Positions 1-64,000 of a DNA stretch of 64,000 nucleotides are shown here, one piece after another. Position 1 is the first letter of the stretch; each line of letters opens with the position of its first letter. The translations under genes and the position numbers were made by a program. The stretch lies in NCBI RefSeq assembly GCF_900489465.1, contig NZ_UEFQ01000013.1, forward strand, positions 620,001 to 684,000, given 5' to 3'. The DNA is from Aequorivita sp. CIP111184. Its GTDB lineage: Bacteria; Bacteroidota; Bacteroidia; Flavobacteriales; Flavobacteriaceae. Under the pieces are notes generated by a model, which was not told where the DNA came from, did no database searches, and was given only the letters and a program-made list of their open reading frames with translations.

Positions 1-1137
1 AAGTTTATTCTTTCCGTCAGAATCTTTAAAGCGAAGTTTTAAACGGTTCGCTTGAAAAGTTTCAAAATTTGAAACTGAAGAAATTTCCAACCAACGATCT
101 TGCGCAGTTGAAAATACTTCAAAATCGTATGTTAAAGCTGAAGTAAAACCTAAATCGCCGCCACAAAGACGAAGAATTCTGTACGGCAATTTCAACTCAC
201 GAAGAATGTCTTTAACGTGCTCAACCATTCCATCCAAAGCAGCATATGAATTATCGGGATGCTCAATGCGAACTATTTCAACTTTATCAAATTGGTGCAG
301 ACGGTTTAAACCGCGAACGTGTGCGCCGTAACTTCCAGCTTCGCGACGGAAACAAGGTGTATAAGCGGTACATGTTATAGGTAAATCTGAATTATTCAGC
401 AAATCGCCCCGGAACATATTTGTTACTGGCACCTCAGCTGTTGGAATTAAATAAAGATCGTCAATGCCCACATGATACATTTGTCCTTCTTTATCTGGTA
501 ATTGCCCAGTTCCATAACCGGATGCTTCATTAACCAAATGGGGCACTTGATATTCTGTATAGCCAGCGGAAGTATTTTTGTCTAAAAAGTAAGCAATCAA
601 TGCGCGCTGTAAACGGGCTCCTTTTCCTTTATAAACTGGAAAACCTGCGCCTGTAATTTTCACACCGAGTTCAAAATCGATTAAATCATATTTTTTGGCA
701 AGCTCCCAATGCGGCAATGCTCCTTCAACAAGTTTTGGAATGTCGCCTTCCTTGTAAACTTCTTCGTTATCATTCTCGTCGGTTCCGGCCGGTACCAAAT
801 CATTTGGGATATTTGGAAGCGTGTAAAGTAGCTGTTGTAACTTTTCAGCAGCAGCCAACATTTGGTCGTTTAGTTGCTTTGAAGATTCCTTCAACTCAAC
901 CGTTTTTTCCTTTAGTTCGTTTGCTTTTTGTGTTTCACCGCTTTGAAAAAGCTTCCCAATTTCTTTTGAGTAGGAATTGCTTTGCGCTAAAACTTCATCT
1001 AACTGCGCTTGCGAACTGCGGCGTTCTTCATCAAGGTTTAAAATTTCTTCCATAGTGGAAGCTGCGTCAATACCACGTTTGGCAAGGGCTTTTATATATT
1101 TTTCTTTGTTTTCGCGAATGTTGGTTACTTCTAGCAT
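1..1137 (-). CDS. serS: Seryl-tRNA synthetase, C-terminus cut by window edge
   Basis: Charges tRNA-Ser with serine in the cytoplasm. The ATG is at 1137 and 379 codons run off the left edge, so only the last few dozen residues of a protein of about 420 are missing. The N-terminal part (to about residue 110) is a long, charged helical region, as expected for the SerRS tRNA-binding coiled-coil arm. The class II motif 2 region follows at about residue 262 (FRREAGSYG, then RGLNRLHQFDKVE). A Bacteroidota-type -7 box lies just upstream (1160-1167). The identification is secure; only the C-terminal end cannot be seen. Confidence 0.97.
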   Translation of the reverse strand, partial: MLEVTNIRENKEKYIKALAKRGIDAASTMEEILNLDEERRSSQAQLDEVLAQSNSYSKEIGKLFQSGETQKANELKEKTVELKESSKQLNDQMLAAAEKLQQLLYTLPNIPNDLVPAGTDENDNEEVYKEGDIPKLVEGALPHWELAKKYDLIDFELGVKITGAGFPVYKGKGARLQRALIAYFLDKNTSAGYTEYQVPHLVNEASGYGTGQLPDKEGQMYHVGIDDLYLIPTAEVPVTNMFRGDLLNNSDLPITCTAYTPCFRREAGSYGAHVRGLNRLHQFDKVEIVRIEHPDNSYAALDGMVEHVKDILRELKLPYRILRLCGGDLGFTSALTYDFEVFSTAQDRWLEISSVSNFETFQANRLKLRFKDSDGKNKL

Positions 1138-1159
1138 TTTCCTAAATTAATTTGAAAAG

Positions 1160-1167
1160 CAAAGTTA
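1160..1167 (-). promoter_or_regulatory. -7 promoter box of serS
   Basis: On the minus strand this reads TAACTTTG, matching the Bacteroidota -7 consensus TAnnTTTG, 23 bases before the serS ATG. No clear -33 TTTG was seen. Confidence 0.45.
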
Positions 1168-1178
1168 GGAAAATCACC

Positions 1179-2516
1179 TTATTCTTTATCAGGCTTTTCG
1201 TTATAATCCTCTGGAGATGGCAAAATCCATTCACTGTGTTTAAAAGGATGCCATATTTGTGAAGCAAGATCAACATTGGCATCAATAAAGGGATGGTAAG
1301 GGCCATCGTTCACACTAATTTTTGATTCCATATAAACAGCTACATCATTACCTTTTTCGGCTTCAACAGTTTTTATTTTTTGTGCGAGTTGCCACATTAA
1401 ATCTGGTTTGGTTGTTACTGCTGCTTTTTGCTTGCGCCCAAGCATGGTACCGTAATTGTAATATGATTTTTTACCCGTTTTCTTATCCTTTACCCAAACC
1501 ACAAGGCTTCCACTCTTGGCCCGAAGCATCATTCGCCAGCTAAGGCGGTGGCCTTCTTCAGTCCATAGAACATCATCTTTTAAAAACCAGTGTCGAAGCG
1601 GGAGGCCAATCTGAAACAGAAAGTAAACTGAAAATACACCGATAATTAGGTTTTTATGTTTCGGAATAATTACATCATTTCCTGTATATAATTTTTTCTT
1701 AGGAAGAAATCGTTTTTGAAGTATTTCCGGAGAAAAGAAAAACAAGGCAAACGCAATGGACATATACGGAAAAATGCCAATGTGAAAAATGAAGGAATTA
1801 AAAAGATGAAAAAATATAGAAATAATAAAACCAAGAAGCCGTGTACGTTTCCAAAGCATTAAAGGAACAATAAGTAAGTCGAAGAAAATACCTGTATAAG
1901 CAATTGTCCAATGGACCCAGGTTTTTTGCAATATGCTTCCAATGATCCAATAATCACTTTTTCCTTCCATAAGTAATGCAGTCATAGAGCCATTGAGCCA
2001 ATCTGGATACAATTTGGCGACAGAGGCATATGTATAAACAATCCAGACTTGGAGAATTAAAACAATAAGCACCCAGTGCGACATTGCAGGATTTTTGAGT
2101 TTGGGATTTATTTTTGCATCAAGTGAAAACCAACGGTTGGCAGGAAGAAGAGCCATTATCCAACACAACAACATCATTAAATAATAATGGTTGTTGTAAC
2201 TTGATTTCTGCATTAAATAAACGCAGGTCCACATAATTGCATAGGCAACCATACTGAAGCGGTACTTGTAGCCCAACATCACGAAAATACCAAAGATGGC
2301 CATTATTGCGAAGTAATAATACAATAAATCACCTTGCAGATATTGTAGAAAATCGAAGCCAATAAAGTTGAAAGTAAATGGTGTATCAACTAAAGTACGA
2401 CGTAGCCAACCTGAAAAAACAGCACCAATAGCTTCGGTAGCAATCAAAAGGCCAAACACGACACGAAAAAGAACGAGCCCAATGTTATCAACCTGTTTGA
2501 AAAGAAATTTATTCAC
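1179..2516 (-). CDS. HTTM domain (vitamin K-dependent gamma-carboxylase-like) membrane protein
   Basis: A 445-residue multi-pass inner-membrane protein. The N-terminal 310 residues hold many hydrophobic helices with the HTTM layout, including the YASVAKLYPDWL stretch. The soluble C-terminal part has the signature WTEEGHRLSWRMMLR (about residue 320), typical of VKGC-like bacterial proteins. Bacterial members are common in Flavobacteriaceae, but their substrate is mostly unknown and no peptide substrate is apparent nearby. Its start overlaps the end of ribF by 8 bases, so the two are probably co-transcribed. Family assignment is firm; carboxylase activity is only an inference from the family name. 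Confidence 0.85.
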   Translation of the reverse strand: MNKFLFKQVDNIGLVLFRVVFGLLIATEAIGAVFSGWLRRTLVDTPFTFNFIGFDFLQYLQGDLLYYYFAIMAIFGIFVMLGYKYRFSMVAYAIMWTCVYLMQKSSYNNHYYLMMLLCWIMALLPANRWFSLDAKINPKLKNPAMSHWVLIVLILQVWIVYTYASVAKLYPDWLNGSMTALLMEGKSDYWIIGSILQKTWVHWTIAYTGIFFDLLIVPLMLWKRTRLLGFIISIFFHLFNSFIFHIGIFPYMSIAFALFFFSPEILQKRFLPKKKLYTGNDVIIPKHKNLIIGVFSVYFLFQIGLPLRHWFLKDDVLWTEEGHRLSWRMMLRAKSGSLVVWVKDKKTGKKSYYNYGTMLGRKQKAAVTTKPDLMWQLAQKIKTVEAEKGNDVAVYMESKISVNDGPYHPFIDANVDLASQIWHPFKHSEWILPSPEDYNEKPDKE

Positions 2517-3441
2517 GCTCTTTTAAATATTGCTTTGCGAAATGCTCATCTTTTACTATTTCTTGACGTAATAATTCTAACGAATCAAATGTTTCCTCAT
2601 CTCTAATGAATTTTAAAAATTCAATGGTGATTTCCTTTCCGTATAAGTCTTTGTTGAAATCGAGAAAGTGGGTTTCAATGGTTTTTTCGGTACCGCCTAC
2701 TGTGGGATTGGTACCTATACTTGTTATTCCGAATATTTTTTCATCTTCAATTAAAGCTTGAACTATATAAACCCCGTTTTTTGGAATGAGTTTGTAGTTT
2801 TCTTTCAATTTCAAATTTGCGGTAGGATACTTCATGGTTCTGCCAATGGCCTTTCCTTTCACAACTTCCCCAGAAATCATAAAATAATAACCCAAATAAT
2901 TGTTGGCAGTTTCAATATCGCCTTCATTTAAAGCTTTTCTGATTTTTGTGGAACTAATTGCTACATCATCAATTTCCTTTGCTGAAATCTCTTCAACTTC
3001 AAAATTATATGTCTTTCCGAATTCTTTTAAATCATCAATATTGGCGGTTCTATTTCTTCCGAAACGGTGGTCATAACCTATGATTATTTTTTTAGCCTTT
3101 AATTTATTCACCAAAATATCACGCACATATTCCAAAGCTGTCAATCTTGAAAATGCTTGCGTAAAAGGATGTATTATTAAATAGTCCAGTTCCGTTTTTT
3201 CCAATAAATGGGTTCTTTCTTCAATAGTGTTTAAAAGCTTAATGTCTGATTTTTGCTGAAGCACCATCCGCGGATGCGGAAAAAAAGTTAGCACCACAGA
3301 ATCTAGATTTTCTTTTTTGGCAGTTTCCACCAAACGTTTCAGAATTGTCTTATGGCCAATATGAACGCCGTCAAAAGTGCCGATGGTGACTACGCTTTGG
3401 CGTTCATTTTTAAAAGTAGAGGCTGATGAATATTTCTCCAA
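2509..3441 (-). CDS. ribF: Bifunctional riboflavin kinase / FAD synthetase
   Basis: Phosphorylates riboflavin to FMN and adenylates FMN to FAD. The N-terminal FAD synthetase domain has the nucleotidyltransferase motif GTFDGVHIGH (about residues 22-31) and the conserved GYDHRFGRNR. The C-terminal riboflavin kinase domain carries GKAIGRTMKYPTANL and the TSIGTNPTVGGTEKTIETH region. At 310 residues it has the usual family length. It lies two bases after the pth stop and overlaps the following HTTM gene, which suggests one minus-strand operon. Confidence 0.96.
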   Translation of the reverse strand: MEKYSSASTFKNERQSVVTIGTFDGVHIGHKTILKRLVETAKKENLDSVVLTFFPHPRMVLQQKSDIKLLNTIEERTHLLEKTELDYLIIHPFTQAFSRLTALEYVRDILVNKLKAKKIIIGYDHRFGRNRTANIDDLKEFGKTYNFEVEEISAKEIDDVAISSTKIRKALNEGDIETANNYLGYYFMISGEVVKGKAIGRTMKYPTANLKLKENYKLIPKNGVYIVQALIEDEKIFGITSIGTNPTVGGTEKTIETHFLDFNKDLYGKEITIEFLKFIRDEETFDSLELLRQEIVKDEHFAKQYLKERE

Positions 3442-3443
3442 AA

Positions 3444-4076
3444 TTATTTTCCGTTAAAGGTATTCATAGTAATATTAATTCCTGCAAGTGCGAAGGATTC
3501 TATAATGTTACAGCTCAACTCCAAACGTTCTGGAAGTTGTTTTTCTTCTTCGGCTTCCCAGTCACCCAAAACATAATCTACTTGTCTTCCTTTTGCAAAA
3601 GCATCGCTAATTCCAAAGCGGAAACGATTGTAATTTGTAGTTTGCAACGTGTTTTGGATATCTTTTAAACCATTGTGACCGCCGTCGCTGCCTTTCGTTT
3701 TTATGCGAATGGTTCCAAATGCCAAATTTAAATCGTCGGTAATGACAAGCATATTTTCCAGCGGAATTTTTTCTTTATCGAGCCAGTAATTTACGGCCTT
3801 TCCGCTTAAGTTCATATACGTGCTGGGTTTCAGAAAAATTAGGGTTCTTCCTTTTACTTTATGTGAACTGATGTCCCCTAGTTTGGCTGTTTCCCACGTT
3901 AGTGAATTTTTAGCGGCATAAAAATCAACTACTTTAAACCCTATGTTGTGGCGGGTATTTGCATATTTAGGGCCAATATTGCCAAGGCCTACGATAAGAA
4001 ATTTTTTCATAGAATCTTCTTCGGTAACTTTTTGGTCAGCTTTTGCTGAAAATAATTTTCTGAAAAATGACAGCAT
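3444..4076 (-). CDS. pth: Peptidyl-tRNA hydrolase
   Basis: Releases tRNA from peptidyl-tRNAs that drop off the ribosome. The hydrolase core starts at MKKFLIVGLGNIG (Met23, start at 4010), with the catalytic-histidine region NTRHNIGFKVVD and FLKPSTYMNLSG, then DDLNLAFG and GSDGGHNGLKDI. The longer start at 4076 adds 22 residues rich in Lys, Phe and Ser. I recall similar short extensions in other flavobacterial Pth proteins, so the long start is kept, but 4010 is a real alternative. It is followed directly by ribF. Confidence 0.95.
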   Translation of the reverse strand: MLSFFRKLFSAKADQKVTEEDSMKKFLIVGLGNIGPKYANTRHNIGFKVVDFYAAKNSLTWETAKLGDISSHKVKGRTLIFLKPSTYMNLSGKAVNYWLDKEKIPLENMLVITDDLNLAFGTIRIKTKGSDGGHNGLKDIQNTLQTTNYNRFRFGISDAFAKGRQVDYVLGDWEAEEEKQLPERLELSCNIIESFALAGINITMNTFNGK

Positions 4077-4102
4077 ATTTTTATAATCTTCGGTAAAAAT
4101 AA

Positions 4103-4134
4103 AAAAAGCACCCTGAATTAACAGGATGCTTTTT
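4103..4134 (-). terminator. Terminator after rplY
   Basis: Inverted repeat AAAAAGCA(T)CCTG / CAGGGTGCTTTTTTT on the minus strand with a T run, between the rplY stop and pth. Confidence 0.75.
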
Positions 4135-4155
4135 GGTTATCTTCAAAAAAGAAAT

Positions 4156-4803
4156 TTATTCCTTTACTGCAGCAACATCATCTGTTTCTGTAGCTGGAAC
4201 TTCTTCTCCTTCTGCACCTTCAGCAGTTTCAGTTTCATCATCAGCATCGTCCACAATTGCGGTACGTGAAGTTCTAACCTGACAGATAACTGTGTTTTCT
4301 GGGTGCATAATTTTGTAATTGTCTGTTTCAAGAGACTTAGTGTACATTTTGTTACCAATACGCATTTCGGTAATGTCTGCCTCGATAAAATCTGGAAGAT
4401 TTTCTGGCAACGCTTTTACGCGAAGTTTACGAGTAACAATACGCAATGTACCACCGTTACGAACACCGCGAGCGTTTCCGGTTGTACGTACAGGTATTTC
4501 CATAGTTACTTCCTTATCATCAAAGATTTGATAAAAATCTACGTGAAGAATACGGTCCGTTACAGGGTGAAATTGTATATCCTGAAGGATAGCGTTAACT
4601 TTTTGGCCACCTAAATTAACTACAACTGTGTGTACGTCTGGAGTGTAAACCAAATCTTTAAATGCAATTTCTTCTGCTGAAAAGCTAATTGGCTCATTCC
4701 CTCCGTAAACTACGCAAGGAACCATTCCAGCATTACGTAGGGCTTTAGTTGCCTTTTTGCCCACGCTTTCTCTTTGTGATCCTTTAATTGTAATTGATTT
4801 CAT
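4156..4803 (-). CDS. rplY: 50S ribosomal protein L25 / general stress protein Ctc
   Basis: Binds 5S rRNA in the large ribosomal subunit. The 215-residue protein is the long Ctc form: an N-terminal L25 domain (residues 1-90, with [12 protein letters not shown] and [12 protein letters not shown]) and a C-terminal beta domain (about 95-185). An acidic tail rich in Glu, Asp and Ala follows. It lies between two factor-independent terminators, downstream of prs. The pairing of prs with the L25/Ctc gene is widespread in bacteria. Confidence 0.96.
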
Positions 4804-4828
4804 TTTTTTTAATTGTTTGTTAATAAAA

Positions 4829-4857
4829 ACTCCCTAAAAAGCTGTTTTTTAGGGAGT
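4829..4857 (-). terminator. Terminator or attenuator between prs and rplY
   Basis: On the minus strand ACTCCCTAAAAAAC pairs with TTTTTAGGGAGT and is followed by TTTTATT. It lies between the prs stop and the rplY start, so it may end prs transcripts or partly attenuate readthrough into rplY. Confidence 0.7.
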
Positions 4858-4944
4858 GCAAAGATAAATTTTATTTTGGATTATCAATTTACGATTTTTG
4901 ATTTTTTCAATTTTTAAAAAAATACTACTCTTTTCAAAATAGTT

Positions 4945-5883
4945 TTACATCAAAAACTTGGAACTGATGGATTTGTTGGCGTTAACACTTAACATTACTT
5001 CCGCAAAAAGCTTCGCACAACTAATTACTCTAATTTTATTACTTGGTTTGGTGGGAATAGAATCTGAAACAATAAGTTCTAGCATTTGTGATTTTTCTAT
5101 TCGCTCATAAGCATTTCCTGAAAGAAGCGGGTGTGTACAAACTGCACGGACGCTCAATGCGCCTCGCTCCATCATTAAATCTGCGGCCGTAGTAAGGGTT
5201 CCGGCGGTATCAACCATATCATCAACAAGCACTACATTTTTACCTTTTACGTCGCCAATAAGTTCCATATGTGAGATTATATTGGCTTTTTCACGTTGTT
5301 TGTAGCAGATTACCACATCACTATTTAAAAACTTTGAATAGGCATACGCACGTTTTGAGCCGCCCATATCAGGCGAAGCGATGGTAAGATTGTCAAGTTT
5401 CAAACTTCTTAAATATGGAAGAAATATGGTGGAAGCAAAAAGGTGATCCACAGGTTTTTCGAAAAATCCTTGAATTTGATCTGCGTGCAGATCCATGGTT
5501 ATAATTCTTGTTGCTCCAGCAGTTTCTAGCATTTTTGCAACTAATTTTGCTGCAATCGGAACGCGTGGCTTGTCTTTTCTATCCTGACGCGCCCAGCCAA
5601 AATATGGCAATACTGCTGTAATGTGTCTTGCAGATGCACGTTTTGCGGCATCTATCATTAACAACAGTTCCATTAAATGGTCACTGTTTGGAAATGTGGA
5701 GCCAATTAGAAAAACACGGCTTCCGCGAACAGATTCTTCAAAGGAAGGTTGGAATTCGCCGTCACTATAATGGGAAGTTATAACTTTTCCTAAAGGAATC
5801 CCGAAGGCATCTGCTATGTCTTGTGCGAGTGCTTCACTTTGTTTACAGGCAAAAATCTTGGGGTCCGGTGCGAGAGTTGACAT
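4945..5883 (-). CDS. prs: Ribose-phosphate pyrophosphokinase
   Basis: Makes PRPP from ribose 5-phosphate and ATP for nucleotide, histidine and tryptophan synthesis. The 312 residues include the ATP-binding FGWARQDRKDKPR region, the metal-binding TMDLHADQIQGFF, and the PRPP-binding loop VVLVDDMVDTAGTL (about residues 215-228). The start at 5883 fits a -7 box 27 bases upstream. Confidence 0.97.
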   Translation of the reverse strand: MSTLAPDPKIFACKQSEALAQDIADAFGIPLGKVITSHYSDGEFQPSFEESVRGSRVFLIGSTFPNSDHLMELLLMIDAAKRASARHITAVLPYFGWARQDRKDKPRVPIAAKLVAKMLETAGATRIITMDLHADQIQGFFEKPVDHLFASTIFLPYLRSLKLDNLTIASPDMGGSKRAYAYSKFLNSDVVICYKQREKANIISHMELIGDVKGKNVVLVDDMVDTAGTLTTAADLMMERGALSVRAVCTHPLLSGNAYERIEKSQMLELIVSDSIPTKPSNKIRVISCAKLFAEVMLSVNANKSISSKFLM

Positions 5884-5909
5884 TTTTTAGGTTTTGTTTG
5901 AATAGACTG

Positions 5910-5917
5910 CAAAGGTA
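5910..5917 (-). promoter_or_regulatory. -7 promoter box of prs
   Basis: Minus strand TACCTTTG matches TAnnTTTG, 27 bases before the prs ATG. No convincing -33 element was seen. Confidence 0.45.
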
Positions 5918-5986
5918 AAAATTAATAGTTAGCGATATTTAAAAAAATAGCCAGATAAATTTTAAAGTAAATTACAAATATTTGTT

Positions 5987-5994
5987 TATTTTTG
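5987..5994 (+). promoter_or_regulatory. -7 promoter box of tRNA-Leu
   Basis: TATTTTTG matches TAnnTTTG and ends 10 bases before the mature tRNA 5' end, a plausible distance for a tRNA promoter. Confidence 0.45.
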
Positions 5995-6004
5995 CCTCCC
6001 GTTT

Positions 6005-6086
6005 GCTCGAGTGGCGGAATTGGTAGACGCGCTGGATTCAAAATCCAGTGTTTTAGGACGTGCGGGTTCGATTCCCGCCTCGAGTA
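6005..6086 (+). tRNA. tRNA-Leu (anticodon CAA), integration target
   Basis: A class II tRNA of 82 bases. The acceptor stem pairs GCTCGAG (6005-6011) with CTCGAGT (6079-6085, one G-U pair), and the discriminator is A6086. The anticodon arm is CTGGA-TTCAAAA-TCCAG with anticodon CAA, then a long variable arm, then the T arm GCGGG-TTCGATT-CCCGC. CCA is not encoded. The 3' portion from 6030 is identical to a copy at 31752, so this gene is the attachment site of the island and its 3' end was rebuilt by the element. Confidence 0.97.
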
Positions 6087-6092
6087 CAAAAG
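6030..6092 (+). repeat. attL: 63-bp direct repeat at left island end
   Basis: Bases 6030-6092 are identical to 31752-31814. The repeat begins at the 5' side of the anticodon stem of tRNA-Leu and runs just past the 3' end of the gene. The flanking bases differ on both sides (G6029 against T31751; G6093 against C31815). Confidence 0.93.
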
Positions 6093-6123
6093 GCTTCAGC
6101 AGAAATGTTGGAGTCTTTTTTTT
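6092..6123 (+). terminator. tRNA-Leu terminator supplied by the island
   Basis: A 10-bp stem (6092-6101 with 6106-6115) with a GAAA tetraloop and a T run. Three pairs are G-U, yet all ten positions pair. It is a diverged relative of the hairpin at 31814-31835, which has the same loop. Confidence 0.85.
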
Positions 6124-6128
6124 ATGAC

Positions 6129-6150
6129 TTGGTACAACATAGGTACAACA
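6129..6150 (+). repeat. Left arm-type repeat (two GGTACAACA units)
   Basis: A 22-bp sequence made of two GGTACAACA units 11 bases apart. It is identical and in the same orientation to 31632-31653 at the other island end. Its position inside attL suggests an integrase arm-binding site. Confidence 0.65.
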
Positions 6151-6453
6151 TTTTCATTCTTTATAATATTTAATTGGATTTGTATTGATTTGATAAATAA
6201 TAGTCTGGAGAAAAGTGGGACTATCCAAAATCTTATTTTTTGAGTGTTTTCGAGGCTTTAAAATCTATTCAAATTATATTTTCAAAGTAATAGTCGTAAT
6301 TAATAGGTAAGCAAAATATAAATTCAATAGTAAATTTTTGAGAAAAGTACCAATTTTCAGTGTTTTTCTCAAAAGTTAACTAAAGTTGATTCATCCCGTC
6401 TTCATAAAATAAAGTCTATCATAGCAGCTTTACAGAACAATATTTTTAGTGTT

Positions 6454-6507
6454 ATAATGGTAAATATGGGCTAAATTGATTATATTTAACCATTATATTG
6501 GTATAAT
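6454..6507. promoter_or_regulatory. Inverted-repeat operator region of hipBA
   Basis: ATAATGGTAAATAT (6454-6467) faces ATATTTAACCATTAT (6482-6496), differing by one base. A second palindrome, ATTATA-TTGG-TATAAT (6492-6507), abuts the hipB ATG. HipB-type antitoxins repress their own operon through such sites. The AT-rich remainder of 6151-6453 shows no gene or clear structure. Confidence 0.6.
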
Positions 6508-6771
6508 ATGTTAGAAATTATTACATTAAAAGATGTAAAAATCAAGATTGGTAAGGCTTCTAAGGCACTTCGTAAATCAAATGGGCTGTCTAGAGATGAA
6601 CTTGCAGAAGCGCTTGAGGTCTCAAGCACAACTATTCAGAACATCGAGAATGGCAAAAATGCCACGCTTGATAATATTTTAAAAGTAGCAAATCATTTTG
6701 GTTTATTACAATCTATTGCCAAGGAAATAGATAAAGTTATTGTTAGTCAAAATGACATTTCACTGTATTAA
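6508..6771 (+). CDS. HipB-like XRE-family antitoxin/repressor
   Basis: An 87-residue DNA-binding protein with a Cro/C1-type helix-turn-helix spanning about residues 12-68 (LRKSNGLSRDELAEALEVSS, then TTIQNIENGKNATLDNILKVA). It lies three bases before a full-length HipA-like kinase gene, the usual antitoxin-toxin order. In the family the antitoxin binds the operator and sequesters the kinase. The only ATG follows immediately on a palindrome, so its translation is probably near-leaderless and coupled to operator occupancy. Confidence 0.85.
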   Translation: MLEIITLKDVKIKIGKASKALRKSNGLSRDELAEALEVSSTTIQNIENGKNATLDNILKVANHFGLLQSIAKEIDKVIVSQNDISLY

Positions 6772-6774
6772 TAG

Positions 6775-8037
6775 ATGGCTAGAGATAAAATTATAGATGT
6801 CATTGCTTTTAACCAAGAAATTGGTAAACTAGGCTATGACATAGATCAGGGTAAATCCTTTTTTCAATACAATCCAGAGTTTTTGGAGTCTGGCCAATTC
6901 TCAAAACTTTTTCCATTTATTTTTAAGCGTACCAAACCAGCGCAGGTATTTACCGAATACCAGCAAGATACCTTTCAAGGTTTGCCCCCTATGATAGCAG
7001 ATTCTTTACCAGATACCTTTGGTAATATCATTTTTCAAGAATGGTTAACAGCGAGAGGTATTCAGAAAGCAACTCCTTTAGAGCAGCTTGCTTATGTGGC
7101 TGATCGTGGTATGGGTGCTTTGGAATACAAACCTGTGAAAGAATTACCAAATACCACTTCTATAAACATCGATGATATTATTAGCATTTTAGAAAAGGTT
7201 TTAAAGCTAAAGGACGATACTTCTGGTGCTTCCCTTGATGAATTATCATTACTAAACGTTTTTAAAATAGGAAGTTCTGCGGGTGGTGCAAGACCAAAAA
7301 TTTTAATCTCAGAACATAAGAAAACGGGAGCAATTATAGCAGGAGACAGAGAAACAAGCGACGAATACAACCACTATCTAGTCAAGCTACACCTTGACGA
7401 TAGCGATGGTTATAACAAAGAAAAAGTAGAATATGCATATTATTTGCTAGCGCAAGAAGCAGGTATTGATATGATGCCATCTAAACTCATTGAAAACAAA
7501 CACTTCGCAACATTAAGATACGACAGACAACACGGAGAAAAACAGCACGTATTAACTGCTACTGGTTTAACGGGTTGGGACTATAAAAGTCAACCAGAAA
7601 ATTCCTCTTATGAGAATCTTTTTAAAGTGGCTTTAGGACTAGAAGTGCCGCATAAAGACTTACAACAGTTGTTTAAGCGTATGGTATTTAATGTAGTATT
7701 TAGAAACGTAGACGACCATTTAAAGAACCACAGTTTTATCTATAACAAAGAAGAAAACAAGTGGAACTTAGGACCTGCTTATGATTTGACTTATGCACTA
7801 AATCCACTATTTACATTTAAAACTACCTCTAGAGCTTTGTCTATAAATGGAAAGCGTACTGGGATTACTTTAAAAGATTTGCTAACGATTGCCGAAGAAT
7901 TTGTCATTAAAAACCCTAAAGGCATGATAGAGGAGATTCAGGCATTGATGCCAAGATGGATGGTGGTGGCGCTGGAATTAGGGATACCTGAGAATATAAT
8001 TAAAGCAATCCAAAAAGAAATAAAGAGAATAGAATAG
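6775..8037 (+). CDS. HipA-like serine/threonine kinase toxin
   Basis: A 420-residue kinase of the HipA family. In E. coli, HipA phosphorylates glutamyl-tRNA synthetase and causes growth arrest; the target here is unknown. Seen in the sequence: an N-terminal HipA_N region, the Gly-rich loop GSSAGGARPK (residues 166-175) equivalent to the inhibitory autophosphorylation loop, the catalytic motif NVDDHLKN (311-318; catalytic Asp313, Asn318), and the metal-binding GPAYDLT (Asp337). All key residues are present, so the kinase looks active. It forms an operon with the upstream XRE gene. Confidence 0.9.
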   Translation: MARDKIIDVIAFNQEIGKLGYDIDQGKSFFQYNPEFLESGQFSKLFPFIFKRTKPAQVFTEYQQDTFQGLPPMIADSLPDTFGNIIFQEWLTARGIQKATPLEQLAYVADRGMGALEYKPVKELPNTTSINIDDIISILEKVLKLKDDTSGASLDELSLLNVFKIGSSAGGARPKILISEHKKTGAIIAGDRETSDEYNHYLVKLHLDDSDGYNKEKVEYAYYLLAQEAGIDMMPSKLIENKHFATLRYDRQHGEKQHVLTATGLTGWDYKSQPENSSYENLFKVALGLEVPHKDLQQLFKRMVFNVVFRNVDDHLKNHSFIYNKEENKWNLGPAYDLTYALNPLFTFKTTSRALSINGKRTGITLKDLLTIAEEFVIKNPKGMIEEIQALMPRWMVVALELGIPENIIKAIQKEIKRIE

Positions 8038-8217
8038 TGGCAATTAGAAAGCAATATTCCCAAATCAATTATACGTTAATATAATTAGGGTCATATTTTT
8101 TCAATTATAAACTTTTAAGAACTTAATGCTAAAAAGAAAAACAATACCTGATGCTGAATACAGTAATTTGTAAAAAAGAATTTCCAATTATTTACAAAGA
8201 TTATTCAGTCTGGAAGG

Positions 8218-8460
8218 TCAAACATTTTTAATCCCTCTATACTCTGAATTTTTATAGTAATAAATAGCATAAGGCGTTCCCACCTTATTGTTATAATAGG
8301 CCACACCGCTTTCATCAAGTTTTTTCTTCAGAGTATTCCTGGAATCCATATCAGGAATGTATAGTTTCATTCCCTTAACAAACCTATTAAGACAAGTATT
8401 AGCATAAACAATATTATTGTTTGCTACAGCAACATATATTTCTTTTAAAGATTTGTTCAT
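8218..8460 (-). CDS. Small hypothetical protein
   Basis: 80 residues from the ATG at 8460; an in-frame start at 8478 would add six residues but would overlap the palindrome just upstream. The protein is basic and rich in Asn, Lys and Tyr, with no signal peptide or membrane segment. The order of segments (YVAVANNNIVYANTCLNRF, then a linker, then KLDESGVAYYNNKVG) hints at a small alpha/beta fold. I do not recognise the family. It stands alone between hipA and the structured region at 8.7 kb. Confidence 0.5.
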   Translation of the reverse strand: MNKSLKEIYVAVANNNIVYANTCLNRFVKGMKLYIPDMDSRNTLKKKLDESGVAYYNNKVGTPYAIYYYKNSEYRGIKNV

Positions 8461-8463
8461 AAA

Positions 8464-8489
8464 TTGACATATACACACTTATATGTCAA
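8464..8489. promoter_or_regulatory. Palindrome upstream of the 80-residue gene
   Basis: TTGACATAT (8464-8472) and ATATGTCAA (8481-8489) are perfect inverted repeats with an 8-base spacer, ending four bases before the ATG at 8460. This is a likely operator. A 10-base palindrome TAAGCGCTTA follows at 8501-8510. Confidence 0.45.
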
Positions 8490-8575
8490 TTATTGACAAT
8501 TAAGCGCTTATATGTTAATAAGTTTGGGAGACGAATTTAGGTAAATTCAAGTTAAATTTTTACATTTGACCAAAT

Positions 8576-8617
8576 AAAAAAACGCCTACACCGTTAGGTA
8601 TAGACGTTTTTATGTTC
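8576..8617. terminator. Bidirectional terminator-like hairpin
   Basis: AACG-CTA-ACC pairs with GGT-TAG-CGTT around a GTTA loop, with single-base mismatches. It has a T run on the plus side and a longer T run on the minus side. It could end minus-strand transcripts that come through the structured region at 8.7-8.96 kb. Confidence 0.6.
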
Positions 8618-8731
8618 TAAGAAGTAAAATTTTGAGTGTTAAGGGTGGCTTCTAATGCGAAAGTTCCTTATATCTTTTCAGGCTGTCATCATAGTGTTAA
8701 TGCCCTTTATTTTACTAATTTCAAGTTCTAA

Positions 8732-8961
8732 GCTCACTAAGCTGAGCGACACTTACAAAATACCGAGGTTGCACCCTCGATACCGATTACTAACGCACTA
8801 TGCGTCTAGTAATACGGATTGTCCTAGTGATCGTAACCCTCCTAGAGGGGATACGAATCGTGACTGTTCTTGTAGTCATTGGATCCTAGCGGGTTTAATT
8901 AAACAATAACGGAAATGGACTTTCCAAATCCAAAGGAGCACTACTATAAAAATAGTGCTCC
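8732..8961. ncRNA. Hairpin-rich structured region, candidate noncoding RNA
   Basis: Six hairpins in 230 bases: 8732-8747, 8764-8779, 8783-8817 (15 bp with two single-base bulges, CTA loop), 8829-8859 (also CTA loop), 8860-8879 and 8935-8961 (9 bp). The stretch is clearly GC-richer than its surroundings and contains four CTAG sites. An 84-codon reading frame crosses it but looks non-coding. Strand is unclear: the minus strand ends at a good terminator (8576-8617). No reverse transcriptase or other known RNA partner lies adjacent. Function unknown. Confidence 0.5.
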
Positions 8962-8975
8962 GGGAAAAAATAGTT

Positions 8976-9074
8976 TTAGTTTGGAGTAGACCTATAATGA
9001 GGTCCTACTTTTTTACCATTCCTTGTATGTGGGGCTACATACACTTTTTTATTGCCCCCTTTGGTCTTCGCCAT
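8976..9074 (-). CDS. Very small basic protein (32 residues)
   Basis: Reads MAKTKGGNKKVYVAPHTRNG then KKVGPHYRSTPN. The pattern H-T-R-N-G-K-x-V-x-P-H-x-R is one I associate with short basic proteins or C-termini in Bacteroidota, which is why I keep such a short frame. No function is known. It is followed on the same strand by the hairpin at 8935-8961. Confidence 0.55.
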   Translation of the reverse strand: MAKTKGGNKKVYVAPHTRNGKKVGPHYRSTPN

Positions 9075-9112
9075 AGTCTTGGAATTAAAAATTAATACTA
9101 TTTCTTAACACA

Positions 9113-9169
9113 AAGCCGTAAGAAATTCGGCTTTAATAAAATGGACACTTTGCCGAGTGTCCATTTTTA
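9113..9169. terminator. Two hairpins downstream of the RHH gene
   Basis: AAGCCG...CGGCTT (9113-9133) and ATGGACACT-TTGCCG-AGTGTCCAT (about 9141-9164) lie between two small minus-strand genes. The second is a strong stem with T-rich flanks on both sides and probably ends transcription of the 52-residue gene. Confidence 0.55.
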
Positions 9170-9171
9170 TT

Positions 9172-9330
9172 TTAACAAGTTGATTGTTGCGTTGCCTTAA
9201 TCAATAAGGTTTCCACCATATTATTAAATGTTCTGTTCTCCTCTTCCGCCATACTTTCAATTTTTAGGATAAATGATTCCTTTAGCCTAATTGATCTTTG
9301 TTTTGTCGTACTTTTTTCCATAATCCCCAT
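9172..9330 (-). CDS. Ribbon-helix-helix (Arc/MetJ-like) small protein
   Basis: 52 residues from the ATG at 9330 (or 49 from 9321). The stretch TTKQRSIRLKESFILKIESM, followed by AEEENRTFNNMVETLLIKA, has the beta-alpha-alpha pattern of RHH DNA-binding proteins. Such proteins act as autorepressors, antitoxins or plasmid/mobilisation regulators. No toxin gene is evident beside it, so its role in the island is open. Confidence 0.65.
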   Translation of the reverse strand: MGIMEKSTTKQRSIRLKESFILKIESMAEEENRTFNNMVETLLIKATQQSTC

Positions 9331-9497
9331 TATTTAAAAGTTAGTAAATATTTTCATTTTGGTTTTAATCAAATATAAAGTAGTTATTAAATTAAAGCAC
9401 ATTTAACCACAAACGTTATTAACGAAGTTGTCAACAATTTGATTTTTAACTACTTGCGTATTTTAACGAAGAAATTATACACTTAATCGATCCAAAA

Positions 9498-9701
9498 TTA
9501 ATTATCCACAAGAACATTCACAAAATCCGAGCATTTCTCTAATTGCTCGTTAAGACTCTCGTTAAGACTCTCGTTAATCTTCTCTAATCGATGTATTTCC
9601 GTTTTGCTTTGTTGTACTTCTATGTTTAACTCGTAGTTGTCCTTTGGTTGTTCCTTGCAACCTAATGAAGATAATAGTATTATGAAAAGAAAATATTTCA
9701 T
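9498..9701 (-). CDS. Small lipoprotein with coiled-coil tail
   Basis: A 67-residue protein beginning with a signal peptide and lipobox (MKYFLFIILLSSLGC; Cys15 would be lipidated). The mature part is polar and helical with a short internal repeat, ESLNESLNE, encoded by tandem copies at about 9541-9575. The size and plan resemble phage Rz1-type or entry-exclusion lipoproteins, but nothing nearby confirms that. Likely anchored in the outer membrane or facing the periplasm. Confidence 0.6.
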   Translation of the reverse strand: MKYFLFIILLSSLGCKEQPKDNYELNIEVQQSKTEIHRLEKINESLNESLNEQLEKCSDFVNVLVDN

Positions 9702-9788
9702 AAAGGGTTGATTTAAAGTGAATTTAAAAATATATTATGTAAATTTGAGTATTCTCCCCTCAGTATTAACCCTTTAAATTTTTAAAAT

Positions 9789-9941
9789 ATGGGAAAGGTG
9801 TCACCATTTCACAGTACACATCCTTCTGCATCTGTTTATCATGACAATAGCAGTTGTACAGAAGGAAACAACATTGAGGCGAAGTACAAAAAATCTGGAA
9901 CAGATGGGCGTCCAAAATGCGACCACTGTAAAAGACTTTAA
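9789..9941 (+). CDS. Small Cys-containing conserved-type protein (50 residues)
   Basis: Starts MGKVSPFHSTHPSASVYHDN and ends GRPKCDHCKRL. One Cys (SSCTEGNNIE) plus a C-terminal CDHC suggest a small metal-binding knuckle. The plan (PFHS...VYH...CTEGNNIE...G.P.C.HC) matches, from memory, a short protein family that recurs in Bacteroidota. Its stop overlaps by four bases the stop of the convergent gene below. Function unknown. Confidence 0.65.
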   Translation: MGKVSPFHSTHPSASVYHDNSSCTEGNNIEAKYKKSGTDGRPKCDHCKRL

Positions 9942-10280
9942 GCTTTTTTGTTTTTAAGAAGTTTAGGACGTTCCAAAAATATTATTTCATTAAAAGGAAC
10001 GTTCCAAACTTCTCCTTTTTGGCAAAGATTTGTATCTCCTGTTTCTATTTCTACCGTTCCATATACTCTTATTCGCTTGATATATTTTAATGCCATAATT
10101 TTCGCATATTCTATACACCCTTATTAAGTCAAATTCATTGTCCTGAAATCTCACTGTGGGCAAATCAAAACAATGCCCTTCTCCACCATGACATGATTCG
10201 CATGTAATAAATCCATGATTATTTAATACTTGCACAGCTTCAATTATTACTTCATTTATATTTTTAAATTTTTCCATCAC
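9938..10280 (-). pseudogene. Frameshifted small protein with CESCHGGEGH motif
   Basis: The first frame (from 10280 or 10277) carries GFITCESCHGGEGHCF then DLPTVRF, then runs into a Lys/Arg-rich, non-protein-like tail ending at 9990. The +1 frame continues sensibly (KYIKRIRVYGTVEIE, then GEVWNVPFNEIIFLERPKLL) to a stop at 9938. Removing one A from the A run at 10085-10088 (minus strand) joins the two into one protein of about 112 residues with the plan of the known C-GG-GH / PTVRF / VW-x-V-F family. This could be a mutation, a programmed +1 shift or a sequence error. The second part also has its own ATG at 10096 (52 residues). Confidence 0.6.
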
Positions 10281-10448
10281 TCCTTATTTAGTTGAGATTT
10301 GACGCCTCTTGTGTATAGAACCCGAAATTTCAGATAGTGAATTGGTAGTCAATAAGCGTATTTAATTTTTTCGGCTCAGAAAAATTCAAATTATGAGCCG
10401 AATAGTATTCCTAATCGGCTCATAATAACAAATTCGAATAGTAATCAC

Positions 10449-10650
10449 AACCCGTTCCAGCCCATTCCCACTTCATTGCATTTCGGGAAATGCGCTTCAA
10501 TACATTGTCTTGGACAAAATCCCAAAATTTTAAATGAATTATATTCGTAGAAGTGAATCTTGAAAGAACAAAATTTGAAATTGAGTCCGCTCGCTCCTGT
10601 CTAGTGTGGTTTTTGAAATTAAAAAGTAATATCTAAGAATGTTCCCAAAC
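10449..10650 (+). repeat. Left copy of repeat flanking the defence operon
   Basis: About 150 bases (10449-10599) are closely similar to 16019-16171, and a weaker match extends to about 10650. It contains the palindrome GCATTTC-GG-GAAATGC. Both copies have the same orientation. The rest of 10281-10777 holds no gene; a further palindromic pair GGCTCA/TGAGCC is near 10370-10430. Confidence 0.85.
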
Positions 10651-10708
10651 AAACACTACAAATTTTTTAATTTTTATTGATACTCACATATTAGTAATCA
10701 AATTTCTT

Positions 10709-10766
10709 ATTTTGGCGCTACATTAAAAAATAAAACCTTTTTATGCATCCAAGCGCACGCCAAAAT
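10709..10766. promoter_or_regulatory. Inverted repeat before the defence operon
   Basis: ATTTTGGCG (10709-10717) and CGCCAAAAT (10758-10766) are perfect inverted repeats enclosing 40 bases, ending 11 bases before the first ATG of the operon. It could be an operator or a structured leader. Confidence 0.4.
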
Positions 10767-10777
10767 TATAGCAAATA

Positions 10778-11449
10778 ATGTCATATCCAGGTGGTAGTGC
10801 TACACATATGGGTGTTGAATATCAAAGTTGGTTTTTGGCTTTACAAATTGCCTATAGCTTTTTTGAGCCAGATAGGATTATTTACCCAGAAACATTTATT
10901 ACTGATTCAAGCATTATAGATGATATAAAAGTGTTACAAAATAAGATGACTACATTTTACAATGTAAAGCATATATCACCAGCAAAAAGTTTGCATTGGA
11001 AAAATGGTGAATTAGTTTCTCATTGCGTAATAAAACACATTAAGCAACAATTTGAAGCTGATCGAAAAGCTAAAATTGTATTTGTATCCCAAAGTGATTG
11101 TTATTTAGTCACAGAAGTCTTTCAACGTGCCATAAACGCAATTACAATTAACGATTTAGATCAGGTCCTTGCATCAAGTAGATGTATAGAAATTTGGGAA
11201 AGTGCTAAAGAATTATTCGATTATGATGACTACACTCTACTAGGCCTGGCGAAAAATGTTTCTATGAGATGTTTGCCTCTCTATGAAATTAAAAAACTAA
11301 TTGAGCATCGTTTTGTTCCATTAGGTCATCATAAGGAAGTGGCGAATTTATTTGCAATAAAAAGTTTAGAATGTTCTGGTCGAAAAACTAGGATTACAAA
11401 AGAATTAATCAATAGTTGGTTACTTGAAAATGGCATCAATTTTAAATGA
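10778..11449 (+). CDS. Cap4/DUF4297-like nuclease-domain protein of defence operon
   Basis: A 223-residue protein. The N-terminus (GGSATHMGVEYQSWFLALQIA) matches the Gly-rich start of DUF4297/Cap4-type dsDNA endonuclease domains. A PD-(D/E)xK-like core is visible as DSSIIDDIKV (about residues 47-56) followed by FYNVKH (about 64-69), which would supply the Asp and Lys of the active site. The rest is helical. It lies nine bases before a very large STAND ATPase gene, so the two almost certainly form one antiphage operon in which this protein would be an effector or accessory nuclease. The assignment rests on motifs only. Confidence 0.6.
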   Translation: MSYPGGSATHMGVEYQSWFLALQIAYSFFEPDRIIYPETFITDSSIIDDIKVLQNKMTTFYNVKHISPAKSLHWKNGELVSHCVIKHIKQQFEADRKAKIVFVSQSDCYLVTEVFQRAINAITINDLDQVLASSRCIEIWESAKELFDYDDYTLLGLAKNVSMRCLPLYEIKKLIEHRFVPLGHHKEVANLFAIKSLECSGRKTRITKELINSWLLENGINFK

Positions 11450-11458
11450 ATTTAATAT

Positions 11459-14400
11459 ATGAAAATAGATGTATATGCTAATAGGGCATTGGATTTTAAT
11501 GCATTAAACAATAGGGAATTTGAAGAGGTCGTGTATTATTATTTTAAGGATCAAATTGATAGAGGTCTTTATCAAGGGATTTATGATAACATAGAGCTGT
11601 CTTCTGGAGTAGGAGAACGGGGAGCTGATGCTATGCTTTTTTTTGATAGTCGAATTAAAGGTGTGGTGCAATGCAAGAAATATAAAAGTAACCTTACTGT
11701 TGAAATAGTTTTAGCTGAGATTATCAAATTTCTATTATATCATATTTTAGAAATTCAATTAGGGAAGAAGAGAGGGTCTTCTTTAATTTATGATATTGAG
11801 GATTTTACATATTACTTTGTTGTATCAAAAGATTTTACTCAAGCAACAAAATTACTTTTGGCCAGTTTCAATCAAAATTGGTCATCAAGAAAAATTAGCC
11901 CAATTATTAATAAAATTACTTCTGTAAAATCATTTGAAAAATTAAATGTTGAAGAAGCTCAAGAGCAATTAAGGGAACTTCTTAATACCTTAAATGTAGT
12001 GGCGATAACAGCCGTAGACTTAGATCCTATAGTACGTATTAATCCTTACTTGAAAAACCGATATTTTTCACCACAATCATTAGTTGGCAATGAGCAAGAA
12101 AATTTACTGATAGAAAAATACACCAATAACAAACATTTTTCTATAAGCAAGGAGCTTGCAGTTGAAAAAACGGAGTTAATATCAAATGATATTACACGTG
12201 TAAAATCTTTTTTTGGTAAGAATGAATTGTTGAAAGTTGAACGAGCGGAGACAGAAGATATTTTTAAATGGATACACCAAAAGCCTAAAGACAATGAATC
12301 GAATATAGCTGTCGTTGCTGGTAATGCTGGAATGGGTAAATCAGTTATTCTATCTCAACTCTATTCTAAACTAAAGGATGAAAATATTCCTGTAATTTCA
12401 TTAAAAGCTGATAGATTAATCTTTAATTCAATAACAGATTTAGAAAACGAGTATAATCTCAATATAAGTTTTGAAAAATTATTTGACAGAATTATTGACT
12501 CTGATACGACAGGAGTTCTTTTAATTGATCAAATAGACGCTTTATCTCAAGCCTTATCTTCAGATTTAAAACCGCTCAAATTCTATGATAATCTTATACA
12601 GAGATTTACAAATCATCCAAAAGTTAAAATCGTTATCTCTACTAGAATTTATGATCTAAATTATGATCCTATTATCGCTAATTACAAGGGAAAGAAAAGC
12701 TTTATAGTTAGGGCGCTTAAAAGAGATGTTCTATTCGATGTTTTAACACGATCTGGAATTGATAAGGTAGGACAATTTACAGAAGCTTTTCTAGAATTAA
12801 TTGCTGTTCCCTTGCATCTTGATGTGTTCTTAAAGGTTTACTCGGAAAGTCTTAAGGTCAAAGAAATTAAGAGTCTTCAAGATTTGTATTCGCAATTATG
12901 GAAACAGAAAATTTTGGTTGCAAATAGCTTTAATCTAACTGTTATAAACCCTAAAAAATTATCTGATTTTGTATTTAAAGTAGCTTCAAAAATGTACGAG
13001 CTTCAAGAAATAAATTTAGATGCTCGATTATTTGAAGACAATTATTTTAAAGAGATAAAATTTCTAAAATCAGAAGGCATCCTTGTTGAGGGTAAAAACA
13101 TTGAGTTTTTTCATCAATCTTTTTTTGATTATGCCTATGCAAGAAACTTTATAAATGGAGAAAAAGATTTTCTCAAAGATATTCTAAAGAGACATCAAGG
13201 GTTGTTTGTAAGATCAAAAATTAAACAAATCCTAAACTATAAAAGTAGTGTGTTGCATAATGAATATATAATTGATGTCAATAAAATTCTGCAACATAAA
13301 GAGGTTCGCTTTCATATTAAGCTATTGATCCTTCAGGAAATTGCATTTCAAGAAAACCCAACTATTGCCGAGCAAAATACTGTTGAACATATAGTCTTTA
13401 AAGTTGATGAATTAAAAAGCGCCTTTAATGCATCACATATGGGTCAAGGATGGTTATCTTTTTTTATAGATAGGGATATTTTTAGAGATGATATTGAAAA
13501 TAATAATGAAGAACTACAAAGTCAAATAACAAGTTCTTTTAGACGATTTACTTTAGCTGAGAATAAAGAGGATTTACTCAAGTACTACAAAGCTTTAAAA
13601 GATTCACCCATCAAGGATGAGTTAATAATAGATTATCTATGGCAAGTAGGCGAGGTTAAAAGTGAACTTGCAATAGAATTAATTGAAGATGTTTTTAGCC
13701 GAAAAAAAGAATATTCTAAGCAATACTGGTATTATAGAATCCTAGATAATACATCAGTAAATTTTCCCAAATGGACGGCCAAAAAATTACATGAGCATAT
13801 TGATATTACTGAAGGAACAGATATAAATGACGATAAAAATTATTTCTACACCCAAAATCTAGGGATTGAAATATATGAAAAACTATGGGAGAAACACCCA
13901 GATGTAGCCTATACATTAGTAAAAGATATTATAACTGAAATAATTACAAAACGTCAATTTGAGAGTAATGGCGTTATAAAACTTGATTCTGCTTTTTTAT
14001 TATATGATAGAAAGAACCTCGATTTATATTATCATAATAAACAATTGGACATTCTTCAAACCTATCTTGAAGACAAATTTATAATCGCTCCTATTTTTGT
14101 AAAAGATGAAGTATATAAATATCTCGATTCTAATAGAATTGTTGAAATTATAATTGGTTTCAGTATTATCTTCAAATATCCAAAAAAGTTTAAAAATGAA
14201 GCCTATCGCTTTTTTACAAATACGACAAAACTTGAAGAATTATATAGTTTAAATCAATATTTGAACTTTATGATGTTAGAAGTATTTGGTCAAATGTATC
14301 ATTGGCTAAATGATGGTGAAAAAAGTAAAATAGAAGATATATTACTATCAAACTTTAGAAAAAAAGTTGAATTACGAGTTTTCACAAATGATGATGGTAC

Positions 14401-15943
14401 TAAAAGAAAAAATAAATACTACGGTATAGGTAAATATGAATTACTCAATTCTATAAATGAAAAAGGCGAGTTGCCAAAACATTTGAAAAAGGATTATTTA
14501 GAGTTATTTAGAAAATTTGGAACAATTAAAAATGTAGAACCAAAAGGGATTGTAGTTTCTTTTAATAGAGACCCCTTAGGTAACCCAAAATATGATAAAT
14601 TCTCACTAGAAGACTGGCGGAATAGTTTTAAAACTTACACGCACAAAAATAAAAATTATAGCAGTTGGAATCAACCAGCCGAATATGAGCACGGACGAAA
14701 ATTTGTGACAGTTGTCTCAGAACAACCAAATAAATTCATTGACTTCATTTATAATATAATTGATGATAGCGAAGTATCCGATACGTATATAGTAAAAGGA
14801 CTTGAAGGCCTAAAAGAAGGTAGGATTGATGTAGATAAGCTGAAGAATTTATTTCTTTACGCAATAAGTCAAAGAAAATATGAAAAGGAAAATACACTAT
14901 ATCTAATTTGGATAACAGGATATTTTACAGATAAGAAAAAAGTGTATCCAGAAATATTAGAATTTTTAAAACTGCAAATCATTTCAGGCGATGAGGGTAG
15001 AGAAAATTTTAATGATGCTTTATCAACAGGAATAAATTCAGTAAGAGGTGCTGCTACAAGTAATTTAGTAGATTATAGTTTTTCTGAGAAAACATTTCCT
15101 TTTATTTGTGAAACGCTTCGATCATTGGTGGATAATTCTCGTTCATCTACGAGAGCTGCTGCTATCTATAAATTACAGTATTTATTAAAATACGGGAAAG
15201 AGCAGGTTTTAAATCTATTTTTAGGTTTAGCTAATGACTATGATGAAGGGATATTAAAAATATCAATAAACCCATTACAATATCTAGTACACTACAATTT
15301 TGAAGGATTGATTCCATTCTTTGAGAAAGCTTTACTTGTTAAAGAGTCTAATAAAGAAATAGGGAAATTAATTACGGTGGGTTATTGCAATAGCTATGTT
15401 AAAGCTGATGATTTATTAGAATTATTTTTAAATTATAATGAGCCAAATACTATAATAAAAACAGCTTTTGAATTTATCGAAAATGAGTATAAATTTGATA
15501 AAGCACTTACTATTGTAATGAGGTTTTTAAATTCAGAATCTAAAGAAATAGGCGAGATTTATAACAGAGCATTTTTTCACATAAATCCAAAACAGTTCAA
15601 ACAATTACGTTTTTTTCTTTTTGAATATGTTGAATCTTCTGTTGGCAAATGGAGAGAGCACCCTTTTTATGATTTCTTATTAAAATGTTCTGGAAACGAT
15701 TATAACGACTGTATTCTACTAGCTGGAACTTATAAGAACCACTATGGTCCGGATATCACTCAAAGAGGTTTACGCAGTCAGCCGCTAAAAGTTATTATAA
15801 GCTCATATAATGCTATTAGAGAATACGACAAAACAAGTCCTATTCTTGAGCAGGCGATGGATATTTTTGACGATATGCTTAATAATGAAGAATACAGAGA
15901 TTCATCTGCTCATCATATATTAAAAGATGTTGATGCTTATTAA
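11459..15943 (+). CDS. Avs-like STAND ATPase with N-terminal Mrr-type nuclease
   Basis: 1494 residues in three parts. (1) An N-terminal restriction-endonuclease-like domain (about 10-150) with GERGADAML (Asp57) and VVQCKKY (Gln71, Lys73), the Mrr-family D...QxK signature. (2) A STAND/NACHT-type ATPase (about 230-560) with Walker A GNAGMGKSV (288-296), Walker B VLLIDQIDAL (Asp357, Asp360) and sensor KIVISTR. (3) A very long helical-repeat C-terminus (about 600-1494), suited to sensing a ligand. This is the layout of antiviral STAND (Avs) proteins, which detect phage proteins and switch on the nuclease. No methyltransferase is present, so it is not a restriction-modification pair. Which trigger it senses cannot be read from the sequence. 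Confidence 0.8.
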   Translation: MKIDVYANRALDFNALNNREFEEVVYYYFKDQIDRGLYQGIYDNIELSSGVGERGADAMLFFDSRIKGVVQCKKYKSNLTVEIVLAEIIKFLLYHILEIQLGKKRGSSLIYDIEDFTYYFVVSKDFTQATKLLLASFNQNWSSRKISPIINKITSVKSFEKLNVEEAQEQLRELLNTLNVVAITAVDLDPIVRINPYLKNRYFSPQSLVGNEQENLLIEKYTNNKHFSISKELAVEKTELISNDITRVKSFFGKNELLKVERAETEDIFKWIHQKPKDNESNIAVVAGNAGMGKSVILSQLYSKLKDENIPVISLKADRLIFNSITDLENEYNLNISFEKLFDRIIDSDTTGVLLIDQIDALSQALSSDLKPLKFYDNLIQRFTNHPKVKIVISTRIYDLNYDPIIANYKGKKSFIVRALKRDVLFDVLTRSGIDKVGQFTEAFLELIAVPLHLDVFLKVYSESLKVKEIKSLQDLYSQLWKQKILVANSFNLTVINPKKLSDFVFKVASKMYELQEINLDARLFEDNYFKEIKFLKSEGILVEGKNIEFFHQSFFDYAYARNFINGEKDFLKDILKRHQGLFVRSKIKQILNYKSSVLHNEYIIDVNKILQHKEVRFHIKLLILQEIAFQENPTIAEQNTVEHIVFKVDELKSAFNASHMGQGWLSFFIDRDIFRDDIENNNEELQSQITSSFRRFTLAENKEDLLKYYKALKDSPIKDELIIDYLWQVGEVKSELAIELIEDVFSRKKEYSKQYWYYRILDNTSVNFPKWTAKKLHEHIDITEGTDINDDKNYFYTQNLGIEIYEKLWEKHPDVAYTLVKDIITEIITKRQFESNGVIKLDSAFLLYDRKNLDLYYHNKQLDILQTYLEDKFIIAPIFVKDEVYKYLDSNRIVEIIIGFSIIFKYPKKFKNEAYRFFTNTTKLEELYSLNQYLNFMMLEVFGQMYHWLNDGEKSKIEDILLSNFRKKVELRVFTNDDGTKRKNKYYGIGKYELLNSINEKGELPKHLKKDYLELFRKFGTIKNVEPKGIVVSFNRDPLGNPKYDKFSLEDWRNSFKTYTHKNKNYSSWNQPAEYEHGRKFVTVVSEQPNKFIDFIYNIIDDSEVSDTYIVKGLEGLKEGRIDVDKLKNLFLYAISQRKYEKENTLYLIWITGYFTDKKKVYPEILEFLKLQIISGDEGRENFNDALSTGINSVRGAATSNLVDYSFSEKTFPFICETLRSLVDNSRSSTRAAAIYKLQYLLKYGKEQVLNLFLGLANDYDEGILKISINPLQYLVHYNFEGLIPFFEKALLVKESNKEIGKLITVGYCNSYVKADDLLELFLNYNEPNTIIKTAFEFIENEYKFDKALTIVMRFLNSESKEIGEIYNRAFFHINPKQFKQLRFFLFEYVESSVGKWREHPFYDFLLKCSGNDYNDCILLAGTYKNHYGPDITQRGLRSQPLKVIISSYNAIREYDKTSPILEQAMDIFDDMLNNEEYRDSSAHHILKDVDAY

Positions 15944-16018
15944 AAAATAAAAAATCTTAGCAGCTTTATAAAAAAACCTTTTTTTAAATTTTGAGATATG
16001 TAGTTATGTTGAAAAAAT

Positions 16019-16218
16019 AAACCCGTTCCAGCCCATTCCCACTCCATTGCATTTCGGGAAATGCGCTTCACTACATCGTCTTGGACACAATCCCAAAATT
16101 TTATTTATATATTCTTCGAAGAATAAACCTTGGAAGATTAAATTTTGAAATTGAGTCCGCTTGATCCTGCTGCTATTGAAGTTCTGAATTTCTAAGGAGC
16201 ATTTCAAAACGTTTCCAA
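16019..16218 (+). repeat. Right copy of repeat flanking the defence operon
   Basis: Same orientation as 10449-10650, with high similarity over the first 150 bases and the palindrome GCATTTC-GG-GAAATGC. It starts 75 bases after the stop of the STAND gene. A minus-strand open frame (16004-16222) covers it, but no equivalent protein is kept by the other copy, so I treat it as non-coding. Confidence 0.85.
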
Positions 16219-16239
16219 TCATATTTATAAATCCCTATA

Positions 16240-16371
16240 TCACGTTACCTTTCCGATAAAAGGTATAAAATTTAAAATTAGAGCACTGCATAACCGGTCG
16301 CAAGCTCCCTTTTATAAGTCCTTTTCTAATTTTAAATTTTAAAATGGAGCAGTATCGGAAAGGTAACGTGA
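16240..16371. repeat. MITE-like nested inverted repeat
   Basis: Outer arms of 19 bp are perfect (TCACGTTACCTTTCCGATA at 16240-16258 against its complement at 16353-16371). Inner arms of 16 bp are also perfect (16267-16282 with 16325-16340). No coding capacity. The form fits a miniature inverted-repeat element or a large recombination/hairpin site. No clear target-site duplication was found. Confidence 0.7.
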
Positions 16372-16494
16372 CGGCGCTATGGGAAGTAAATCGAGAATAG
16401 GATAAGGATAGTGTCAGTTTTGAGGGGCGAATTCTACTGTATTTGAGATTCTGCTATAAATCAAAAAGGAAAGGAAAACGCTCAAGATATAATA

Positions 16495-16525
16495 AGTAAA
16501 TCGTTTTGATTTGAACTATAAATAA
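16495..16525 (+). repeat. 31-bp direct repeat, left copy
   Basis: Matches 21004-21034 with one mismatch and the same orientation; weaker similarity extends about 15 bases upstream. The two copies bracket the 16.7-20.7 kb block of surface-protein genes. The rest of 16372-16627 shows no gene. Confidence 0.65.
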
Positions 16526-16627
16526 ATAGCTGTTTAAATTATTTTGAAAGTTTTCAGCATAATAATATAAGGCATATGAAAAGCACTACACATCCAGCAA
16601 TCCCCGATTTTTGAATAAATATTCTAT

Positions 16628-16661
16628 AAAATGGGATAAACTAAAAGGTTTATCCCATTTT
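16628..16661. terminator. Terminator after the T9SS protein gene
   Basis: A 14-bp perfect stem, AAAATGGGATAAAC with GTTTATCCCATTTT, around a 6-base loop, downstream of the minus-strand gene that ends at 16707. Confidence 0.8.
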
Positions 16662-16706
16662 GTATTACTTCTGAAAATTTCATATTCTACAAGAACTATA
16701 TGTTTA

Positions 16707-17678
16707 TTATTGCTTTATAAATTTTTTGGTAGCCGATCCTGTTTCGGTTTCTATTTTTATGTAGTAGATTCCGTTAGATAGGTTGGATATGTCTATTTGA
16801 TTTGTAGATAATGCTCCAATCACTTTTTGCCCAAGTGAATTGTAGATGCTGAAATTGTAATTGCTTAGTTGCGTCTCAATATTCAAAAATTCCGAAGCTG
16901 GGTTTGGGGAGATTTGGAAATTATTCTGTGTGAAATCCTCTATTGATAATGGTTGGGGCGTAAATCTGTAAACCATCCCGTCGGGTATGGCGCCTTGCAA
17001 ATAATCGCCGTCATAAAAATCACCTGCCGCTACAACAGCCACTGCGGGATTCGCAGGATCCCCCTCTACAACATATCCATTGTCCACCAATTCGCCCTCA
17101 TCAATATTTAAAGATATTGCCAAGGTAACCAAAGGACCTGAAATACCTTCAAAAGATTCTGATGGATTATTAATTTGGTTTGGACCATATCTATATTCAA
17201 TAATGTTTGATCCTTCATATAACCAGAGCTGGAAGTTCATAAAGTCGCTTTCTGTGGAATCATCAAGGAAACCAATATTGTTCCATTCGATTTTAAGGAT
17301 TTTGTTTCCTGGCGAACCCTCTGTTTTATAGGAGATATTGGATTGTGAAATTCCCGAACCAAGTCCTAAATCCGCTATATCCTGTGCTATCGGTGAAATT
17401 AGGGTTAAAATTCCAGAGTCGATTTGTTCGTTTGAAAGTTCTCCGCCAAAACTCCATTCCACAATATAAATAATATCAAAAGTGTGAGAACTTATCGTAA
17501 AATTAAATCCTAAGGGTATGGTATATCCCGGATCGTCCCAAACTTCGCCATTGTTAAGTGAAGTGCTGCCAACCAAATTCTGGTAAGCAATATTTTCGGT
17601 TTCAAACTCATAAACGCTCTGGGCATTTATAAAAATTGCACAAAGCAAAAACAACGGTAGAAGTAATTTCTTTATCAT
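16707..17678 (-). CDS. Secreted protein with T9SS type A sorting domain
   Basis: 323 residues. A signal peptide (MIKKLLLPLFLLCAIFINAQ) is followed by a beta-rich, acidic region without a family I recognise. The C-terminal domain (about 245-323) has SPNPASEFLNIE, then SIYNSLGQKVI, then LSNGIYYIKIET and KKFIKQ, the type IX secretion sorting signal. The protein is therefore exported across the outer membrane and probably attached to the cell surface or released. It has its own terminator and is followed, on the upstream side, by an operon of surface proteins on the same strand. Confidence 0.85.
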   Translation of the reverse strand: MIKKLLLPLFLLCAIFINAQSVYEFETENIAYQNLVGSTSLNNGEVWDDPGYTIPLGFNFTISSHTFDIIYIVEWSFGGELSNEQIDSGILTLISPIAQDIADLGLGSGISQSNISYKTEGSPGNKILKIEWNNIGFLDDSTESDFMNFQLWLYEGSNIIEYRYGPNQINNPSESFEGISGPLVTLAISLNIDEGELVDNGYVVEGDPANPAVAVVAAGDFYDGDYLQGAIPDGMVYRFTPQPLSIEDFTQNNFQISPNPASEFLNIETQLSNYNFSIYNSLGQKVIGALSTNQIDISNLSNGIYYIKIETETGSATKKFIKQ

Positions 17679-17796
17679 AATTTTAAAAATTTAATTTCTT
17701 AATTCATAGCACACAAATGTGCACTGAAAATAATTTATTCACTAATCTATTTATAGATATTAAGATGTAATTTGCAACTTTTAAAAAAAATAAGCG

Positions 17797-17832
17797 TATA
17801 AAGGGATAAACGAAAACACTTATCCCTTTATA
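17797..17832 (-). terminator. Terminator of the lipoprotein/beta-barrel operon
   Basis: A 13-bp perfect stem, TATAAAGGGATAA with TTATCCCTTTATA, followed on the minus strand by a run of eight Ts. Confidence 0.85.
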
Positions 17833-17849
17833 GATTTTGAAGTGTAACT

Positions 17850-18404
17850 CTACATTTTGTTTGAGTTTAAATTCAAACCAATATTCAGTTGTGCCATTAA
17901 TGGCCAAAAACCATTATTTCCATTAATATCGAAATAAAATTGTGGACCTAAATCGAACAAGAATTGAACATTTCCAAATTCTCTTTGAATGCCCCATGTT
18001 GGGCCTATTGCAATATCAACATCTGACTTCCTAATTACATTATCCGCAATAGAAGGTCCTCTTGAAATTATTCTTGCAGAAATAAAGTTGCCGGAATTAC
18101 CAGAAATACTTTTACCTTTTTCAACTCTCCTTTCGAAATTATAAAACTGCTTGAACTGTAAATCCACAAAAGGTGCTATTATATAAATGATTCCGTTTTC
18201 TTCGCCATAAACTAAGTCCGGATATGCACCATTAAATCCAACCCCAAGATTTGTTGAAAAAGTGCTATTTTTCGTAACGGGAACTTCAACCTCCACACCT
18301 GGATTTATAAAATTAACACGCCAAACTTTCTGAGTTGAAACTTCTTCCTGCCCTTGAGCCATGAAGATTGTGAAAAATAAAAATATAATTATTAAATTTT
18401 TCAT
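17850..18404 (-). CDS. Predicted outer-membrane beta-barrel protein, third gene of operon
   Basis: 184 residues with a signal peptide (MKNLIIIFLFFTIFMAQGQ) and alternating hydrophobic beta strands, ending in the barrel-like QLNIGLNLNSNKM. No specific family recognised. It starts nine bases after the previous gene and ends at a strong terminator, so it closes a three-gene operon (18965-20677, 18414-18962, this gene). Likely located in the outer membrane; function unknown. Confidence 0.6.
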   Translation of the reverse strand: MKNLIIIFLFFTIFMAQGQEEVSTQKVWRVNFINPGVEVEVPVTKNSTFSTNLGVGFNGAYPDLVYGEENGIIYIIAPFVDLQFKQFYNFERRVEKGKSISGNSGNFISARIISRGPSIADNVIRKSDVDIAIGPTWGIQREFGNVQFLFDLGPQFYFDINGNNGFWPLMAQLNIGLNLNSNKM

Positions 18405-18413
18405 TAGTTTATT

Positions 18414-18962
18414 TTAAAATTTTATTCCAAAAGAAGCTCCAAAGCTGGTGACTTCATAATAACCTTTTTCACCAACAAATACTGCTTCTTTAAATTTTTT
18501 GAAAATCTCCAAAACATATTCCAAATTCTCGTCTTCACCCAAGGTAATGCCTGCACCGATTTTTACAGGACGTCCTTCTACAAAAACATCTCCAATTTTT
18601 ACATTTTTACCCATTTGTAAAAATACAAAAGGAGAATTATCGAAACCGTGTTCGTGAAAATAGATACGCAAATCGCCTAAAATGGGCATCGACCAAAATG
18701 TTCTGTTTGAGTTCCAGTCAATTCCCAAGCCCGCAGATAAGGAAAGATAATCGAACAAAAAGATGCCGTGAAGGGTAGTCATTTCAACCGCCACTCCTTT
18801 CTGTATCTTGTCTTCACTGTCATTGCCGAAACGGCTGTCATAATTTCCATTTATGCCCATTGTTGTGACCGAGTTATAATTATCAGACCACCAACTATCA
18901 TTATCCCTTGATGTTTGAGAAAATGAAGAAAAAGACAGTAAAAAAAATATAAAAAATCTCAT
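18414..18962 (-). CDS. Predicted outer-membrane beta-barrel protein, second gene of operon
   Basis: 182 residues with a short signal peptide (MRFFIFFLLSFSSFSQ) and a beta-barrel pattern (GIFLFDYLSLSAGLGIDW, VKIGAGITLG) ending in SFGASFGIKF, a typical outer-membrane terminal strand. Its start lies two bases after the stop of the large lipoprotein gene, so the two are translationally linked. Function unknown. Confidence 0.65.
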   Translation of the reverse strand: MRFFIFFLLSFSSFSQTSRDNDSWWSDNYNSVTTMGINGNYDSRFGNDSEDKIQKGVAVEMTTLHGIFLFDYLSLSAGLGIDWNSNRTFWSMPILGDLRIYFHEHGFDNSPFVFLQMGKNVKIGDVFVEGRPVKIGAGITLGEDENLEYVLEIFKKFKEAVFVGEKGYYEVTSFGASFGIKF

Positions 18963-18964
18963 TT

Positions 18965-20677
18965 TTAATTTAATCCTACTTCTATTTTACTACCGTGCCA
19001 TACTCCATTTCTTTTCGCTACTCCATACATTTTCACTTTCATAGATTTTGGTAAGACCAACTGTCCAGCACCTCCAGAATATGAAAACTTATTATTATTT
19101 GCATTAAAACTTATCCCGACCTGGGCAGCACCGTCAAAATCAAATGTTCTTTCTTGATTTGAACAATTTGAGCAATTTGAATAATAAGATTTTTGTACGA
19201 AGAGTTTCCCATACCCTGGATGATTAGATATTAAAGTTATACCCTTTGGCATCTGGAAGTTATTATTATTAGTTAAACTTTTAAGTTGACTTACAGCATT
19301 CTTATATAACTCTTTCCAAAATAACTTATTTAAATTATCACTAGTCAACTGTTTATTTGCGAGACCCAGAGCATAATCAACTGAGTTGTTATTTCCATAA
19401 CTTTCAAAAATTAAGTCATCCCAAAAAACTCTTGGATATATATTACTACTTATAAAGGTTTCAGAACTTAAAAACGTATAAGGTGCATTTCCATTTGGAT
19501 AATTCCATATAGAAGTGTTCACATTATATCTAATATTTAAAGGTTTGTAGGCGTGTTTAAAATCAGTTTGAGTAATTTGACCTAATTTCGGTTGCAATAT
19601 TTTTGTGTAATCATATTCAAATTGAGCCATTTCAATCCCTGCAGCAACTATATTTGTGTCTTCTTGTCTCCAAATTCCGGTCCAACCCTTCTTTTGATGT
19701 TTTACTTTTGCACCGATGTGGTAAACCAAATAATAATTATAATTAAAAACTTTAGTTTTTACTCTTCTATCACTTTCATATTTATCTATACATATCTTAT
19801 TAGTCCCAAAAAGAGTTCCAAATAATCCATTTCGACTATCGCAAACACTTAAATTATCTAAATAAGGTTGTAACCCATCTAAAGGTTGAGTTTGGCCACC
19901 TCCACCGCCAGTACCGCCACCTCCGCCAGTACCTCCACCTCCACCTCCAGGAGCGCATCTATTTTGACTATATGGGTCTGTACTGCAACGAGCTATAAAA
20001 TAAAACAAAGTGCCATTTTCAAGGATTGTTTCACCAGTGTTAGGAATGTCACTTTCAACAACCTGCCTCGCTCCTTCGTCTGTGGGAACTAATAAATTTT
20101 TCGATATATTTTTTACTTCTAAATATTGGTCAAGTACGCTATAGTTATCAAGAGTCGCATAAAAAAGTCCAACATCCGTGTATTTATAAATAGTATTCCC
20201 AACTTGTATCTCTGCCTGTTCATTTAAAAAGGCAGAAAATGCTTCATCACCAATAACTTCTTCTAAATCGTCTATATCATCATAAATATCTCCTTCGGGT
20301 CTATTAAGGCCATATTCATTTGATAATCTTTCAATTCTTTTCTGATATCTCTCCAAGACTTTTTCTTCATTGGATTCCGTAACAGGAATTCTTAATGACG
20401 AAAAATCATCGTTGTAAAATTTATTCACGTATGTATAAATTTCATCATTAGATTCATCAGCATATTTTTTGAAGGTTTCCACAAAAACTTCCTTACTTGG
20501 GAAATACATTCTTCCGTTTACAACTCCAATTTCTTTATTTGAATCAGTACTTTGAGGTTTTTCTTCTAAATAATCATCTTCACATGATATCAGAATTGGT
20601 AAAGAAATAATAATTAAAAATTTAAAGAGTTTTAGACCTTCAAGCAGGTATTTTTTATTATTTAATGATTTTTTCAT
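18965..20677 (-). CDS. Large lipoprotein with glycine-rich linker
   Basis: 570 residues from the ATG at 20677 (an upstream in-frame ATG at 20707 gives 580). A signal peptide ends in the lipobox LPILISC, and the mature protein begins CEDDYLEEKPQS. The N-terminal half (to about 270) is acidic and may be helical. A spacer of repeated GGGGGT units (about 285-305) then links to a C-terminal half without a recognised domain; it contains a Cys-rich SNCSNCSNQ. The chosen start places a Lys-rich n-region before the hydrophobic core. It heads an operon with two beta-barrel proteins, which suggests a surface complex. Confidence 0.7.
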   Translation of the reverse strand: MKKSLNNKKYLLEGLKLFKFLIIISLPILISCEDDYLEEKPQSTDSNKEIGVVNGRMYFPSKEVFVETFKKYADESNDEIYTYVNKFYNDDFSSLRIPVTESNEEKVLERYQKRIERLSNEYGLNRPEGDIYDDIDDLEEVIGDEAFSAFLNEQAEIQVGNTIYKYTDVGLFYATLDNYSVLDQYLEVKNISKNLLVPTDEGARQVVESDIPNTGETILENGTLFYFIARCSTDPYSQNRCAPGGGGGGTGGGGGTGGGGGQTQPLDGLQPYLDNLSVCDSRNGLFGTLFGTNKICIDKYESDRRVKTKVFNYNYYLVYHIGAKVKHQKKGWTGIWRQEDTNIVAAGIEMAQFEYDYTKILQPKLGQITQTDFKHAYKPLNIRYNVNTSIWNYPNGNAPYTFLSSETFISSNIYPRVFWDDLIFESYGNNNSVDYALGLANKQLTSDNLNKLFWKELYKNAVSQLKSLTNNNNFQMPKGITLISNHPGYGKLFVQKSYYSNCSNCSNQERTFDFDGAAQVGISFNANNNKFSYSGGAGQLVLPKSMKVKMYGVAKRNGVWHGSKIEVGLN

Positions 20678-21003
20678 TTTTATATTTTGTAGATTAATAA
20701 TGCGCAAAAATCATTTAATTATATTATATAAAATAATCAAAAAAGTTTTTTTTATTAAAATTTTTGTAGGAATTTGCAACATTTCAATAAAGGAAAAACT
20801 GAAATGGGGGTGTTTCATTAGACATTTTATTTTCCTCTGAAATGGATATAGAAATTTCTGTTTTAAGATTATTTTAGGAGTGCGTCTTTTCTTTTGATAT
20901 TTCAGGAGCCTATTTGGGAAGGAAATGGAATAAATAATATTTAAACCCTTTTATTTTGTACAACTGCTTCTGTTGTAAATAAAAAAAACTCTCTGAATAT
21001 AAT

Positions 21004-21034
21004 AGTAAATCGTTTTGCTTTGAACTATAAATAA
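21004..21034 (+). repeat. 31-bp direct repeat, right copy
   Basis: Partner of 16495-16525 (one mismatch). The surrounding 20708-21250 is AT-rich and gene-free, with a small hairpin TACAAC...GTTGTA at about 20959-20977. Confidence 0.65.
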
Positions 21035-21123
21035 TCTTCCCTCTTTTGATTATTCTTTAAAGTTAAGAGGTAATTGATATTAAAAAAATAAAATGTTTAG
21101 CTATAAATTTTTGTTTTTTTCGG

Positions 21124-21200
21124 TTTACTTTTTTGGAGCGGAGCGGAAAAAATTTGTAAAGCAAGAGGGTAACACGCTGCGCGATGTTATGTTTTATAAA
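21124..21200. other. Purine-rich stretch with hairpin, possible mobilisation remnant
   Basis: Contains GGAGCGGAGCGGAAAAAA, then GTAACA (21169-21174) paired with TGTTAT (21185-21190) around a GC-rich loop. I have a vague memory of similar sequence near mobilisation regions of flavobacterial conjugative elements, but no relaxase is present. Weak. Confidence 0.2.
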
Positions 21201-21254
21201 TCACTTGTTTTTAGTGTTTTATAAATGTTTGCAAATTTGTTTTTTAGTAATTTT

Positions 21255-21308
21255 CCGTGAAAAAACTTCAAACAACCTATTAACAGGCAAATTTTTCACG
21301 GATTTTTT
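21255..21308 (+). terminator. Terminator-like hairpin facing the guide RNA region
   Basis: CCGTGAAAAA (21255-21264) and TTTTTCACGG (21292-21301) are perfect 10-bp arms with a 27-base loop, and a T run follows on the plus strand. It separates the gap from the minus-strand dCas12f/guide transcript. Confidence 0.5.
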
Positions 21309-21391
21309 CGTAAAATACTGATTCGCGAGTGGTAAAATGATTAATAATCTGCCCACAGTTTCGTTTTTGTTTTATAATAATTTACTCTCAT

Positions 21392-21498
21392 TTAAATAAG
21401 AGAGTCCACGCGTTGTATATGCTCTTTACATTTAGTGAGTGTTCTAAAGTGACCCCACCTTACGGGTGTACAAGCACCCTCGTTTCGCAATCAGTTTA
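21392..21498 (-). ncRNA. Candidate guide RNA of the dCas12f-like protein
   Basis: Begins right after the dCas12f stop on the same strand, where TnpB omega-RNAs and Cas12f guides usually lie. Read on the minus strand it holds a GGGTG-CTTGTA-CACCC stem, then ACTTTAG paired with CTAAA(T)GT around an 8-base loop, then a single-stranded AAAGAGCATATACAAC. The ending CAAC (at 21412) is like the 3' end of Cas12f repeats. The next 20 bases, GCGTGGACTCTCTTATTTAA (21411 down to 21392), would be the guide. No second repeat follows, so this is a single guide, not an array. The guide boundary is inferred, and a short hairpin (ACTCTC/GAGAGT) overlaps it. Confidence 0.55.
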
Positions 21499-22596
21499 TC
21501 ATTCGGCCAAAAGCTCAATGCCTGCCTTTTCAGCCTTATATTTTATTTTGATTATCAAATCGTAATAGCTCCAGTTCCTTAGAACAAATTTCTCAGCCTT
21601 GGCTATCCCGATCTTGTCCTTCTGGTTTACCAATATTAGCGTACCCACCTGATGTTTGATGCAAAAATCGATCAGCCTTTTGCTGTAAACATGGATACGG
21701 TGCCGTATATATTTATTTTCCTTTTGATGAAAGGAGTTCACGGCCTTTAATTTTCTTTTGGTCCCTTTACCCGATTTGGAAAAGGTTGCCCCTTCCTGTG
21801 CACGTCTTCTGGCTGCCTGTATGGCAAGCCTTCTGTACATAAACTCTTCCTTTGTGCCAATGGTCAACCTGTTGTTACCTGACTTCACGACAATTGGATA
21901 TTCCAAGGACAGCGAAGCTTCAGCTATTACTTCAGGTCTAAGGCAATGTTCATCCTTTTCAATTTCAAAGACCGGAAGCCAGAATATCTTGCCATCCCTT
22001 AACTTGATGTGTGAAGTACACAGCTTGGTCTCTCCCGCCACGACCCGTTCCAAAAGCTTTCGCTTGTCGGTAAAGTCTTTTCCTAGATAGGTTCTGAAGG
22101 GAATCTGGAACAGACTAAAGCAGAACGCATTTTTTTCATCATCATAGTGCAGTCCGCTTACCAGCTCTAAGCTGAACGGAAATGCCATATCCCTCCTGAA
22201 GTTCTTTAGGGAGCATTCGCCTTTCCAGTATTCCGGCCTATCCTTATTAAAGGAGGTTATCAGGGTCTTGTTAAGGGTGGACAATATGTTCGTTGGGATT
22301 TCGCCCTTAAACCGATCTGATACCACCCGATAGGTGGTATTGATACGGGAGCGTTGCAGAATACCCAATTCATCCTTTTTTTCGTCTCCCAGTTTATAGT
22401 GTATCCCTGCCGATAGATAGAGGAATTCCTTGATCATTTCCTGTACGTAAAGATGGGTAACGATGAGGTTGGCCGCCCTAAAGCACCTGTTCTGCCATTG
22501 GTACAGTGTATCCAGCGCTTCCTTCCGTTCTTCCTTGGTGGGGAGGTCAACCAATAGCTGGATCTTTCGGGTCAGTTTCATTGTAGCCTTTTCCAT
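21499..22596 (-). CDS. Nuclease-dead, truncated Cas12f/TnpB-like protein (dCas12f)
   Basis: 365 residues from the ATG at 22596, one base after the stop of the sigma gene (TGA-T-ATG), which implies coupled translation; longer upstream starts would overlap that gene out of frame. An N-terminal helical region (about 1-140) leads to a beta-rich WED-like part (CTSHIKLRDGKIFWLPVFEIE, 193-213). The RuvC-like region follows, with YRRLAIQAARRRAQ, a Lys-rich loop (274-285) and IRHRIHVYSKRLIDFCIKH. The RuvC-I Asp site reads SLEYPIVV (230-237), the RuvC-II Glu site reads LILVNQKD (320-327), and the protein ends at YKAEKAGIELLAE, before the zinc ribbon and RuvC-III Asp. It should bind RNA and DNA but not cut. 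Confidence 0.8.
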   Translation of the reverse strand: MEKATMKLTRKIQLLVDLPTKEERKEALDTLYQWQNRCFRAANLIVTHLYVQEMIKEFLYLSAGIHYKLGDEKKDELGILQRSRINTTYRVVSDRFKGEIPTNILSTLNKTLITSFNKDRPEYWKGECSLKNFRRDMAFPFSLELVSGLHYDDEKNAFCFSLFQIPFRTYLGKDFTDKRKLLERVVAGETKLCTSHIKLRDGKIFWLPVFEIEKDEHCLRPEVIAEASLSLEYPIVVKSGNNRLTIGTKEEFMYRRLAIQAARRRAQEGATFSKSGKGTKRKLKAVNSFHQKENKYIRHRIHVYSKRLIDFCIKHQVGTLILVNQKDKIGIAKAEKFVLRNWSYYDLIIKIKYKAEKAGIELLAE

Positions 22597-22597
22597 A

Positions 22598-23392
22598 TCA
22601 AGCCGATTTGGTTTGCAGTTGGTGTTCGTTCTGTGATAGTTTATAGGCGGCCATAAACTCGCTGTGCACTTCCTTTTGGGATAGGTTGAGCATTGTGGCA
22701 ATGGAATCAAAAGAGTACTTCCCTTCACATCTTAGTTTCAGTACCTCTGCCTGTTGCTCGGTCATAACCTTTTGAACATTCATTTTGATCATACTTTGCT
22801 TGGGTTCAAGCTTGTCCCCTTGGTCTATGACGTTCTTGATATCATCAATGGCTTTTTTTATATTGTTGCTGGTTTCTTTAATGCTCGTTCCCATAGCTTC
22901 GGCAATCGCCTTGTACTGGAAACCGTACTTTAGACATAGTTCTATCAAATGGCTGCTTTCGGTATTCAATAGGGGCAATACCTGTTTGATCCTATCGAAG
23001 TACTCTTGGTCCATATCCTGGAGTTTTTGGATCTCTGCCTCATTTAGGGGGTCATATCCCGCCATATAGTCCTGATAGTTTTCAAAACTCTCCAACGAAT
23101 GGACGTTTCTGGAAAACTTATTTTTTGGTCGGGTATAGTACGAGATACATTCCCTTTTCATCACAAACCGCAGAAAGAAGAAAATATGCTTTGGAGATTC
23201 TATAGTGTCCCTATGTATCCATAATTTTAAAAAAGCATCTTGCACCAATGATTCTATAACAAACTCATCATCGATCAACCGCTTGCCAACCCAAAAGATA
23301 TTTCTGCTGTGTTTGGCATAAATATCCGCAAAGGCGGAAGGACATCCTTTTTTTAAAAGTTCAAGATCAGTGTACGACATAAGATACCTCAT
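22598..23392 (-). CDS. ECF-type sigma factor with extra C-terminal HTH, partner of dCas12f
   Basis: 264 residues (start 23392; the second Met at 23380 gives 260). Sigma region 2 covers about 15-88 (FADIYAKHSRNIFWVGKRL, then LVQDAFLKLWIH and FFFLRFVMKRECISYY). Sigma region 4 is at about 132-190 (VLPLLNTESSHLIELCLKYG, FQYKAIAEAMGTSIKE). A second HTH-like segment (208-255; MTEQQAEVLKLRCEGKYS, then FDSIATMLNLSQKEVHSEF) extends beyond a normal ECF sigma factor. It is immediately followed by the dCas12f gene. No anti-sigma gene is adjacent. The pair is GC-richer than its neighbours, which suggests a separate origin. Confidence 0.82.
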   Translation of the reverse strand: MRYLMSYTDLELLKKGCPSAFADIYAKHSRNIFWVGKRLIDDEFVIESLVQDAFLKLWIHRDTIESPKHIFFFLRFVMKRECISYYTRPKNKFSRNVHSLESFENYQDYMAGYDPLNEAEIQKLQDMDQEYFDRIKQVLPLLNTESSHLIELCLKYGFQYKAIAEAMGTSIKETSNNIKKAIDDIKNVIDQGDKLEPKQSMIKMNVQKVMTEQQAEVLKLRCEGKYSFDSIATMLNLSQKEVHSEFMAAYKLSQNEHQLQTKSA

Positions 23393-23398
23393 TTAAAT

Positions 23399-23416
23399 TG
23401 GTGGTAGATACCACCA
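23399..23416. promoter_or_regulatory. 18-bp palindrome upstream of the sigma gene
   Basis: TGGTGGTA-GA-TACCACCA is a perfect palindrome seven bases upstream of the first possible ATG of the sigma gene. It is a likely operator for the sigma-dCas12f operon; the XRE gene at 23792 is a candidate binder. Confidence 0.5.
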
Positions 23417-23525
23417 TAATTAAATTGGATTTAATTTTTAAAACCTAAAGCGAGTCCTTATTATTGTTAAGAGAAGATAGCTTTGAAGAGGGTTGAGAAG
23501 TATGACCTTTTATAAAAATAAAAAA

Positions 23526-23765
23526 GGGCGTGGAGACTCAACTTATCTAGATAGAGGTACTGGTATACCGTGCAGAGATAAGAGAGCTCACGCCCCGGGT
23601 CGTGAGCCAATCTACTTATCATCTCTCTGCAAAAATTACCAGTTTTCTATCCAGAGACTCAAAGCGATGACTTCAATATTGTTAAATGAAGAATCGCAAT
23701 ATTAATAATTAAAGCTAAGATATAAAAAATAATTAATAATTCGGATTTCAGTCCGAATTTTATTA
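23526..23765 (+). ncRNA. Long imperfect hairpin with terminator, candidate noncoding RNA
   Basis: Five stacked perfect helices share one axis: GATAGA 23550-23555 with 23646-23651; ACTGGTA 23559-23565 with 23637-23643; TGCAGA 23571-23576 with 23626-23631; GATAAG 23577-23582 with 23615-23620; GCTCACG 23586-23592 with 23601-23607. A second hairpin follows (GCGAT...ATCGC, 23664-23697). A terminator-like stem at 23738-23759 (AATTCGGA/TCCGAATT) suggests plus-strand transcription. A 70-codon frame crossing it does not look like protein. It sits divergently from the sigma-dCas12f operon; role unknown. Confidence 0.55.
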
Positions 23766-23791
23766 TTTCATAACCGCTTTATTTGTTTTAA

Positions 23792-24013
23792 ATGAATCAA
23801 GCAAATCGAAAAATAGTAGAATTTATAAGGGATAAATGGGTGATTCCGATGGATAACAATAATTTGTTTGCCAAAGAACATTTTATTGACGAAAAGACTG
23901 TTCGACGAATTAGGGAAGATAATGAGTATCACATAAGTTTAATTACTATTATGAGAATTTGCGAAGCAAAGAATTTAAAACTTAGTGAGTTCTTTAAAAT
24001 GGTTGGAATATAA
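23792..24013 (+). CDS. XRE-type helix-turn-helix regulator
   Basis: 73 residues: FIRDKWVIPMDNNNLFAKEH, then FIDEKTVRRIREDNEYHISL, then ITIMRICEAKNLKLSEFFKM. This is the five-helix Cro/C1 domain, where 'KTVRRIRE' would be in the recognition helix. It starts just after the terminator of the structured RNA candidate and reads away from the sigma-dCas12f operon, so it may control one or both. It has no effector or dimerisation domain beyond the HTH. Confidence 0.75.
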   Translation: MNQANRKIVEFIRDKWVIPMDNNNLFAKEHFIDEKTVRRIREDNEYHISLITIMRICEAKNLKLSEFFKMVGI

Positions 24014-24257
24014 GTATATATGTTCCTTTGCGTGTGCTTTCTCCATCGGAATGCTTTTTTACTAAAAATCATTATATTCGGCATTATCCCTAATATTTAA
24101 ACATTGCGCTTAAGTTTCTCCTTTTATTTTCCAAACCAAATATTATTAGAGCCATTATTTTAAAAAAACGCAAAATAAAATATTTTTTATGCAACTATTG
24201 CTTAGCAGGCTACATTGAATTATAAAAGGAATGATTGTAGGAGTATAATTAGATTAT

Positions 24258-24470
24258 ATGAAATTAAAAAAACAAATGTCTGAATTAACCATTAAGTAGA
24301 TTATAATTTTAATTTTTGGTGGAATTGCGACTTTAATTTTCGGTAAATTAATATTACATAAGGAATCAAGCAGTTTTCGTTTTGTACTTTATTCTATTCT
24401 TTTTAGAATTATACAACATAGATATGACAATGTTCAAGGTTTCTTTGTTAAACAAAATATGTTTATTTAG
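24258..24470 (+). pseudogene. Possible small membrane-protein gene with in-frame stop
   Basis: One frame reads MKLKKQMSELTIK, then TAG at 24297-24299, then IIILIFGGIATLIFGKLIL and about 38 further residues to a stop at 24468. The hydrophobic stretch after a charged start looks like a real membrane anchor broken by one nonsense codon. Family not recognised; chance is not excluded. Confidence 0.3.
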
Positions 24471-24690
24471 TGAAACTTTATTATTTTGTATAATTCTCCT
24501 TATATCTACATTTTAAATTATTCTTTTCTCATAAATTTTTAGAAAATAAATCAAAAATTATGGGAGGAAATTAATGGAACCCTTACTGATAAAGGAATTT
24601 AAACGTCTCGTTAAATTTTTAGCTTCACTTTAACTTTTTTTTGGTTGTTCAAATTTAAAGACTATATTTGGAACTCTCCCCTATTGATTT

Positions 24691-24725
24691 ATTCCTTTAC
24701 GGAAAGCCGTAATTAGGAATTTTTA
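24691..24725 (+). terminator. Terminator-like hairpin
   Basis: ATTCCT and TTACGG pair with CCGTAA and AGGAAT around an AAAG loop, followed by TTTTT on the plus strand. Confidence 0.55.
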
Positions 24726-25063
24726 CTTTTATATACATTCGAAATTGATTTTGTATTGATGTCTAATATAGACACAGTTCAATTTTAAAGCTCTCGCGTA
24801 TACGCTTAGGTGTCCGCAAGCTATGTAACTATTTTTTAAAGTATTATTAATTCAAAAATATAAATATGACATCGGAGGAAACACTTTGGAAGGCGGAAAA
24901 AGTCACTATGTGACTGACTCCTTATCGATATAATTATTTTATAAGGATAATTTTATCTTAAGAACTAATTAAATAAAATAACTATTAACAAATACAAAGG
25001 CTGGATTAAATTATTCCATTACAGCAGCCATAAGCACTTAAGCACTGGGAATTTTAAAATGAT

Positions 25064-26236
25064 ATGAAAAGTATCCTAAAATATAGTTTACTGGTTGTTT
25101 TTTTACAACTCTTTTCTTTTTGTTCGTCCGATGAAAAAATTAACGAGCAAGCAACGCCCGAACAGGTTAATTTTTTAGATAAAGCTTATATCGAAAAAGC
25201 TACTGTAGATGAGAAGTTGGAATATAGAAGATTTCACTTATTAAATTTAGCTACTTGGCTTTCGCACCATAATAATGAGGTTAGGGGATTGGTTCAATCT
25301 TATAATAAAAATAATTCACAACAAGAGATATTTAGTGTGGAAAGTTTAATTAACGAGTTTAAAAAAAGTGGAAACGTGATTTCACCCGAAATAGAAGCAT
25401 CCTTGAACACTTCATTAGCAGCTTTCCGTAATTTAGATGGTGAAGACTGGTATCCATATATTCAATATGAAAGGATGATCGAGGATGCTAATAAACAACC
25501 CTATGACGATTCAAAACCACTATATGCTATGGAAGATTACGAGAATAATGAAGAAATAGCTGTGGGTTATCAAGAAAATTCAGATGGCGATTTGGAAGAG
25601 ATTAACGAAAAGCTTACGCCAGAAGTTGTGGGCGAGGAAGATGATATTATTGTTATTGGAATAGGTGTTTGTCCCATTGCAATAGAAGGTGAACCTTGTG
25701 TTTTTCAAACAAGTGTGCCAGATCCCCCAGGAAGTTTTTTCAAAGTTGACATTGGAACTATGAAAGTAAAAGCGCATAAAGAAGTATACCCTTTTCGTTC
25801 TGATTTAAGTTTTACAGGATTTTTTGAACCTACTCTACCTGCGAATAGTGGTGATTGTGGACAACCAATGTTTCGTTCAGTAAATTGTTATGACCCAGAT
25901 GGAAGCAATATCGACCAATATCACAGGAGTTGGATTTCTAACGGGGATACCAAGACACAAAATTATAAAATAAAATCTCAGCCAACTAGCACTAATGATG
26001 ATATTATTATTTATGTTATTTTTGAACACGATTCGTGGCCTGCAACAATCCGAACAGCTACACTTACGTTTCCCAATGGTATTGGTAGGAATATAATCTA
26101 TCGGTCCTGGCAAACGAAATATGATTCCCGGACTGTTTCTATGGATCCAGGCAATTCATATGGACTTCCTTATGCAAACAACGTAGTCGTTAATAATAGC
26201 GAGATTGAATATAATTTAAAAGTAAGAGCTAATTAA
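25064..26236 (+). CDS. Lipoprotein of unknown function
   Basis: 390 residues. The signal peptide ends in the lipobox LFSFC (MKSILKYSLLVVFLQLFSFC), and the mature protein starts CSSDEKINEQ. An N-terminal helical part (about 30-150) contains RRFHLLNLATWLSHHNNEV. An acidic linker (160-200) and a beta-rich C-terminal part with four Cys follow. Family not recognised. It is directly followed by a beta-barrel protein gene. The arrangement of lipoprotein plus barrel repeats that of 17850-20677, although I see no obvious sequence similarity between the two lipoproteins. Confidence 0.65.
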   Translation: MKSILKYSLLVVFLQLFSFCSSDEKINEQATPEQVNFLDKAYIEKATVDEKLEYRRFHLLNLATWLSHHNNEVRGLVQSYNKNNSQQEIFSVESLINEFKKSGNVISPEIEASLNTSLAAFRNLDGEDWYPYIQYERMIEDANKQPYDDSKPLYAMEDYENNEEIAVGYQENSDGDLEEINEKLTPEVVGEEDDIIVIGIGVCPIAIEGEPCVFQTSVPDPPGSFFKVDIGTMKVKAHKEVYPFRSDLSFTGFFEPTLPANSGDCGQPMFRSVNCYDPDGSNIDQYHRSWISNGDTKTQNYKIKSQPTSTNDDIIIYVIFEHDSWPATIRTATLTFPNGIGRNIIYRSWQTKYDSRTVSMDPGNSYGLPYANNVVVNNSEIEYNLKVRAN

Positions 26237-26285
26237 TTAAACTGGGGCATTGTTTAAATATTCAATGCCCCTAAATATTCTGTAT

Positions 26286-26948
26286 ATGAAAAACTTATTC
26301 CTACTTATTATTTTTGCAACTTCTACTTTTACCTATTCCCAAATAGAAGAAAGAAAGGGCAAACTCTTTTTTAAGATTGGGTCTGAATATCGAATTACCC
26401 CTTTGCCTTATGATGGAAGTAAAATAGATCAGAAGATACCCGCGGATATAGATGTACAAAATTCAGGCGTAGCCTTTCACTATGGGTTTGATTATTTCAT
26501 TACCAAAAACCTAAGTTTTGGATTTAATAATTCTTTTAGGTATGATGTGCTAATCAGAAATGTAAATGAAATAGACCAAGAAAATGGCTTTCAAAAAACA
26601 GATAAAACGTTAATTGTTGGAGGTCATTTATATTTAGATTACCACGTTAAAGTGTTCAAAAATTCAGAGCTTTTTGCCCGTGTGGGACCGTCTTTGCTAA
26701 ACGGTGGCACGGAATATATGAATAAGACTACTTTTTATGATAATCAAGGTAATATTTTAGGTAGTTCATTTAGCAATGAAACATTAGAGTTTTTTGCGAC
26801 TAATATCGCAATTGGCTATAAAAGGCAAAAAGTAGAGTTGTTAGTAGGTTTATATTCTTCGAGCACTTCCAACTATTTTGACGAAACTGAAAGTTTAAAA
26901 ATTCCTTATATAAACATTACCTATACTATTGGAAAAATGTGGAAATAA
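26286..26948 (+). CDS. Predicted outer-membrane beta-barrel protein
   Basis: 220 residues from the ATG at 26286, chosen because MKNLFLLIIFATSTFTYSQ is a clear signal peptide; an upstream ATG at 26250 adds 12 residues before it. Beta strands alternate along the length (GVAFHYGFDYFITKNLSFGF, IAIGYKRQKVELLVGLYS), and the protein ends INITYTIGKMWK. It lies 49 bases after the lipoprotein gene and before a terminator, so the two probably form an operon. Confidence 0.65.
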   Translation: MKNLFLLIIFATSTFTYSQIEERKGKLFFKIGSEYRITPLPYDGSKIDQKIPADIDVQNSGVAFHYGFDYFITKNLSFGFNNSFRYDVLIRNVNEIDQENGFQKTDKTLIVGGHLYLDYHVKVFKNSELFARVGPSLLNGGTEYMNKTTFYDNQGNILGSSFSNETLEFFATNIAIGYKRQKVELLVGLYSSSTSNYFDETESLKIPYINITYTIGKMWK

Positions 26949-26975
26949 GCAATAGCACCTGTTTTTTAATTATTA

Positions 26976-27006
26976 AAAACCCTAGACTGATTTGTCTGGG
27001 GTTTTT
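26976..27006 (+). terminator. Terminator of the second lipoprotein/barrel pair
   Basis: AAAACCCTAGAC pairs with GTCTGGGGTTTT (one G-T pair), followed by a T run. Confidence 0.85.
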
Positions 27007-27122
27007 CTATTTAAATTATTTTCCTAAATAAATCAAAAAATTTTAAAAGTGTCTCTTCCAATTATTTTTTTTCATTAATATTTACTGTAAATAAATAAAT
27101 AGAGTATTACCATTGATTAAAT

Positions 27123-27130
27123 TATCTTTG
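27123..27130 (+). promoter_or_regulatory. -7 promoter box of the FG-GAP gene
   Basis: TATCTTTG matches TAnnTTTG, 40 bases before the ATG at 27171. No clear -33 element. Confidence 0.45.
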
Positions 27131-27170
27131 CAAAAAAAAGTTAATATCCTCTATTAAAATTTGTTAGGAA

Positions 27171-30100
27171 ATGAGTATAATTAAATTTTTCTTTATTGTT
27201 CTATGTGTTAATTTGTCGAATGCTCAGATTAATTTTCAAGAAAACATTATAGATTCAAATATTATGGATGGCCCAAAAGCTATTTATGCTGCGGATTTAG
27301 ATGGCGATGGTGATATGGATGTATTATCGGCATCCTCATCTAATAATAAAATCACCTGGTACGAAAATACAGACGGACAAGGTTCTTTCGGCATACAACA
27401 TATCATTACAACTACAGCAGAAACTGTTCAGTCAGTATTTGCCATTGATTTGGATGGAGATGGGGACCTGGATGTGTTGTCTGCTTCTCAATCAGATAAT
27501 ACAATAGCCTGGTATGAAAACACAAATGGTTTAGGAGCTTTTGGAGGAAAAAATGTAATTTCATCTAACGCAGATACAGCCAAGTCTGTTTATGCAACAG
27601 ATATTGATGGTGATGGTGATATGGATGTGTTATCCGCTTCTTTTAATGATGACAAAGTGGCGTGGTATGAAAATGTTGATGGTTTGGGTAATTTTGGGAG
27701 TGAAAACATTATTACGACTTCTGCGAATGGGGCACAGTCTGTTTATGCGGCAGATTTAGACGGAGATGGGGATATGGATGTCTTGTCAGCTTCCTTTAAT
27801 GATTATAAAATAAACTGGTATGAGAATACAGATGGACAAGGTTTTTTTGGACTACCACGAGTAATTGTAGGAACTCCAAATGATTTTAAAACCTGTGTGT
27901 TTTCAGCCGATTTTGATGGCGATGGAGATATGGATGTTTTATCTTCCTCATGGCAAGGCTCCAAGAGAATAGCTTGGTACGAGAATACGGATGGACAGGG
28001 AAATTTCAGTGTGGAAAATGTAATAACCAACAATGTTGCAAATGCAACCTCAATTTTTGCCAGTGACATTGATAATGACGGAGATATGGATGTTATATCT
28101 GCCTCCCAAACGGACGATAAAATTGCTTGGTATGAAAATACCGATGGACAGGGTAGTTTTGGAGTCTTACAGTCTATTTCGACTAATGCTGATGGTGCTC
28201 AGTCTGTTTTCGCAGCCGACATAAATGGTGATGGTGCTATGGACATAGTAGCTGCTTCCTATAGCGATCATAAAATATCATGGTTTAAAAATCTAGCAAT
28301 ATTAAATAATGAGATAAGTGGAAATTTAAAACTGGATGTTAATTCCAATGGTTGCGATAACAATGATATTAGTGCGGCAAACTTATTGATTAAAACTAGT
28401 GACGGAACTAATACTTTGTCAACTTTTAGTGCAAACAATGGAAACTACAAGTTATTTCCTGGTGAAGGTACATTTACTACAGAAATTGTGCAATTACCTG
28501 CTCATTACATTTCAAGTCCAATAACTCAAACATCTACTTTTGTTGGCTTGGGTAATACTGACAATGCTAACTTCTGTTTACAGCCCGTAGATGTAATCAA
28601 TGATTTAAGTATTGCAGTATATCCTATAATTAATGATCCGCGGCCAGGTTTTGACACGTCTTATCAATTAGTATATAGAAATCTAGGAACAACGCAGTTA
28701 AATGGTGATGTTTTATTTCAATTTAATAGTGATAAGATACAATTTTTAGGTGCCAGTGAACCTGTAGATACACAAACTGCAAATACCCTAAGTTTTAATT
28801 TTTCAAACTTGAATCCATTTGAAATAAGAACTATTGATTTAGATTTTAATGTGTTTCCACCACCTACCACCTCTAATGGGGATGTTTTAATTTTTACAGC
28901 TACTGTTAATCCTGTAGTTGGTGACATTACTGAAGAAGATAATGTATTTCAATTAGAACAGACAGTAGTTGGCTCTTATGATCCCAATGATATTTCTGTT
29001 CTTGAAGGTGAAGAAATATATTTAGATGAAGCTGATAATTATCTCCATTATATTATACGCTTCCAAAATACCGGAACTGCATCGGCGATTAATGTAAGAA
29101 TAAAAAATGTTTTAGATGCAAATCTAGATTGGGCAACAATACAATTAGAGAATATAAGTCATACGAGCAGAGTTGAAATCACTAATGAATCTAATGTAGA
29201 ATTTATATTTGAAAATATTAATTTACCTGATTCAACAAGTAATGAACCAGAATCCCATGGATATATTCAATATAAAATTAAGCCAATAAGTGCGATAAAT
29301 ATTGGAGACTCAATGTCAAATAGTGCAAATATCTTCTTTGATTTTAACCCTCCAGTGTTGACTAATACGGTAACCACAACTATAGTTGAATTTGTTCCTG
29401 TGGAAGCATCGGAACCTGCGAATTTGCAAATTTGTAATGAAGAAAATTTTGATGTTTTCGATCTAACTCAAAATTCGGAAGCAATATTAGGAACGCTTGA
29501 CCCCAATAATCATGAAATCAGTTTTCACATTTCTCAGAGTGATGCCAACAATGACCTTAATCCGATTGTTAATTCAAGTTCCTATACAAATACATCAAAT
29601 CCACAAGCCATTTACGCTCGTTTGGAAAGAATAACTGATAGAGAGTTCGACACAACAAATTTTGACTTGATAGTTGATTTGCAACCGGAAATTTTACCTA
29701 TAACGGATTTAATTGTATCGGATGTTGATAATGATGGATTCGAAACGTTTGACTTGACTATTAAAATACCTGAAATACTTGGTGCACAAACAGGAATTGA
29801 TATTACTTTTTATGAAACAGAAATAGATGCTTTGAATGGAATTAATCAAATTGTATTGCCAGAAGCTTATATAAATATTACAAATCCACAAGAAATATTT
29901 GCTCGCTTAGTTAATTTGACAACTTCTTGCATCAGTGTTAACAGTTTCAATATTTTTGCTGAACCAGTTCTAGGCATGGAGGATCTAGATTTTAAATCTA
30001 TAAAGATTTTTCCCAATCCTGGAGAAAGTACAATTTACATCTCATCGAACATTCCAATTATAGGATTGAATGTTTTTAATCAGCTTGGACAGATTATTTT

Positions 30101-30224
30101 AAGTTTAGAAAACAAAAAGGGGATCAATTCTTTTTCTATCGATCAATTTTCGAAAGACGTATATATCTTAAAGTTGATTGATGAAAACTCAAATGTTATT
30201 ATAAAAAAAATGATTAAGAACTAA
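27171..30224 (+). CDS. Large FG-GAP/VCBS repeat protein with T9SS sorting domain
   Basis: 1017 residues. A signal peptide (MSIIKFFFIVLCVNLSNAQ) is followed by eight FG-GAP/VCBS repeats (about 35-385), each with a Ca-binding loop of the type DLDGDGDMDVLSAS and a KITWYENTDGQG segment, which form a beta-propeller. A middle part (about 600-740) matches the conserved SYDPNDISV...YIIRFQNTGTA domain found in Bacteroidota surface proteins. The C-terminus (about 940-1017; IFPNPGESTIYI, VFNQLGQIIL, VYILKLIDEN) is a T9SS type A sorting domain. It is a large cell-surface or secreted protein, perhaps for adhesion or binding. It is the last cargo gene before the integrase. Confidence 0.88.
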   Translation: MSIIKFFFIVLCVNLSNAQINFQENIIDSNIMDGPKAIYAADLDGDGDMDVLSASSSNNKITWYENTDGQGSFGIQHIITTTAETVQSVFAIDLDGDGDLDVLSASQSDNTIAWYENTNGLGAFGGKNVISSNADTAKSVYATDIDGDGDMDVLSASFNDDKVAWYENVDGLGNFGSENIITTSANGAQSVYAADLDGDGDMDVLSASFNDYKINWYENTDGQGFFGLPRVIVGTPNDFKTCVFSADFDGDGDMDVLSSSWQGSKRIAWYENTDGQGNFSVENVITNNVANATSIFASDIDNDGDMDVISASQTDDKIAWYENTDGQGSFGVLQSISTNADGAQSVFAADINGDGAMDIVAASYSDHKISWFKNLAILNNEISGNLKLDVNSNGCDNNDISAANLLIKTSDGTNTLSTFSANNGNYKLFPGEGTFTTEIVQLPAHYISSPITQTSTFVGLGNTDNANFCLQPVDVINDLSIAVYPIINDPRPGFDTSYQLVYRNLGTTQLNGDVLFQFNSDKIQFLGASEPVDTQTANTLSFNFSNLNPFEIRTIDLDFNVFPPPTTSNGDVLIFTATVNPVVGDITEEDNVFQLEQTVVGSYDPNDISVLEGEEIYLDEADNYLHYIIRFQNTGTASAINVRIKNVLDANLDWATIQLENISHTSRVEITNESNVEFIFENINLPDSTSNEPESHGYIQYKIKPISAINIGDSMSNSANIFFDFNPPVLTNTVTTTIVEFVPVEASEPANLQICNEENFDVFDLTQNSEAILGTLDPNNHEISFHISQSDANNDLNPIVNSSSYTNTSNPQAIYARLERITDREFDTTNFDLIVDLQPEILPITDLIVSDVDNDGFETFDLTIKIPEILGAQTGIDITFYETEIDALNGINQIVLPEAYINITNPQEIFARLVNLTTSCISVNSFNIFAEPVLGMEDLDFKSIKIFPNPGESTIYISSNIPIIGLNVFNQLGQIILSLENKKGINSFSIDQFSKDVYILKLIDENSNVIIKKMIKN

Positions 30225-30384
30225 TTAAATTTCTTGGAGAAATTTTACGATGCTTTGATGTTTAAAAAAATAAAAGTTTCATTAGTTTTTTTAAGATGCC
30301 GAAATACTTGGAATATATCTACTAAAAGATATTAGGGATCCATTACAATCCTCGAAGGATAAACTCTGAAACAGCGAAATTTTT

Positions 30385-31596
30385 CTAAAAATTAATAACA
30401 CTATCCAATGCTTCGTCTGCATCTTTATGAATAAAATTCGATTGATATAATATAGTAGTCGTTACAGATGAGTGCCTGTAAAGTTTTTGGAGCATTTTAA
30501 TTGGAATCTTATCTTCTGAAATATGACCAAAGCTATGTCTGGCAATATGCATAGTGAGCTTCTTAGTAATTTTTGCTTTCTTCGCCACCTCTACTAAATA
30601 CTTATTAAATTTTTTAGTAGCTGTTCTGGTCTTAGCATATACATCTTTAGCATTTTTAAAATCAGCTTTTTTTATTTCCGGAAAAACAAAATCATTTTCA
30701 TTCAGTTTTTCTGGTTTATAGTAATCAAGTATTGGTAAAACTTTATCCGGTATTTTGAGAGATAGAAGTTTTGAATTTTTGTTCATGCGGTAGTGAAGTC
30801 TATCGTCATATATATCAGACCATCTAATTTTAAGAATGTCAGCGGCTCTTATACCAGCAAAGTAAAAACTGAATAGCCAAACATTCCGTGCATGTATTTC
30901 ACTCGGACTGAGGTTTTTTAATAGCTCAATACTTTTAACTTCATCTTTAGTTAATCCTATTTTCTCAGTTTCTGGAAATTTTATTCGGATTTTTTTTGCT
31001 CCAAAAGGGTAAAGCTTACTATCAACAATATTAGATTTAATGGCTCTATTATAAATGGTTCGAACCACAATAAGAGTATTTACGATGGATCTCTCGGACA
31101 TAGGTCGCTTCCTTAAATAAAGAATAAATTTTTTAAGAAAACTTTCATCTATTTCTTGAAAAGTGAGTTGTTTAGATTTTGAGAATTCCAATACATGTTT
31201 CACACGTGGTTTATCTGATGATAGCCGAGCTAGTTTATTATTGTCTTTCATTTCATCAAGATAAACTTCTGCAAGCGCAAAAAAATTTGCGTTCGCATTA
31301 GAAGAATATATCTCATTTTTAATTTGATTAGCAGAAAAGTCCTTTTTCCGGGATTGTAATTCAATAAGAGTTTGGTTCGCTATGGACAACTCTGATAATA
31401 AAAGATTATTAAGTTTAAGCGCATTAGGATGCGTATTCTTAACTCGACAATTTTTAAGGTCCCAAAACTTGTCATTTATATAATGACCAATGTAATGATA
31501 GTTCGAACGTCTATTTTTGGTGATGCGAATTGCCAATGGAAACTCTCCCTCTTTATTCGCTTTTTTTCTCAAAACTATTTTTGTATTTGAAGACAT
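30385..31596 (-). CDS. Tyrosine recombinase, integrase of the island
   Basis: 403 residues. The N-terminal arm-binding domain (about 1-95) and SAM-like core-binding domain (about 100-200) precede the catalytic domain. Catalytic residues: Arg250 (FAGIRAADIL), a Lys in the beta-hairpin (MNKNSK), His350 and Arg353 (MHIARHSFG), His375 (LYRHSS) and the nucleophile Tyr384 (ILYQS). All are present, so it looks active. It lies next to attR and reads into the island; its upstream region holds one of the arm-type repeats. It is of the Bacteroidota phage/CTn integrase type with an N-terminal Arm-DNA-bind domain. Confidence 0.95.
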   Translation of the reverse strand: MSSNTKIVLRKKANKEGEFPLAIRITKNRRSNYHYIGHYINDKFWDLKNCRVKNTHPNALKLNNLLLSELSIANQTLIELQSRKKDFSANQIKNEIYSSNANANFFALAEVYLDEMKDNNKLARLSSDKPRVKHVLEFSKSKQLTFQEIDESFLKKFILYLRKRPMSERSIVNTLIVVRTIYNRAIKSNIVDSKLYPFGAKKIRIKFPETEKIGLTKDEVKSIELLKNLSPSEIHARNVWLFSFYFAGIRAADILKIRWSDIYDDRLHYRMNKNSKLLSLKIPDKVLPILDYYKPEKLNENDFVFPEIKKADFKNAKDVYAKTRTATKKFNKYLVEVAKKAKITKKLTMHIARHSFGHISEDKIPIKMLQKLYRHSSVTTTILYQSNFIHKDADEALDSVINF

Positions 31597-31631
31597 AATG
31601 CATTGATTTTACAATATAAAGATAATTAAAT

Positions 31632-31653
31632 TTGGTACAACATAGGTACAACA
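31632..31653 (+). repeat. Right arm-type repeat, upstream of integrase
   Basis: Identical to 6129-6150: two GGTACAACA units. It lies 36 bases upstream of the integrase start, so integrase binding here might also repress its own gene. The rest of 31597-31751 has no gene. Confidence 0.65.
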
Positions 31654-31751
31654 AATTATGATTTCATATGATATTAAGCAAAATCAAAAAAAATTAAAAG
31701 TATGCTAATCAATTGATTATAAGAATATTTAGGTAAATTTGATGTTAAATT

Positions 31752-31814
31752 CGCTGGATTCAAAATCCAGTGTTTTAGGACGTGCGGGTTCGATTCCCGC
31801 CTCGAGTACAAAAG
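31752..31814 (+). repeat. attR: displaced tRNA-Leu 3' end
   Basis: 63 bases identical to 6030-6092, containing the anticodon arm, variable arm, T arm and acceptor 3' strand but no tRNA 5' half. This is the original chromosomal 3' end of the gene pushed aside by integration. Confidence 0.93.
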
Positions 31815-31842
31815 CCCCAACAGAAATGTTGGGGCTTTTTTT
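31814..31842 (+). terminator. Original terminator of tRNA-Leu, now orphaned
   Basis: A perfect 9-bp stem, GCCCCAACA-GAAA-TGTTGGGGC, plus seven Ts, directly after attR. Confidence 0.85.
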
Positions 31843-31962
31843 ATTTCCCGGTTTCTCCATTTTATCTTAAAACTTCATCAATGCTTTGTTTGGAAAGTAA
31901 TAACTTGTAACTTTCGCTATAGTTAATAAAGTTGCTCACTTTTTTACTACTATTAAAAGCAA

Positions 31963-33693
31963 ATGTCCAAAAAATTAAACCAGTTGGAAGCCACAGCTAT
32001 CTGTGGTAACGACATAAGTTCTTCCTGTTTATACGTATCTGCATTAGCTATTTTTTATGCAGGTCAATATGCCTGGATTTCACTTTTAATGGTTGCGGGC
32101 GTTTTGTTTTTATTCAGAAAAATTTATGGTGAAGTAGTGGGTGCCCTGCCTTTAAATGGAGGAGCTTATAACGCACTTTTAAACACTACCAAAAAATCTA
32201 CAGCATCTATTGCAGCTACATTAACTGTGCTTTCGTATATGGCAACGGCTGTACTTTCTGCAAGTGAGGCTGTAAAATATGCCCATAGCGTTTGGGAGGT
32301 TATTCCTGTTTTTCCTGTAACAATTGGCTTATTATTATTATTTATGGGGCTGGTTATTTTAGGAATAGGCGAATCTTCAAAAGTCGCTGTTTTTATTTTT
32401 CTTTTCCATCTTTTTTCATTGACTCTTCTCTGTGGCTTTTGTCTTTATTTTTTGTTCAGCAATGGCTTCGATACACTTATCGCTAATTTTAAAATGCCTG
32501 TTGGCGGAAGTATAACTATGGCACTCTTTTTTGGGTTTTCAGCGGCAATGCTTGGTATTAGTGGATTTGAGAGTTCGGCAAATTATGTTGAGGAGCAACA
32601 AGCAGGAGTCTTTCCTAAAACCTTGCGCAATATGTGGATTGTGGTAAGTGTTTTCAATCCGCTTATAGCTTTTCTTGCATTAGGTTTATTACCGCAGGAA
32701 GTTGTAAATAATAATCAGGACGCATTGTTATCATTTCTTGGCGAAACCTCGGGAGGTCATTGGCTCTCTTTTTTGATTGGCATTGATGCAGCTTTAGTAT
32801 TAAGCGGAGCAGTGCTAACTTCATATGTTGGGGTAGGTGGTTTGATGGAGCGGATGGCTTTGGATAGGGTACTCCCAAGTTTTCTATTAATTAGGAACAC
32901 AAAGAAAAGTCCGTATCTAATTTTTATATTGTTCTTTGCCCTTTGCACCTCCATACTTGTTGTAACTCACGGAGACCTGCCTTCACTAGCTGGTGTTTAT
33001 ACCATTGCCTTTCTTTCAGTAATGGTTCTTTTTGGTATTGGGAATCTCTTATTGAAATTCAAAAGGAAAAATTTACCAAGACCTGAGCGCGCTTCCTATT
33101 TAGCAGTTTTTATTGCAATTGTTGCTGTTATTGCAGCTTTGCTAGGTAATATATTTTTGAACCCGGAGTTTTTGGTTACTTTCTTTGAATATTTGGTGCC
33201 AACACTTTTGGTAGTGTTTTTTATGCTTTATAATCATTATATTTTAAAAGCAGTTCTTCGTTTTATAGATTATATAGCACCTGATAATAGTAGGTTTTTT
33301 AAAAATTGGAATCGCATTATCAAAAATAAGTTACACGAATTGACAAGCCAACAGTTTGTTTTTTTTACAAATAATGATAATGTGGAAACACTAAATAGAG
33401 TGATGCAGTATATAGAACAAAATGAACCTACAAAAAGAATAAAAATTGTAGCTGTGGTTGATAAAGGAATGAAAGTAGCCAATAATTTAAAATCTGATAT
33501 TGAAGTATTGGACCGAGCTTATCCCGAAGTTAAAATTCAATTTGTGGAAGAACCTGGAAAATTCGGCCCTGAAAAAATAAAGGAACTCTCGAAGAGATGG
33601 AAAATCCCAATTAATTTCATGTTTATTGGAGCGCCTGGGGAAGATTTCCCGTATAGAGTTCAGCAATTAGGGGAAGTGAGGGTGATTATTTGA
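31963..33693 (+). CDS. APC-family amino acid permease with cytosolic C-terminal domain
   Basis: 576 residues. About twelve membrane helices (residues 15-430) start with the APC signature (EATAICGNDISSSCLYVSA), a Gly-Gly motif (PLNGGAYNALL) and GISGFESSANYVEEQ. The last 130 residues are soluble (KRIKIVAVVDKGMKV, VQFVEEPGKFGPEKI-like region, FMFIGAPGEDFPYRV) and may be a regulatory domain. It would move amino acids across the inner membrane by proton or antiport coupling. First intact core gene to the right of the island. Confidence 0.85.
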   Translation: MSKKLNQLEATAICGNDISSSCLYVSALAIFYAGQYAWISLLMVAGVLFLFRKIYGEVVGALPLNGGAYNALLNTTKKSTASIAATLTVLSYMATAVLSASEAVKYAHSVWEVIPVFPVTIGLLLLFMGLVILGIGESSKVAVFIFLFHLFSLTLLCGFCLYFLFSNGFDTLIANFKMPVGGSITMALFFGFSAAMLGISGFESSANYVEEQQAGVFPKTLRNMWIVVSVFNPLIAFLALGLLPQEVVNNNQDALLSFLGETSGGHWLSFLIGIDAALVLSGAVLTSYVGVGGLMERMALDRVLPSFLLIRNTKKSPYLIFILFFALCTSILVVTHGDLPSLAGVYTIAFLSVMVLFGIGNLLLKFKRKNLPRPERASYLAVFIAIVAVIAALLGNIFLNPEFLVTFFEYLVPTLLVVFFMLYNHYILKAVLRFIDYIAPDNSRFFKNWNRIIKNKLHELTSQQFVFFTNNDNVETLNRVMQYIEQNEPTKRIKIVAVVDKGMKVANNLKSDIEVLDRAYPEVKIQFVEEPGKFGPEKIKELSKRWKIPINFMFIGAPGEDFPYRVQQLGEVRVII

Positions 33694-33741
33694 TTTCTAA
33701 AAAGTCTATTTTTCCGTGTAAAAGTATTGTCAACAATCGTT

Positions 33742-33749
33742 ATATTTGG
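33742..33749 (+). promoter_or_regulatory. -7 promoter box of the HupE-like gene
   Basis: TATATTTG matches TAnnTTTG, 25 bases before the ATG at 33775. Confidence 0.4.
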
Positions 33750-33774
33750 CAAACCCTGAAAACCAATATTCCCC

Positions 33775-34353
33775 ATGTCTGATTTCTGGTTGTATTTCAA
33801 TCTCGGCCTCCACCACGTTTTGGACTGGAAAGCCTATGATCACATTTTATTCTTGATTGTACTTTGCGCTGCCTATACTTTTTCTTCATGGAAAAGGTTA
33901 TTGCTTTTGGTTACCATGTTCACTTTGGGGCATACTCTCTCTTTGCTTTTAGCAAGTTATAATGTAGTGAGTGTTTCGGGAAAAGTCATTGAGTTTTTGA
34001 TTCCCGTGACCATTTTGTTTACCGCGCTCTTCAATCTTTTTACGGCTGGTAAAGAGAAAAGAATGGAAAAGATGGGCATTTTTTATATTGTTACTATTTT
34101 CTTCGGATTAATTCATGGTTTGGGTTTTGCTTCGTTTTTTAATGCGCTTGATAGTGGTGGTGGCATATTGCCCCTACTGGAATTTGCGCTGGGTATTGAA
34201 GCTGCCCAAATTATAGTTGTAATAATAATTTTGATAATTGCTTTCATATTTCAGACCATCTTCCGTTTCAATAAAAAAGATTGGGTGTTGGTTGTTTCTT
34301 CTCTAGTAATTGGTATGGTTATACCTATGCTTATTAATAATTGGATTTTTTAA
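33775..34353 (+). CDS. HupE/UreJ family membrane protein
   Basis: 192 residues and about six membrane helices. Conserved His/Asp-rich segments typical of HupE/UreJ proteins are visible: GLHHVLDWKAYDHILFLI near the N-terminus, FTLGHTLSLLLAS, and FGLIHGLGFASFF. Related proteins are linked to nickel or other metal handling. No urease or hydrogenase genes are in the window, so the metal cannot be named. Confidence 0.85.
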   Translation: MSDFWLYFNLGLHHVLDWKAYDHILFLIVLCAAYTFSSWKRLLLLVTMFTLGHTLSLLLASYNVVSVSGKVIEFLIPVTILFTALFNLFTAGKEKRMEKMGIFYIVTIFFGLIHGLGFASFFNALDSGGGILPLLEFALGIEAAQIIVVIIILIIAFIFQTIFRFNKKDWVLVVSSLVIGMVIPMLINNWIF

Positions 34354-34509
34354 AAGTTATGTATCCTAAGTAAATGGCGGATAGAAATAATCCAAGTTTT
34401 TTAATTATAAACTCATCGGTCTCTCAACTTTTTTCTTTGGCAAGAACTTAACAACATTTTTTTTGGCAGTGGCGTAACTTCCAAGTAATTTCGTTGTCTA
34501 TTTAAAAGT

Positions 34510-34944
34510 ATGAAAGACAGCAAACAACGCAAGTATGATATTGCCTATCTGCGAATGGCTCAGGAGTGGAGTAAACTCTCTTATTGCAAGCGAAGACAGG
34601 TTGGCGCGCTTATTGTAAAAGATAAAATGATTATCAGCGATGGTTACAACGGTACACCCACAGGTTTTGAAAATATTTGCGAAGATGATGAAGGCTACAC
34701 AAAATGGTACGTCCTTCACGCCGAAGCAAACGCAATTTTAAAAGTAGCATCTTCAACACAGGCCTGTCAAGGGGCAACATTATACATAACTATGTCTCCC
34801 TGCAAAGAATGTAGCAAATTGATTCATCAAGCAGGTATAAAAAGAATGGTTTATCAAAACGAATATAAAGACAATTCCGGCATAACCTTTTTGGAAAAAG
34901 CCGGAGTAAGCATACAACATATTTCAGATTTGGATTTAGAATAA
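34510..34944 (+). CDS. dCMP deaminase family protein (ComEB-like)
   Basis: 144 residues of the zinc-dependent cytidine/dCMP deaminase fold. The zinc and proton-shuttle motif is HAEANAIL (His70, Glu72), and the second zinc motif is SPCKECSK (Cys98, Cys101). It converts dCMP to dUMP for thymidylate synthesis. Its stop overlaps the start of the S41 protease gene (TAATG), so they are co-translated. Confidence 0.93.
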   Translation: MKDSKQRKYDIAYLRMAQEWSKLSYCKRRQVGALIVKDKMIISDGYNGTPTGFENICEDDEGYTKWYVLHAEANAILKVASSTQACQGATLYITMSPCKECSKLIHQAGIKRMVYQNEYKDNSGITFLEKAGVSIQHISDLDLE

Positions 34945-36545
34945 TGGGAAATCAAAAAAAATACTTGCCACTGTGGATTGGATTAGCGCTTGCCGCAGGT
35001 GTTTTTATTGGGTCAAAACTCAATTTCAACGATAATACCGAAAAGATTTTCGCCACAAATTCAAAAAAGGACAAACTCAACAGACTTATTGACTACATAG
35101 ATTACGAATACGTGGATAACGTGAATACGGACAGTATTGTGGATGTTACGGTAAACGGAATTCTAGAAAATCTTGATCCACATTCTGTTTACATTCCAAA
35201 AAGTGAATATGCCCATAATGCCGACGACATGCGTGGCGCATTTACGGGAATTGGTGTGAGTTTCTACATTTATAAAGATACTATTGCAGTAATAAGATCT
35301 ATTGAAGGCGGGCCTGCCGCACAAGCAGGAATAAAGGGCGGCGACAGAATAATATACGCTGACGGTAAAAAGCTTTTTGGCGAATTGGTCCAGCGTGATA
35401 GCATCTCCAACTATTTAAAAGGTGAAATAAACAGCAAAGTCGCACTCGATGTCTACCGCCCCAGTGAAAAGAAAACATTGGAAATAAAAGTTAGAAGAAA
35501 ACAAGTGCCGCTAGTGAGTGTAGATGCTTCCTATAAATTAGCTGACGACTTGGGTTATATTAAATTGAACCGTTTTTCTGAAACCACGTACAAAGAATTT
35601 GAAGCAGCTCTAGATAATTTAAAAGACCAAGGTATTAAAAAATTGGTTTTAGACCTTCGCAACAATCCTGGAGGTTACATTTCCACTGCAGAGCGGGTTG
35701 TTGATGAATTTTTGGAAAATGATAAATTGGTTCTAATCACAAAAAATAAAAGTGGTGAAATCAACAAAACATACGCCACACGCCGTGGTGATTTTGAGCA
35801 CGGAAAATTATATGTTCTTATTAATGAAAACTCTGCTTCGGCCAGTGAAATTGTAGCTGGAGCACTTCAAGATAATGACAAGGGAACCATAATTGGCCGC
35901 CGTTCTTTCGGAAAAGGATTGGTGCAACGCGAAATGTCGCTTGGCGATGGCAGCGCAGTTCGTTTGACTATTGCGCGTTATTATACACCAACCGGCCGTT
36001 CCATTCAAAGACCTTACGGAAACGGAAACGATACTTACTATAATGATTATGAAAAACGTTACCGAAATGGCGAATTGATTCACGCAGACAGCATCAAGGT
36101 TGCGGATTCATTAAGGTATGTTACCCCAAAAGGAAAGGTTGTCTACGGCGGTGGCGGAATTATACCCGATGTTTTTGTTCCAAAAGATACAAGCGTTGAA
36201 AATGAAACGCTACAATATGTTTCCCGAAGCGGCTTTATGAGTTATTTCATATTCGAATATCTAGAAAAAAATAGAACTTTTTTTAAAGGAATGAAATTCG
36301 AAGACTTCAGAAAGAATTTTAATGTAGATGATAAACTTTCCAAAGAATTCATTGAATACGCGAAGTTCAACGAAGCGCAGATAGACCTTTCAAAATATAT
36401 TGAAGAGTTAAAAAGATCGCTGAAAGCGAATATTGCCCAACAACTTTTCGGCCCTAATGAATACGAAATCATTTTGAACGAAACAGATCCAATGCTCCTA
36501 AAAGTTTTGGAATTGGAGGCAGATAATCATTTAGACAAAAAGTAA
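34944..36545 (+). CDS. S41 family C-terminal processing peptidase
   Basis: 533 residues. An N-terminal signal anchor (LPLWIGLALAAGVFIGSK) is followed by a PDZ domain (about 95-190; GIGVSFYIYKDT, GPAAQAGIKGGDRI). The S41 catalytic domain has ENSASASEIVAG (Ser299) and RRSFGKGLVQ (Lys324), the Ser-Lys dyad. It cleaves periplasmic or envelope proteins from their C-terminus. Length fits the CtpA/CtpB group. Confidence 0.95.
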   Translation: MGNQKKYLPLWIGLALAAGVFIGSKLNFNDNTEKIFATNSKKDKLNRLIDYIDYEYVDNVNTDSIVDVTVNGILENLDPHSVYIPKSEYAHNADDMRGAFTGIGVSFYIYKDTIAVIRSIEGGPAAQAGIKGGDRIIYADGKKLFGELVQRDSISNYLKGEINSKVALDVYRPSEKKTLEIKVRRKQVPLVSVDASYKLADDLGYIKLNRFSETTYKEFEAALDNLKDQGIKKLVLDLRNNPGGYISTAERVVDEFLENDKLVLITKNKSGEINKTYATRRGDFEHGKLYVLINENSASASEIVAGALQDNDKGTIIGRRSFGKGLVQREMSLGDGSAVRLTIARYYTPTGRSIQRPYGNGNDTYYNDYEKRYRNGELIHADSIKVADSLRYVTPKGKVVYGGGGIIPDVFVPKDTSVENETLQYVSRSGFMSYFIFEYLEKNRTFFKGMKFEDFRKNFNVDDKLSKEFIEYAKFNEAQIDLSKYIEELKRSLKANIAQQLFGPNEYEIILNETDPMLLKVLELEADNHLDKK

Positions 36546-36549
36546 AAAA

Positions 36550-36747
36550 CTATTTTTTTACTTTCGATGCGATTCTTTTTGAGACAAGTAAAATGCCCAA
36601 TGCCAAAATAGCACACAATCCCGCCAAAACGCTTACAGCAGCAATAGAACTTTCACCTTCTAATAAATGGTTAAAATCTAGTTGTGTTGTATTATAAATT
36701 ACAAGCCCAGTAGCGCAGGCAATCAAGATGTAGATAAATATTTTCAT
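36550..36747 (-). CDS. Small two-helix membrane protein
   Basis: 65 residues with two hydrophobic helices (FIYILIACATGLVIYN and SVLAGLCAILALGILLVS) and a Lys/Arg-rich C-terminus. No family recognised. It lies six bases after the MarC-like gene on the same strand, probably co-transcribed, and converges with the protease gene. Confidence 0.7.
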   Translation of the reverse strand: MKIFIYILIACATGLVIYNTTQLDFNHLLEGESSIAAVSVLAGLCAILALGILLVSKRIASKVKK

Positions 36748-36753
36748 TAATCT

Positions 36754-37335
36754 TTAGTTAAAAAGTTCTTGAATATTTGATGTGAAAAGTTTCACTGCAA
36801 TGGCTAGCAAAATTACACCAAATATTTTTTGGATGACCGCAATTCCATTCTTTCCTAGAAAACGTTGCAACTTGCCAGAAGTTTTTAAAACTGCAAAAAT
36901 AATCACAATATTTATCAATATTGCCACTATAATATTTTCAATGGCATATTCTGCGCGAAGGGAAAGTAATGTTGTCAAACTTCCAGGACCCGCCAAAAGG
37001 GGGAATGCCAAGGGAAAAATAGAAGCCATATCTGGGCTGGTATCGCTTTCCTTAAAAAGGGTAACTCCAAGTATCATTTCAAGCGCAATAAAGAAAAGTA
37101 TTAAAGCACCGGCTACGGCAAATTCATTGACATTAACGCCAATAAGCTTCAAAATGCTTTCACCTAAAAAAAGAAAAACAATCATCACAATCGCTGCAAT
37201 TATTGAAGCTTTTCCAGAATTAATATGACCAGCTTTCTCGCGAAGACCAATAATAATTGGAATGTTACCGATTATATCAATAACCGCAAAAAGCACCATT
37301 GTGGCTGTAATAATTTCCTTAAAATTTAAAACCAT
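36754..37335 (-). CDS. MarC family integral membrane protein
   Basis: 193 residues from the ATG at 37335; a longer frame to 37461 would overlap the divergent DUF3109 gene and adds no sensible sequence. Six membrane helices and the MarC/UPF0056 pattern are seen: TATMVLFAVIDIIGNIPIII, ALILFFIALEMILG, FPLLAGPGSLTTLL and GVILLAIAVKLF. The function of the family is unresolved despite the antibiotic-resistance name. Confidence 0.88.
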   Translation of the reverse strand: MVLNFKEIITATMVLFAVIDIIGNIPIIIGLREKAGHINSGKASIIAAIVMIVFLFLGESILKLIGVNVNEFAVAGALILFFIALEMILGVTLFKESDTSPDMASIFPLAFPLLAGPGSLTTLLSLRAEYAIENIIVAILINIVIIFAVLKTSGKLQRFLGKNGIAVIQKIFGVILLAIAVKLFTSNIQELFN

Positions 37336-37440
37336 AGCTTTTGTGTGAAGGCGCAAAATTAGGCAATAAAAAGTGATGTAATACCCTAAACTCCCGTTAA
37401 TAAAAGTATAATTTCTGCTTAATAAAACGAGTAAACAATC

Positions 37441-37448
37441 TATATTTG
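37441..37448 (+). promoter_or_regulatory. -7-like box directly before the DUF3109 gene
   Basis: TATATTTG matches TAnnTTTG but lies only four bases before the ATG at 37453. If real, the transcript would be nearly leaderless. Confidence 0.35.
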
Positions 37449-37452
37449 CGGC

Positions 37453-38016
37453 ATGTTTCAACTTGGCAAAACAATAGTTTCCGAAGATATTATCAAAAAA
37501 GATTTTGTGTGCAACCTTAATGCCTGCAAAGGTGCCTGCTGTATTGAAGGTGAAGCGGGCGCACCAGTTTCTGAAGAGGAAGTTGGTATTCTCAAAGAAA
37601 TCTATCCTAAAGTGAAACCTTTTCTTCGCTCAGAAGGTATTGCAGCTATTGAAAAACAAGGAACATATATTAAAACCGATTTAGACGAATTGGAAACTCC
37701 TTTAGTAGATGGCAAGGAGTGTGCATATGTTACATTTACAGACAAAGGTATTGCAAGCTGTGGTATTGAAGATGCTTTTAATGCTGGCGCAATTAATTTT
37801 ATAAAACCTATTTCTTGTCATTTATATCCTGTTCGGGTTCAGGATTACAGTGAATTTTCAGCAATAAATTATCACCGTTGGCCCATATGTGATGATGCAT
37901 GTACTTTGGGAAAGGAACTAAAGGTACCTGTTTATAAATTTGTAAAGACTGCCCTTATCCGTAAATTCGGCGAAAACTGGTATGCCGAACTCGAAAAAGT
38001 AGCTTCAGGAATATAA
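37453..38016 (+). CDS. DUF3109 family cysteine-cluster protein
   Basis: 187 residues with the conserved start MFQLGKTIVSEDI and a Cys cluster: VCNLNACKGACC (20-31), then single Cys at GKECAY, ASCGIED, ISCHLYPVR and PICDDAC. The pattern resembles YkgJ-type zinc/iron-sulfur binding proteins. Function unknown. It is transcribed away from the MarC gene. Confidence 0.88.
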   Translation: MFQLGKTIVSEDIIKKDFVCNLNACKGACCIEGEAGAPVSEEEVGILKEIYPKVKPFLRSEGIAAIEKQGTYIKTDLDELETPLVDGKECAYVTFTDKGIASCGIEDAFNAGAINFIKPISCHLYPVRVQDYSEFSAINYHRWPICDDACTLGKELKVPVYKFVKTALIRKFGENWYAELEKVASGI

Positions 38017-38119
38017 CCCTCCAAATTAACTTCTTCTTCTCATTCAATCTACTCTGCTGATATTTACTATATTAGTGTTTCAATTTAATAAATTTATTCA
38101 CTAACTAAAAATTCATAAT

Positions 38120-38722
38120 ATGAAAAAGTATGTATTGGTACTCTTTACCATTTCAGCTTTAATGGGTTGTAAGGACAATCCTGTAAGCAAAAAAATTAAG
38201 GAAACAAAAGAAGCGGTTTCAAACTCCACGAATGCAGTACAGGAAATGACCAAAATGCAGGACGATATAAAGGAACTGCAGGAAATCACTCCCCTTACCA
38301 ATGAAGAACTAAAATCCTGGCTTCCCGATGAGGTAGCAGGAATGAAGCGCATAAGTTATAAAGCTGGTCAGGCGGGAATGATGAACATATCTTCCATTGA
38401 AGCTGCTTATGCCAATGAGGACAAATCCAAAAAATTCACAATCAATATCATTGACGGTGCTGGCCAAGTGGGTGCTGCAGCAACTGCAGGCTTAAGAATG
38501 GTGATGTCACAGGATTTTGAGGAAGAAGATGAAAATGGCTCCCGCAGAACGGTTTCTAAAATAGGAAAAAAAGCTATAGAGGACTACAGATCTGGAAACA
38601 ATAACAGTAAAATTCAACTTATGGAGGGCAACCGTTTTTATCTTGAAGCCAAGGGAATGAATATGAATATTGATGAAACATGGGATGCAATTGACGAGTT
38701 AGATTTGGAAAAGTTGGGATAA
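38120..38722 (+). CDS. Predicted lipoprotein
   Basis: 200 residues with a signal peptide and lipobox (TISALMGC, Cys17). A helical, charged region (20-60) precedes a globular part with KSWLPDEVAGMKRISYKAGQ and repeated short acidic stretches. I recognise it only as a flavobacterial lipoprotein of unknown role. Followed by a strong terminator. Confidence 0.75.
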   Translation: MKKYVLVLFTISALMGCKDNPVSKKIKETKEAVSNSTNAVQEMTKMQDDIKELQEITPLTNEELKSWLPDEVAGMKRISYKAGQAGMMNISSIEAAYANEDKSKKFTINIIDGAGQVGAAATAGLRMVMSQDFEEEDENGSRRTVSKIGKKAIEDYRSGNNNSKIQLMEGNRFYLEAKGMNMNIDETWDAIDELDLEKLG

Positions 38723-38745
38723 ACCTCTTTCTTAAGTTTAAATGT

Positions 38746-38777
38746 AAGCCGAAACACTAGTGTTTTCGGCTTTTTTT
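38746..38777 (+). terminator. Terminator after the lipoprotein gene
   Basis: AAGCCGAAACACTAGTGTTTTCGGCTT (stem around 38746-38772) and seven Ts. Confidence 0.88.
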
Positions 38778-38932
38778 ATGAATGTTACATTTGTTATAGC
38801 CTTTGGTACAATACTCATATTGCTACCCAGATACTTGCCATAAGTTTGTCTTAGAATTTTAAATCACTTATCAACAAAACTCCTCTATTTATAAAGTGAA
38901 ATAAACAAGTATTAATTAAAAAACATGTAATC

Positions 38933-40669
38933 ATGAAAAATGTAATTACCTTTTTAATGTGCTCACTTTGTATAATCACAGGGATTGCACAAACAGATTT
39001 AGCGGGAGACTCAACAATTATTCCCCAAAGAACCCCAGAACTTGATGCTTTGTACCAACAGGCAAAAGCTCTTGAACAAAACGGAACTGCGGCAGAAATA
39101 AACGCAAACCGACTTGCCATAAAAGATGCTTGGCAGGATATTGACGCTAATGTAGCTGCGCTTTATAAGCCCATTGTAACCAACAGACTGCCAGAAACGG
39201 TTGAAAACCTATCAATTAATGGAGTGTATATTCCTTCTGAAATATTTGAACGTGATGGAACCCCAGATTTTCCTGAAGATTGGGACACAGACCGACTCTT
39301 GAGAGACGATTATATTGACGCAGTAGATATGGATGTTACAGCTGAGGGCGATATCTATATTGGTGTGTATGAAAATATAATCGATTTTGGAGGAACCTTT
39401 GATTCTATTTTTTTATACCGCTCTGTTGATGCAGGAATTACATTTCAAGAGTGGAAGAAAGTTGGCGTAACTGCACCCATGCGCAAAATGCAAATTATAT
39501 CTATGGATGGCGACGGCGATGATTACCTTCTTGCTTATTTAGTTACAGAATCCGAAAACTTTCAAGCTTGGCGTTGGAATATGGCTACTGGTGCTTTTGA
39601 TGCCCAAGTTATTGCTTCTGACGTTACAGATTTTGGTGTAGATCGTAATTATCCATTGACTACTGCAACACAGCGATGTTTTGCAACTTATGAAAAAACC
39701 ACAGGTTGTACTGAGGTATTCTCAGCAAGAACAAGCACAGGAACATACGGGTTTGGTTGGACTGATGAAGTAAGTTTAGGTCTTTGTGGGCAACAAGTAG
39801 AATTCACCTACGGTATTAATGGTGCATGCTATACTACATTTACTGGAGCAAATTCAGGAAGTTTATATGCAGCAGCAAATACAAACTATAATGACCCGGC
39901 ATCTTGGGATGCGAATGAAAATATCATAAATGGAGCCACAACAGAAGTATTAAACCCAACAATCCGTGCAGCTAGATTACCACTCCCTAGCGATAAGGTT
40001 ATAATTTGGGCATCACAAAGAGCAGCTGGATCTACTGATAATTATAATGGTTTGGGCCTTAAGCGTATAAATAGTGCGCCGTATGCAAATTTTAGCAATT
40101 TTCCTTCTGGTGGTGCAGATTGGAATATTGCCCATACCGATAGTTGGATGCGTAAAGACAATAATATAGATGTAATTCGCACATCGTATATACGCGACAA
40201 TATTTCAGATACCCAATTTGATACCAACAGATCACTAACTTTCAATGGAACCGATTTTGATCCTTTTGAACCCGTAGTAGATGCTGGTATTAATGCTTTT
40301 GATGGCTTTGCTGCAGCCTCCGCAGAAACTGGGGATAATTTACCCTGCTTGGCTTTTGCAGGAACTAGTGGTGGTGGCACTTTTGGCTTTGGTCTGTATT
40401 TTGACGCCAAAACTGTTCTTGCCGTGGATGAAAACAATTTTGAAGGATTCAAATTCTATCCAAACCCTGCACAAGATATTTTGAACCTTTCTGCAACTAA
40501 TACTATTGAAAGGGTTTCAATATTTTCATTATTAGGTCAAAAAATAATGGAAACTTCACCCAACCAAGATAATCCTTCCATCAATGTAGCATCCCTAAGC
40601 CAGGGAGTCTACCTTATGAAGGTAATGATTGATGGAAAATCAGCTACATACAAGATCATTAAACAATAA
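38933..40669 (+). CDS. Secreted protein with T9SS type A sorting domain
   Basis: 578 residues. Signal peptide MKNVITFLMCSLCIITGIAQ, then a long beta-rich region that could be a propeller-like fold (SVDAGITFQEWKKVG resembles a sialidase/BNR Asp-box-like repeat). The C-terminal sorting domain (about 505-578) has FKFYPNPAQDILNLS, RVSIFSLLGQKIME, LSQGVYLMKVMID and YKIIKQ. Exported through type IX secretion. Ligand or substrate unknown. Confidence 0.85.
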   Translation: MKNVITFLMCSLCIITGIAQTDLAGDSTIIPQRTPELDALYQQAKALEQNGTAAEINANRLAIKDAWQDIDANVAALYKPIVTNRLPETVENLSINGVYIPSEIFERDGTPDFPEDWDTDRLLRDDYIDAVDMDVTAEGDIYIGVYENIIDFGGTFDSIFLYRSVDAGITFQEWKKVGVTAPMRKMQIISMDGDGDDYLLAYLVTESENFQAWRWNMATGAFDAQVIASDVTDFGVDRNYPLTTATQRCFATYEKTTGCTEVFSARTSTGTYGFGWTDEVSLGLCGQQVEFTYGINGACYTTFTGANSGSLYAAANTNYNDPASWDANENIINGATTEVLNPTIRAARLPLPSDKVIIWASQRAAGSTDNYNGLGLKRINSAPYANFSNFPSGGADWNIAHTDSWMRKDNNIDVIRTSYIRDNISDTQFDTNRSLTFNGTDFDPFEPVVDAGINAFDGFAAASAETGDNLPCLAFAGTSGGGTFGFGLYFDAKTVLAVDENNFEGFKFYPNPAQDILNLSATNTIERVSIFSLLGQKIMETSPNQDNPSINVASLSQGVYLMKVMIDGKSATYKIIKQ

Positions 40670-40694
40670 GAGGAGATTGTTTGATGTTTAAAAG

Positions 40695-40727
40695 AAGGGG
40701 TTTGCTTTAAAGCGGCCCCTTTTTTTT
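40695..40727 (+). terminator. Terminator after the T9SS protein gene
   Basis: AAGGGG pairs with CCCCTT, with an inner palindrome GCTTTAAAGC, followed by a T run. Confidence 0.75.
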
Positions 40728-40838
40728 ATTGAAGTATATATTATGAAAGCATATTCTAAAGCAAAAATCACGGTGCTGTTTTTGATAAATATTTTCAGAA
40801 CCCAATAGGCTGTCGGGTCATTTGCTTATATTTACCGC

Positions 40839-42620
40839 ATGCGGAATTTTCTTTTCATCTTATTCTTTTTTGCTACTATTGCTGGCTTTTCGCAGAGCGA
40901 TGCTTTGGCCAAAAATTATTTTGAGCAAGGCCAGTTTGAAAAAGCATTGCGCATTTATGAAAAACTCAGCAAAGAAAGTCCGTATAGACTAGATTACTTT
41001 TTGGGAATGGTGGAAAGTAACCAGCAACTTGAAAATTTCACAGAGACAGAAAAACTTTTAAAAGCTAAGTTGGCTGACGGCCGTAACTTTCCGCAACTTT
41101 ATGTAGAACTGGGCTATAATTATTCGCTTCAAAATCAAGCAGAGCTAGCAACTTCCAACTTCAATAAGGCTATAGAGGCAATTGACGTTAACCCAAACTT
41201 TGCCTACAATATTGGAAGTACTTTTCAAAAATACAGCTTGCTTGACGAAGCTGTAATTACTTATGAAAAAGCAATGACGTTGAGTGATAAGATAGATTTC
41301 AACATGCAACTTGCCCAGATTTATGGAGAACAGGGCAAGCTGGAAAAAATGTTTGATAGCTACCTTGGGTTGGTGGAAAAAAATGTTTCTTTTAAAGGCG
41401 CAGCGCAACGCTACTTTAGTCTTTACACGACAGAAGACCCAAACAACGAGGCAAATATTCTTCTTAAAAAAACATTGCTGCAACGCTCCCAGCAAAATCC
41501 AGATGTACTTTATAATGAATTATTGAGCTGGCTTTTTATTCAGCAGAAAGAATATAAAAAAGCATTTACACAGGAAAAAGCAATCTACAAACGCATAGGC
41601 GAAGATCTTGGCGGCATAACAGATCTAGCCTATATTACCATTGCTGACGAAGATTATGAAACCGGAAGAGAAATTGTAAATTATATTATTGAAAATTCCT
41701 TTACGCCTCAAAATAAGCTTCAAGGCAATCAAATCTTGATGAAAATGGAGGTGAAAACGGCCAAGCCCAAAGAATATTCTGAAGTGGAAAAAAAGTTTGA
41801 AAAGCTGTTGGACGAGTTTGGCCGAAATCGTGAAACCTATTTGCTTCAAATAGACTACAACCATTTTTTGGCATTTCAGAATAACAAAAAAGAACTAGCT
41901 ATCGAAAACTTGAAATCTTTAGCTAAGCAAGATTTAACAGCCTACCAAGAGGCGCGAGTAAAAATGGAACTAGCAGATATTTTGGTTTTTGATGAAAAAT
42001 TCAACGAAGCATTAATTTACTATTCCCAAATTCAGAAAAAAGTACAAAGCGATGTTTTGGCACAGGAAGCCCGTTTTAAAGTGGCGCGCACCAGCTATTT
42101 TAAAGGCGATTTTGAATGGGCACAAGTACAACTTGATGTGTTAAAAAAATCCACTTCACAATTAATGGCGAACGATGCAATGCAGCTCAGTTTACTAATT
42201 CACGACAATTCTTTGGAAGATTCTACACAAACAGCCCTAAAAAAATATGCTCGTGCTGATCTTTTAGAATTTCAGGACAAGGATGCGGAAGCCATTATCG
42301 CCTTGGAAGATATTTTAACCAATAACAAAGGTGAAAAAATTGAGGACGAAGCACTTTTGAAACAAGGTGAGATTTATGAAAAAAAAGGTGAATACACAAA
42401 AGCCGAAGCAAATTACCTCAAAATAATCGAGTTTTATAACGATGATATTTTAGCCGACGACGCACATTACCGCTTGGCAAAAATTTACGAAGAAAAGTTA
42501 AATCAACCGGAAAAAGCAAAGAAACAGTACGAAGAGATTATCTTCCACTTCGCGGACAGTATTTATTTTGTGGATGCTCGGAAGAAGTATCGTTCTTTGC
42601 GAGGAGATGCAATTAATTAA
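40839..42620 (+). CDS. TPR-repeat periplasmic protein
   Basis: 593 residues with a signal peptide (MRNFLFILFFFATIAGFSQ) and many tetratricopeptide repeats along the whole length (ALAKNYFEQGQFEKALRIYE; AKIYEEKLNQPEKAKKQYEE near the C-terminus). Such proteins are scaffolds for envelope complexes. It is followed by DUF4286, rsmA and mgtE genes. Confidence 0.85.
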   Translation: MRNFLFILFFFATIAGFSQSDALAKNYFEQGQFEKALRIYEKLSKESPYRLDYFLGMVESNQQLENFTETEKLLKAKLADGRNFPQLYVELGYNYSLQNQAELATSNFNKAIEAIDVNPNFAYNIGSTFQKYSLLDEAVITYEKAMTLSDKIDFNMQLAQIYGEQGKLEKMFDSYLGLVEKNVSFKGAAQRYFSLYTTEDPNNEANILLKKTLLQRSQQNPDVLYNELLSWLFIQQKEYKKAFTQEKAIYKRIGEDLGGITDLAYITIADEDYETGREIVNYIIENSFTPQNKLQGNQILMKMEVKTAKPKEYSEVEKKFEKLLDEFGRNRETYLLQIDYNHFLAFQNNKKELAIENLKSLAKQDLTAYQEARVKMELADILVFDEKFNEALIYYSQIQKKVQSDVLAQEARFKVARTSYFKGDFEWAQVQLDVLKKSTSQLMANDAMQLSLLIHDNSLEDSTQTALKKYARADLLEFQDKDAEAIIALEDILTNNKGEKIEDEALLKQGEIYEKKGEYTKAEANYLKIIEFYNDDILADDAHYRLAKIYEEKLNQPEKAKKQYEEIIFHFADSIYFVDARKKYRSLRGDAIN

Positions 42621-42646
42621 GCCTCTAATTTTAGATTTAAACAAAT

Positions 42647-42955
42647 ATGTATATCTACAATGTAACTATAAACATAGAAGAAACCATCCACGACAAATGG
42701 CTACAATGGATGAAAGCAGAGCATATTCCTGCAATGCTATCAACGGGAAAATTTAGCAAAGCGTTGATGACCCGAGTAATTGTAGAGGAAGAAATGGGCG
42801 GTATTACCTATTCTATCCAATATACAACTGACAGTAGAGAAACTTTAAAAAAGTATTATGCTGAAAATGCTGCCGAACTTCGAGCGCAGAGTAAGCCTTT
42901 TGAAGGAAAATTTGTCGCATTTCGCACTGAACTTGAAATTGTAAGTGAACACTGA
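42647..42955 (+). CDS. DUF4286 family protein
   Basis: 102 residues beginning [20 protein letters not shown] and containing [10 protein letters not shown] and [20 protein letters not shown], the DUF4286 pattern: a small ferredoxin-like fold of unknown function. Its TGA overlaps the rsmA start (TGATG), so translation is coupled to rRNA methylation gene expression. Confidence 0.88.
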
Positions 42956-43737
42956 TGGGAAAAGAAGTACGTGCCAAAAAACATCTCGGCCAGCATTTTC
43001 TGAAAGACGAAGCCATAGCTGAAAAAATCGGGGATACACTCTCTTTGGAAGGCTATAAAAATGTTCTGGAAATCGGTCCTGGAATGGGCGTGCTTACCAA
43101 GTATTTAATTCAAAAAAATACAGAAGTTATCGCGATGGATCTCGACAAGGAATCTATTGCTTACCTAGAAGAAAATTACCCTAATAAAAACCTTAAAATC
43201 GTTGAAGCAGATTTTTTGAAGTATGATATCTCACAAATTTTTGGAGAAGAACAATTTGCCATAACGGGCAATTTTCCATATAATATTTCAACCCAAATAG
43301 TTTTTAAAATGCTGGAATGGAAAGAAAGAATACCTGAGTTTACAGGAATGTTCCAAAAAGAAGTTGCACAGCGTATCTGCGAGAAAGAGGGAAGCAAAGC
43401 TTATGGTATTCTATCGGTTTTGGCACAGGCTTTTTATGATGCCGAATATCTGTTTACCGTACCGCCTTCGGTTTTCAATCCGCCACCAAAAGTGGACAGT
43501 GGTGTACTCCGATTACGTAGAAAAGAAGATTTTTCGATTCCATGTAATGAAAAGATGCTTTATAAAGTAGTAAAAACCGCCTTTCAGCAACGCAGAAAAA
43601 CGCTTCGTAACAGTTTAAAATCCTTCAATCTTTCCGATAAAATAAAAGAAGATACTATCTTTGGCCAACGTCCGGAACAACTTTCCGTTTCGCAATTTAT
43701 AGCGCTCACACAAAAACTGGAAACCGATGCAATTTGA
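42955..43737 (+). CDS. rsmA: 16S rRNA (adenine(1518)-N6/adenine(1519)-N6)-dimethyltransferase
   Basis: Dimethylates two adjacent adenines near the 3' end of 16S rRNA during small-subunit assembly (KsgA). 260 residues: [14 protein letters not shown] at the N-terminus, SAM-binding [15 protein letters not shown] (about 37-51), and the catalytic motif [11 protein letters not shown] (about 103-111). Overlaps the previous and next genes, so it belongs to one operon with DUF4286, mgtE and the thioesterase. Confidence 0.97.
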
Positions 43738-45079
43738 ACTGACTGAAGAGTTTATAGAACAGATTGAACAGTATATCGCCAATAATGATGGTGATGCACT
43801 GAAAGGACTCTTACACGATTTTCACTTTGCCGATGTTGCTGAACTTCTCCAAGAACTAAACCACGAAGAAGCCACTTATTTAGTTAAACTTCTTGACAGC
43901 GAAATTACCAGTGAAGCTTTGATGGAACTGGATGAAGATTTTAGGGAACGCATTCTCGATAATCTTTCTCCTTCTGAAATTGCTGACGAGCTGGATGAAA
44001 TGGACACCGATGATGCCGCCGATATTATCGCCGAGCTTGATGACGATATCCAAAGACAAGTAATAGACCACATTGAAGACGAAGACCACGCAGCAGATAT
44101 TGTGGACCTTTTACGTTATGATGAAGACACTGCAGGTGGTTTAATGGCAAAGGAACTTGTTCGGGTTAAAGAAACTTGGACGGTTGCAGGATGCGTACGT
44201 GAAATGCGCAGACAAGCTGAAAACGTAACCCGGGTTCATTCTATTTATGTTACTGATAAACACGGAAGGCTAAAGGGAAGACTTTCATTGAAAGATCTGC
44301 TGACAGCTTCGGAAAGAGCACACATCAGCGATATTTATATTCCAAAAGTAGACTATGTAAATGTGCATACCGAAGCCGAAGATGTAGCACGAATAATGCA
44401 GAAATACGATTTAGAAGCCATTCCAGTAGTTGATGACGAAGGAATTCTAGTGGGAAGAATTACCATTGATGATATTGTAGATTTCATAAAAGAAGAAGCC
44501 GAAAAAGATTACCAAATGGCGGCGGGTATTTCGCAAGACGTTGAGGCGGACGACAGTATTTTCAAACTTACAAAAGCCCGCTTACCCTGGCTGATGATTG
44601 GAATGTTGGGCGGTTTGGGAGCCGCAAGTATCATTACCGGTTTCCAGTCAATGATGACTACTTTCCCAAAAATCATCATTTTTGTGCCTCTTATTCAGGC
44701 AACTGCAGGAAATGTGGGCGTACAGTCCAGTGCTATTGTAGTACAGGGTTTGGCAAACGATACTATAAAAGGAAATATTATAACCCGATTGTTAAAGGAG
44801 TCACTACTTGCACTTGTTAACGGAATTGCTATCGCTTTGGTGGTTTTGGTTATTAGTCATTTTGTTTTTTTTACAACTTATCTGGAATCCATTAGCATTG
44901 GTATCGCAATTATTTCCGTGATAATCCTTGCAGCTTTAATTGGCACTTTTGTACCAATTCTTTTAGATAAAAGGGGAATAGATCCTGCCGTGGCAACAGG
45001 TCCGTTTATAACTACCAGCAATGATATATTCGGAATACTCACCTATTTTCTTATTGCGAAATTAATTTTAGGCTTTTGA
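43727..45079 (+). CDS. mgtE: Magnesium transporter MgtE
   Basis: 450 residues: an N-terminal acidic helical domain (to about 130; [19 protein letters not shown]), tandem CBS domains (about 135-255; [27 protein letters not shown]) and five membrane helices (about 280-450) with the pore-region motif [19 protein letters not shown]. It imports Mg and is gated by intracellular Mg through the N and CBS domains. It starts 11 bases before the end of rsmA. Confidence 0.96.
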
Positions 45080-45471
45080 AATCTGAAATATTTAAACAGC
45101 GTTTTATCGTTCCGTCTTCCGCAATTGATGGTTTAAACCATGTAAATAATGTTACTTATTTGCAATGGTGTCTAGATGCCGCGGAAGCACACTGGATTTC
45201 AAAAACTTCGGAAGAACAACGGCAGAAAAATGTTTGGGTGGTTTTAAACCATTTTATTTCTTATAAAAATCCTTCTTTTTTAGGTGAAGAACTTGAAACG
45301 CAAACTTGGATTGATAATTACGATGGAGTAAAAAGCGAAAGGCATTACAAAATAATCCGTCCTTCCGATGGAAAAATAATTGTTGAAGCTACTACACTTT
45401 GGTGCTTTCTGGATGCAGAAACATTCCGGCCCACAAAAATTCCCGAAGAAACTGGCAAACTTTTTCAATAA
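45076..45471 (+). CDS. Acyl-CoA thioesterase (4HBT hotdog family)
   Basis: 131 residues with a TTG start inside the mgtE stop (TTGA), the only start that keeps the hotdog N-terminus. The 4-hydroxybenzoyl-CoA-thioesterase-type signature is AIDGLNHVNNVTYLQW (about 14-29), where the usual catalytic Asp is in the Asp-Gly-Leu-Asn-His-Val-Asn stretch. It hydrolyses a short acyl-CoA or acyl-ACP; substrate unknown. Confidence 0.85.
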   Translation: MKSEIFKQRFIVPSSAIDGLNHVNNVTYLQWCLDAAEAHWISKTSEEQRQKNVWVVLNHFISYKNPSFLGEELETQTWIDNYDGVKSERHYKIIRPSDGKIIVEATTLWCFLDAETFRPTKIPEETGKLFQ

Positions 45472-45539
45472 CATCACTGTTGTTAATCAATTCAATCCCC
45501 GATATTTTCAATACTTTTGCGCTATAAAACTGCACCGCA

Positions 45540-46994
45540 TTGAGCGTTTTCAAAAAACTTTTCAAACAAACTTTTATTTACGGCTTGGCAACAGTGTTAC
45601 CAAGGGTTTTGTCGGTTATTCTTGTGCCACTTTACGTAAAAGTTCTGTTGCCAGAAGAATACGGCATCTATTCCACCGTAATGGCATTTCTTATTTTAGG
45701 AAATGTTTTATTGAGCTATGGAATGGAAACGGCCTTTTTCAGGTTTGTGACAAAAGATGCTTCACAACAGAAAATTGTTCAATCCACAACGCTTACTTCA
45801 CTCACGATTTCCACATTTATTTTCTTAGGAATAACGCTATTATTCAGAAATTATATAGCGGAGGTTTCAGATTTCAAGCCTGAATACGTTACCTACGGAC
45901 TTTTAATTTTAGCATTGGACGCTTTAGTAGTGCTACCTTTTGTATGGTTTCGCGCCAATGAAAAACCAATGCGGTATGCCACGATTAAAATCTTTAATGT
46001 AGTTATCAATCTTCTTTTCAATCTATTCTTTCTTTTGATGCTTCCAAAGCTTGCTGAAAATAGTAGTTACTGGAATTCACTTTGGTTTCCCGAAAACAAA
46101 GTGGCGTATGTTTTCATTGCGAATTTAATTGCGAGCGCAGTAACGCTTTTGGTTCTGCTTCCGCTGTATGTGAAAATAGGTTTTGGCTTTAATAAAATTA
46201 TTTGGAAACAAATGATGAAGTATGCGATTCCCGTACTAATTGCGGGAATTGCTTTCAGTATAAATGAAGCGTTTGACAGAATTCTTCTAAAATATCTTTT
46301 ACCAGAAAATATTGCTGAGGTTCAAGTTGGCCTCTATTCAGCGTGCTACAAACTGGGAATGTTTATGACTCTTTTTGTAATGGCTTTCCGTTTGGGTATT
46401 GAACCTTTTTTTTTCAACCATTCCGGTCACAGCAATGCAAAAAATACCTATGCAACCATCACTAAATATTTCACGCTTTTTGGATGCTTGATTCTTCTGG
46501 TAGTTGTTGTTTACATTGACATTTTCAAACGTATTTTAATCCCAAACAGTCAATATTGGGAAGCCTTGAAAATTGTTCCACTTATACTTTTGGCGAATCT
46601 TTTTTTAGGCATTTACCACAATCTTTCCGTGTGGTACAAAGTGACGGACAGAACAAAATACGGCGCATACATTTCAATGTTCGCTGCAATTGTAACGTTG
46701 GTGCTTAACTATGTTTTAATTCCTATAATTGGTTATATGGGTTCTGCCGTTGCCACACTTGCTGCTTATGGCAGTATGATGGTGCTTTCGTACCTTTACG
46801 GACGTAAATATTATGACGTGCCATATGAAGTGAAAAAAATAAGCGGTTATTTATTGATGGCCATTGGCTTTTCAGCAATTTCCTTTTACGCTTTCAACGG
46901 AAATATTTGGATAGGAACTGCGTTGTTATTAGTATTTACCACAATTATGTTTTATTCTGAAAAGAATGAATTTTTAAAAATCATCAGAAAATAA
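45540..46994 (+). CDS. Polysaccharide flippase (Wzx/MATE-like)
   Basis: 484 residues and about 14 membrane helices. The start is a TTG at 45540 giving SVFKKLFKQTFIYGLATVLP, the usual N-terminus of this family; RVLSVILVPLYVKVL and GYMGSAVATLAAYGSMM are typical polysaccharide_synt segments. It would flip lipid-linked sugar precursors. The neighbouring sugar nucleotidyltransferase supports a role in surface polysaccharide. Confidence 0.88.
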   Translation: MSVFKKLFKQTFIYGLATVLPRVLSVILVPLYVKVLLPEEYGIYSTVMAFLILGNVLLSYGMETAFFRFVTKDASQQKIVQSTTLTSLTISTFIFLGITLLFRNYIAEVSDFKPEYVTYGLLILALDALVVLPFVWFRANEKPMRYATIKIFNVVINLLFNLFFLLMLPKLAENSSYWNSLWFPENKVAYVFIANLIASAVTLLVLLPLYVKIGFGFNKIIWKQMMKYAIPVLIAGIAFSINEAFDRILLKYLLPENIAEVQVGLYSACYKLGMFMTLFVMAFRLGIEPFFFNHSGHSNAKNTYATITKYFTLFGCLILLVVVVYIDIFKRILIPNSQYWEALKIVPLILLANLFLGIYHNLSVWYKVTDRTKYGAYISMFAAIVTLVLNYVLIPIIGYMGSAVATLAAYGSMMVLSYLYGRKYYDVPYEVKKISGYLLMAIGFSAISFYAFNGNIWIGTALLLVFTTIMFYSEKNEFLKIIRK

Positions 46995-47000
46995 TTATTA

Positions 47001-47026
47001 TGTCAGGTCGAGCGCAGTCGAGACCT
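47001..47026. repeat. Short palindromic intergenic repeat
   Basis: Contains AGGTCGAGCGCAGTCGAGAC with GGTC/GACC ends and TCGA twice. The core CGCAGTCGAG recurs at 57811-57825. Confidence 0.5.
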
Positions 47027-47042
47027 ATATTAAAATTGAAAT

Positions 47043-47507
47043 ATGAACAAAAATGAAGAGACACCCACTTTCGTGGGTGTGAAAATAATCAACAAGTCCA
47101 ACCATCCTTTACCTTCCTACGAAACAATCGCATCTGCTGGAATGGATCTACGCGCCAACGTTGAAGGTCCTTCAACTTTAAAACCTTTGCAACGCGCCAT
47201 CGTTAAAACGGGACTTTTTATAGAATTGCCTATTGGTTATGAAGCCCAAGTACGCCCACGAAGTGGTTTGGCCGCAAAAAAAGGGATTACAGTTCTCAAC
47301 GCTCCCGGTACTATCGATGCCGATTATCGCGGTGAAATTGGGGTGATTTTGGTAAATCTTTCCAATGAAGATTTCACAATCGAACACGGTGAACGCATTG
47401 CACAGTTAGTAATTGCAAAACACGAACGCGCCGTTTGGGAAGAAGTGGAAGAACTGACTGATACATCTCGTGGTGCTGGTGGTTTCGGAAGTACTGGAAC
47501 AAAATAA
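47043..47507 (+). CDS. dut: dUTP diphosphatase
   Basis: Hydrolyses dUTP to dUMP, keeping uracil out of DNA. 154 residues with all five dUTPase motifs: [39 protein letters not shown] and the C-terminal [11 protein letters not shown] trimeric enzyme by family. Confidence 0.97.
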
Positions 47508-47513
47508 ACCGTT

Positions 47514-47590
47514 ATTCCGCACTTGTTGCGGAATCATATAAATTAAAATTTGAAGTATAATTAAAAAGATACCCGCCTACGCGGCATTAA
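47514..47590. repeat. Two short palindromic intergenic repeats
   Basis: ATTCCGC-ACTTGTT-GCGGAAT (47514-47534) and ACCCGCCTACGCGGC (about 47571-47585) fill the gap between dut and the nucleotidyltransferase gene. They look like the REP-like elements common between flavobacterial genes. Confidence 0.5.
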
Positions 47591-47591
47591 T

Positions 47592-48608
47592 ATGAAAATA
47601 ATAGTCCCAATGGCAGGCCGCGGAAGTCGCCTTCGCCCACATACACTTACTGTTCCAAAACCTTTAATTCCAGTTGCCGGAAAACCCATCGTGCATCGTT
47701 TGGTGGAAGACATCGTTGGCGTTTTGAATGAAGATATTGACGAAATTGCTTTCATTCTTGGCGATCCAGCTTTTTTTGGAGATGAGGTTGTTGAAAGTTT
47801 AAAAGAACTTGCTACAAATTTGGGCGCAAAACCAACAATATACCGCCAACTTGATCCAAAAGGAACCGGTCACGCTATTATGTGTGCCCAAGATTCACTT
47901 TCTGGACCAGCGGTAATTGCTTACGCAGATACGTTGATTCGTGCAGATTTTCACTTGGATAAAGAAGCTGACGCTGTAATTTGGACAAAAAAAGTGAAAA
48001 ACCCAGAGGCTTATGGCGTTGTAAACCTCAACGAAAAAAACGAAATAATCGAGTTGGTTGAAAAACCCCAAGAATATGTGAGTGACCAAGCCGTTATAGG
48101 TATTTACTATTTTAAAGATGTGGCGCAACTTAAAAAAGAATTGCAATATGTTTTGGACAATAACATTATTAACGGTGGCGAATACCAAATTAACGATGGA
48201 ATAAAAAGGATGATGGCCAATGGAAAAATTTTCAAAACCGGAACAGTTGATGAGTGGATGGATTGCGGAAACAAAGAAGTTACTGTAGAAACCAATCAAA
48301 AAATGTTAGGTTTTCTTTCTGAAGCAAATTACCCTTTGCTTTCGGAAAATATCAGTAATGAAAATTCAAAAATAATCGCTCCTTGTTTTATTGGTAAAAA
48401 TGTTATTTTAAAAAATAGTACTATCGGCCCATATGCTTCTATTGGTGAAGGCACAGTAATTGAAGACAGTACCGTAAAAAATAGTATTATTCAAACCAAT
48501 TCAAAAATAAAGAACGCAAATTTAGATAATGCCATGATTGGCAATTATGCTACTTTTGATGGAAATTTCACCAATGTGAGTATTGGCGATTATTCTGAAC
48601 TGAAATAA
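47592..48608 (+). CDS. Sugar-phosphate nucleotidyltransferase
   Basis: 338 residues. The N-terminal nucleotidyltransferase signature is PMAGRGSRLRPHTLTVPKPL (residues 5-24), with FILGDPAFFGDE and the metal/sugar region TVDEWMDCGNKE. The C-terminus (about 255-338) has hexapeptide-like left-handed beta-helix repeats (IGKNVILKNSTIGPYASIGE). It makes an NDP-sugar such as GDP-mannose or dTDP-glucose; which one cannot be told. Located among cell-envelope genes. Confidence 0.88.
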   Translation: MKIIVPMAGRGSRLRPHTLTVPKPLIPVAGKPIVHRLVEDIVGVLNEDIDEIAFILGDPAFFGDEVVESLKELATNLGAKPTIYRQLDPKGTGHAIMCAQDSLSGPAVIAYADTLIRADFHLDKEADAVIWTKKVKNPEAYGVVNLNEKNEIIELVEKPQEYVSDQAVIGIYYFKDVAQLKKELQYVLDNNIINGGEYQINDGIKRMMANGKIFKTGTVDEWMDCGNKEVTVETNQKMLGFLSEANYPLLSENISNENSKIIAPCFIGKNVILKNSTIGPYASIGEGTVIEDSTVKNSIIQTNSKIKNANLDNAMIGNYATFDGNFTNVSIGDYSELK

Positions 48609-48609
48609 A

Positions 48610-48629
48610 ATTCCTGCGAAGGCAGGAAT
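48610..48629. repeat. Perfect 20-bp palindromic repeat
   Basis: ATTCCTGC-GAAG-GCAGGAAT directly after the nucleotidyltransferase stop; it could act as a weak terminator or be a REP-like element. Confidence 0.5.
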
Positions 48630-48636
48630 CTCATAT

Positions 48637-50013
48637 TTGAAGCTAAAACTTAAATACATACTTCTATTTTTTATCGGAATTGTTCTTCCGAAGCAACTCT
48701 GTGGCCAAGAAATAAAAACTGATTCAATCCAAAACCCAATGGATCAATTGGGTGATGTAACTGATGCTTTTCAGGAAAACTTTTTTGAAGCACTCAAGCA
48801 AAAAGCAATTGAAAATTATGAGCTAGCACTCACCGCTTTAAATAAAGCCGAAAAAGCTGCAAAAAGTGAAGAAAACAAAGCCGTTGTATATTTTGAAATG
48901 GGTAAAAACCATACCTATTTAAAGGAATATGCACAAGCAGAAGCAAATTTCAACAAGGTTTTAAAAAGCCAGGGAAATAGACTGGATGTTTTGGAACAAT
49001 TTTATGAGCTTTACTATCAACAAAAAGACTATGAAAAATCAATTGCGCTAGTGCAAAAATTGATTCCTTTTGATGAGGACTATAAAGAAGATTTGGCAAA
49101 TTTATATACACTAACGCAACAATACGATAAGGCGTTGGAGCAGTTGGATGAACTTGACAACGTTTGGGGAGAAAGCGACATACGAAATGCTTTGCGTATT
49201 CAAATTTACCGATCTACCGGAAACACCGAAGGTGCCATTGAAAGTTTAGAACAAAAGATTGACAACAACCCAAAAAACGAAAAGGAATACTTAAATCTCA
49301 TCTTTCTGTATAGCGAGCAGGGTAACGCTGAAAAAGCTTTTGATGCTGCAAAAAACCTTTTGCAAAGTAATCCCAAATCGCAGTTGGTACATTTGGCGCT
49401 GTATAAATTTTATTTGGATGAAGGCAACGCTTCAGAAGCAATAAAATCTATGAAAATCGTTTTTGCTTCAGAGAAAGTTGACAAAGAAACCAAATACAAA
49501 GTGTTGGGTGATTTTATTCAGTTTGTAAATGAAAATCCGCAATATGAAACCGATCTGGCAGAAATCGTTAATCAATTTTCTGTCGAAAACAGTCGGATTT
49601 ATGAAAAACTCGGGGATTATTACGCGGCAAAAAACAGGAAAGAAGATGCGCTCAATGCCTATGAAAAAGGTATTGTTCAAGATTCTGATAATTACAATCT
49701 TTTAAGAAATACATTGTTGTTTCAAATTGATTTAAAAAAATATGATGCCGCTGCAAAATTAAGTTCCGAAGGATTGGAGTTTTTCCCCTCCCAGGCACTA
49801 TTATATTTGCTAAATGGTGTTGCCAACAACGGTCTTCAAAAAAGTGATGCTGCTATTGAAAGTTTGGAAACTGGTTTAGATTTTATATTGGAAGACCCAA
49901 AAATGGAACATGATTTTTACGAACAGCTTAGTTTTGCATACACGCTAAAAGGTGATTCCAAAAAAGCAAAGATGTATCTTGATAAAGCCACAACAATAAG
50001 AATGAACAACTAA
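48637..50013 (+). CDS. TPR-repeat periplasmic protein
   Basis: 458 residues with a TTG start, a signal peptide (MKLKLKYILLFFIGIVLPKQLCGQ, cleavage likely after the Gly) and about ten tetratricopeptide repeats (NYELALTALNKAEKAAKSEE, YLKEYAQAEANFNKVLKS, LGDYYAAKNRKEDALNAYEK). Six bases later begins the DUF4292 lipoprotein gene. The order TPR, DUF4292, EnvC-like is one I recall as common in Flavobacteriaceae, which suggests a shared envelope role. Confidence 0.85.
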   Translation: MKLKLKYILLFFIGIVLPKQLCGQEIKTDSIQNPMDQLGDVTDAFQENFFEALKQKAIENYELALTALNKAEKAAKSEENKAVVYFEMGKNHTYLKEYAQAEANFNKVLKSQGNRLDVLEQFYELYYQQKDYEKSIALVQKLIPFDEDYKEDLANLYTLTQQYDKALEQLDELDNVWGESDIRNALRIQIYRSTGNTEGAIESLEQKIDNNPKNEKEYLNLIFLYSEQGNAEKAFDAAKNLLQSNPKSQLVHLALYKFYLDEGNASEAIKSMKIVFASEKVDKETKYKVLGDFIQFVNENPQYETDLAEIVNQFSVENSRIYEKLGDYYAAKNRKEDALNAYEKGIVQDSDNYNLLRNTLLFQIDLKKYDAAAKLSSEGLEFFPSQALLYLLNGVANNGLQKSDAAIESLETGLDFILEDPKMEHDFYEQLSFAYTLKGDSKKAKMYLDKATTIRMNN

Positions 50014-50019
50014 AATTTT

Positions 50020-50784
50020 ATGAAATTGAAACCATTTTATTTGCTTTTATTATTTGTATTGGCTTCCTGTGGTGGCGTCAAAAACATTTCAAACCTTGAA
50101 AAAGCTTCTGCTAAAGAAGTAATTTCTGCTCACAAAGCCGCAAACCCCGATTTTAAAACTTTAGCAGGACGTATGCAGTTGGTTTATGAAACAGACGAAA
50201 AATTACAGAGTATTACTGTAAGTCTTCGGATGGAAAAGGATAAAAACATTTGGATTAAGGCTTCTATTTTAGGAATTACAATTTCTAAAGTTTTAATCAC
50301 TCCCACAAGTGTGAGTTATTATGAAACAATCGGGAACACTTATTTTCAAGGTGATTTTGCAATTTTGGGTGAATGGATTGGCACACCAATAAATTTTCAA
50401 CAGGCGCAAAATATGCTTTTGGGTCAATCAATTTTCACGTTAAATCCTTCAGAATATACTGTAGCCATTTTTCAAAATAAATTCAAAATTCAACCTAAGC
50501 AGCAACCACAAAATTTTATACATTCGCTCTTTTTGAATCCAGATAATTTCAAAGTTACTTCGGAAACTTTATCACAGCCCAATGATGAACGTTTGTTAAG
50601 CATTCGCTACGGTGATTATGAAAAAATTGGCGAACAATTCTATCCTTCAACTATTTTAATAGATACTTCGGAAAAAGGTTCGAAAACGAAAATTGAGATG
50701 AATTACAAAAAGATTGATTTGAACGTTGATGTAAGTTTTCCGTTTGATATTCCACAAGGTTATGAAGAAATCCACCTTAAATAA
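50020..50784 (+). CDS. DUF4292 lipoprotein
   Basis: 254 residues with lipobox FVLASC (Cys17). The beta-rich body (LAGRMQLVYETDEKLQSITV, then DKNIWIKASILGITISKVLI, TPTSVSYYETIGNTYFQGDF) matches DUF4292, which resembles LolB/LppX-type hydrophobic-cavity lipoproteins. It may carry lipids or lipoproteins across the periplasm; that is an inference from the fold. The next gene starts directly at its stop. Confidence 0.86.
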   Translation: MKLKPFYLLLLFVLASCGGVKNISNLEKASAKEVISAHKAANPDFKTLAGRMQLVYETDEKLQSITVSLRMEKDKNIWIKASILGITISKVLITPTSVSYYETIGNTYFQGDFAILGEWIGTPINFQQAQNMLLGQSIFTLNPSEYTVAIFQNKFKIQPKQQPQNFIHSLFLNPDNFKVTSETLSQPNDERLLSIRYGDYEKIGEQFYPSTILIDTSEKGSKTKIEMNYKKIDLNVDVSFPFDIPQGYEEIHLK

Positions 50785-52086
50785 ATGAAGCAATTCCGCG
50801 CATATCTTTTTTTATTTATCTGTTTAATTACAGTTTCTACAGTTTCTGCTCAAGTTGATAAACAGAAGGAATTGGAGGAAAAGCGTCAGGCTATTTTGGA
50901 AGAAATAAAGCAAATAAATTCGCTTCTTTTCAAAACAAAAAAGGAGGAAAAATCTGTGCTTTCACAAGTGGAAGACTTGAATCAACGCATTTCAGCATCC
51001 GAAAATTTAATTCGTGTTACCAATCAACAAGCCAATCTGCTTACAAGAAGTATAAATGATAATATTGAAAGTATAAGCAGCCTTCGTGAAGAACTAAAAG
51101 TGATGAAGGCAGATTATGCCGAAATGATTCGAAAATCATATAAAAGCAAAAACCAGCAGAGCCGCGTTATGTTTCTGCTTTCTTCAGAAAACTTTTTGCA
51201 AGCCTACAAACGTGTTCAGTACATGAAACAATATGCTAAGTTTCGAAAAAAGCAGGGGGAAGGTATTAAATCGAAAACAGAAGAATTGCAGAAACTTAAT
51301 ACAGATTTAATTGAACAGAAAAAAACCAAACAAAAATTGATAGCCGAGAATGAATTGGCTAAGAACAGCTTGACAGAAGAACGGAAAGATCAGCAAGCAT
51401 TGGTAGCAACGCTAAAAAAGGACGAAAGCAAATTTACTACACAAATAAGAGCCAAACAGAAACAAGCGGATGAGATAGACCGACAGATAGATGCTTTGAT
51501 TAAGGCAGCTATTGAAGAGGCAAACAGAATAGCTAGAGAAAAGGCTCTTGCGGCGGCAAAAGCAAACGCGAATAACAATAATACGACAACAGATACTTCT
51601 ACCAAAAATGTTATAACCAAGCCAGCTTCTACGGAAGAATTTGCAATGACCGCTGAAGATAAAGCCCTTGCTGCAAGTTTTACAAGTAACAAAGGAAAAC
51701 TACCTTGGCCAGTAGAAAAAGGAATGGTTGTAAAAAGTTTCGGAACCCACCAACATCCGCAATTCCCGAATGTTACTACCAATAGTAGTGGTGTGGAAAT
51801 AGCCACGGCAGATAATGCCGCTGTACGCGCCATTTTTGAAGGACAGGTATTATCAATTCAAATTATTAAAGGGGCCAACAAGGTTGTTCTTATTCAGCAT
51901 GGAGATTATATTTCAGTGTATAGTAACCTAGCTACCGTTTCAGTGAAAACAGGAGATAAGGTTTCTACCAAACAAAATATAGGAACCGTTGCTAAAAGCC
52001 CTACGGAAGGAAAAACCGTTTTGAAATTTTACATCTATCAAAACAAGACAAAAATAAATCCAGCAGACTGGATTTATAGAATGTAA
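50785..52086 (+). CDS. EnvC-like coiled-coil protein with degenerate M23/LytM domain
   Basis: 433 residues. Signal peptide, then a long coiled coil (about 25-250; KQKELEEKRQAILEEIKQIN), an Ala/Asn/Thr-rich linker, and a C-terminal LytM domain (about 305-433). The first zinc site, normally H-x-G-I/V-D, reads NSSGVEI here, and the last H-x-H region reads LKFYIYQN, so zinc ligands are missing. It is probably not a hydrolase but an activator of amidases, like EnvC and NlpD, at division. Confidence 0.85.
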   Translation: MKQFRAYLFLFICLITVSTVSAQVDKQKELEEKRQAILEEIKQINSLLFKTKKEEKSVLSQVEDLNQRISASENLIRVTNQQANLLTRSINDNIESISSLREELKVMKADYAEMIRKSYKSKNQQSRVMFLLSSENFLQAYKRVQYMKQYAKFRKKQGEGIKSKTEELQKLNTDLIEQKKTKQKLIAENELAKNSLTEERKDQQALVATLKKDESKFTTQIRAKQKQADEIDRQIDALIKAAIEEANRIAREKALAAAKANANNNNTTTDTSTKNVITKPASTEEFAMTAEDKALAASFTSNKGKLPWPVEKGMVVKSFGTHQHPQFPNVTTNSSGVEIATADNAAVRAIFEGQVLSIQIIKGANKVVLIQHGDYISVYSNLATVSVKTGDKVSTKQNIGTVAKSPTEGKTVLKFYIYQNKTKINPADWIYRM

Positions 52087-52114
52087 AAAAAGGGAGCCAT
52101 ATAGGCTCCCTTTT
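52087..52114. terminator. Bidirectional terminator
   Basis: AAAAGGGAGCC and GGCTCCCTTTT around ATATA, between two convergent genes. Confidence 0.85.
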
Positions 52115-52134
52115 AATTAATAATTTTCAAGAAT

Positions 52135-54858
52135 TTATTGTATCACCAATTTTTTGGTTGCAGTACTATCTCCAGCTATAATAGTTATAAAATATATTCC
52201 AGAGGCGTAGTTTGAAACATTTAGTGAGGATGTGGTAGTGTTATCAATATTACTTTTTCGCTGTAAAATTTGACCTAAACTGTTTGCTATAGAAACCTCA
52301 TAAGTATTGAATGTTTTATCGGAAATACTAATGAATACATCATTTGTGGCTGGGTTTGGGTAAAGTGCCACGGCATCGCTAATGGTGTTGTCTGAGACCC
52401 CTAATGTACAGTTAAAAAGACCTCCCTCATAAAACTTAGCTCGGTTTCTCTCTCCTTCCCATCCTTCTGTATCATTTTTAGCACTAATTGCGAACCACAT
52501 TTCCGCATTAGGATCCACAATAGGAATAGTTATGGAATTTGTGTTTGATGTTGCAACAACTTCCATGTATTTTTCACCTAAAAGATAAAGATCATATGAT
52601 TCTGCGCCATCAACTGCACTCCATTCAAAATAAGCAGATTCTGGACAAACTTCTACAATATTATAATTATTTGTAATTCTTGCTATATTGAATGTAGTGT
52701 CGCTAACATCTTGGTAGGAGCCTCTAGTTACTCTTAAAAGCATATTTCCACCTACATCATCTGGAACGTTCCAAGTGTAAAAGTGAGTGTCGTTAGGCAC
52801 AGTTGCAATGTTATTCCAGCTGCTTCCATTGTTATTAGAATATTCTAAAACAAAATCATCTGTTGTATTCACTTCATCCCAATGTAGCGTTTCGGCTATA
52901 AATGGCTGAAAATGTTCTCCCCCATTAGGAAAGGTCATTACAACGTGTTCGGAAATAAGTTCATAAACAATATAATATTCCTGTGGTCCCACTGGTACAT
53001 TAAAACCTGTAATATCAATATCATAATTTCCAGCTGCCGGATCGTTTATTAAAACTTGCTCCATATTATTTAAATGGTCTGGGCCGTTGATAGCGGGATT
53101 GTTAAGAGTTACAGGATCTGGTGTTGGATCTAGAATCCAAGGTTCATAGGTGCTGTTTGATGGATCTGTTACAACCAAATCCAAATCGTTCACCAAAGCT
53201 GGATCTGCTCCGGGCGTTGCTGCCTCATCGCTCCAGTAAACCATGAAACGAACTTGTGTAGTTCCAGCGGGAACATTGATAGTGTGAGTGTTCGTGTTGC
53301 CTTGTGTAACTTCGTCAGAAAGATAGCGGCCATCTTCTATAAGTTTGACGGCCTGAAGGGCATTCACAATTCCCCAACCAAATTTGTAATCTGGCCCTAT
53401 ATTTCCTGCTTCATTGGCAGTATTCATTAGGGTTGCTTTTATTAATGCTGAGGGAGGAAAATCCCCTCCGTTCAATTCTCCATAAGCTTGATAAAGTTGT
53501 GCAGAAATTCCTGCAATACCTGGCGCTGCTCCAGATGTGCCTCCAAAGGTCTGATAAGTATTGTTTTCATTTGTGGAAATTTGATTTTGACCATTTGCGG
53601 CAATATCTGGTTTAATTCTTCCATCGTGGGCAGGTCCACGACTACTTGAAGTTACTAATGCTCCATCAAAAAATACATTGGCGGTTGCAATAACATTTTT
53701 ACCTTGTTTGTGGCCTCCAGTAATATTTCCCCATTGACTTCCAGCACCATACCCACAATCGCTTCCATTTGAATTTCCTGCTGAGAAAACATGAAGTAAT
53801 GTTGGTATGGCTAATGTTTGTTGATCTACGGTTCGCGTAATGCTTGTATAGCCATCATTACAACCATTACTATAGGAAGAGTTTGTTATTTGAACCGTTC
53901 CGTCATTAATCAAATTAAGAGTTGAGCTGTCCAAAAAATTACTTTGGTAGTTAACTACGTATACATCTGCCCCTGCAGCCATACCACGATTAGACGGAAC
54001 CAAATTCCCTGCGCCTGCCATAATTCCAGCAACGCCATCGCCGTGAGATTGGTTTGCAACATTGGTAAGATTTGTTAGTCTTCCTTCAAAATCAATGTGT
54101 GGACCCACGCGTCCGTCATCGCGGACCATTACGCCAATTCCTTCGCCAGAATAATTTCTACCAGCCCCAGTTTGTGTGTCCAAACTATTCGCTCTGTGAA
54201 GACTTCTTCCTCTGGTATCATCTGGGACAGCTGGTGCTACCACAAGATCAACCCATTTAACAAAAGGAAGGTTTGAAAGAGTTTCCAAGCAATTATTTGG
54301 AATGGAAAGATCTAACATATTTTGTTCCTTATAATTTTGCTTTACAATTATTTGTTGACGCCCTAACTCACTTATTGCGTAATTGTCAGTAACATTTTTA
54401 TGGTATTGAAGTGTAACTAAAATATTATCGCCATCCATTGCCCAATAATCATAATCGCCGCTTTTTAATTTTGATGAAAGCTTCGCTCTGCCATCAACGG
54501 GAACAATGGTGCGCACACCGTTATTTTTTAGCAATGTGATAGAAGTATTCTCCGGAAAATAAAAAAGGTAGGTACGGTGTGGAATATATTCCAATAATTG
54601 CAGATTATTTTGTTTGAATAAATCCTGAACCTGCTGTGAAGGAGTTTCATAAAATTGAATCCAGCCAACATAGCCATTGTTTAACCTAGCAGATTCGGGC
54701 ATTTGGTTCCATTGAAAAGTAGCTATGTTTTCAGGCATTTCATAAGTTTCACCTTGAAAATTTATGTCGTTTGAATTTTGTGCAAATGTCAGTGAAAAAA
54801 CAAACAGCAACACCAAGAATGAAAAGGTCTTAATTTTTGAATAAGTAATTTTTGCCAT
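52135..54858 (-). CDS. S8 (subtilisin-like) serine peptidase with T9SS sorting domain
   Basis: 907 residues. Signal peptide (to about 26), a propeptide-like region (about 30-210), then the S8 domain (about 235-510) with Asp in VMVRDDGRVG (247/248), His272 in SHGDGVAGIMAG, oxyanion Asn362 in SAGNSNG and nucleophile Ser442 in FGGTSGAAPG. A P/proprotein-like beta domain and a fibronectin-like segment (FEWSAVDGAESYDLYLLGE) follow. The C-terminus (about 835-907) is a T9SS type A domain (LYPNPATNDVFIS, ASGIYFITIIAGD). An exported protease, probably on the cell surface. Confidence 0.93.
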   Translation of the reverse strand: MAKITYSKIKTFSFLVLLFVFSLTFAQNSNDINFQGETYEMPENIATFQWNQMPESARLNNGYVGWIQFYETPSQQVQDLFKQNNLQLLEYIPHRTYLFYFPENTSITLLKNNGVRTIVPVDGRAKLSSKLKSGDYDYWAMDGDNILVTLQYHKNVTDNYAISELGRQQIIVKQNYKEQNMLDLSIPNNCLETLSNLPFVKWVDLVVAPAVPDDTRGRSLHRANSLDTQTGAGRNYSGEGIGVMVRDDGRVGPHIDFEGRLTNLTNVANQSHGDGVAGIMAGAGNLVPSNRGMAAGADVYVVNYQSNFLDSSTLNLINDGTVQITNSSYSNGCNDGYTSITRTVDQQTLAIPTLLHVFSAGNSNGSDCGYGAGSQWGNITGGHKQGKNVIATANVFFDGALVTSSSRGPAHDGRIKPDIAANGQNQISTNENNTYQTFGGTSGAAPGIAGISAQLYQAYGELNGGDFPPSALIKATLMNTANEAGNIGPDYKFGWGIVNALQAVKLIEDGRYLSDEVTQGNTNTHTINVPAGTTQVRFMVYWSDEAATPGADPALVNDLDLVVTDPSNSTYEPWILDPTPDPVTLNNPAINGPDHLNNMEQVLINDPAAGNYDIDITGFNVPVGPQEYYIVYELISEHVVMTFPNGGEHFQPFIAETLHWDEVNTTDDFVLEYSNNNGSSWNNIATVPNDTHFYTWNVPDDVGGNMLLRVTRGSYQDVSDTTFNIARITNNYNIVEVCPESAYFEWSAVDGAESYDLYLLGEKYMEVVATSNTNSITIPIVDPNAEMWFAISAKNDTEGWEGERNRAKFYEGGLFNCTLGVSDNTISDAVALYPNPATNDVFISISDKTFNTYEVSIANSLGQILQRKSNIDNTTTSSLNVSNYASGIYFITIIAGDSTATKKLVIQ

Positions 54859-55043
54859 AATAGACTTGTTTTAATTGGGTTATGAATTAACAAAACGACA
54901 TAAATTACCGTCATCTTTTCTCAAATATATTTATTTGAATCCATTAACAAGTCATTTCAAAACAAAAAACAGGAAATTTAACACAATTCCCTCTCTTTGG
55001 AAGAAGCAGTAAATCAATAGTTTAGGGAGAAATTGAAGATGTG

Positions 55044-55553
55044 TTACTGAAACAAAGCCTTTAATTCAGTAGCTTCTTTGGGCTTCATTTTTCCAGCTAG
55101 AACCAAACTAAGTTGTTTACGACGGAGAGCCGCTATAAAGCGTGACTTTTCAATTTCGGTTTCTGGGACAAGCTCGGGAACACGAACAGGATGCCCCATT
55201 TCGTCCACCGCTACAAAAGTATATATGGCTTCATTGGAAAGACTTCTTTCCCCGCTTTCGCGATCTTCAATATAAACGTCCATATACACCTCCATAGAGC
55301 TGCTAAAGGCGCGTGAAACCTTGGCTTCAACAGTCACTACACTTCCTAATGGAATCATTTTATTGAATGCCACGTGATTCACAGAAGCGGTAACAACAAT
55401 CCTTCTACTGTGTCGGCGTGCAGCAATACTAGCAGCACGATCCATTCTGGCCAATAGTTCACCACCAAACATATTACCTATAGGGTTTGTTTCGCTGGGA
55501 AGGACCATATCGGTGTAAATAGTCAACGAATTTTTTGGAGTTTTGGATTGCAT
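55044..55553 (-). CDS. Acyl-CoA thioesterase (YciA/BFIT-like hotdog)
   Basis: 169 residues. The hotdog signature is TNPIGNMFGGELLARMDRAA (about 17-36), with VTASVNHVAFNKMIPLGSVV, as in cytosolic acyl-CoA hydrolases of the YciA/BACH group. The catalytic Asn/Asp of the group fits MFGGELL...MD. Has its own -7 box upstream. Confidence 0.92.
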   Translation of the reverse strand: MQSKTPKNSLTIYTDMVLPSETNPIGNMFGGELLARMDRAASIAARRHSRRIVVTASVNHVAFNKMIPLGSVVTVEAKVSRAFSSSMEVYMDVYIEDRESGERSLSNEAIYTFVAVDEMGHPVRVPELVPETEIEKSRFIAALRRKQLSLVLAGKMKPKEATELKALFQ

Positions 55554-55567
55554 CAGAATTTTTTTTG

Positions 55568-55575
55568 CAAAGATA
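55568..55575 (-). promoter_or_regulatory. -7 promoter box of the thioesterase gene
   Basis: Minus strand TATCTTTG matches TAnnTTTG, 15 bases before the ATG. Confidence 0.45.
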
Positions 55576-55641
55576 CCGAAGTTGGGAAAAAAGAGAAGAG
55601 AAAAAGAGAAAAGTAAAATGAGTTATTATAAAATAAACTAT

Positions 55642-56580
55642 TTACTGAATATCCTGCACCAATAACCAAGCATCGGTATTTTCAACTCTTTGTATTTCGT
55701 GAAGCTTTTTCAAAGCCTCCATTCTATCTTCAAAACTTGCGTACAAAACTTGGTGAAGACCGTAACGAGTAGGTTCCATTTTTAAAGGTGAAAAACCTTT
55801 GTCGCGCAGTTGTTCCACTTTTTTATCTGCATTTTCTTCCTCCCGGTAAGCTCCCGCTACAATGTGGTACATTCCTGTATGCTTCGGAAGTTTTAAACTA
55901 AGAACCGGAAGCGGATTTTCAATAACAAAAGTAGCTTCCTGAATTTGGTTTTCTACAAGCGAATTTGCTTTCTGTCTTTCAGCGTAATTAAATTTCTGAA
56001 CTTGACTTTCGTAAAGTTTCAAACTTCCAAAACCTATTGCCGAAATCGCAATAACCGCAATTGCAGCATATTTGAGATATGGCTTTGCTTCTCTTCTTTC
56101 TGGAGTAAAAAGAATTGGAGTCTTTTCTTCCAAAGATGCAACAGTTTCTTTGTAAACTTCACGACTTATTTTTGGCGAAATAAAAGAAGAAAGACCAAAA
56201 GATGAAGTGCTATAATTTTGCTGTTGTAAAGGTTCAAATTGAAGAGATTTTTCCTCGTTCAGCGAAAATTCACCAATATTTTTAAAGGAAATGGTTTTCC
56301 CCTCTGAAAGAGATATTGAGATTTCTGAAGTAAACTTTCTTATTTTTTGCAACGCGGTTTCATAACTACACTTTTCCACCGATGCCACATAATTGGCAAA
56401 CAAACCGTCATTAGCCTGCAATTGTTTGTTGAAAGAAACAACTTTGGAGGGTGGATTGAACGTGTTTGTGGAATCGTCAATATGTGCAGATTTATAACGC
56501 GTAAGAAAAGCGCCAAACCCTGGAATAATCACACATTCGTAGCGGTAAAGCAGATCGGCTATGTAGGTTGTAAGTTGCAT
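55642..56580 (-). CDS. HU-CCDC81 and SPOR domain protein
   Basis: 312 residues from the ATG at 56580 (an earlier ATG at 56610 adds ten residues). The N-terminal part (1-140) has two prokaryotic HU-CCDC81-type domains (YIADLLYRYECVIIPGFGAF; TISFKNIGEFSLNEE). One membrane helix (about 185-200; YAAIAVIAISAIGFGSLKL) precedes a C-terminal SPOR domain (about 245-312; YHIVAGAYREEENADKKVEQ, FSPLKMEPTRYGLHQVLYAS). SPOR binds denuded peptidoglycan at the septum, so a division-linked role is likely. Confidence 0.88.
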   Translation of the reverse strand: MQLTTYIADLLYRYECVIIPGFGAFLTRYKSAHIDDSTNTFNPPSKVVSFNKQLQANDGLFANYVASVEKCSYETALQKIRKFTSEISISLSEGKTISFKNIGEFSLNEEKSLQFEPLQQQNYSTSSFGLSSFISPKISREVYKETVASLEEKTPILFTPERREAKPYLKYAAIAVIAISAIGFGSLKLYESQVQKFNYAERQKANSLVENQIQEATFVIENPLPVLSLKLPKHTGMYHIVAGAYREEENADKKVEQLRDKGFSPLKMEPTRYGLHQVLYASFEDRMEALKKLHEIQRVENTDAWLLVQDIQ

Positions 56581-56692
56581 ACTAACAAAATTAGCCTTTT
56601 TTAAAGGCAATCCAATTTTTGTTTTGGTAATTTATTAACAACTTAAAAATTTGTATTTTTAATGTTCCTCCCCGACTTTAATTTTCAAAGTT

Positions 56693-57796
56693 ATGCTATC
56701 AAAAAACGAACTGCGCTATACCCTTGCGCTACAACGTATTCCAAACCTTGGGGATGTTTCAGCAAAAAAATTGCTACGGAAAATGGGTTCTGCGGAAGCA
56801 ATTTTCAAAGAGAAAAAAAGTAATTTGGCTAAAATTGATGGCATCGGACTTTTACGGTTGAGGGAAATAAATCTGAAAAGACAATTGGAAGAAGCCGATT
56901 CAGAATTAATTTTTATTGAAAAGAATAAAATTGAATTTAGCTACTTCAAAGATAAAACTTATCCCGAAAAATTAAAGCACTGTTTGGATGGTCCAATATT
57001 GTTTTTCCACCGCGGAAATATAGATTTAGTTGGAAAAAAAATAATCAGCATCGTAGGTACCCGAAAAATTACTAGTTATGGCAACGCTTTTTGCCAAAAT
57101 TTGATTGAGGAAATAGCACCGCTAAAGCCAGTAATAATATCAGGTTTGGCTTATGGCGTTGACATTTGCGCGCACAAGGCGGCTATAGAAAATAACTTGC
57201 AAAATATAGCTTGTTTGGCGCACGGGCTGAATCAAATGTATCCAAAAGACCATAAACGATACGCTCAGAAAATTGAAGAAAATGGAGGTTTTATAACTGA
57301 GTTTTGGAGTAGTGACACTTTTGATAGAAATAATTTTTTAAAAAGAAATCGAATAATTGCAGGACTTTCCGAAGCAACAATCGTTATAGAATCTGCAGAA
57401 AAAGGTGGGAGTTTGGTTACTGCAGATATCGCAAATTCATACAACCGTGAAGTTTTTGCGGTCCCAGGCAGGGCAACTGATATCCAAAGTCGTGGTTGTA
57501 ACAATTTAATAAAGCAGCAAAAAGCACATTTACTTACTAGTGCTGCGGACATAATATATATGCTGGGTTGGGAACTGAAGGAAAATCAAAAGCCAAAACA
57601 GACCCAACTCTTTGTAGAACTGGACGAAGAAGAAAAAGTAATCTTCCAGTTTTTAAAGGAAAAGGAAAAAGAACTTTTAGACGTTATCGCATTGGAATGT
57701 AAAATTCCAGCTTATAAAACTGCTAGCATATTGATGAATATGGAGCTGAAAGGAGTTGTGCGCCCATTACCTGGAAAGTTGTTTCAGTTGGTTTGA
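56693..57796 (+). CDS. dprA: DNA-processing protein DprA
   Basis: Loads RecA on incoming single-stranded DNA during natural transformation. 367 residues: an N-terminal SAM/HhH-like part, then the Rossmann-like core with SIVGTRKITSYG (about 118-129), SGLAYGVDICAHKAA, GLNQMYPKDH and KRNRIIAGLS, and a C-terminal winged helix (LLDVIALECKIPAYKTASIL). Confidence 0.95.
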   Translation: MLSKNELRYTLALQRIPNLGDVSAKKLLRKMGSAEAIFKEKKSNLAKIDGIGLLRLREINLKRQLEEADSELIFIEKNKIEFSYFKDKTYPEKLKHCLDGPILFFHRGNIDLVGKKIISIVGTRKITSYGNAFCQNLIEEIAPLKPVIISGLAYGVDICAHKAAIENNLQNIACLAHGLNQMYPKDHKRYAQKIEENGGFITEFWSSDTFDRNNFLKRNRIIAGLSEATIVIESAEKGGSLVTADIANSYNREVFAVPGRATDIQSRGCNNLIKQQKAHLLTSAADIIYMLGWELKENQKPKQTQLFVELDEEEKVIFQFLKEKEKELLDVIALECKIPAYKTASILMNMELKGVVRPLPGKLFQLV

Positions 57797-57803
57797 AAAG
57801 GAA

Positions 57804-57826
57804 TGTCATTTCGAACGCAGTCGAGA
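57804..57826. repeat. Short intergenic repeat sharing the CGCAGTCGAG core
   Basis: GTCATTTCGAACGCAGTCGA lies just after dprA; it shares CGCAGTCGAG with 47001-47026. Confidence 0.45.
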
Positions 57827-57886
57827 ATTTTTAAATTATTTACAAAAATGAAGGTCTTAGTACGTTCTACTGGACATACGTAAAAT

Positions 57887-58855
57887 TTAATACCCAACCT
57901 TTTCGCGTACTCTTTTCAAAACTTCATCAGCAACTTTTCGAGCCTTTTCAGCACCAGAAGTTAAAGCTGCGTCTATTTCAGGCAAATTTTCCATAAAATA
58001 GTTATAACGAGTACGCTCTTCCGAAAATTTTTCAGTTATCAGTTCAAACAAAGCTTGTTTTGCGTGGCCGTAACCGTAATTTCCACCTTCGTAATTTTTT
58101 CGCATCTGCGCCACTTCTTCTTTTGAACCCAATATTTTATAAAGCGCAAAAACATTGCAAGTATCTGGATTTTTTGGTTCTTCCAGTGGTGTGCTATCTG
58201 TTTCAATACCCATTACCTGCTTCCGAAGTTGTTTATCATTCAAAAAGATATTAATGATATTTCCTTTGGATTTGCTCATTTTGGCGCCATCCGTTCCCGG
58301 AATGTACATGGTTTCTTCCTGCACTTTTCCCATTGGCATAACAAAGGTTTCTCCCATTTGTGTGTGAAAACGTGAAGCAACATCGCGCGTTATTTCTATG
58401 TGCTGCATTTGGTCTTTCCCCACGGGAACAATTTCAGCATCATATAAAAGAATATCAGCAGCCATAAGCATTGGGTACGTAAAAAGGCCTGCATTCACAT
58501 CTTCCAATCGGTCCGCTTTGTCCTTAAAAGAATGTGCTAGTGTCAATCTTTGGAATGGAAAAAAACAGCTCAAATACCAAGAAAGCTCAGCCGTTTGAGG
58601 CACATCACTTTGACGGTAAAATACAGCACGTTCAATGTCCAGCCCAAATGCTAACCAGGTTGCAGCAACACTATAGGTATTTGCGCGAAGGGTTTCGGCA
58701 TTTTTTATCTGCGTCAATGAGTGCATATCTGCAATAAAAAGAAAGGAATCGTTTTTAAGGTTGTTTGCCATTTCAATGGCGGGAACGATTGCGCCTAATA
58801 GATTTCCGAGATGTGGCGTGCCGGTACTTTGTATTCCTGTGAGTATTCTGGACAT
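57887..58855 (-). CDS. trpS: Tryptophanyl-tRNA synthetase
   Basis: 322 residues from the ATG at 58855 (MSRILTGIQSTGTPHLGN); an earlier in-frame ATG at 58909 would place 18 non-conserved residues in front and cross the promoter. HIGH-like motif GTPHLGNLLG, KMSKS motif GAKMSKSKGN, and the Trp-site region LMAADILLYDAEIVPVGKDQ. Class I synthetase of normal length. Confidence 0.96.
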   Translation of the reverse strand: MSRILTGIQSTGTPHLGNLLGAIVPAIEMANNLKNDSFLFIADMHSLTQIKNAETLRANTYSVAATWLAFGLDIERAVFYRQSDVPQTAELSWYLSCFFPFQRLTLAHSFKDKADRLEDVNAGLFTYPMLMAADILLYDAEIVPVGKDQMQHIEITRDVASRFHTQMGETFVMPMGKVQEETMYIPGTDGAKMSKSKGNIINIFLNDKQLRKQVMGIETDSTPLEEPKNPDTCNVFALYKILGSKEEVAQMRKNYEGGNYGYGHAKQALFELITEKFSEERTRYNYFMENLPEIDAALTSGAEKARKVADEVLKRVREKVGY

Positions 58856-58873
58856 TGTTTTAAAAAATTTAAG

Positions 58874-58922
58874 CAAAGGTACTTTTTTTGATTTATTCGC
58901 ATCGTTCAAATCATTACTTTTG
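58874..58922. promoter_or_regulatory. Divergent -7 boxes for trpS and the acyltransferase gene
   Basis: Minus-strand TACCTTTG (58874-58881) lies 19 bases before the trpS ATG; plus-strand TACTTTTG (58915-58922) lies 8 bases before the ATG at 58930. Both match TAnnTTTG. Confidence 0.45.
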
Positions 58923-58929
58923 AACCTCG

Positions 58930-59670
58930 ATGAAATTTTTTAAACAAATCTTTGCAACATTCTACCGTATTTGGTTCTATTTAATTATAGCATTTTTTAC
59001 TATTTTACTTTTCCCATTTCTACTAATAAGTATTCTTAAGCATTCTTGGTATCCTTTCTTTTTTAAGGTTGCGCGAACTTGGTCTATATTAGTAATTTAT
59101 GGCATCGGATGTTATCCGGTTATAAAACGCGACGTAAAATATGAAAAAGGCAAAAGCTATATGTTTGTTGCTAACCATACCTCAATGACGGATATTATGT
59201 TGATGTTTCATTCAACAAAAAATCCTTTTGTTTTTGTTGGAAAAAAGGAGTTGGCAAAGATTCCACTTTTCGGCTACATATATAAACGCACCTGTATTTT
59301 GGTAGATCGCGGAAATACAAAAAGTCGTGTTGAAGCTTTTAGAAGAGCGGAAATCCGTTTGAATGAAGGTTTAAGTGTCTGTATTTTTCCCGAAGGCGGC
59401 GTACCGGATGATCTTTCACTTTTGTTAGATGAATTTAAGGACGGTGCTTTCCGGCTTTCCATAGAACACCAAATTCCTATTGCGCCAATGACTTTTCACG
59501 ATAATAAAAAAAGGTTTCCGTATTTTTTCTTTATAGGCGGTCCCGGCAAAATGCGAGTGAAAGTTCATAAACTCATATCTACTGCAAATTTGACTTTGGA
59601 CAATAGAAAGGAATTGAAAAAAGAAACCAGAGATGTGATTCTGAATGAATTGCTAAATCCAACAGTTTAA
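58930..59670 (+). CDS. 1-acyl-sn-glycerol-3-phosphate acyltransferase (PlsC family)
   Basis: 246 residues. An N-terminal membrane helix pair (IWFYLIIAFFTILLFPFLLI) is followed by the acyltransferase motif NHTSMTDIML (HX4D, about residue 77), the substrate motif FVGKKELAKIPLFGYI, and FPEGGVPD. Transfers an acyl chain to lysophosphatidate in membrane lipid synthesis. Confidence 0.93.
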   Translation: MKFFKQIFATFYRIWFYLIIAFFTILLFPFLLISILKHSWYPFFFKVARTWSILVIYGIGCYPVIKRDVKYEKGKSYMFVANHTSMTDIMLMFHSTKNPFVFVGKKELAKIPLFGYIYKRTCILVDRGNTKSRVEAFRRAEIRLNEGLSVCIFPEGGVPDDLSLLLDEFKDGAFRLSIEHQIPIAPMTFHDNKKRFPYFFFIGGPGKMRVKVHKLISTANLTLDNRKELKKETRDVILNELLNPTV

Positions 59671-59697
59671 AATAACTATTCGAAATAATGTCTAAAT

Positions 59698-59730
59698 AAA
59701 AAACCGTCCTATGGCGAAGAACGGTTTTTT
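59698..59730 (+). terminator. Terminator after the acyltransferase gene
   Basis: AAAAAACCGT pairs with ACGGTTTTTT. Confidence 0.8.
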
Positions 59731-59778
59731 GCAATCATTTGTTTGAAGTATTTCAAACACATCCAACTAAAAACTAAC

Positions 59779-61338
59779 CTAAAATTTGAAACTCAATCCA
59801 CTGTAAACACCCAGATAATAAGGTTTAAAGTTTACAGAAGAATCGGTATACGGGTTGAGCTGGTATTTAAACATTGGCTCAATATTAAACGTAAATTTTT
59901 TGGACAGTTTATAGTCCAATCCCAGCCCGACGTTAGTTGAAAAACTTACCGAGGATAGGTTGTTGGCGTCTCCCAGCACGGTGTTATAATTATCTGCTTT
60001 TACTGAAATTTCATTATTGCCTAAAAATAAAGTACTTAAACCTCCAATAACATTTACGCCAATCTTATTGTTGATTATCGCGTATTTAAGCTCAACAGGT
60101 ACTTCGTAATAATTTAAATTCTGAATAAGTCTTGCGTCTCCCTGAGTTGATTTTGGATTAATATTTCCAAATTCACTGGAAGGAGCGGCATTGGCAAATG
60201 AACCTTTATCGGCTACGGTAACAACCACTTGCCTTGAGCCATAATCCACAGTACTTAAGGCGACGGCAACAGGTCCAGAGCCCACTTCAATGCCTGTGGT
60301 GCTATAGCTTAAATCTACATTATTAAGTCCGGTTCTAACACTCCAACGATTGTTTAAAGCATAACTAACTTGAACGCCGTAACTCATATTAACATCCCCT
60401 TTTTGTGGATTATCCGCAAAACTTGGGTCTATGGAAGAGCCGTTGCCAAGACTGCTATAATATACTGGCGCTACATTTGGCGCTACATTCCAGCGATGTT
60501 CGAGTTTTTGTTTTTTTGTTTCTTCTGAATTTGTTTCCTCTTTTTCTTCAGCAATAGCATCAAAGATTGATTTTTTGTTTTGAGACTCTTGGGATACTTC
60601 AGTTTCGGTTTTTACTAAACTTTTTTCAGTATCTTCTTTTATCCTTTTTTCGTTAGCAATAACCTCTTCTTTGTTTTTCTCGAAAATATCTTTGTCTTTT
60701 TTAATAAGGCTCTCTTTATCTCCTTTTACGTTATTGTCAGAATTATTTTTTTCTGAAGAATTATTTGAAATTGCGACTGCTTCCTTCAAATCATTTTTCG
60801 AAATATTCTTTTCAGAATAATTATTTTGGGAATTTGATATCTCTTTTAAATTCTTCTTTTCCGAATCATTTGAGGCAATCACATTGCCGTCTGTTTTTTT
60901 AGAAGAATTAATCAAACCTTTATTTGAAGTTTCTGTTTCGTCTTTAATTTTTGAAGAATTATTGGCTGAATTATTCAAATTCTGCGTTGATTCATTATGA
61001 AGCGTTTTTTCCTGCGAAGCAACTTGCGTTTCATTAGCTTCTTTTACTATTTCAGAATTTTTCTCTTTTAATTTGTTTTCTATTTTTATAACGTTTTCGT
61101 CACTAATGGAAGGTGTTTCAACATTTGAGGAATTGTAAACCCAATTTCCCACTGAAAGCAACAAGGCAATTAATGCGGCAACACCGCCAAGTTTTATCCA
61201 AAGTGGAATAACCTTACGCTCTTTTTTCTCCTTTTTTAGCTCCGCTTGAATCTTTTCCCAAACGCGCGGCGAAGGGGTTGCTTCAAAATTTTTGAAGCCT
61301 TCGTTAAAAATGTTGTCTATGTTTTTCTTTTCTTTCAT
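59779..61338 (-). CDS. Anti-sigma-like membrane protein with C-terminal beta-barrel domain
   Basis: 519 residues from the ATG at 61338 (an earlier ATG at 61377 adds 13 residues). The N-terminal cytosolic segment (NIFNEGFKNFEATPSPRVWE) and the single membrane helix (about 45-65) resemble sigma-regulator proteins. A long Lys/Asn/Glu/Ser-rich low-complexity stretch (about 75-270) would span the periplasm. The last 230 residues are an outer-membrane barrel (PorT-like; WNVAPNVAPVYYSSLGNGSS, ending YLGVYSGLSFKF). It lies 60 bases after an ECF sigma gene, so the two probably form a regulator pair. Confidence 0.8.
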   Translation of the reverse strand: MKEKKNIDNIFNEGFKNFEATPSPRVWEKIQAELKKEKKERKVIPLWIKLGGVAALIALLLSVGNWVYNSSNVETPSISDENVIKIENKLKEKNSEIVKEANETQVASQEKTLHNESTQNLNNSANNSSKIKDETETSNKGLINSSKKTDGNVIASNDSEKKNLKEISNSQNNYSEKNISKNDLKEAVAISNNSSEKNNSDNNVKGDKESLIKKDKDIFEKNKEEVIANEKRIKEDTEKSLVKTETEVSQESQNKKSIFDAIAEEKEETNSEETKKQKLEHRWNVAPNVAPVYYSSLGNGSSIDPSFADNPQKGDVNMSYGVQVSYALNNRWSVRTGLNNVDLSYSTTGIEVGSGPVAVALSTVDYGSRQVVVTVADKGSFANAAPSSEFGNINPKSTQGDARLIQNLNYYEVPVELKYAIINNKIGVNVIGGLSTLFLGNNEISVKADNYNTVLGDANNLSSVSFSTNVGLGLDYKLSKKFTFNIEPMFKYQLNPYTDSSVNFKPYYLGVYSGLSFKF

Positions 61339-61398
61339 TGGGAATCCCCCGCAAAGAGCAGGGGTTCTTTTTTTCAATCTAAATAATCAAATAATGCC

Positions 61399-61935
61399 TT
61401 AAGTGTTATATTTTGCATTATACTCTTCAATTCTGTTTTTTAAAATTATTCTGGCACGTGCCAGATTTGATTTAGACGTTCCATCGCTGATTCCTAACAT
61501 TTCGGCAATTTCTTTATGTTGATAGCCGTCCATTACATACATACTGAAAACCATTCGGTATCTATCTGGAAGCTCCTGTACAATTTTCAACAGAAAATCC
61601 AGAGGAATTTCGTCGCTTTCAATTTCAGTATCTTCTTCATCTTCAATCTGTCCTTCATCAACAATTTTAAAGGTGCGTTGTTTTCGATATTTCTGAAGAA
61701 CAGTGTTTACGGTTACCCGTTTCATCCAACCTTCAAAAGAACCTTTGCCGTTATACTGCTCAACTTTTTTAAAAATAGTAAGAAACGCATCTTGCAAATT
61801 GTCTTCTGCTTCAGCATAATTTGGAGAATATCGAAGACAAATGGCGAATAAAATTCTATTGTATTTTGTATACAATTCGCCCTGCGCCTTTGCATCGTGT
61901 TTCTTGCATTGTATGATGAGCTCGTCTAAAGTCAA
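61399..61935 (-). CDS. ECF-type RNA polymerase sigma factor
   Basis: 178 residues with sigma region 2 (about 22-88; LYTKYNRILFAICLRYSPNY, AEDNLQDAFLTIFKKVEQYN, FEGWMKRVTVNTVLQKYRKQ) and region 4 (about 115-170; YRMVFSMYVMDGYQHKEIAE, MLGISDGTSKSNLARARIIL). A normal-length ECF factor, unlike the one at 22598. Its likely regulator is the next gene. Confidence 0.94.
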   Translation of the reverse strand: MTLDELIIQCKKHDAKAQGELYTKYNRILFAICLRYSPNYAEAEDNLQDAFLTIFKKVEQYNGKGSFEGWMKRVTVNTVLQKYRKQRTFKIVDEGQIEDEEDTEIESDEIPLDFLLKIVQELPDRYRMVFSMYVMDGYQHKEIAEMLGISDGTSKSNLARARIILKNRIEEYNAKYNT

Positions 61936-62062
61936 ATGCGGTACCGTGAATTATTGTTCTGTTGTAAATACCTCCTTTATTTTAGAGGGCAACCGTAATA
62001 ATCAAGGTTCCTACATTCTGTAGATACCAGTGTATCAAAAGGGTTGCGTGGTTTGCTAAAAA

Positions 62063-63070
62063 TTATTTACTTATTGCCGCAATAGCGTCTTTGATTTTCT
62101 TTTCCAGTTCATCCATTAATTCTGGATTGTCCAAAAGAAGTGCTTTTACAGCATCACGCCCTTGACCAAGTTTGGTTTCATCATAGCTGAACCATGACCC
62201 AGCTTTTTTTACAATTTCAAAGTCAACACCAAGGTCAATAATTTCACCAACTTTAGAAATTCCTTGGCCATACATAATATCGAATTCCGCTTGTTTAAAA
62301 GGTGGCGCCACCTTATTTTTAACCACTTTCACGCGGGTTTTGTTCCCCATCGCATTACTATCGCTATCTTTTATTTGTGTAGAGCGGCGAATGTCTAAAC
62401 GCACAGATGCATAGAACTTTAAAGCATTTCCACCTGTGGTGGTTTCTGGGTTTCCGAACATTACACCAATTTTTTCACGCAATTGATTAATGAAGATTAC
62501 AGTACATTTTGTTTTGCTGATAGAACCTGTAAGTTTTCGGAGTGCTTGACTCATCAAACGCGCGTGAAGTCCCATTTTGCTATCGCCCATTTCGCCTTCT
62601 ATTTCACTTTTTGGCGTTAAGGCTGCAACAGAGTCAATAACCACGATATCTATTGCGCCGCTTCGGATTAAGTTATCGGCAATTTCCAAAGCTTGCTCGC
62701 CGTTGTCGGGTTGTGAAATGATGAGGTTTTCAATATCCACTCCCAACTTTTCAGCATAACCACGGTCGAAAGCATGTTCTGCATCGATAAAAGCAGCAAT
62801 TCCGCCTTTTTTCTGTGCTTCTGCCATCGCATGCAGTGTTAAAGTTGTTTTACCCGAAGATTCCGGGCCGTATATTTCAATAACCCTTCCGCGAGGATAA
62901 CCGCCAACTCCCAGAGCAACATCCAAGCCAAGTGAACCAGTTGGAATTACATCCACATCTTCAACGGCGCTATCGCCCATTTTCATCACGGTTCCTTTGC
63001 CGTAGGTCTTGTCTAGTTTATCGAGAGTAAGCTTTAAAGCTTTTAGTTTTGCGTCTTTTTCAGTGCTCAT
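62063..63070 (-). CDS. recA: Recombinase RecA
   Basis: 335 residues: Walker [11 protein letters not shown] (about 65-74), Walker [13 protein letters not shown], the L2 loop region [18 protein letters not shown]-like, and the usual acidic/Lys-rich C-terminus. Forms filaments on single-stranded DNA for recombination and SOS. A -7 box lies 62 bases upstream. Note that dprA, its loader, is in the same window. Confidence 0.98.
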
Positions 63071-63131
63071 TTTCAGTATTTTTTATGATGGAAATTTAAG
63101 TAGCTAAGATACTATTTCTTTGTGCTTGGGG

Positions 63132-63139
63132 CAAAAGTA
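63132..63139 (-). promoter_or_regulatory. -7 promoter box of recA
   Basis: Minus strand TACTTTTG matches TAnnTTTG, 62 bases before the ATG. No LexA-type palindrome was recognised. Confidence 0.4.
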
Positions 63140-63277
63140 AAATATAGGGGAGAGAGAATTTTTGTTAACAAAATAAACCTGAAAATACTTGTTCAAGCAA
63201 AGCCGAAATGCAATTTATAACTAATGCGTTTCAAATATACTAAACCGGCCATTTATCATTATTTTATGAATTTGGCA

Positions 63278-63991
63278 TTATTCCTTTATAAATTTTTTAA
63301 TAGTTTTATTACCCTCTTTATCTTCAATATTTAAAAAATAAATGCCTTTTGATAGTTGGGAAACATCTACGGAGATTTCTTTTTCAAATTCTAAATTTTT
63401 AGTAATCAAAAGCTTACCTTCTATATTTAAAATTTTGAGATTTAGATTTCCTGCTTTGCTTGCTGAGTTTAATACCAGTTTTTCTTTAACGGGATTGGGA
63501 TAAATTGAAATCTGCTTTACATTAAATTCTGATATGGATAAAGGCTCGTTACTATAATAAGCAATATCACCATCGGGATTTGTTATTTCCAGTAAATTGA
63601 TGGTGCCGTTTGTAGTTATTGTATATCCAAAAGGATTTCTTGCCTCACCAGAGTTTTGATATAAAATTGAAAAATAATCATCATTAAAATTTTGGAGTTG
63701 TTGATCAGTGCAAAAACCTAACAGGAAAAGAGGGTAATCTTCAAAGGATAATTCTGTGTTTTGATTATCATAGGTAACGGCTACATTAATTGCATCACAA
63801 TAGCTAGAAGAAAATTTAAAAGGATTTTCTGTAAATGTGTGAGAATTAGGATAACCACCATTCGGCGGCAGATAATCTGTATTGTCAATATTTAATTTTT
63901 GCAAATACCAAGGATTCTCAAAAAGTTGTGGGTCTTGCGCCGAACAAATTGAAACGGTAAATAGAAAGATTAAAAAATATAATTGCTTCAT
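63278..63991 (-). CDS. Secreted protein with T9SS type A sorting domain
   Basis: 237 residues from the ATG at 63991 (a TTG six bases earlier is less likely). Signal peptide MKQLYFLIFLFTVSICSAQ, then about 130 residues of unknown beta-rich fold (LFENPWYLQKLNIDN, FSSSYCDAINVAVTYD; two Cys). The C-terminal sorting domain (about 165-237) has ISIYPNPVKEKLVLN, LKILNIEGKLLI and LSKGIYFLNIEDK. Exported by type IX secretion. Confidence 0.85.
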   Translation of the reverse strand: MKQLYFLIFLFTVSICSAQDPQLFENPWYLQKLNIDNTDYLPPNGGYPNSHTFTENPFKFSSSYCDAINVAVTYDNQNTELSFEDYPLFLLGFCTDQQLQNFNDDYFSILYQNSGEARNPFGYTITTNGTINLLEITNPDGDIAYYSNEPLSISEFNVKQISIYPNPVKEKLVLNSASKAGNLNLKILNIEGKLLITKNLEFEKEISVDVSQLSKGIYFLNIEDKEGNKTIKKFIKE

Positions 63992-64000
63992 ATCCAAAAA

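What the first reader, a model, noticed from the sequence alone, without database searches (positions are those of the whole stretch)
21392..23392. Sigma factor coupled to a nuclease-dead Cas12f/TnpB-like protein: probable RNA-guided transcription module
Seen: an ECF sigma gene and a Cas12f/TnpB-like gene share one operon with a single base between stop and start. The Cas12f-like protein lacks recognisable RuvC-I Asp and RuvC-II Glu (SLEYPIVV and LILVNQ at the expected sites) and ends before the zinc ribbon and RuvC-III. A guide-RNA-like sequence follows at once. No transposase, Cas1/Cas2 or array is present. Known, from memory: a 2025 report described Bacteroidota sigma factors that work with dCas12f and a guide RNA to start transcription at guide-matched sites with a minimal 5'-G motif. 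Inference: this is a member of that class, carried here as island cargo.
Basis: partly seen in the sequence, partly recalled or inferred. Interest (0 to 1): 0.95.

Follow-up and report, generated by a model that had tools for sequence, protein, structure and literature searches.

The report
Guide-RNA-directed sigma factor with predicted targets
This stretch of a Flavobacteriaceae genome carries a sigma factor paired with a disarmed Cas12f protein and its guide RNA, a known kind of RNA-guided gene switch, and the guide resembles a conserved RNA leader found before nutrient-uptake genes and before the switch itself.

Summary
At 21395-23392 (minus strand) lie an ECF sigma gene, one base, a 365-aa Cas12f homologue without RuvC-I Asp, RuvC-II Glu, zinc ribbon or RuvC-III, then a guide RNA. 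Relatives have solved structures (PDB 9n9c, 9n9m, 9n9q: nuclease-deactivated Cas12f, gRNA, DNA, RpoE), so this is a new member of a known kind, on a 25.7-kb tRNA-Leu island. Found here: the guide resembles the 5' terminator arm of a ~180-nt structured leader, absent from Rfam, upstream of its own sigma gene and of SusC/SusD operons across Flavobacteriaceae. In 31 of 54 genomes with leader and guide, the two agree at 13 or more of 16 positions (shuffled guides: mean 0.006). Guides of some other members, including the nearest relative of the solved protein, fit a second site nearer SusC. The leader has two exclusive folds, both with compensatory changes. Proposed: dCas12f-gRNA-sigma starts transcription between the terminator arms, bypassing attenuation of SusCD and of itself. 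Shown: parts, conservation, match. Inferred: activation, bypass. In this genome the match is imperfect (14 of 16; the SusCD leader only with a gap).

The parts
22598..23392 (-). ECF sigma factor (264 aa), partner of dCas12f
   Evidence: Pfam sigma-70 regions 2 and 4; PDB 9n9q_C RpoE, profile E 2.2e-130; alignment A3 of 24 sequences
21499..22596 (-). nuclease-dead Cas12f (365 aa), no RuvC catalytic residues, no zinc ribbon, no RuvC-III
   Evidence: PADLOC Cas12f, PDB profile 9n9c E 2.7e-217, Foldseek 9n9m E 3.2e-49, alignment A2 of 30 sequences
21412..21485 (-). guide RNA scaffold
   Evidence: model R2, 87.7 bits (the window is one of the 33 sequences of the model); conserved in relatives
21395..21411 (-). 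guide, GCGTGGACTCTCTTATT
   Evidence: among 34 distinct guides selected for starting GCGTG, positions 6-16 are 79-97% conserved, falling to about 45% by position 20
23517..23698 (-). structured leader (attenuator-like) upstream of the sigma gene
   Evidence: profile and model hits; fold z -4.03; pair counts for two alternative folds on 29 sequences; no Rfam match
23577..23593 (-). predicted dCas12f target: 5' terminator arm GCGTGAGCTCTCTTATC, preceded by G at 23594; 14 of the first 16 positions agree with the guide
23526..23547 (-). 3' terminator arm GATAAGTTGAGTCTCCACGCCC
   Evidence: sequence; terminator fold
23520..23525 (-). T-run after the 3' arm
   Evidence: sequence; a T-run of 4 or more near the 3' end in 121 of 126 leaders
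6021..31814 (.). tRNA-Leu integrative island that carries the module (direct repeats 6021-6092 and 31743-31814; integrase 30385-31596)

Best explanation
It is a sigma-dCas12f-gRNA transcription module. The gRNA encoded right after dCas12f guides the complex to DNA upstream of SusCD operons and of its own operon, in most members at the sequence that also forms the 5' arm of a leader's terminator (about 16-17 nt behind a 5'-G), in some at a second site nearer SusC. The sigma factor brings RNA polymerase, and transcription starts downstream of the R-loop. At the leader site that is between the two terminator arms, so the RNA lacks the 5' arm and cannot form the terminator, whereas default transcripts from the leader's own promoter would be attenuated. 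Shown here: the genes, the gRNA, the leader, its two alternative folds, its place before SusC and sigma genes, and the guide match across genera. Known for relatives: dCas12f-gRNA and dCas12f-gRNA-DNA structures and an entry that also holds RpoE. Inferred: binding in this host, activation, start position, bypass, positive autoregulation.
For: Solved relatives. gRNA scaffold and dCas12f in the same 13 of 299 genomes. Leader in all 13 against 43 of the other 286 (Fisher p 1e-10); leader elsewhere than at the own operon in 10 of 13 against 43 of 286 (p 2.7e-6; genomes are related, so both are optimistic). Leader in 42 of 44 distinct genomes reached through dCas12f loci (two of the 44 are known from partial copies only). 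Anchored guide-leader agreement of 13 or more of 16 in 31 of 54 genomes, shuffled guides mean 0.006, maximum 1; base before the match G in 28 of the 31. Free scan of 900 nt from the leader start with a 5'-G required: 37 of 54 genomes reach 13 of 16 (32 at the leader arm), shuffled guides mean 0.9, maximum 2 in 20 rounds. Of 126 non-redundant strong leaders among those fetched, 70 have SusC within 2.6 kb downstream, 36 the dCas12f-type sigma, 20 neither. Own genome: second leader at G000:C35:71936-72094 upstream of a SusC/SusD pair. Rod fold: 13 pairs with changes on both sides; terminator fold: 6; no shuffle of 500 as high. The 3' arm starts 46-51 nt into the target (median 47; located in 93 of 126).
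Against: In this genome no site matches the guide perfectly: own leader 14 of 16, mismatches at positions 6 and 7; the SusCD leader reads GCGTGAGTAACTCTCTTATTT and matches only with a 3-nt bulge. A genome scan at up to 3 mismatches gives 18 hits, as many as the reversed control (18); one of these, in a 323-codon open frame and behind T, differs from the guide at 2 positions of 17 against 3 for the leader. 23 of 54 genomes fall below 13 of 16 at the leader, 17 of 54 in the wider scan; Echinicola, G333, G100, G316, G317, G331 and others have no good site there. Some members use the second site, where terminator bypass does not apply. Permuting leaders among genomes does not lower the match (644 observed, mean 645.7), so there is no genome-by-genome co-variation beyond a shared consensus. 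The leader is common without dCas12f (43 of 56 leader genomes), so its main control must be something else.
Confidence: 0.58

Rival explanations
1. The module is an RNA-guided sigma system, but SusCD leaders are not its main target here; the likeness of the window's guide to the leader reflects autoregulation only, and the other targets are sites with partial matches that I did not recognise.
For: In the window's genome the SusCD leader does not match without a gap; 17 of 54 genomes have no good site even in the wider scan; 11 of 55 sources hold several gRNAs, so more targets are likely.
Against: Ulvibacter (G063) has no leader hit before its sigma gene but one elsewhere with 15 of 16, though the SusC hit behind it is weak on a short contig; in same-genus G254 the guide fits a SusCD leader (15 of 16) better than its own leader (13 of 16); the different guide of the Flagellimonas group also fits a site before SusC, behind G.
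Confidence: 0.2
2. The guide works at the RNA level: the gRNA pairs with the 3' terminator arm of the leader transcript and prevents termination (a trans-acting antiterminator), with dCas12f as carrier.
For: The guide is by construction nearly complementary to the 3' arm; median duplex energy -18.75 kcal/mol.
Against: The guide follows the 5' arm without gaps and G stands before it; the complement of the 5' arm pairs better in 103 of 114 guide-leader pairs, median -25.4. A dCas12f-gRNA-DNA complex is solved for the family.
Confidence: 0.1
3. dCas12f-gRNA sits on the leader as a roadblock and represses SusCD and its own operon, as TldR proteins do; sigma acts mostly elsewhere.
For: The target lies inside a leader that has a sigmaA-like -7 box TAnnTTTG at one fixed position in 99 of 126 leaders (consensus from passages of PMC9723704), so it is probably transcribed from upstream.
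Against: The tight sigma-dCas12f operon in 45 of 48 intact loci and a solved entry holding both kinds of chain point to joint action.
Confidence: 0.1

Closest known systems
dCas12f-gRNA-sigmaE RNA-guided transcription system (PDB 9n9c, 9n9m, 9n9o, 9n9q; described, from recall, in a 2025 preprint that I could not read)
   Same: 365-aa nuclease-dead Cas12f (75% identity to 9n9m), RpoE-type partner, gRNA, G before the predicted target
   Different: Guide is of the GCGTG type; the guide at the locus whose protein reads like the solved chain (L045) is different (TTGTGGGATATACGC). Carried on a tRNA-Leu island. The leader-attenuator target is proposed here; whether the published work names it is unknown to me
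TldR (TnpB-like nuclease-dead repressors; Wiegand 2024, seen only as a reference and in passages of PMC13418256)
   Same: RuvC-dead TnpB/Cas12 homologue with a guide RNA acting on transcription
   Different: TldR represses, as those passages say; here a sigma gene is in the operon and the protein is of Cas12f type
Cas12f nucleases (Al3Cas12f 9nzo, CnCas12f 8hr5, AsCas12f 7wju)
   Same: Fold and sequence profile
   Different: Catalytic residues, zinc ribbon and RuvC-III missing here; no CRISPR array noticed
Intrinsic attenuators and riboswitches (general knowledge)
   Same: Housekeeping-type promoter box, two exclusive folds, terminator arm plus T-run, outer-membrane transporter genes downstream
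   Different: No meaningful match among 4227 Rfam families (two chance hits far below gathering score); no ligand known; the 5' terminator arm doubles as the predicted guide target

Membership tests
sigma-dCas12f RNA-guided transcription system | Cas12f homologue without RuvC catalysis | tested here: met
sigma-dCas12f RNA-guided transcription system | Homology to the solved dCas12f over the full length | tested here: met
   9n9c profile positions 1-364 of 365; 9n9m 75% identity
sigma-dCas12f RNA-guided transcription system | ECF sigma gene in the same operon, related to 9n9q RpoE | tested here: met
   one base apart; E 2.2e-130; 45 of 48 intact loci
sigma-dCas12f RNA-guided transcription system | gRNA encoded directly downstream | tested here: met
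sigma-dCas12f RNA-guided transcription system | genomic target behind 5'-G (feature recalled) | tested here: inconclusive
   family level: G in 28 of 31 matching genomes; window genome: G present, but 14 of 16 only
sigma-dCas12f RNA-guided transcription system | RNA-guided transcription start without promoter motifs (feature recalled) | not testable with these tools
   needs 5'-end mapping
TldR repressor | nuclease-dead TnpB that represses a guide-matched gene | tested here: inconclusive
   the protein scores in Cas12f and below the TnpB cut-off; repression cannot be tested
Type V-F CRISPR-Cas | active RuvC nuclease | tested here: not met
Type V-F CRISPR-Cas | CRISPR array and adaptation genes | not tested
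   one scaffold hit in the window and no such gene noticed among the ORFs listed; no dedicated array or Cas1/Cas2 search was run
Rfam RNA families (leader) | match to a curated family | tested here: not met

The most novel reading that the evidence does not exclude
A near-invariant gRNA guide, shared across many genera, reads the terminator arm of a widespread two-state leader RNA, so that one guide makes a mobile sigma factor the trans-activator of a whole class of SusCD operons and of itself, by starting RNA synthesis inside the attenuator loop and so leaving the terminator's 5' arm out of the transcript. Other members have swapped the guide for a second site nearer SusC, and array-bearing genomes would serve several SusCD operons with several guides.
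Probability: 0.45. Interest if true: 0.82.

Novelty: new member of a known kind. Interest (0 to 1): 0.62.

Why it matters
RNA-guided transcription activation is known from structures, but what such systems control in their hosts is, as far as I could find, open. A conserved guide, named DNA elements and a named gene class (SusCD nutrient import) make that question testable by deletion, 5'-end mapping and ChIP. The leader itself, present in 56 of 299 Flavobacteriaceae genomes searched and in no Rfam family, looks like an unrecognised cis-regulator of SusCD operons.

Tried and rejected
Guide matches inside the window: only 11-13-nt exact words that look like chance. Whole-genome guide scan with up to 3 mismatches: no enrichment over the reversed pattern (18 against 18); the three weak hits inspected lie in long open frames. 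Flagellimonas-type guide: a 19-nt pattern scan found, apart from its own copy, nothing in 3 of 4 genomes and one 3-mismatch site in the fourth; I first read this as no target, but that site lies behind G between a leader and SusC, and similar sites occur there in other Flagellimonas-group genomes. Echinicola-type guide: no enrichment over control; of the two sites that came up for inspection one is another gRNA copy and the other has no SusC behind it. CCTTCCC-type guides (Salegentibacter, G100): a hairpin of that kind stands before sigma in G100 and G318 and before one SusC in G334, but pattern counts were not clearly above control in three of four genomes, and G334 reaches 13 of 16, G333 12, G100 11 in the wider scan: lead only. 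The 13 of 16 of G319 is A/T-rich and may be chance. Genome-label permutation: negative. Divergent dCas12f in the 43 leader genomes without it: none at E 0.001 with a 30-row profile (the tool warns that an empty answer without a positive control shows little, and the 13 positives were found with the single protein). Papers: the primary work on this system was not found in the open library, so whether the leader target is in print is unknown. An attenuator before SusC was looked for in one search and in passages of PMC9723704, where the passages shown name a cobalamin riboswitch before a TonB-dependent transporter.

Full report
What is there. On the minus strand, an ECF sigma gene (23392-22598), one base, a 365-aa Cas12f-like gene (22596-21499) and a guide RNA (scaffold 21485-21412, guide 21411-21395) form one unit.

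The protein. PADLOC Cas12f matches at E 2.1e-50; the NCBIfam TnpB model matches below its cut-off. A profile of 30 sequences finds PDB 9n9c 'Nuclease-deactivated Cas12f', 365 aa, over positions 1-364 at E 2.7e-217, and Cas12f nucleases next. The protein of L045 (Allomuricauda taeanensis) reads like that chain in the alignment printed. An AlphaFold2 model (pLDDT 78.7, pTM 0.54, so moderate) has as best Foldseek match 9n9m 'dCas12f-gRNA-DNA complex (partial R-Loop)', 75% identity, E 3.2e-49, TM 0.63, rmsd 9.2. The RuvC-I Asp position is Ser228, invariant in 30 sequences; the RuvC-II Glu falls in a missing segment; the C-terminal part of the nucleases is absent. Of 55 loci found in genome contigs, 48 encode an intact protein ending at about residue 365; four are fragments and three carry stops in a straight translation.

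The sigma factor. A profile of 24 sequences finds 9n9q_C 'RpoE' at E 2.2e-130; the next chain is at 1.5e-5. In 45 of the 48 intact loci the sigma gene ends 1-2 bases before dCas12f; exceptions are L052 (120 bases), L066 (10) and L054 (contig end). So the window pair is a member of the family whose structures are solved. The statements that these systems start transcription without promoter motifs at guide-matched sites behind a 5'-G, and that the start lies about 46 bp from that G, are recalled from a 2025 preprint that I could not read.

The guide RNA. The scaffold is highly conserved (33 sequences, 84% mean identity, 16 predicted pairs, 4 with changes on both sides). A covariance model of the scaffold without the guide hits exactly the 13 of 299 family genomes that hold the protein; in two of these (G021, G266) the protein is only a fragment or broken. 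In the window and 54 loci it gives 76 hits, 49 of them followed by a (G)GCGTG- or GTGTG-type guide; 43 of these 55 sources have at least one such guide and 11 hold more than one gRNA. Among 34 distinct guides selected for starting GCGTG, positions 6-16 are 79-97% conserved and conservation drops to about 45% by position 20, which suggests a guide of about 16-18 nt.

The leader. 29 of the 55 loci have it right upstream of sigma, 89-168 nt from the first possible start codon among the 36 non-redundant cases. A covariance model (29 sequences) finds it in 56 of 299 Flavobacteriaceae genomes, up to eight hits each. It is in all 13 dCas12f genomes against 43 of 286 others; counting only leaders elsewhere than at the own operon, 10 of 13 against 43 of 286 (related genomes make the p-values optimistic). 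Among 44 distinct genomes reached through dCas12f loci, 42 have it. Of 126 non-redundant strong leaders among the regions I fetched (not all hits were fetched), 70 have a SusC gene within 2.6 kb downstream (HMM made from SusC proteins of the same set; Pfam confirms SusC and SusD for the window genome's copy), 36 the sigma gene, 20 neither; among these, by eye, fecI-like sigma genes and small proteins of unknown kind. A sigmaA-like -7 box TAnnTTTG occurs at one fixed position in 99 of 126, and a T-run of four or more near the 3' end in 121 of 126. The consensus is from passages of PMC9723704. The window's own leader has TAATATTG there, one letter off.

Two folds. The rod fold pairs the guide-like arm with sequence upstream of it (95.0% of cells paired, 13 pairs with changes on both sides, 0 of 500 shuffles as high on either; the count of further pair types does not exceed shuffles, 91 of 500). 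The terminator fold pairs the same arm with the 3' arm before the T-run (98.3% paired, 6 pairs with changes on both sides, 0 of 500). Both structures were derived from these sequences, which favours them in the slide control. Rfam has no meaningful match. This is the anatomy of a transcription attenuator; its signal is unknown.

Guide against leader. In 54 genomes with at least one leader and one guide (a few with only a remnant of dCas12f), the best anchored match reaches 13 of 16 in 31 and 15 of 16 in 24; with shuffled guides the mean is 0.006 genomes and the maximum 1 (500 shuffles). Two further genomes had no leader (G311, G322), and one was not held (L032). The base before the match is G in 28 of the 31. 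The match is no genome-specific co-variation: permuting leaders among genomes gives the same total (644 against mean 645.7). What is conserved is a common guide and a common arm.

A second site. Checking a 3-mismatch hit showed that the different guide of the Flagellimonas group (TTGTGGGATAYACGC) fits a site between leader and SusC: G|TTGTGGGATACACGTTAC in G329 and close variants in G303, G304, G308, G310 and G315, most of them behind G. In a free scan of the 900 nt from the leader start with a 5'-G required, 37 of 54 genomes reach 13 of 16: 32 at the leader arm, and G310, G328, G329 (13, 13, 15) at this second site, G334 (13) at a CCTTCCC hairpin, G319 (13) at an A/T-rich site; shuffled guides give a mean of 0.9 and a maximum of 2 genomes in 20 rounds. 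G310 is the genome of L045. So guides of two kinds fit two sites in SusC upstream regions, which supports SusCD as the regulon and shows that the terminator arm is the common but not the only site.

The window's genome. Its guide fits its own leader at 14 of 16 (mismatches at positions 6 and 7) and its SusCD leader (C35:71936-72094, about 550 kb away) only with a 3-nt bulge. In same-genus G254 a SusCD leader fits at 15 of 16, better than its own leader (13); in Ulvibacter (G063), which has no leader hit at the sigma gene, a leader elsewhere fits at 15 of 16, but the SusC hit behind it is weak (E 3.6e-6) on a 3.5-kb contig. A genome scan with mismatches shows no excess over control. So the target assignment rests on the family, not on this genome alone.

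Mechanism. In 93 of 126 leaders where it could be located, the 3' arm starts 46-51 nt into the target (median 47). Any start downstream of the R-loop and before the end of the 3' arm gives an RNA without the 5' arm, which cannot form the terminator; if the recalled 46-bp rule holds, the start would fall at the beginning of the 3' arm. Hence: default transcription is attenuated, RNA-guided transcription is not. Start position, activation and bypass are inference. The antisense rival is less favoured because guide and 5' arm agree without gaps and the duplex with the complement of the 5' arm is stronger in 103 of 114 pairs.

Setting. The module lies on a 25.7-kb island between tRNA-Leu and a 72-nt copy of its 3' part, with a tyrosine integrase. 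Verdict: the system is a new member of a known kind; the predicted SusCD targets are the part worth testing.

Noticed in passing
window 23517-23698 and many loci: The leader is a widespread structured RNA (56 of 299 family genomes) often upstream of SusC genes, with or without dCas12f; in some genomes it precedes what look by eye like fecI-like sigma genes or ~110-aa proteins of unknown kind.
   Followed up: partly
L197, L282, L290, L295 (G329), L207 (G310), L169, L184, L192, L208: A second conserved element between leader and SusC, (G)TTGTGGGATACACGTTAC, fits the Flagellimonas-type guide.
   Followed up: partly
L066 11123-12019, L062 11020-11524, L064, L060, G144:C11, G100:C1: Several gRNAs in a row; in L062 and L064 the stretch between gRNAs encodes the end of dCas12f again, so arrays seem to grow by duplication of the gene end plus gRNA.
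   Followed up: partly
L070, L071, L072, G144:C18, G162:C12, G021:C1: Pieces of the C-terminal part of dCas12f followed by a gRNA scaffold: decayed or cut-off copies, or orphan guides (L070 begins near a contig end).
   Followed up: no
L008 and L063 upstream of sigma; L337 and L299 upstream of SusC: A hairpin element with CCTTCCC recalls a further guide type in G100, G333 and G334.
   Followed up: partly
G342 contigs C2, C3, C6, C11 (L304-L307): Several weaker-scoring leader copies, two at the same offset (1264) from a contig start, as if part of a repeated element.
   Followed up: no
window 10449-16169: A Cap4-nuclease-like gene (below cut-off) and a 1494-aa protein with weak STAND/AAA matches, bracketed by a 104-nt direct repeat (88%), inside the island.
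   Followed up: no
window 6775-8037: HipA-like protein next to the tRNA-Leu end of the island.
   Followed up: no
window 21004-21034 and 16495-16525: A 31-nt direct repeat (97%), one copy beyond the gRNA end, the other beyond the end of a gene with a secretion sorting tail.
   Followed up: no
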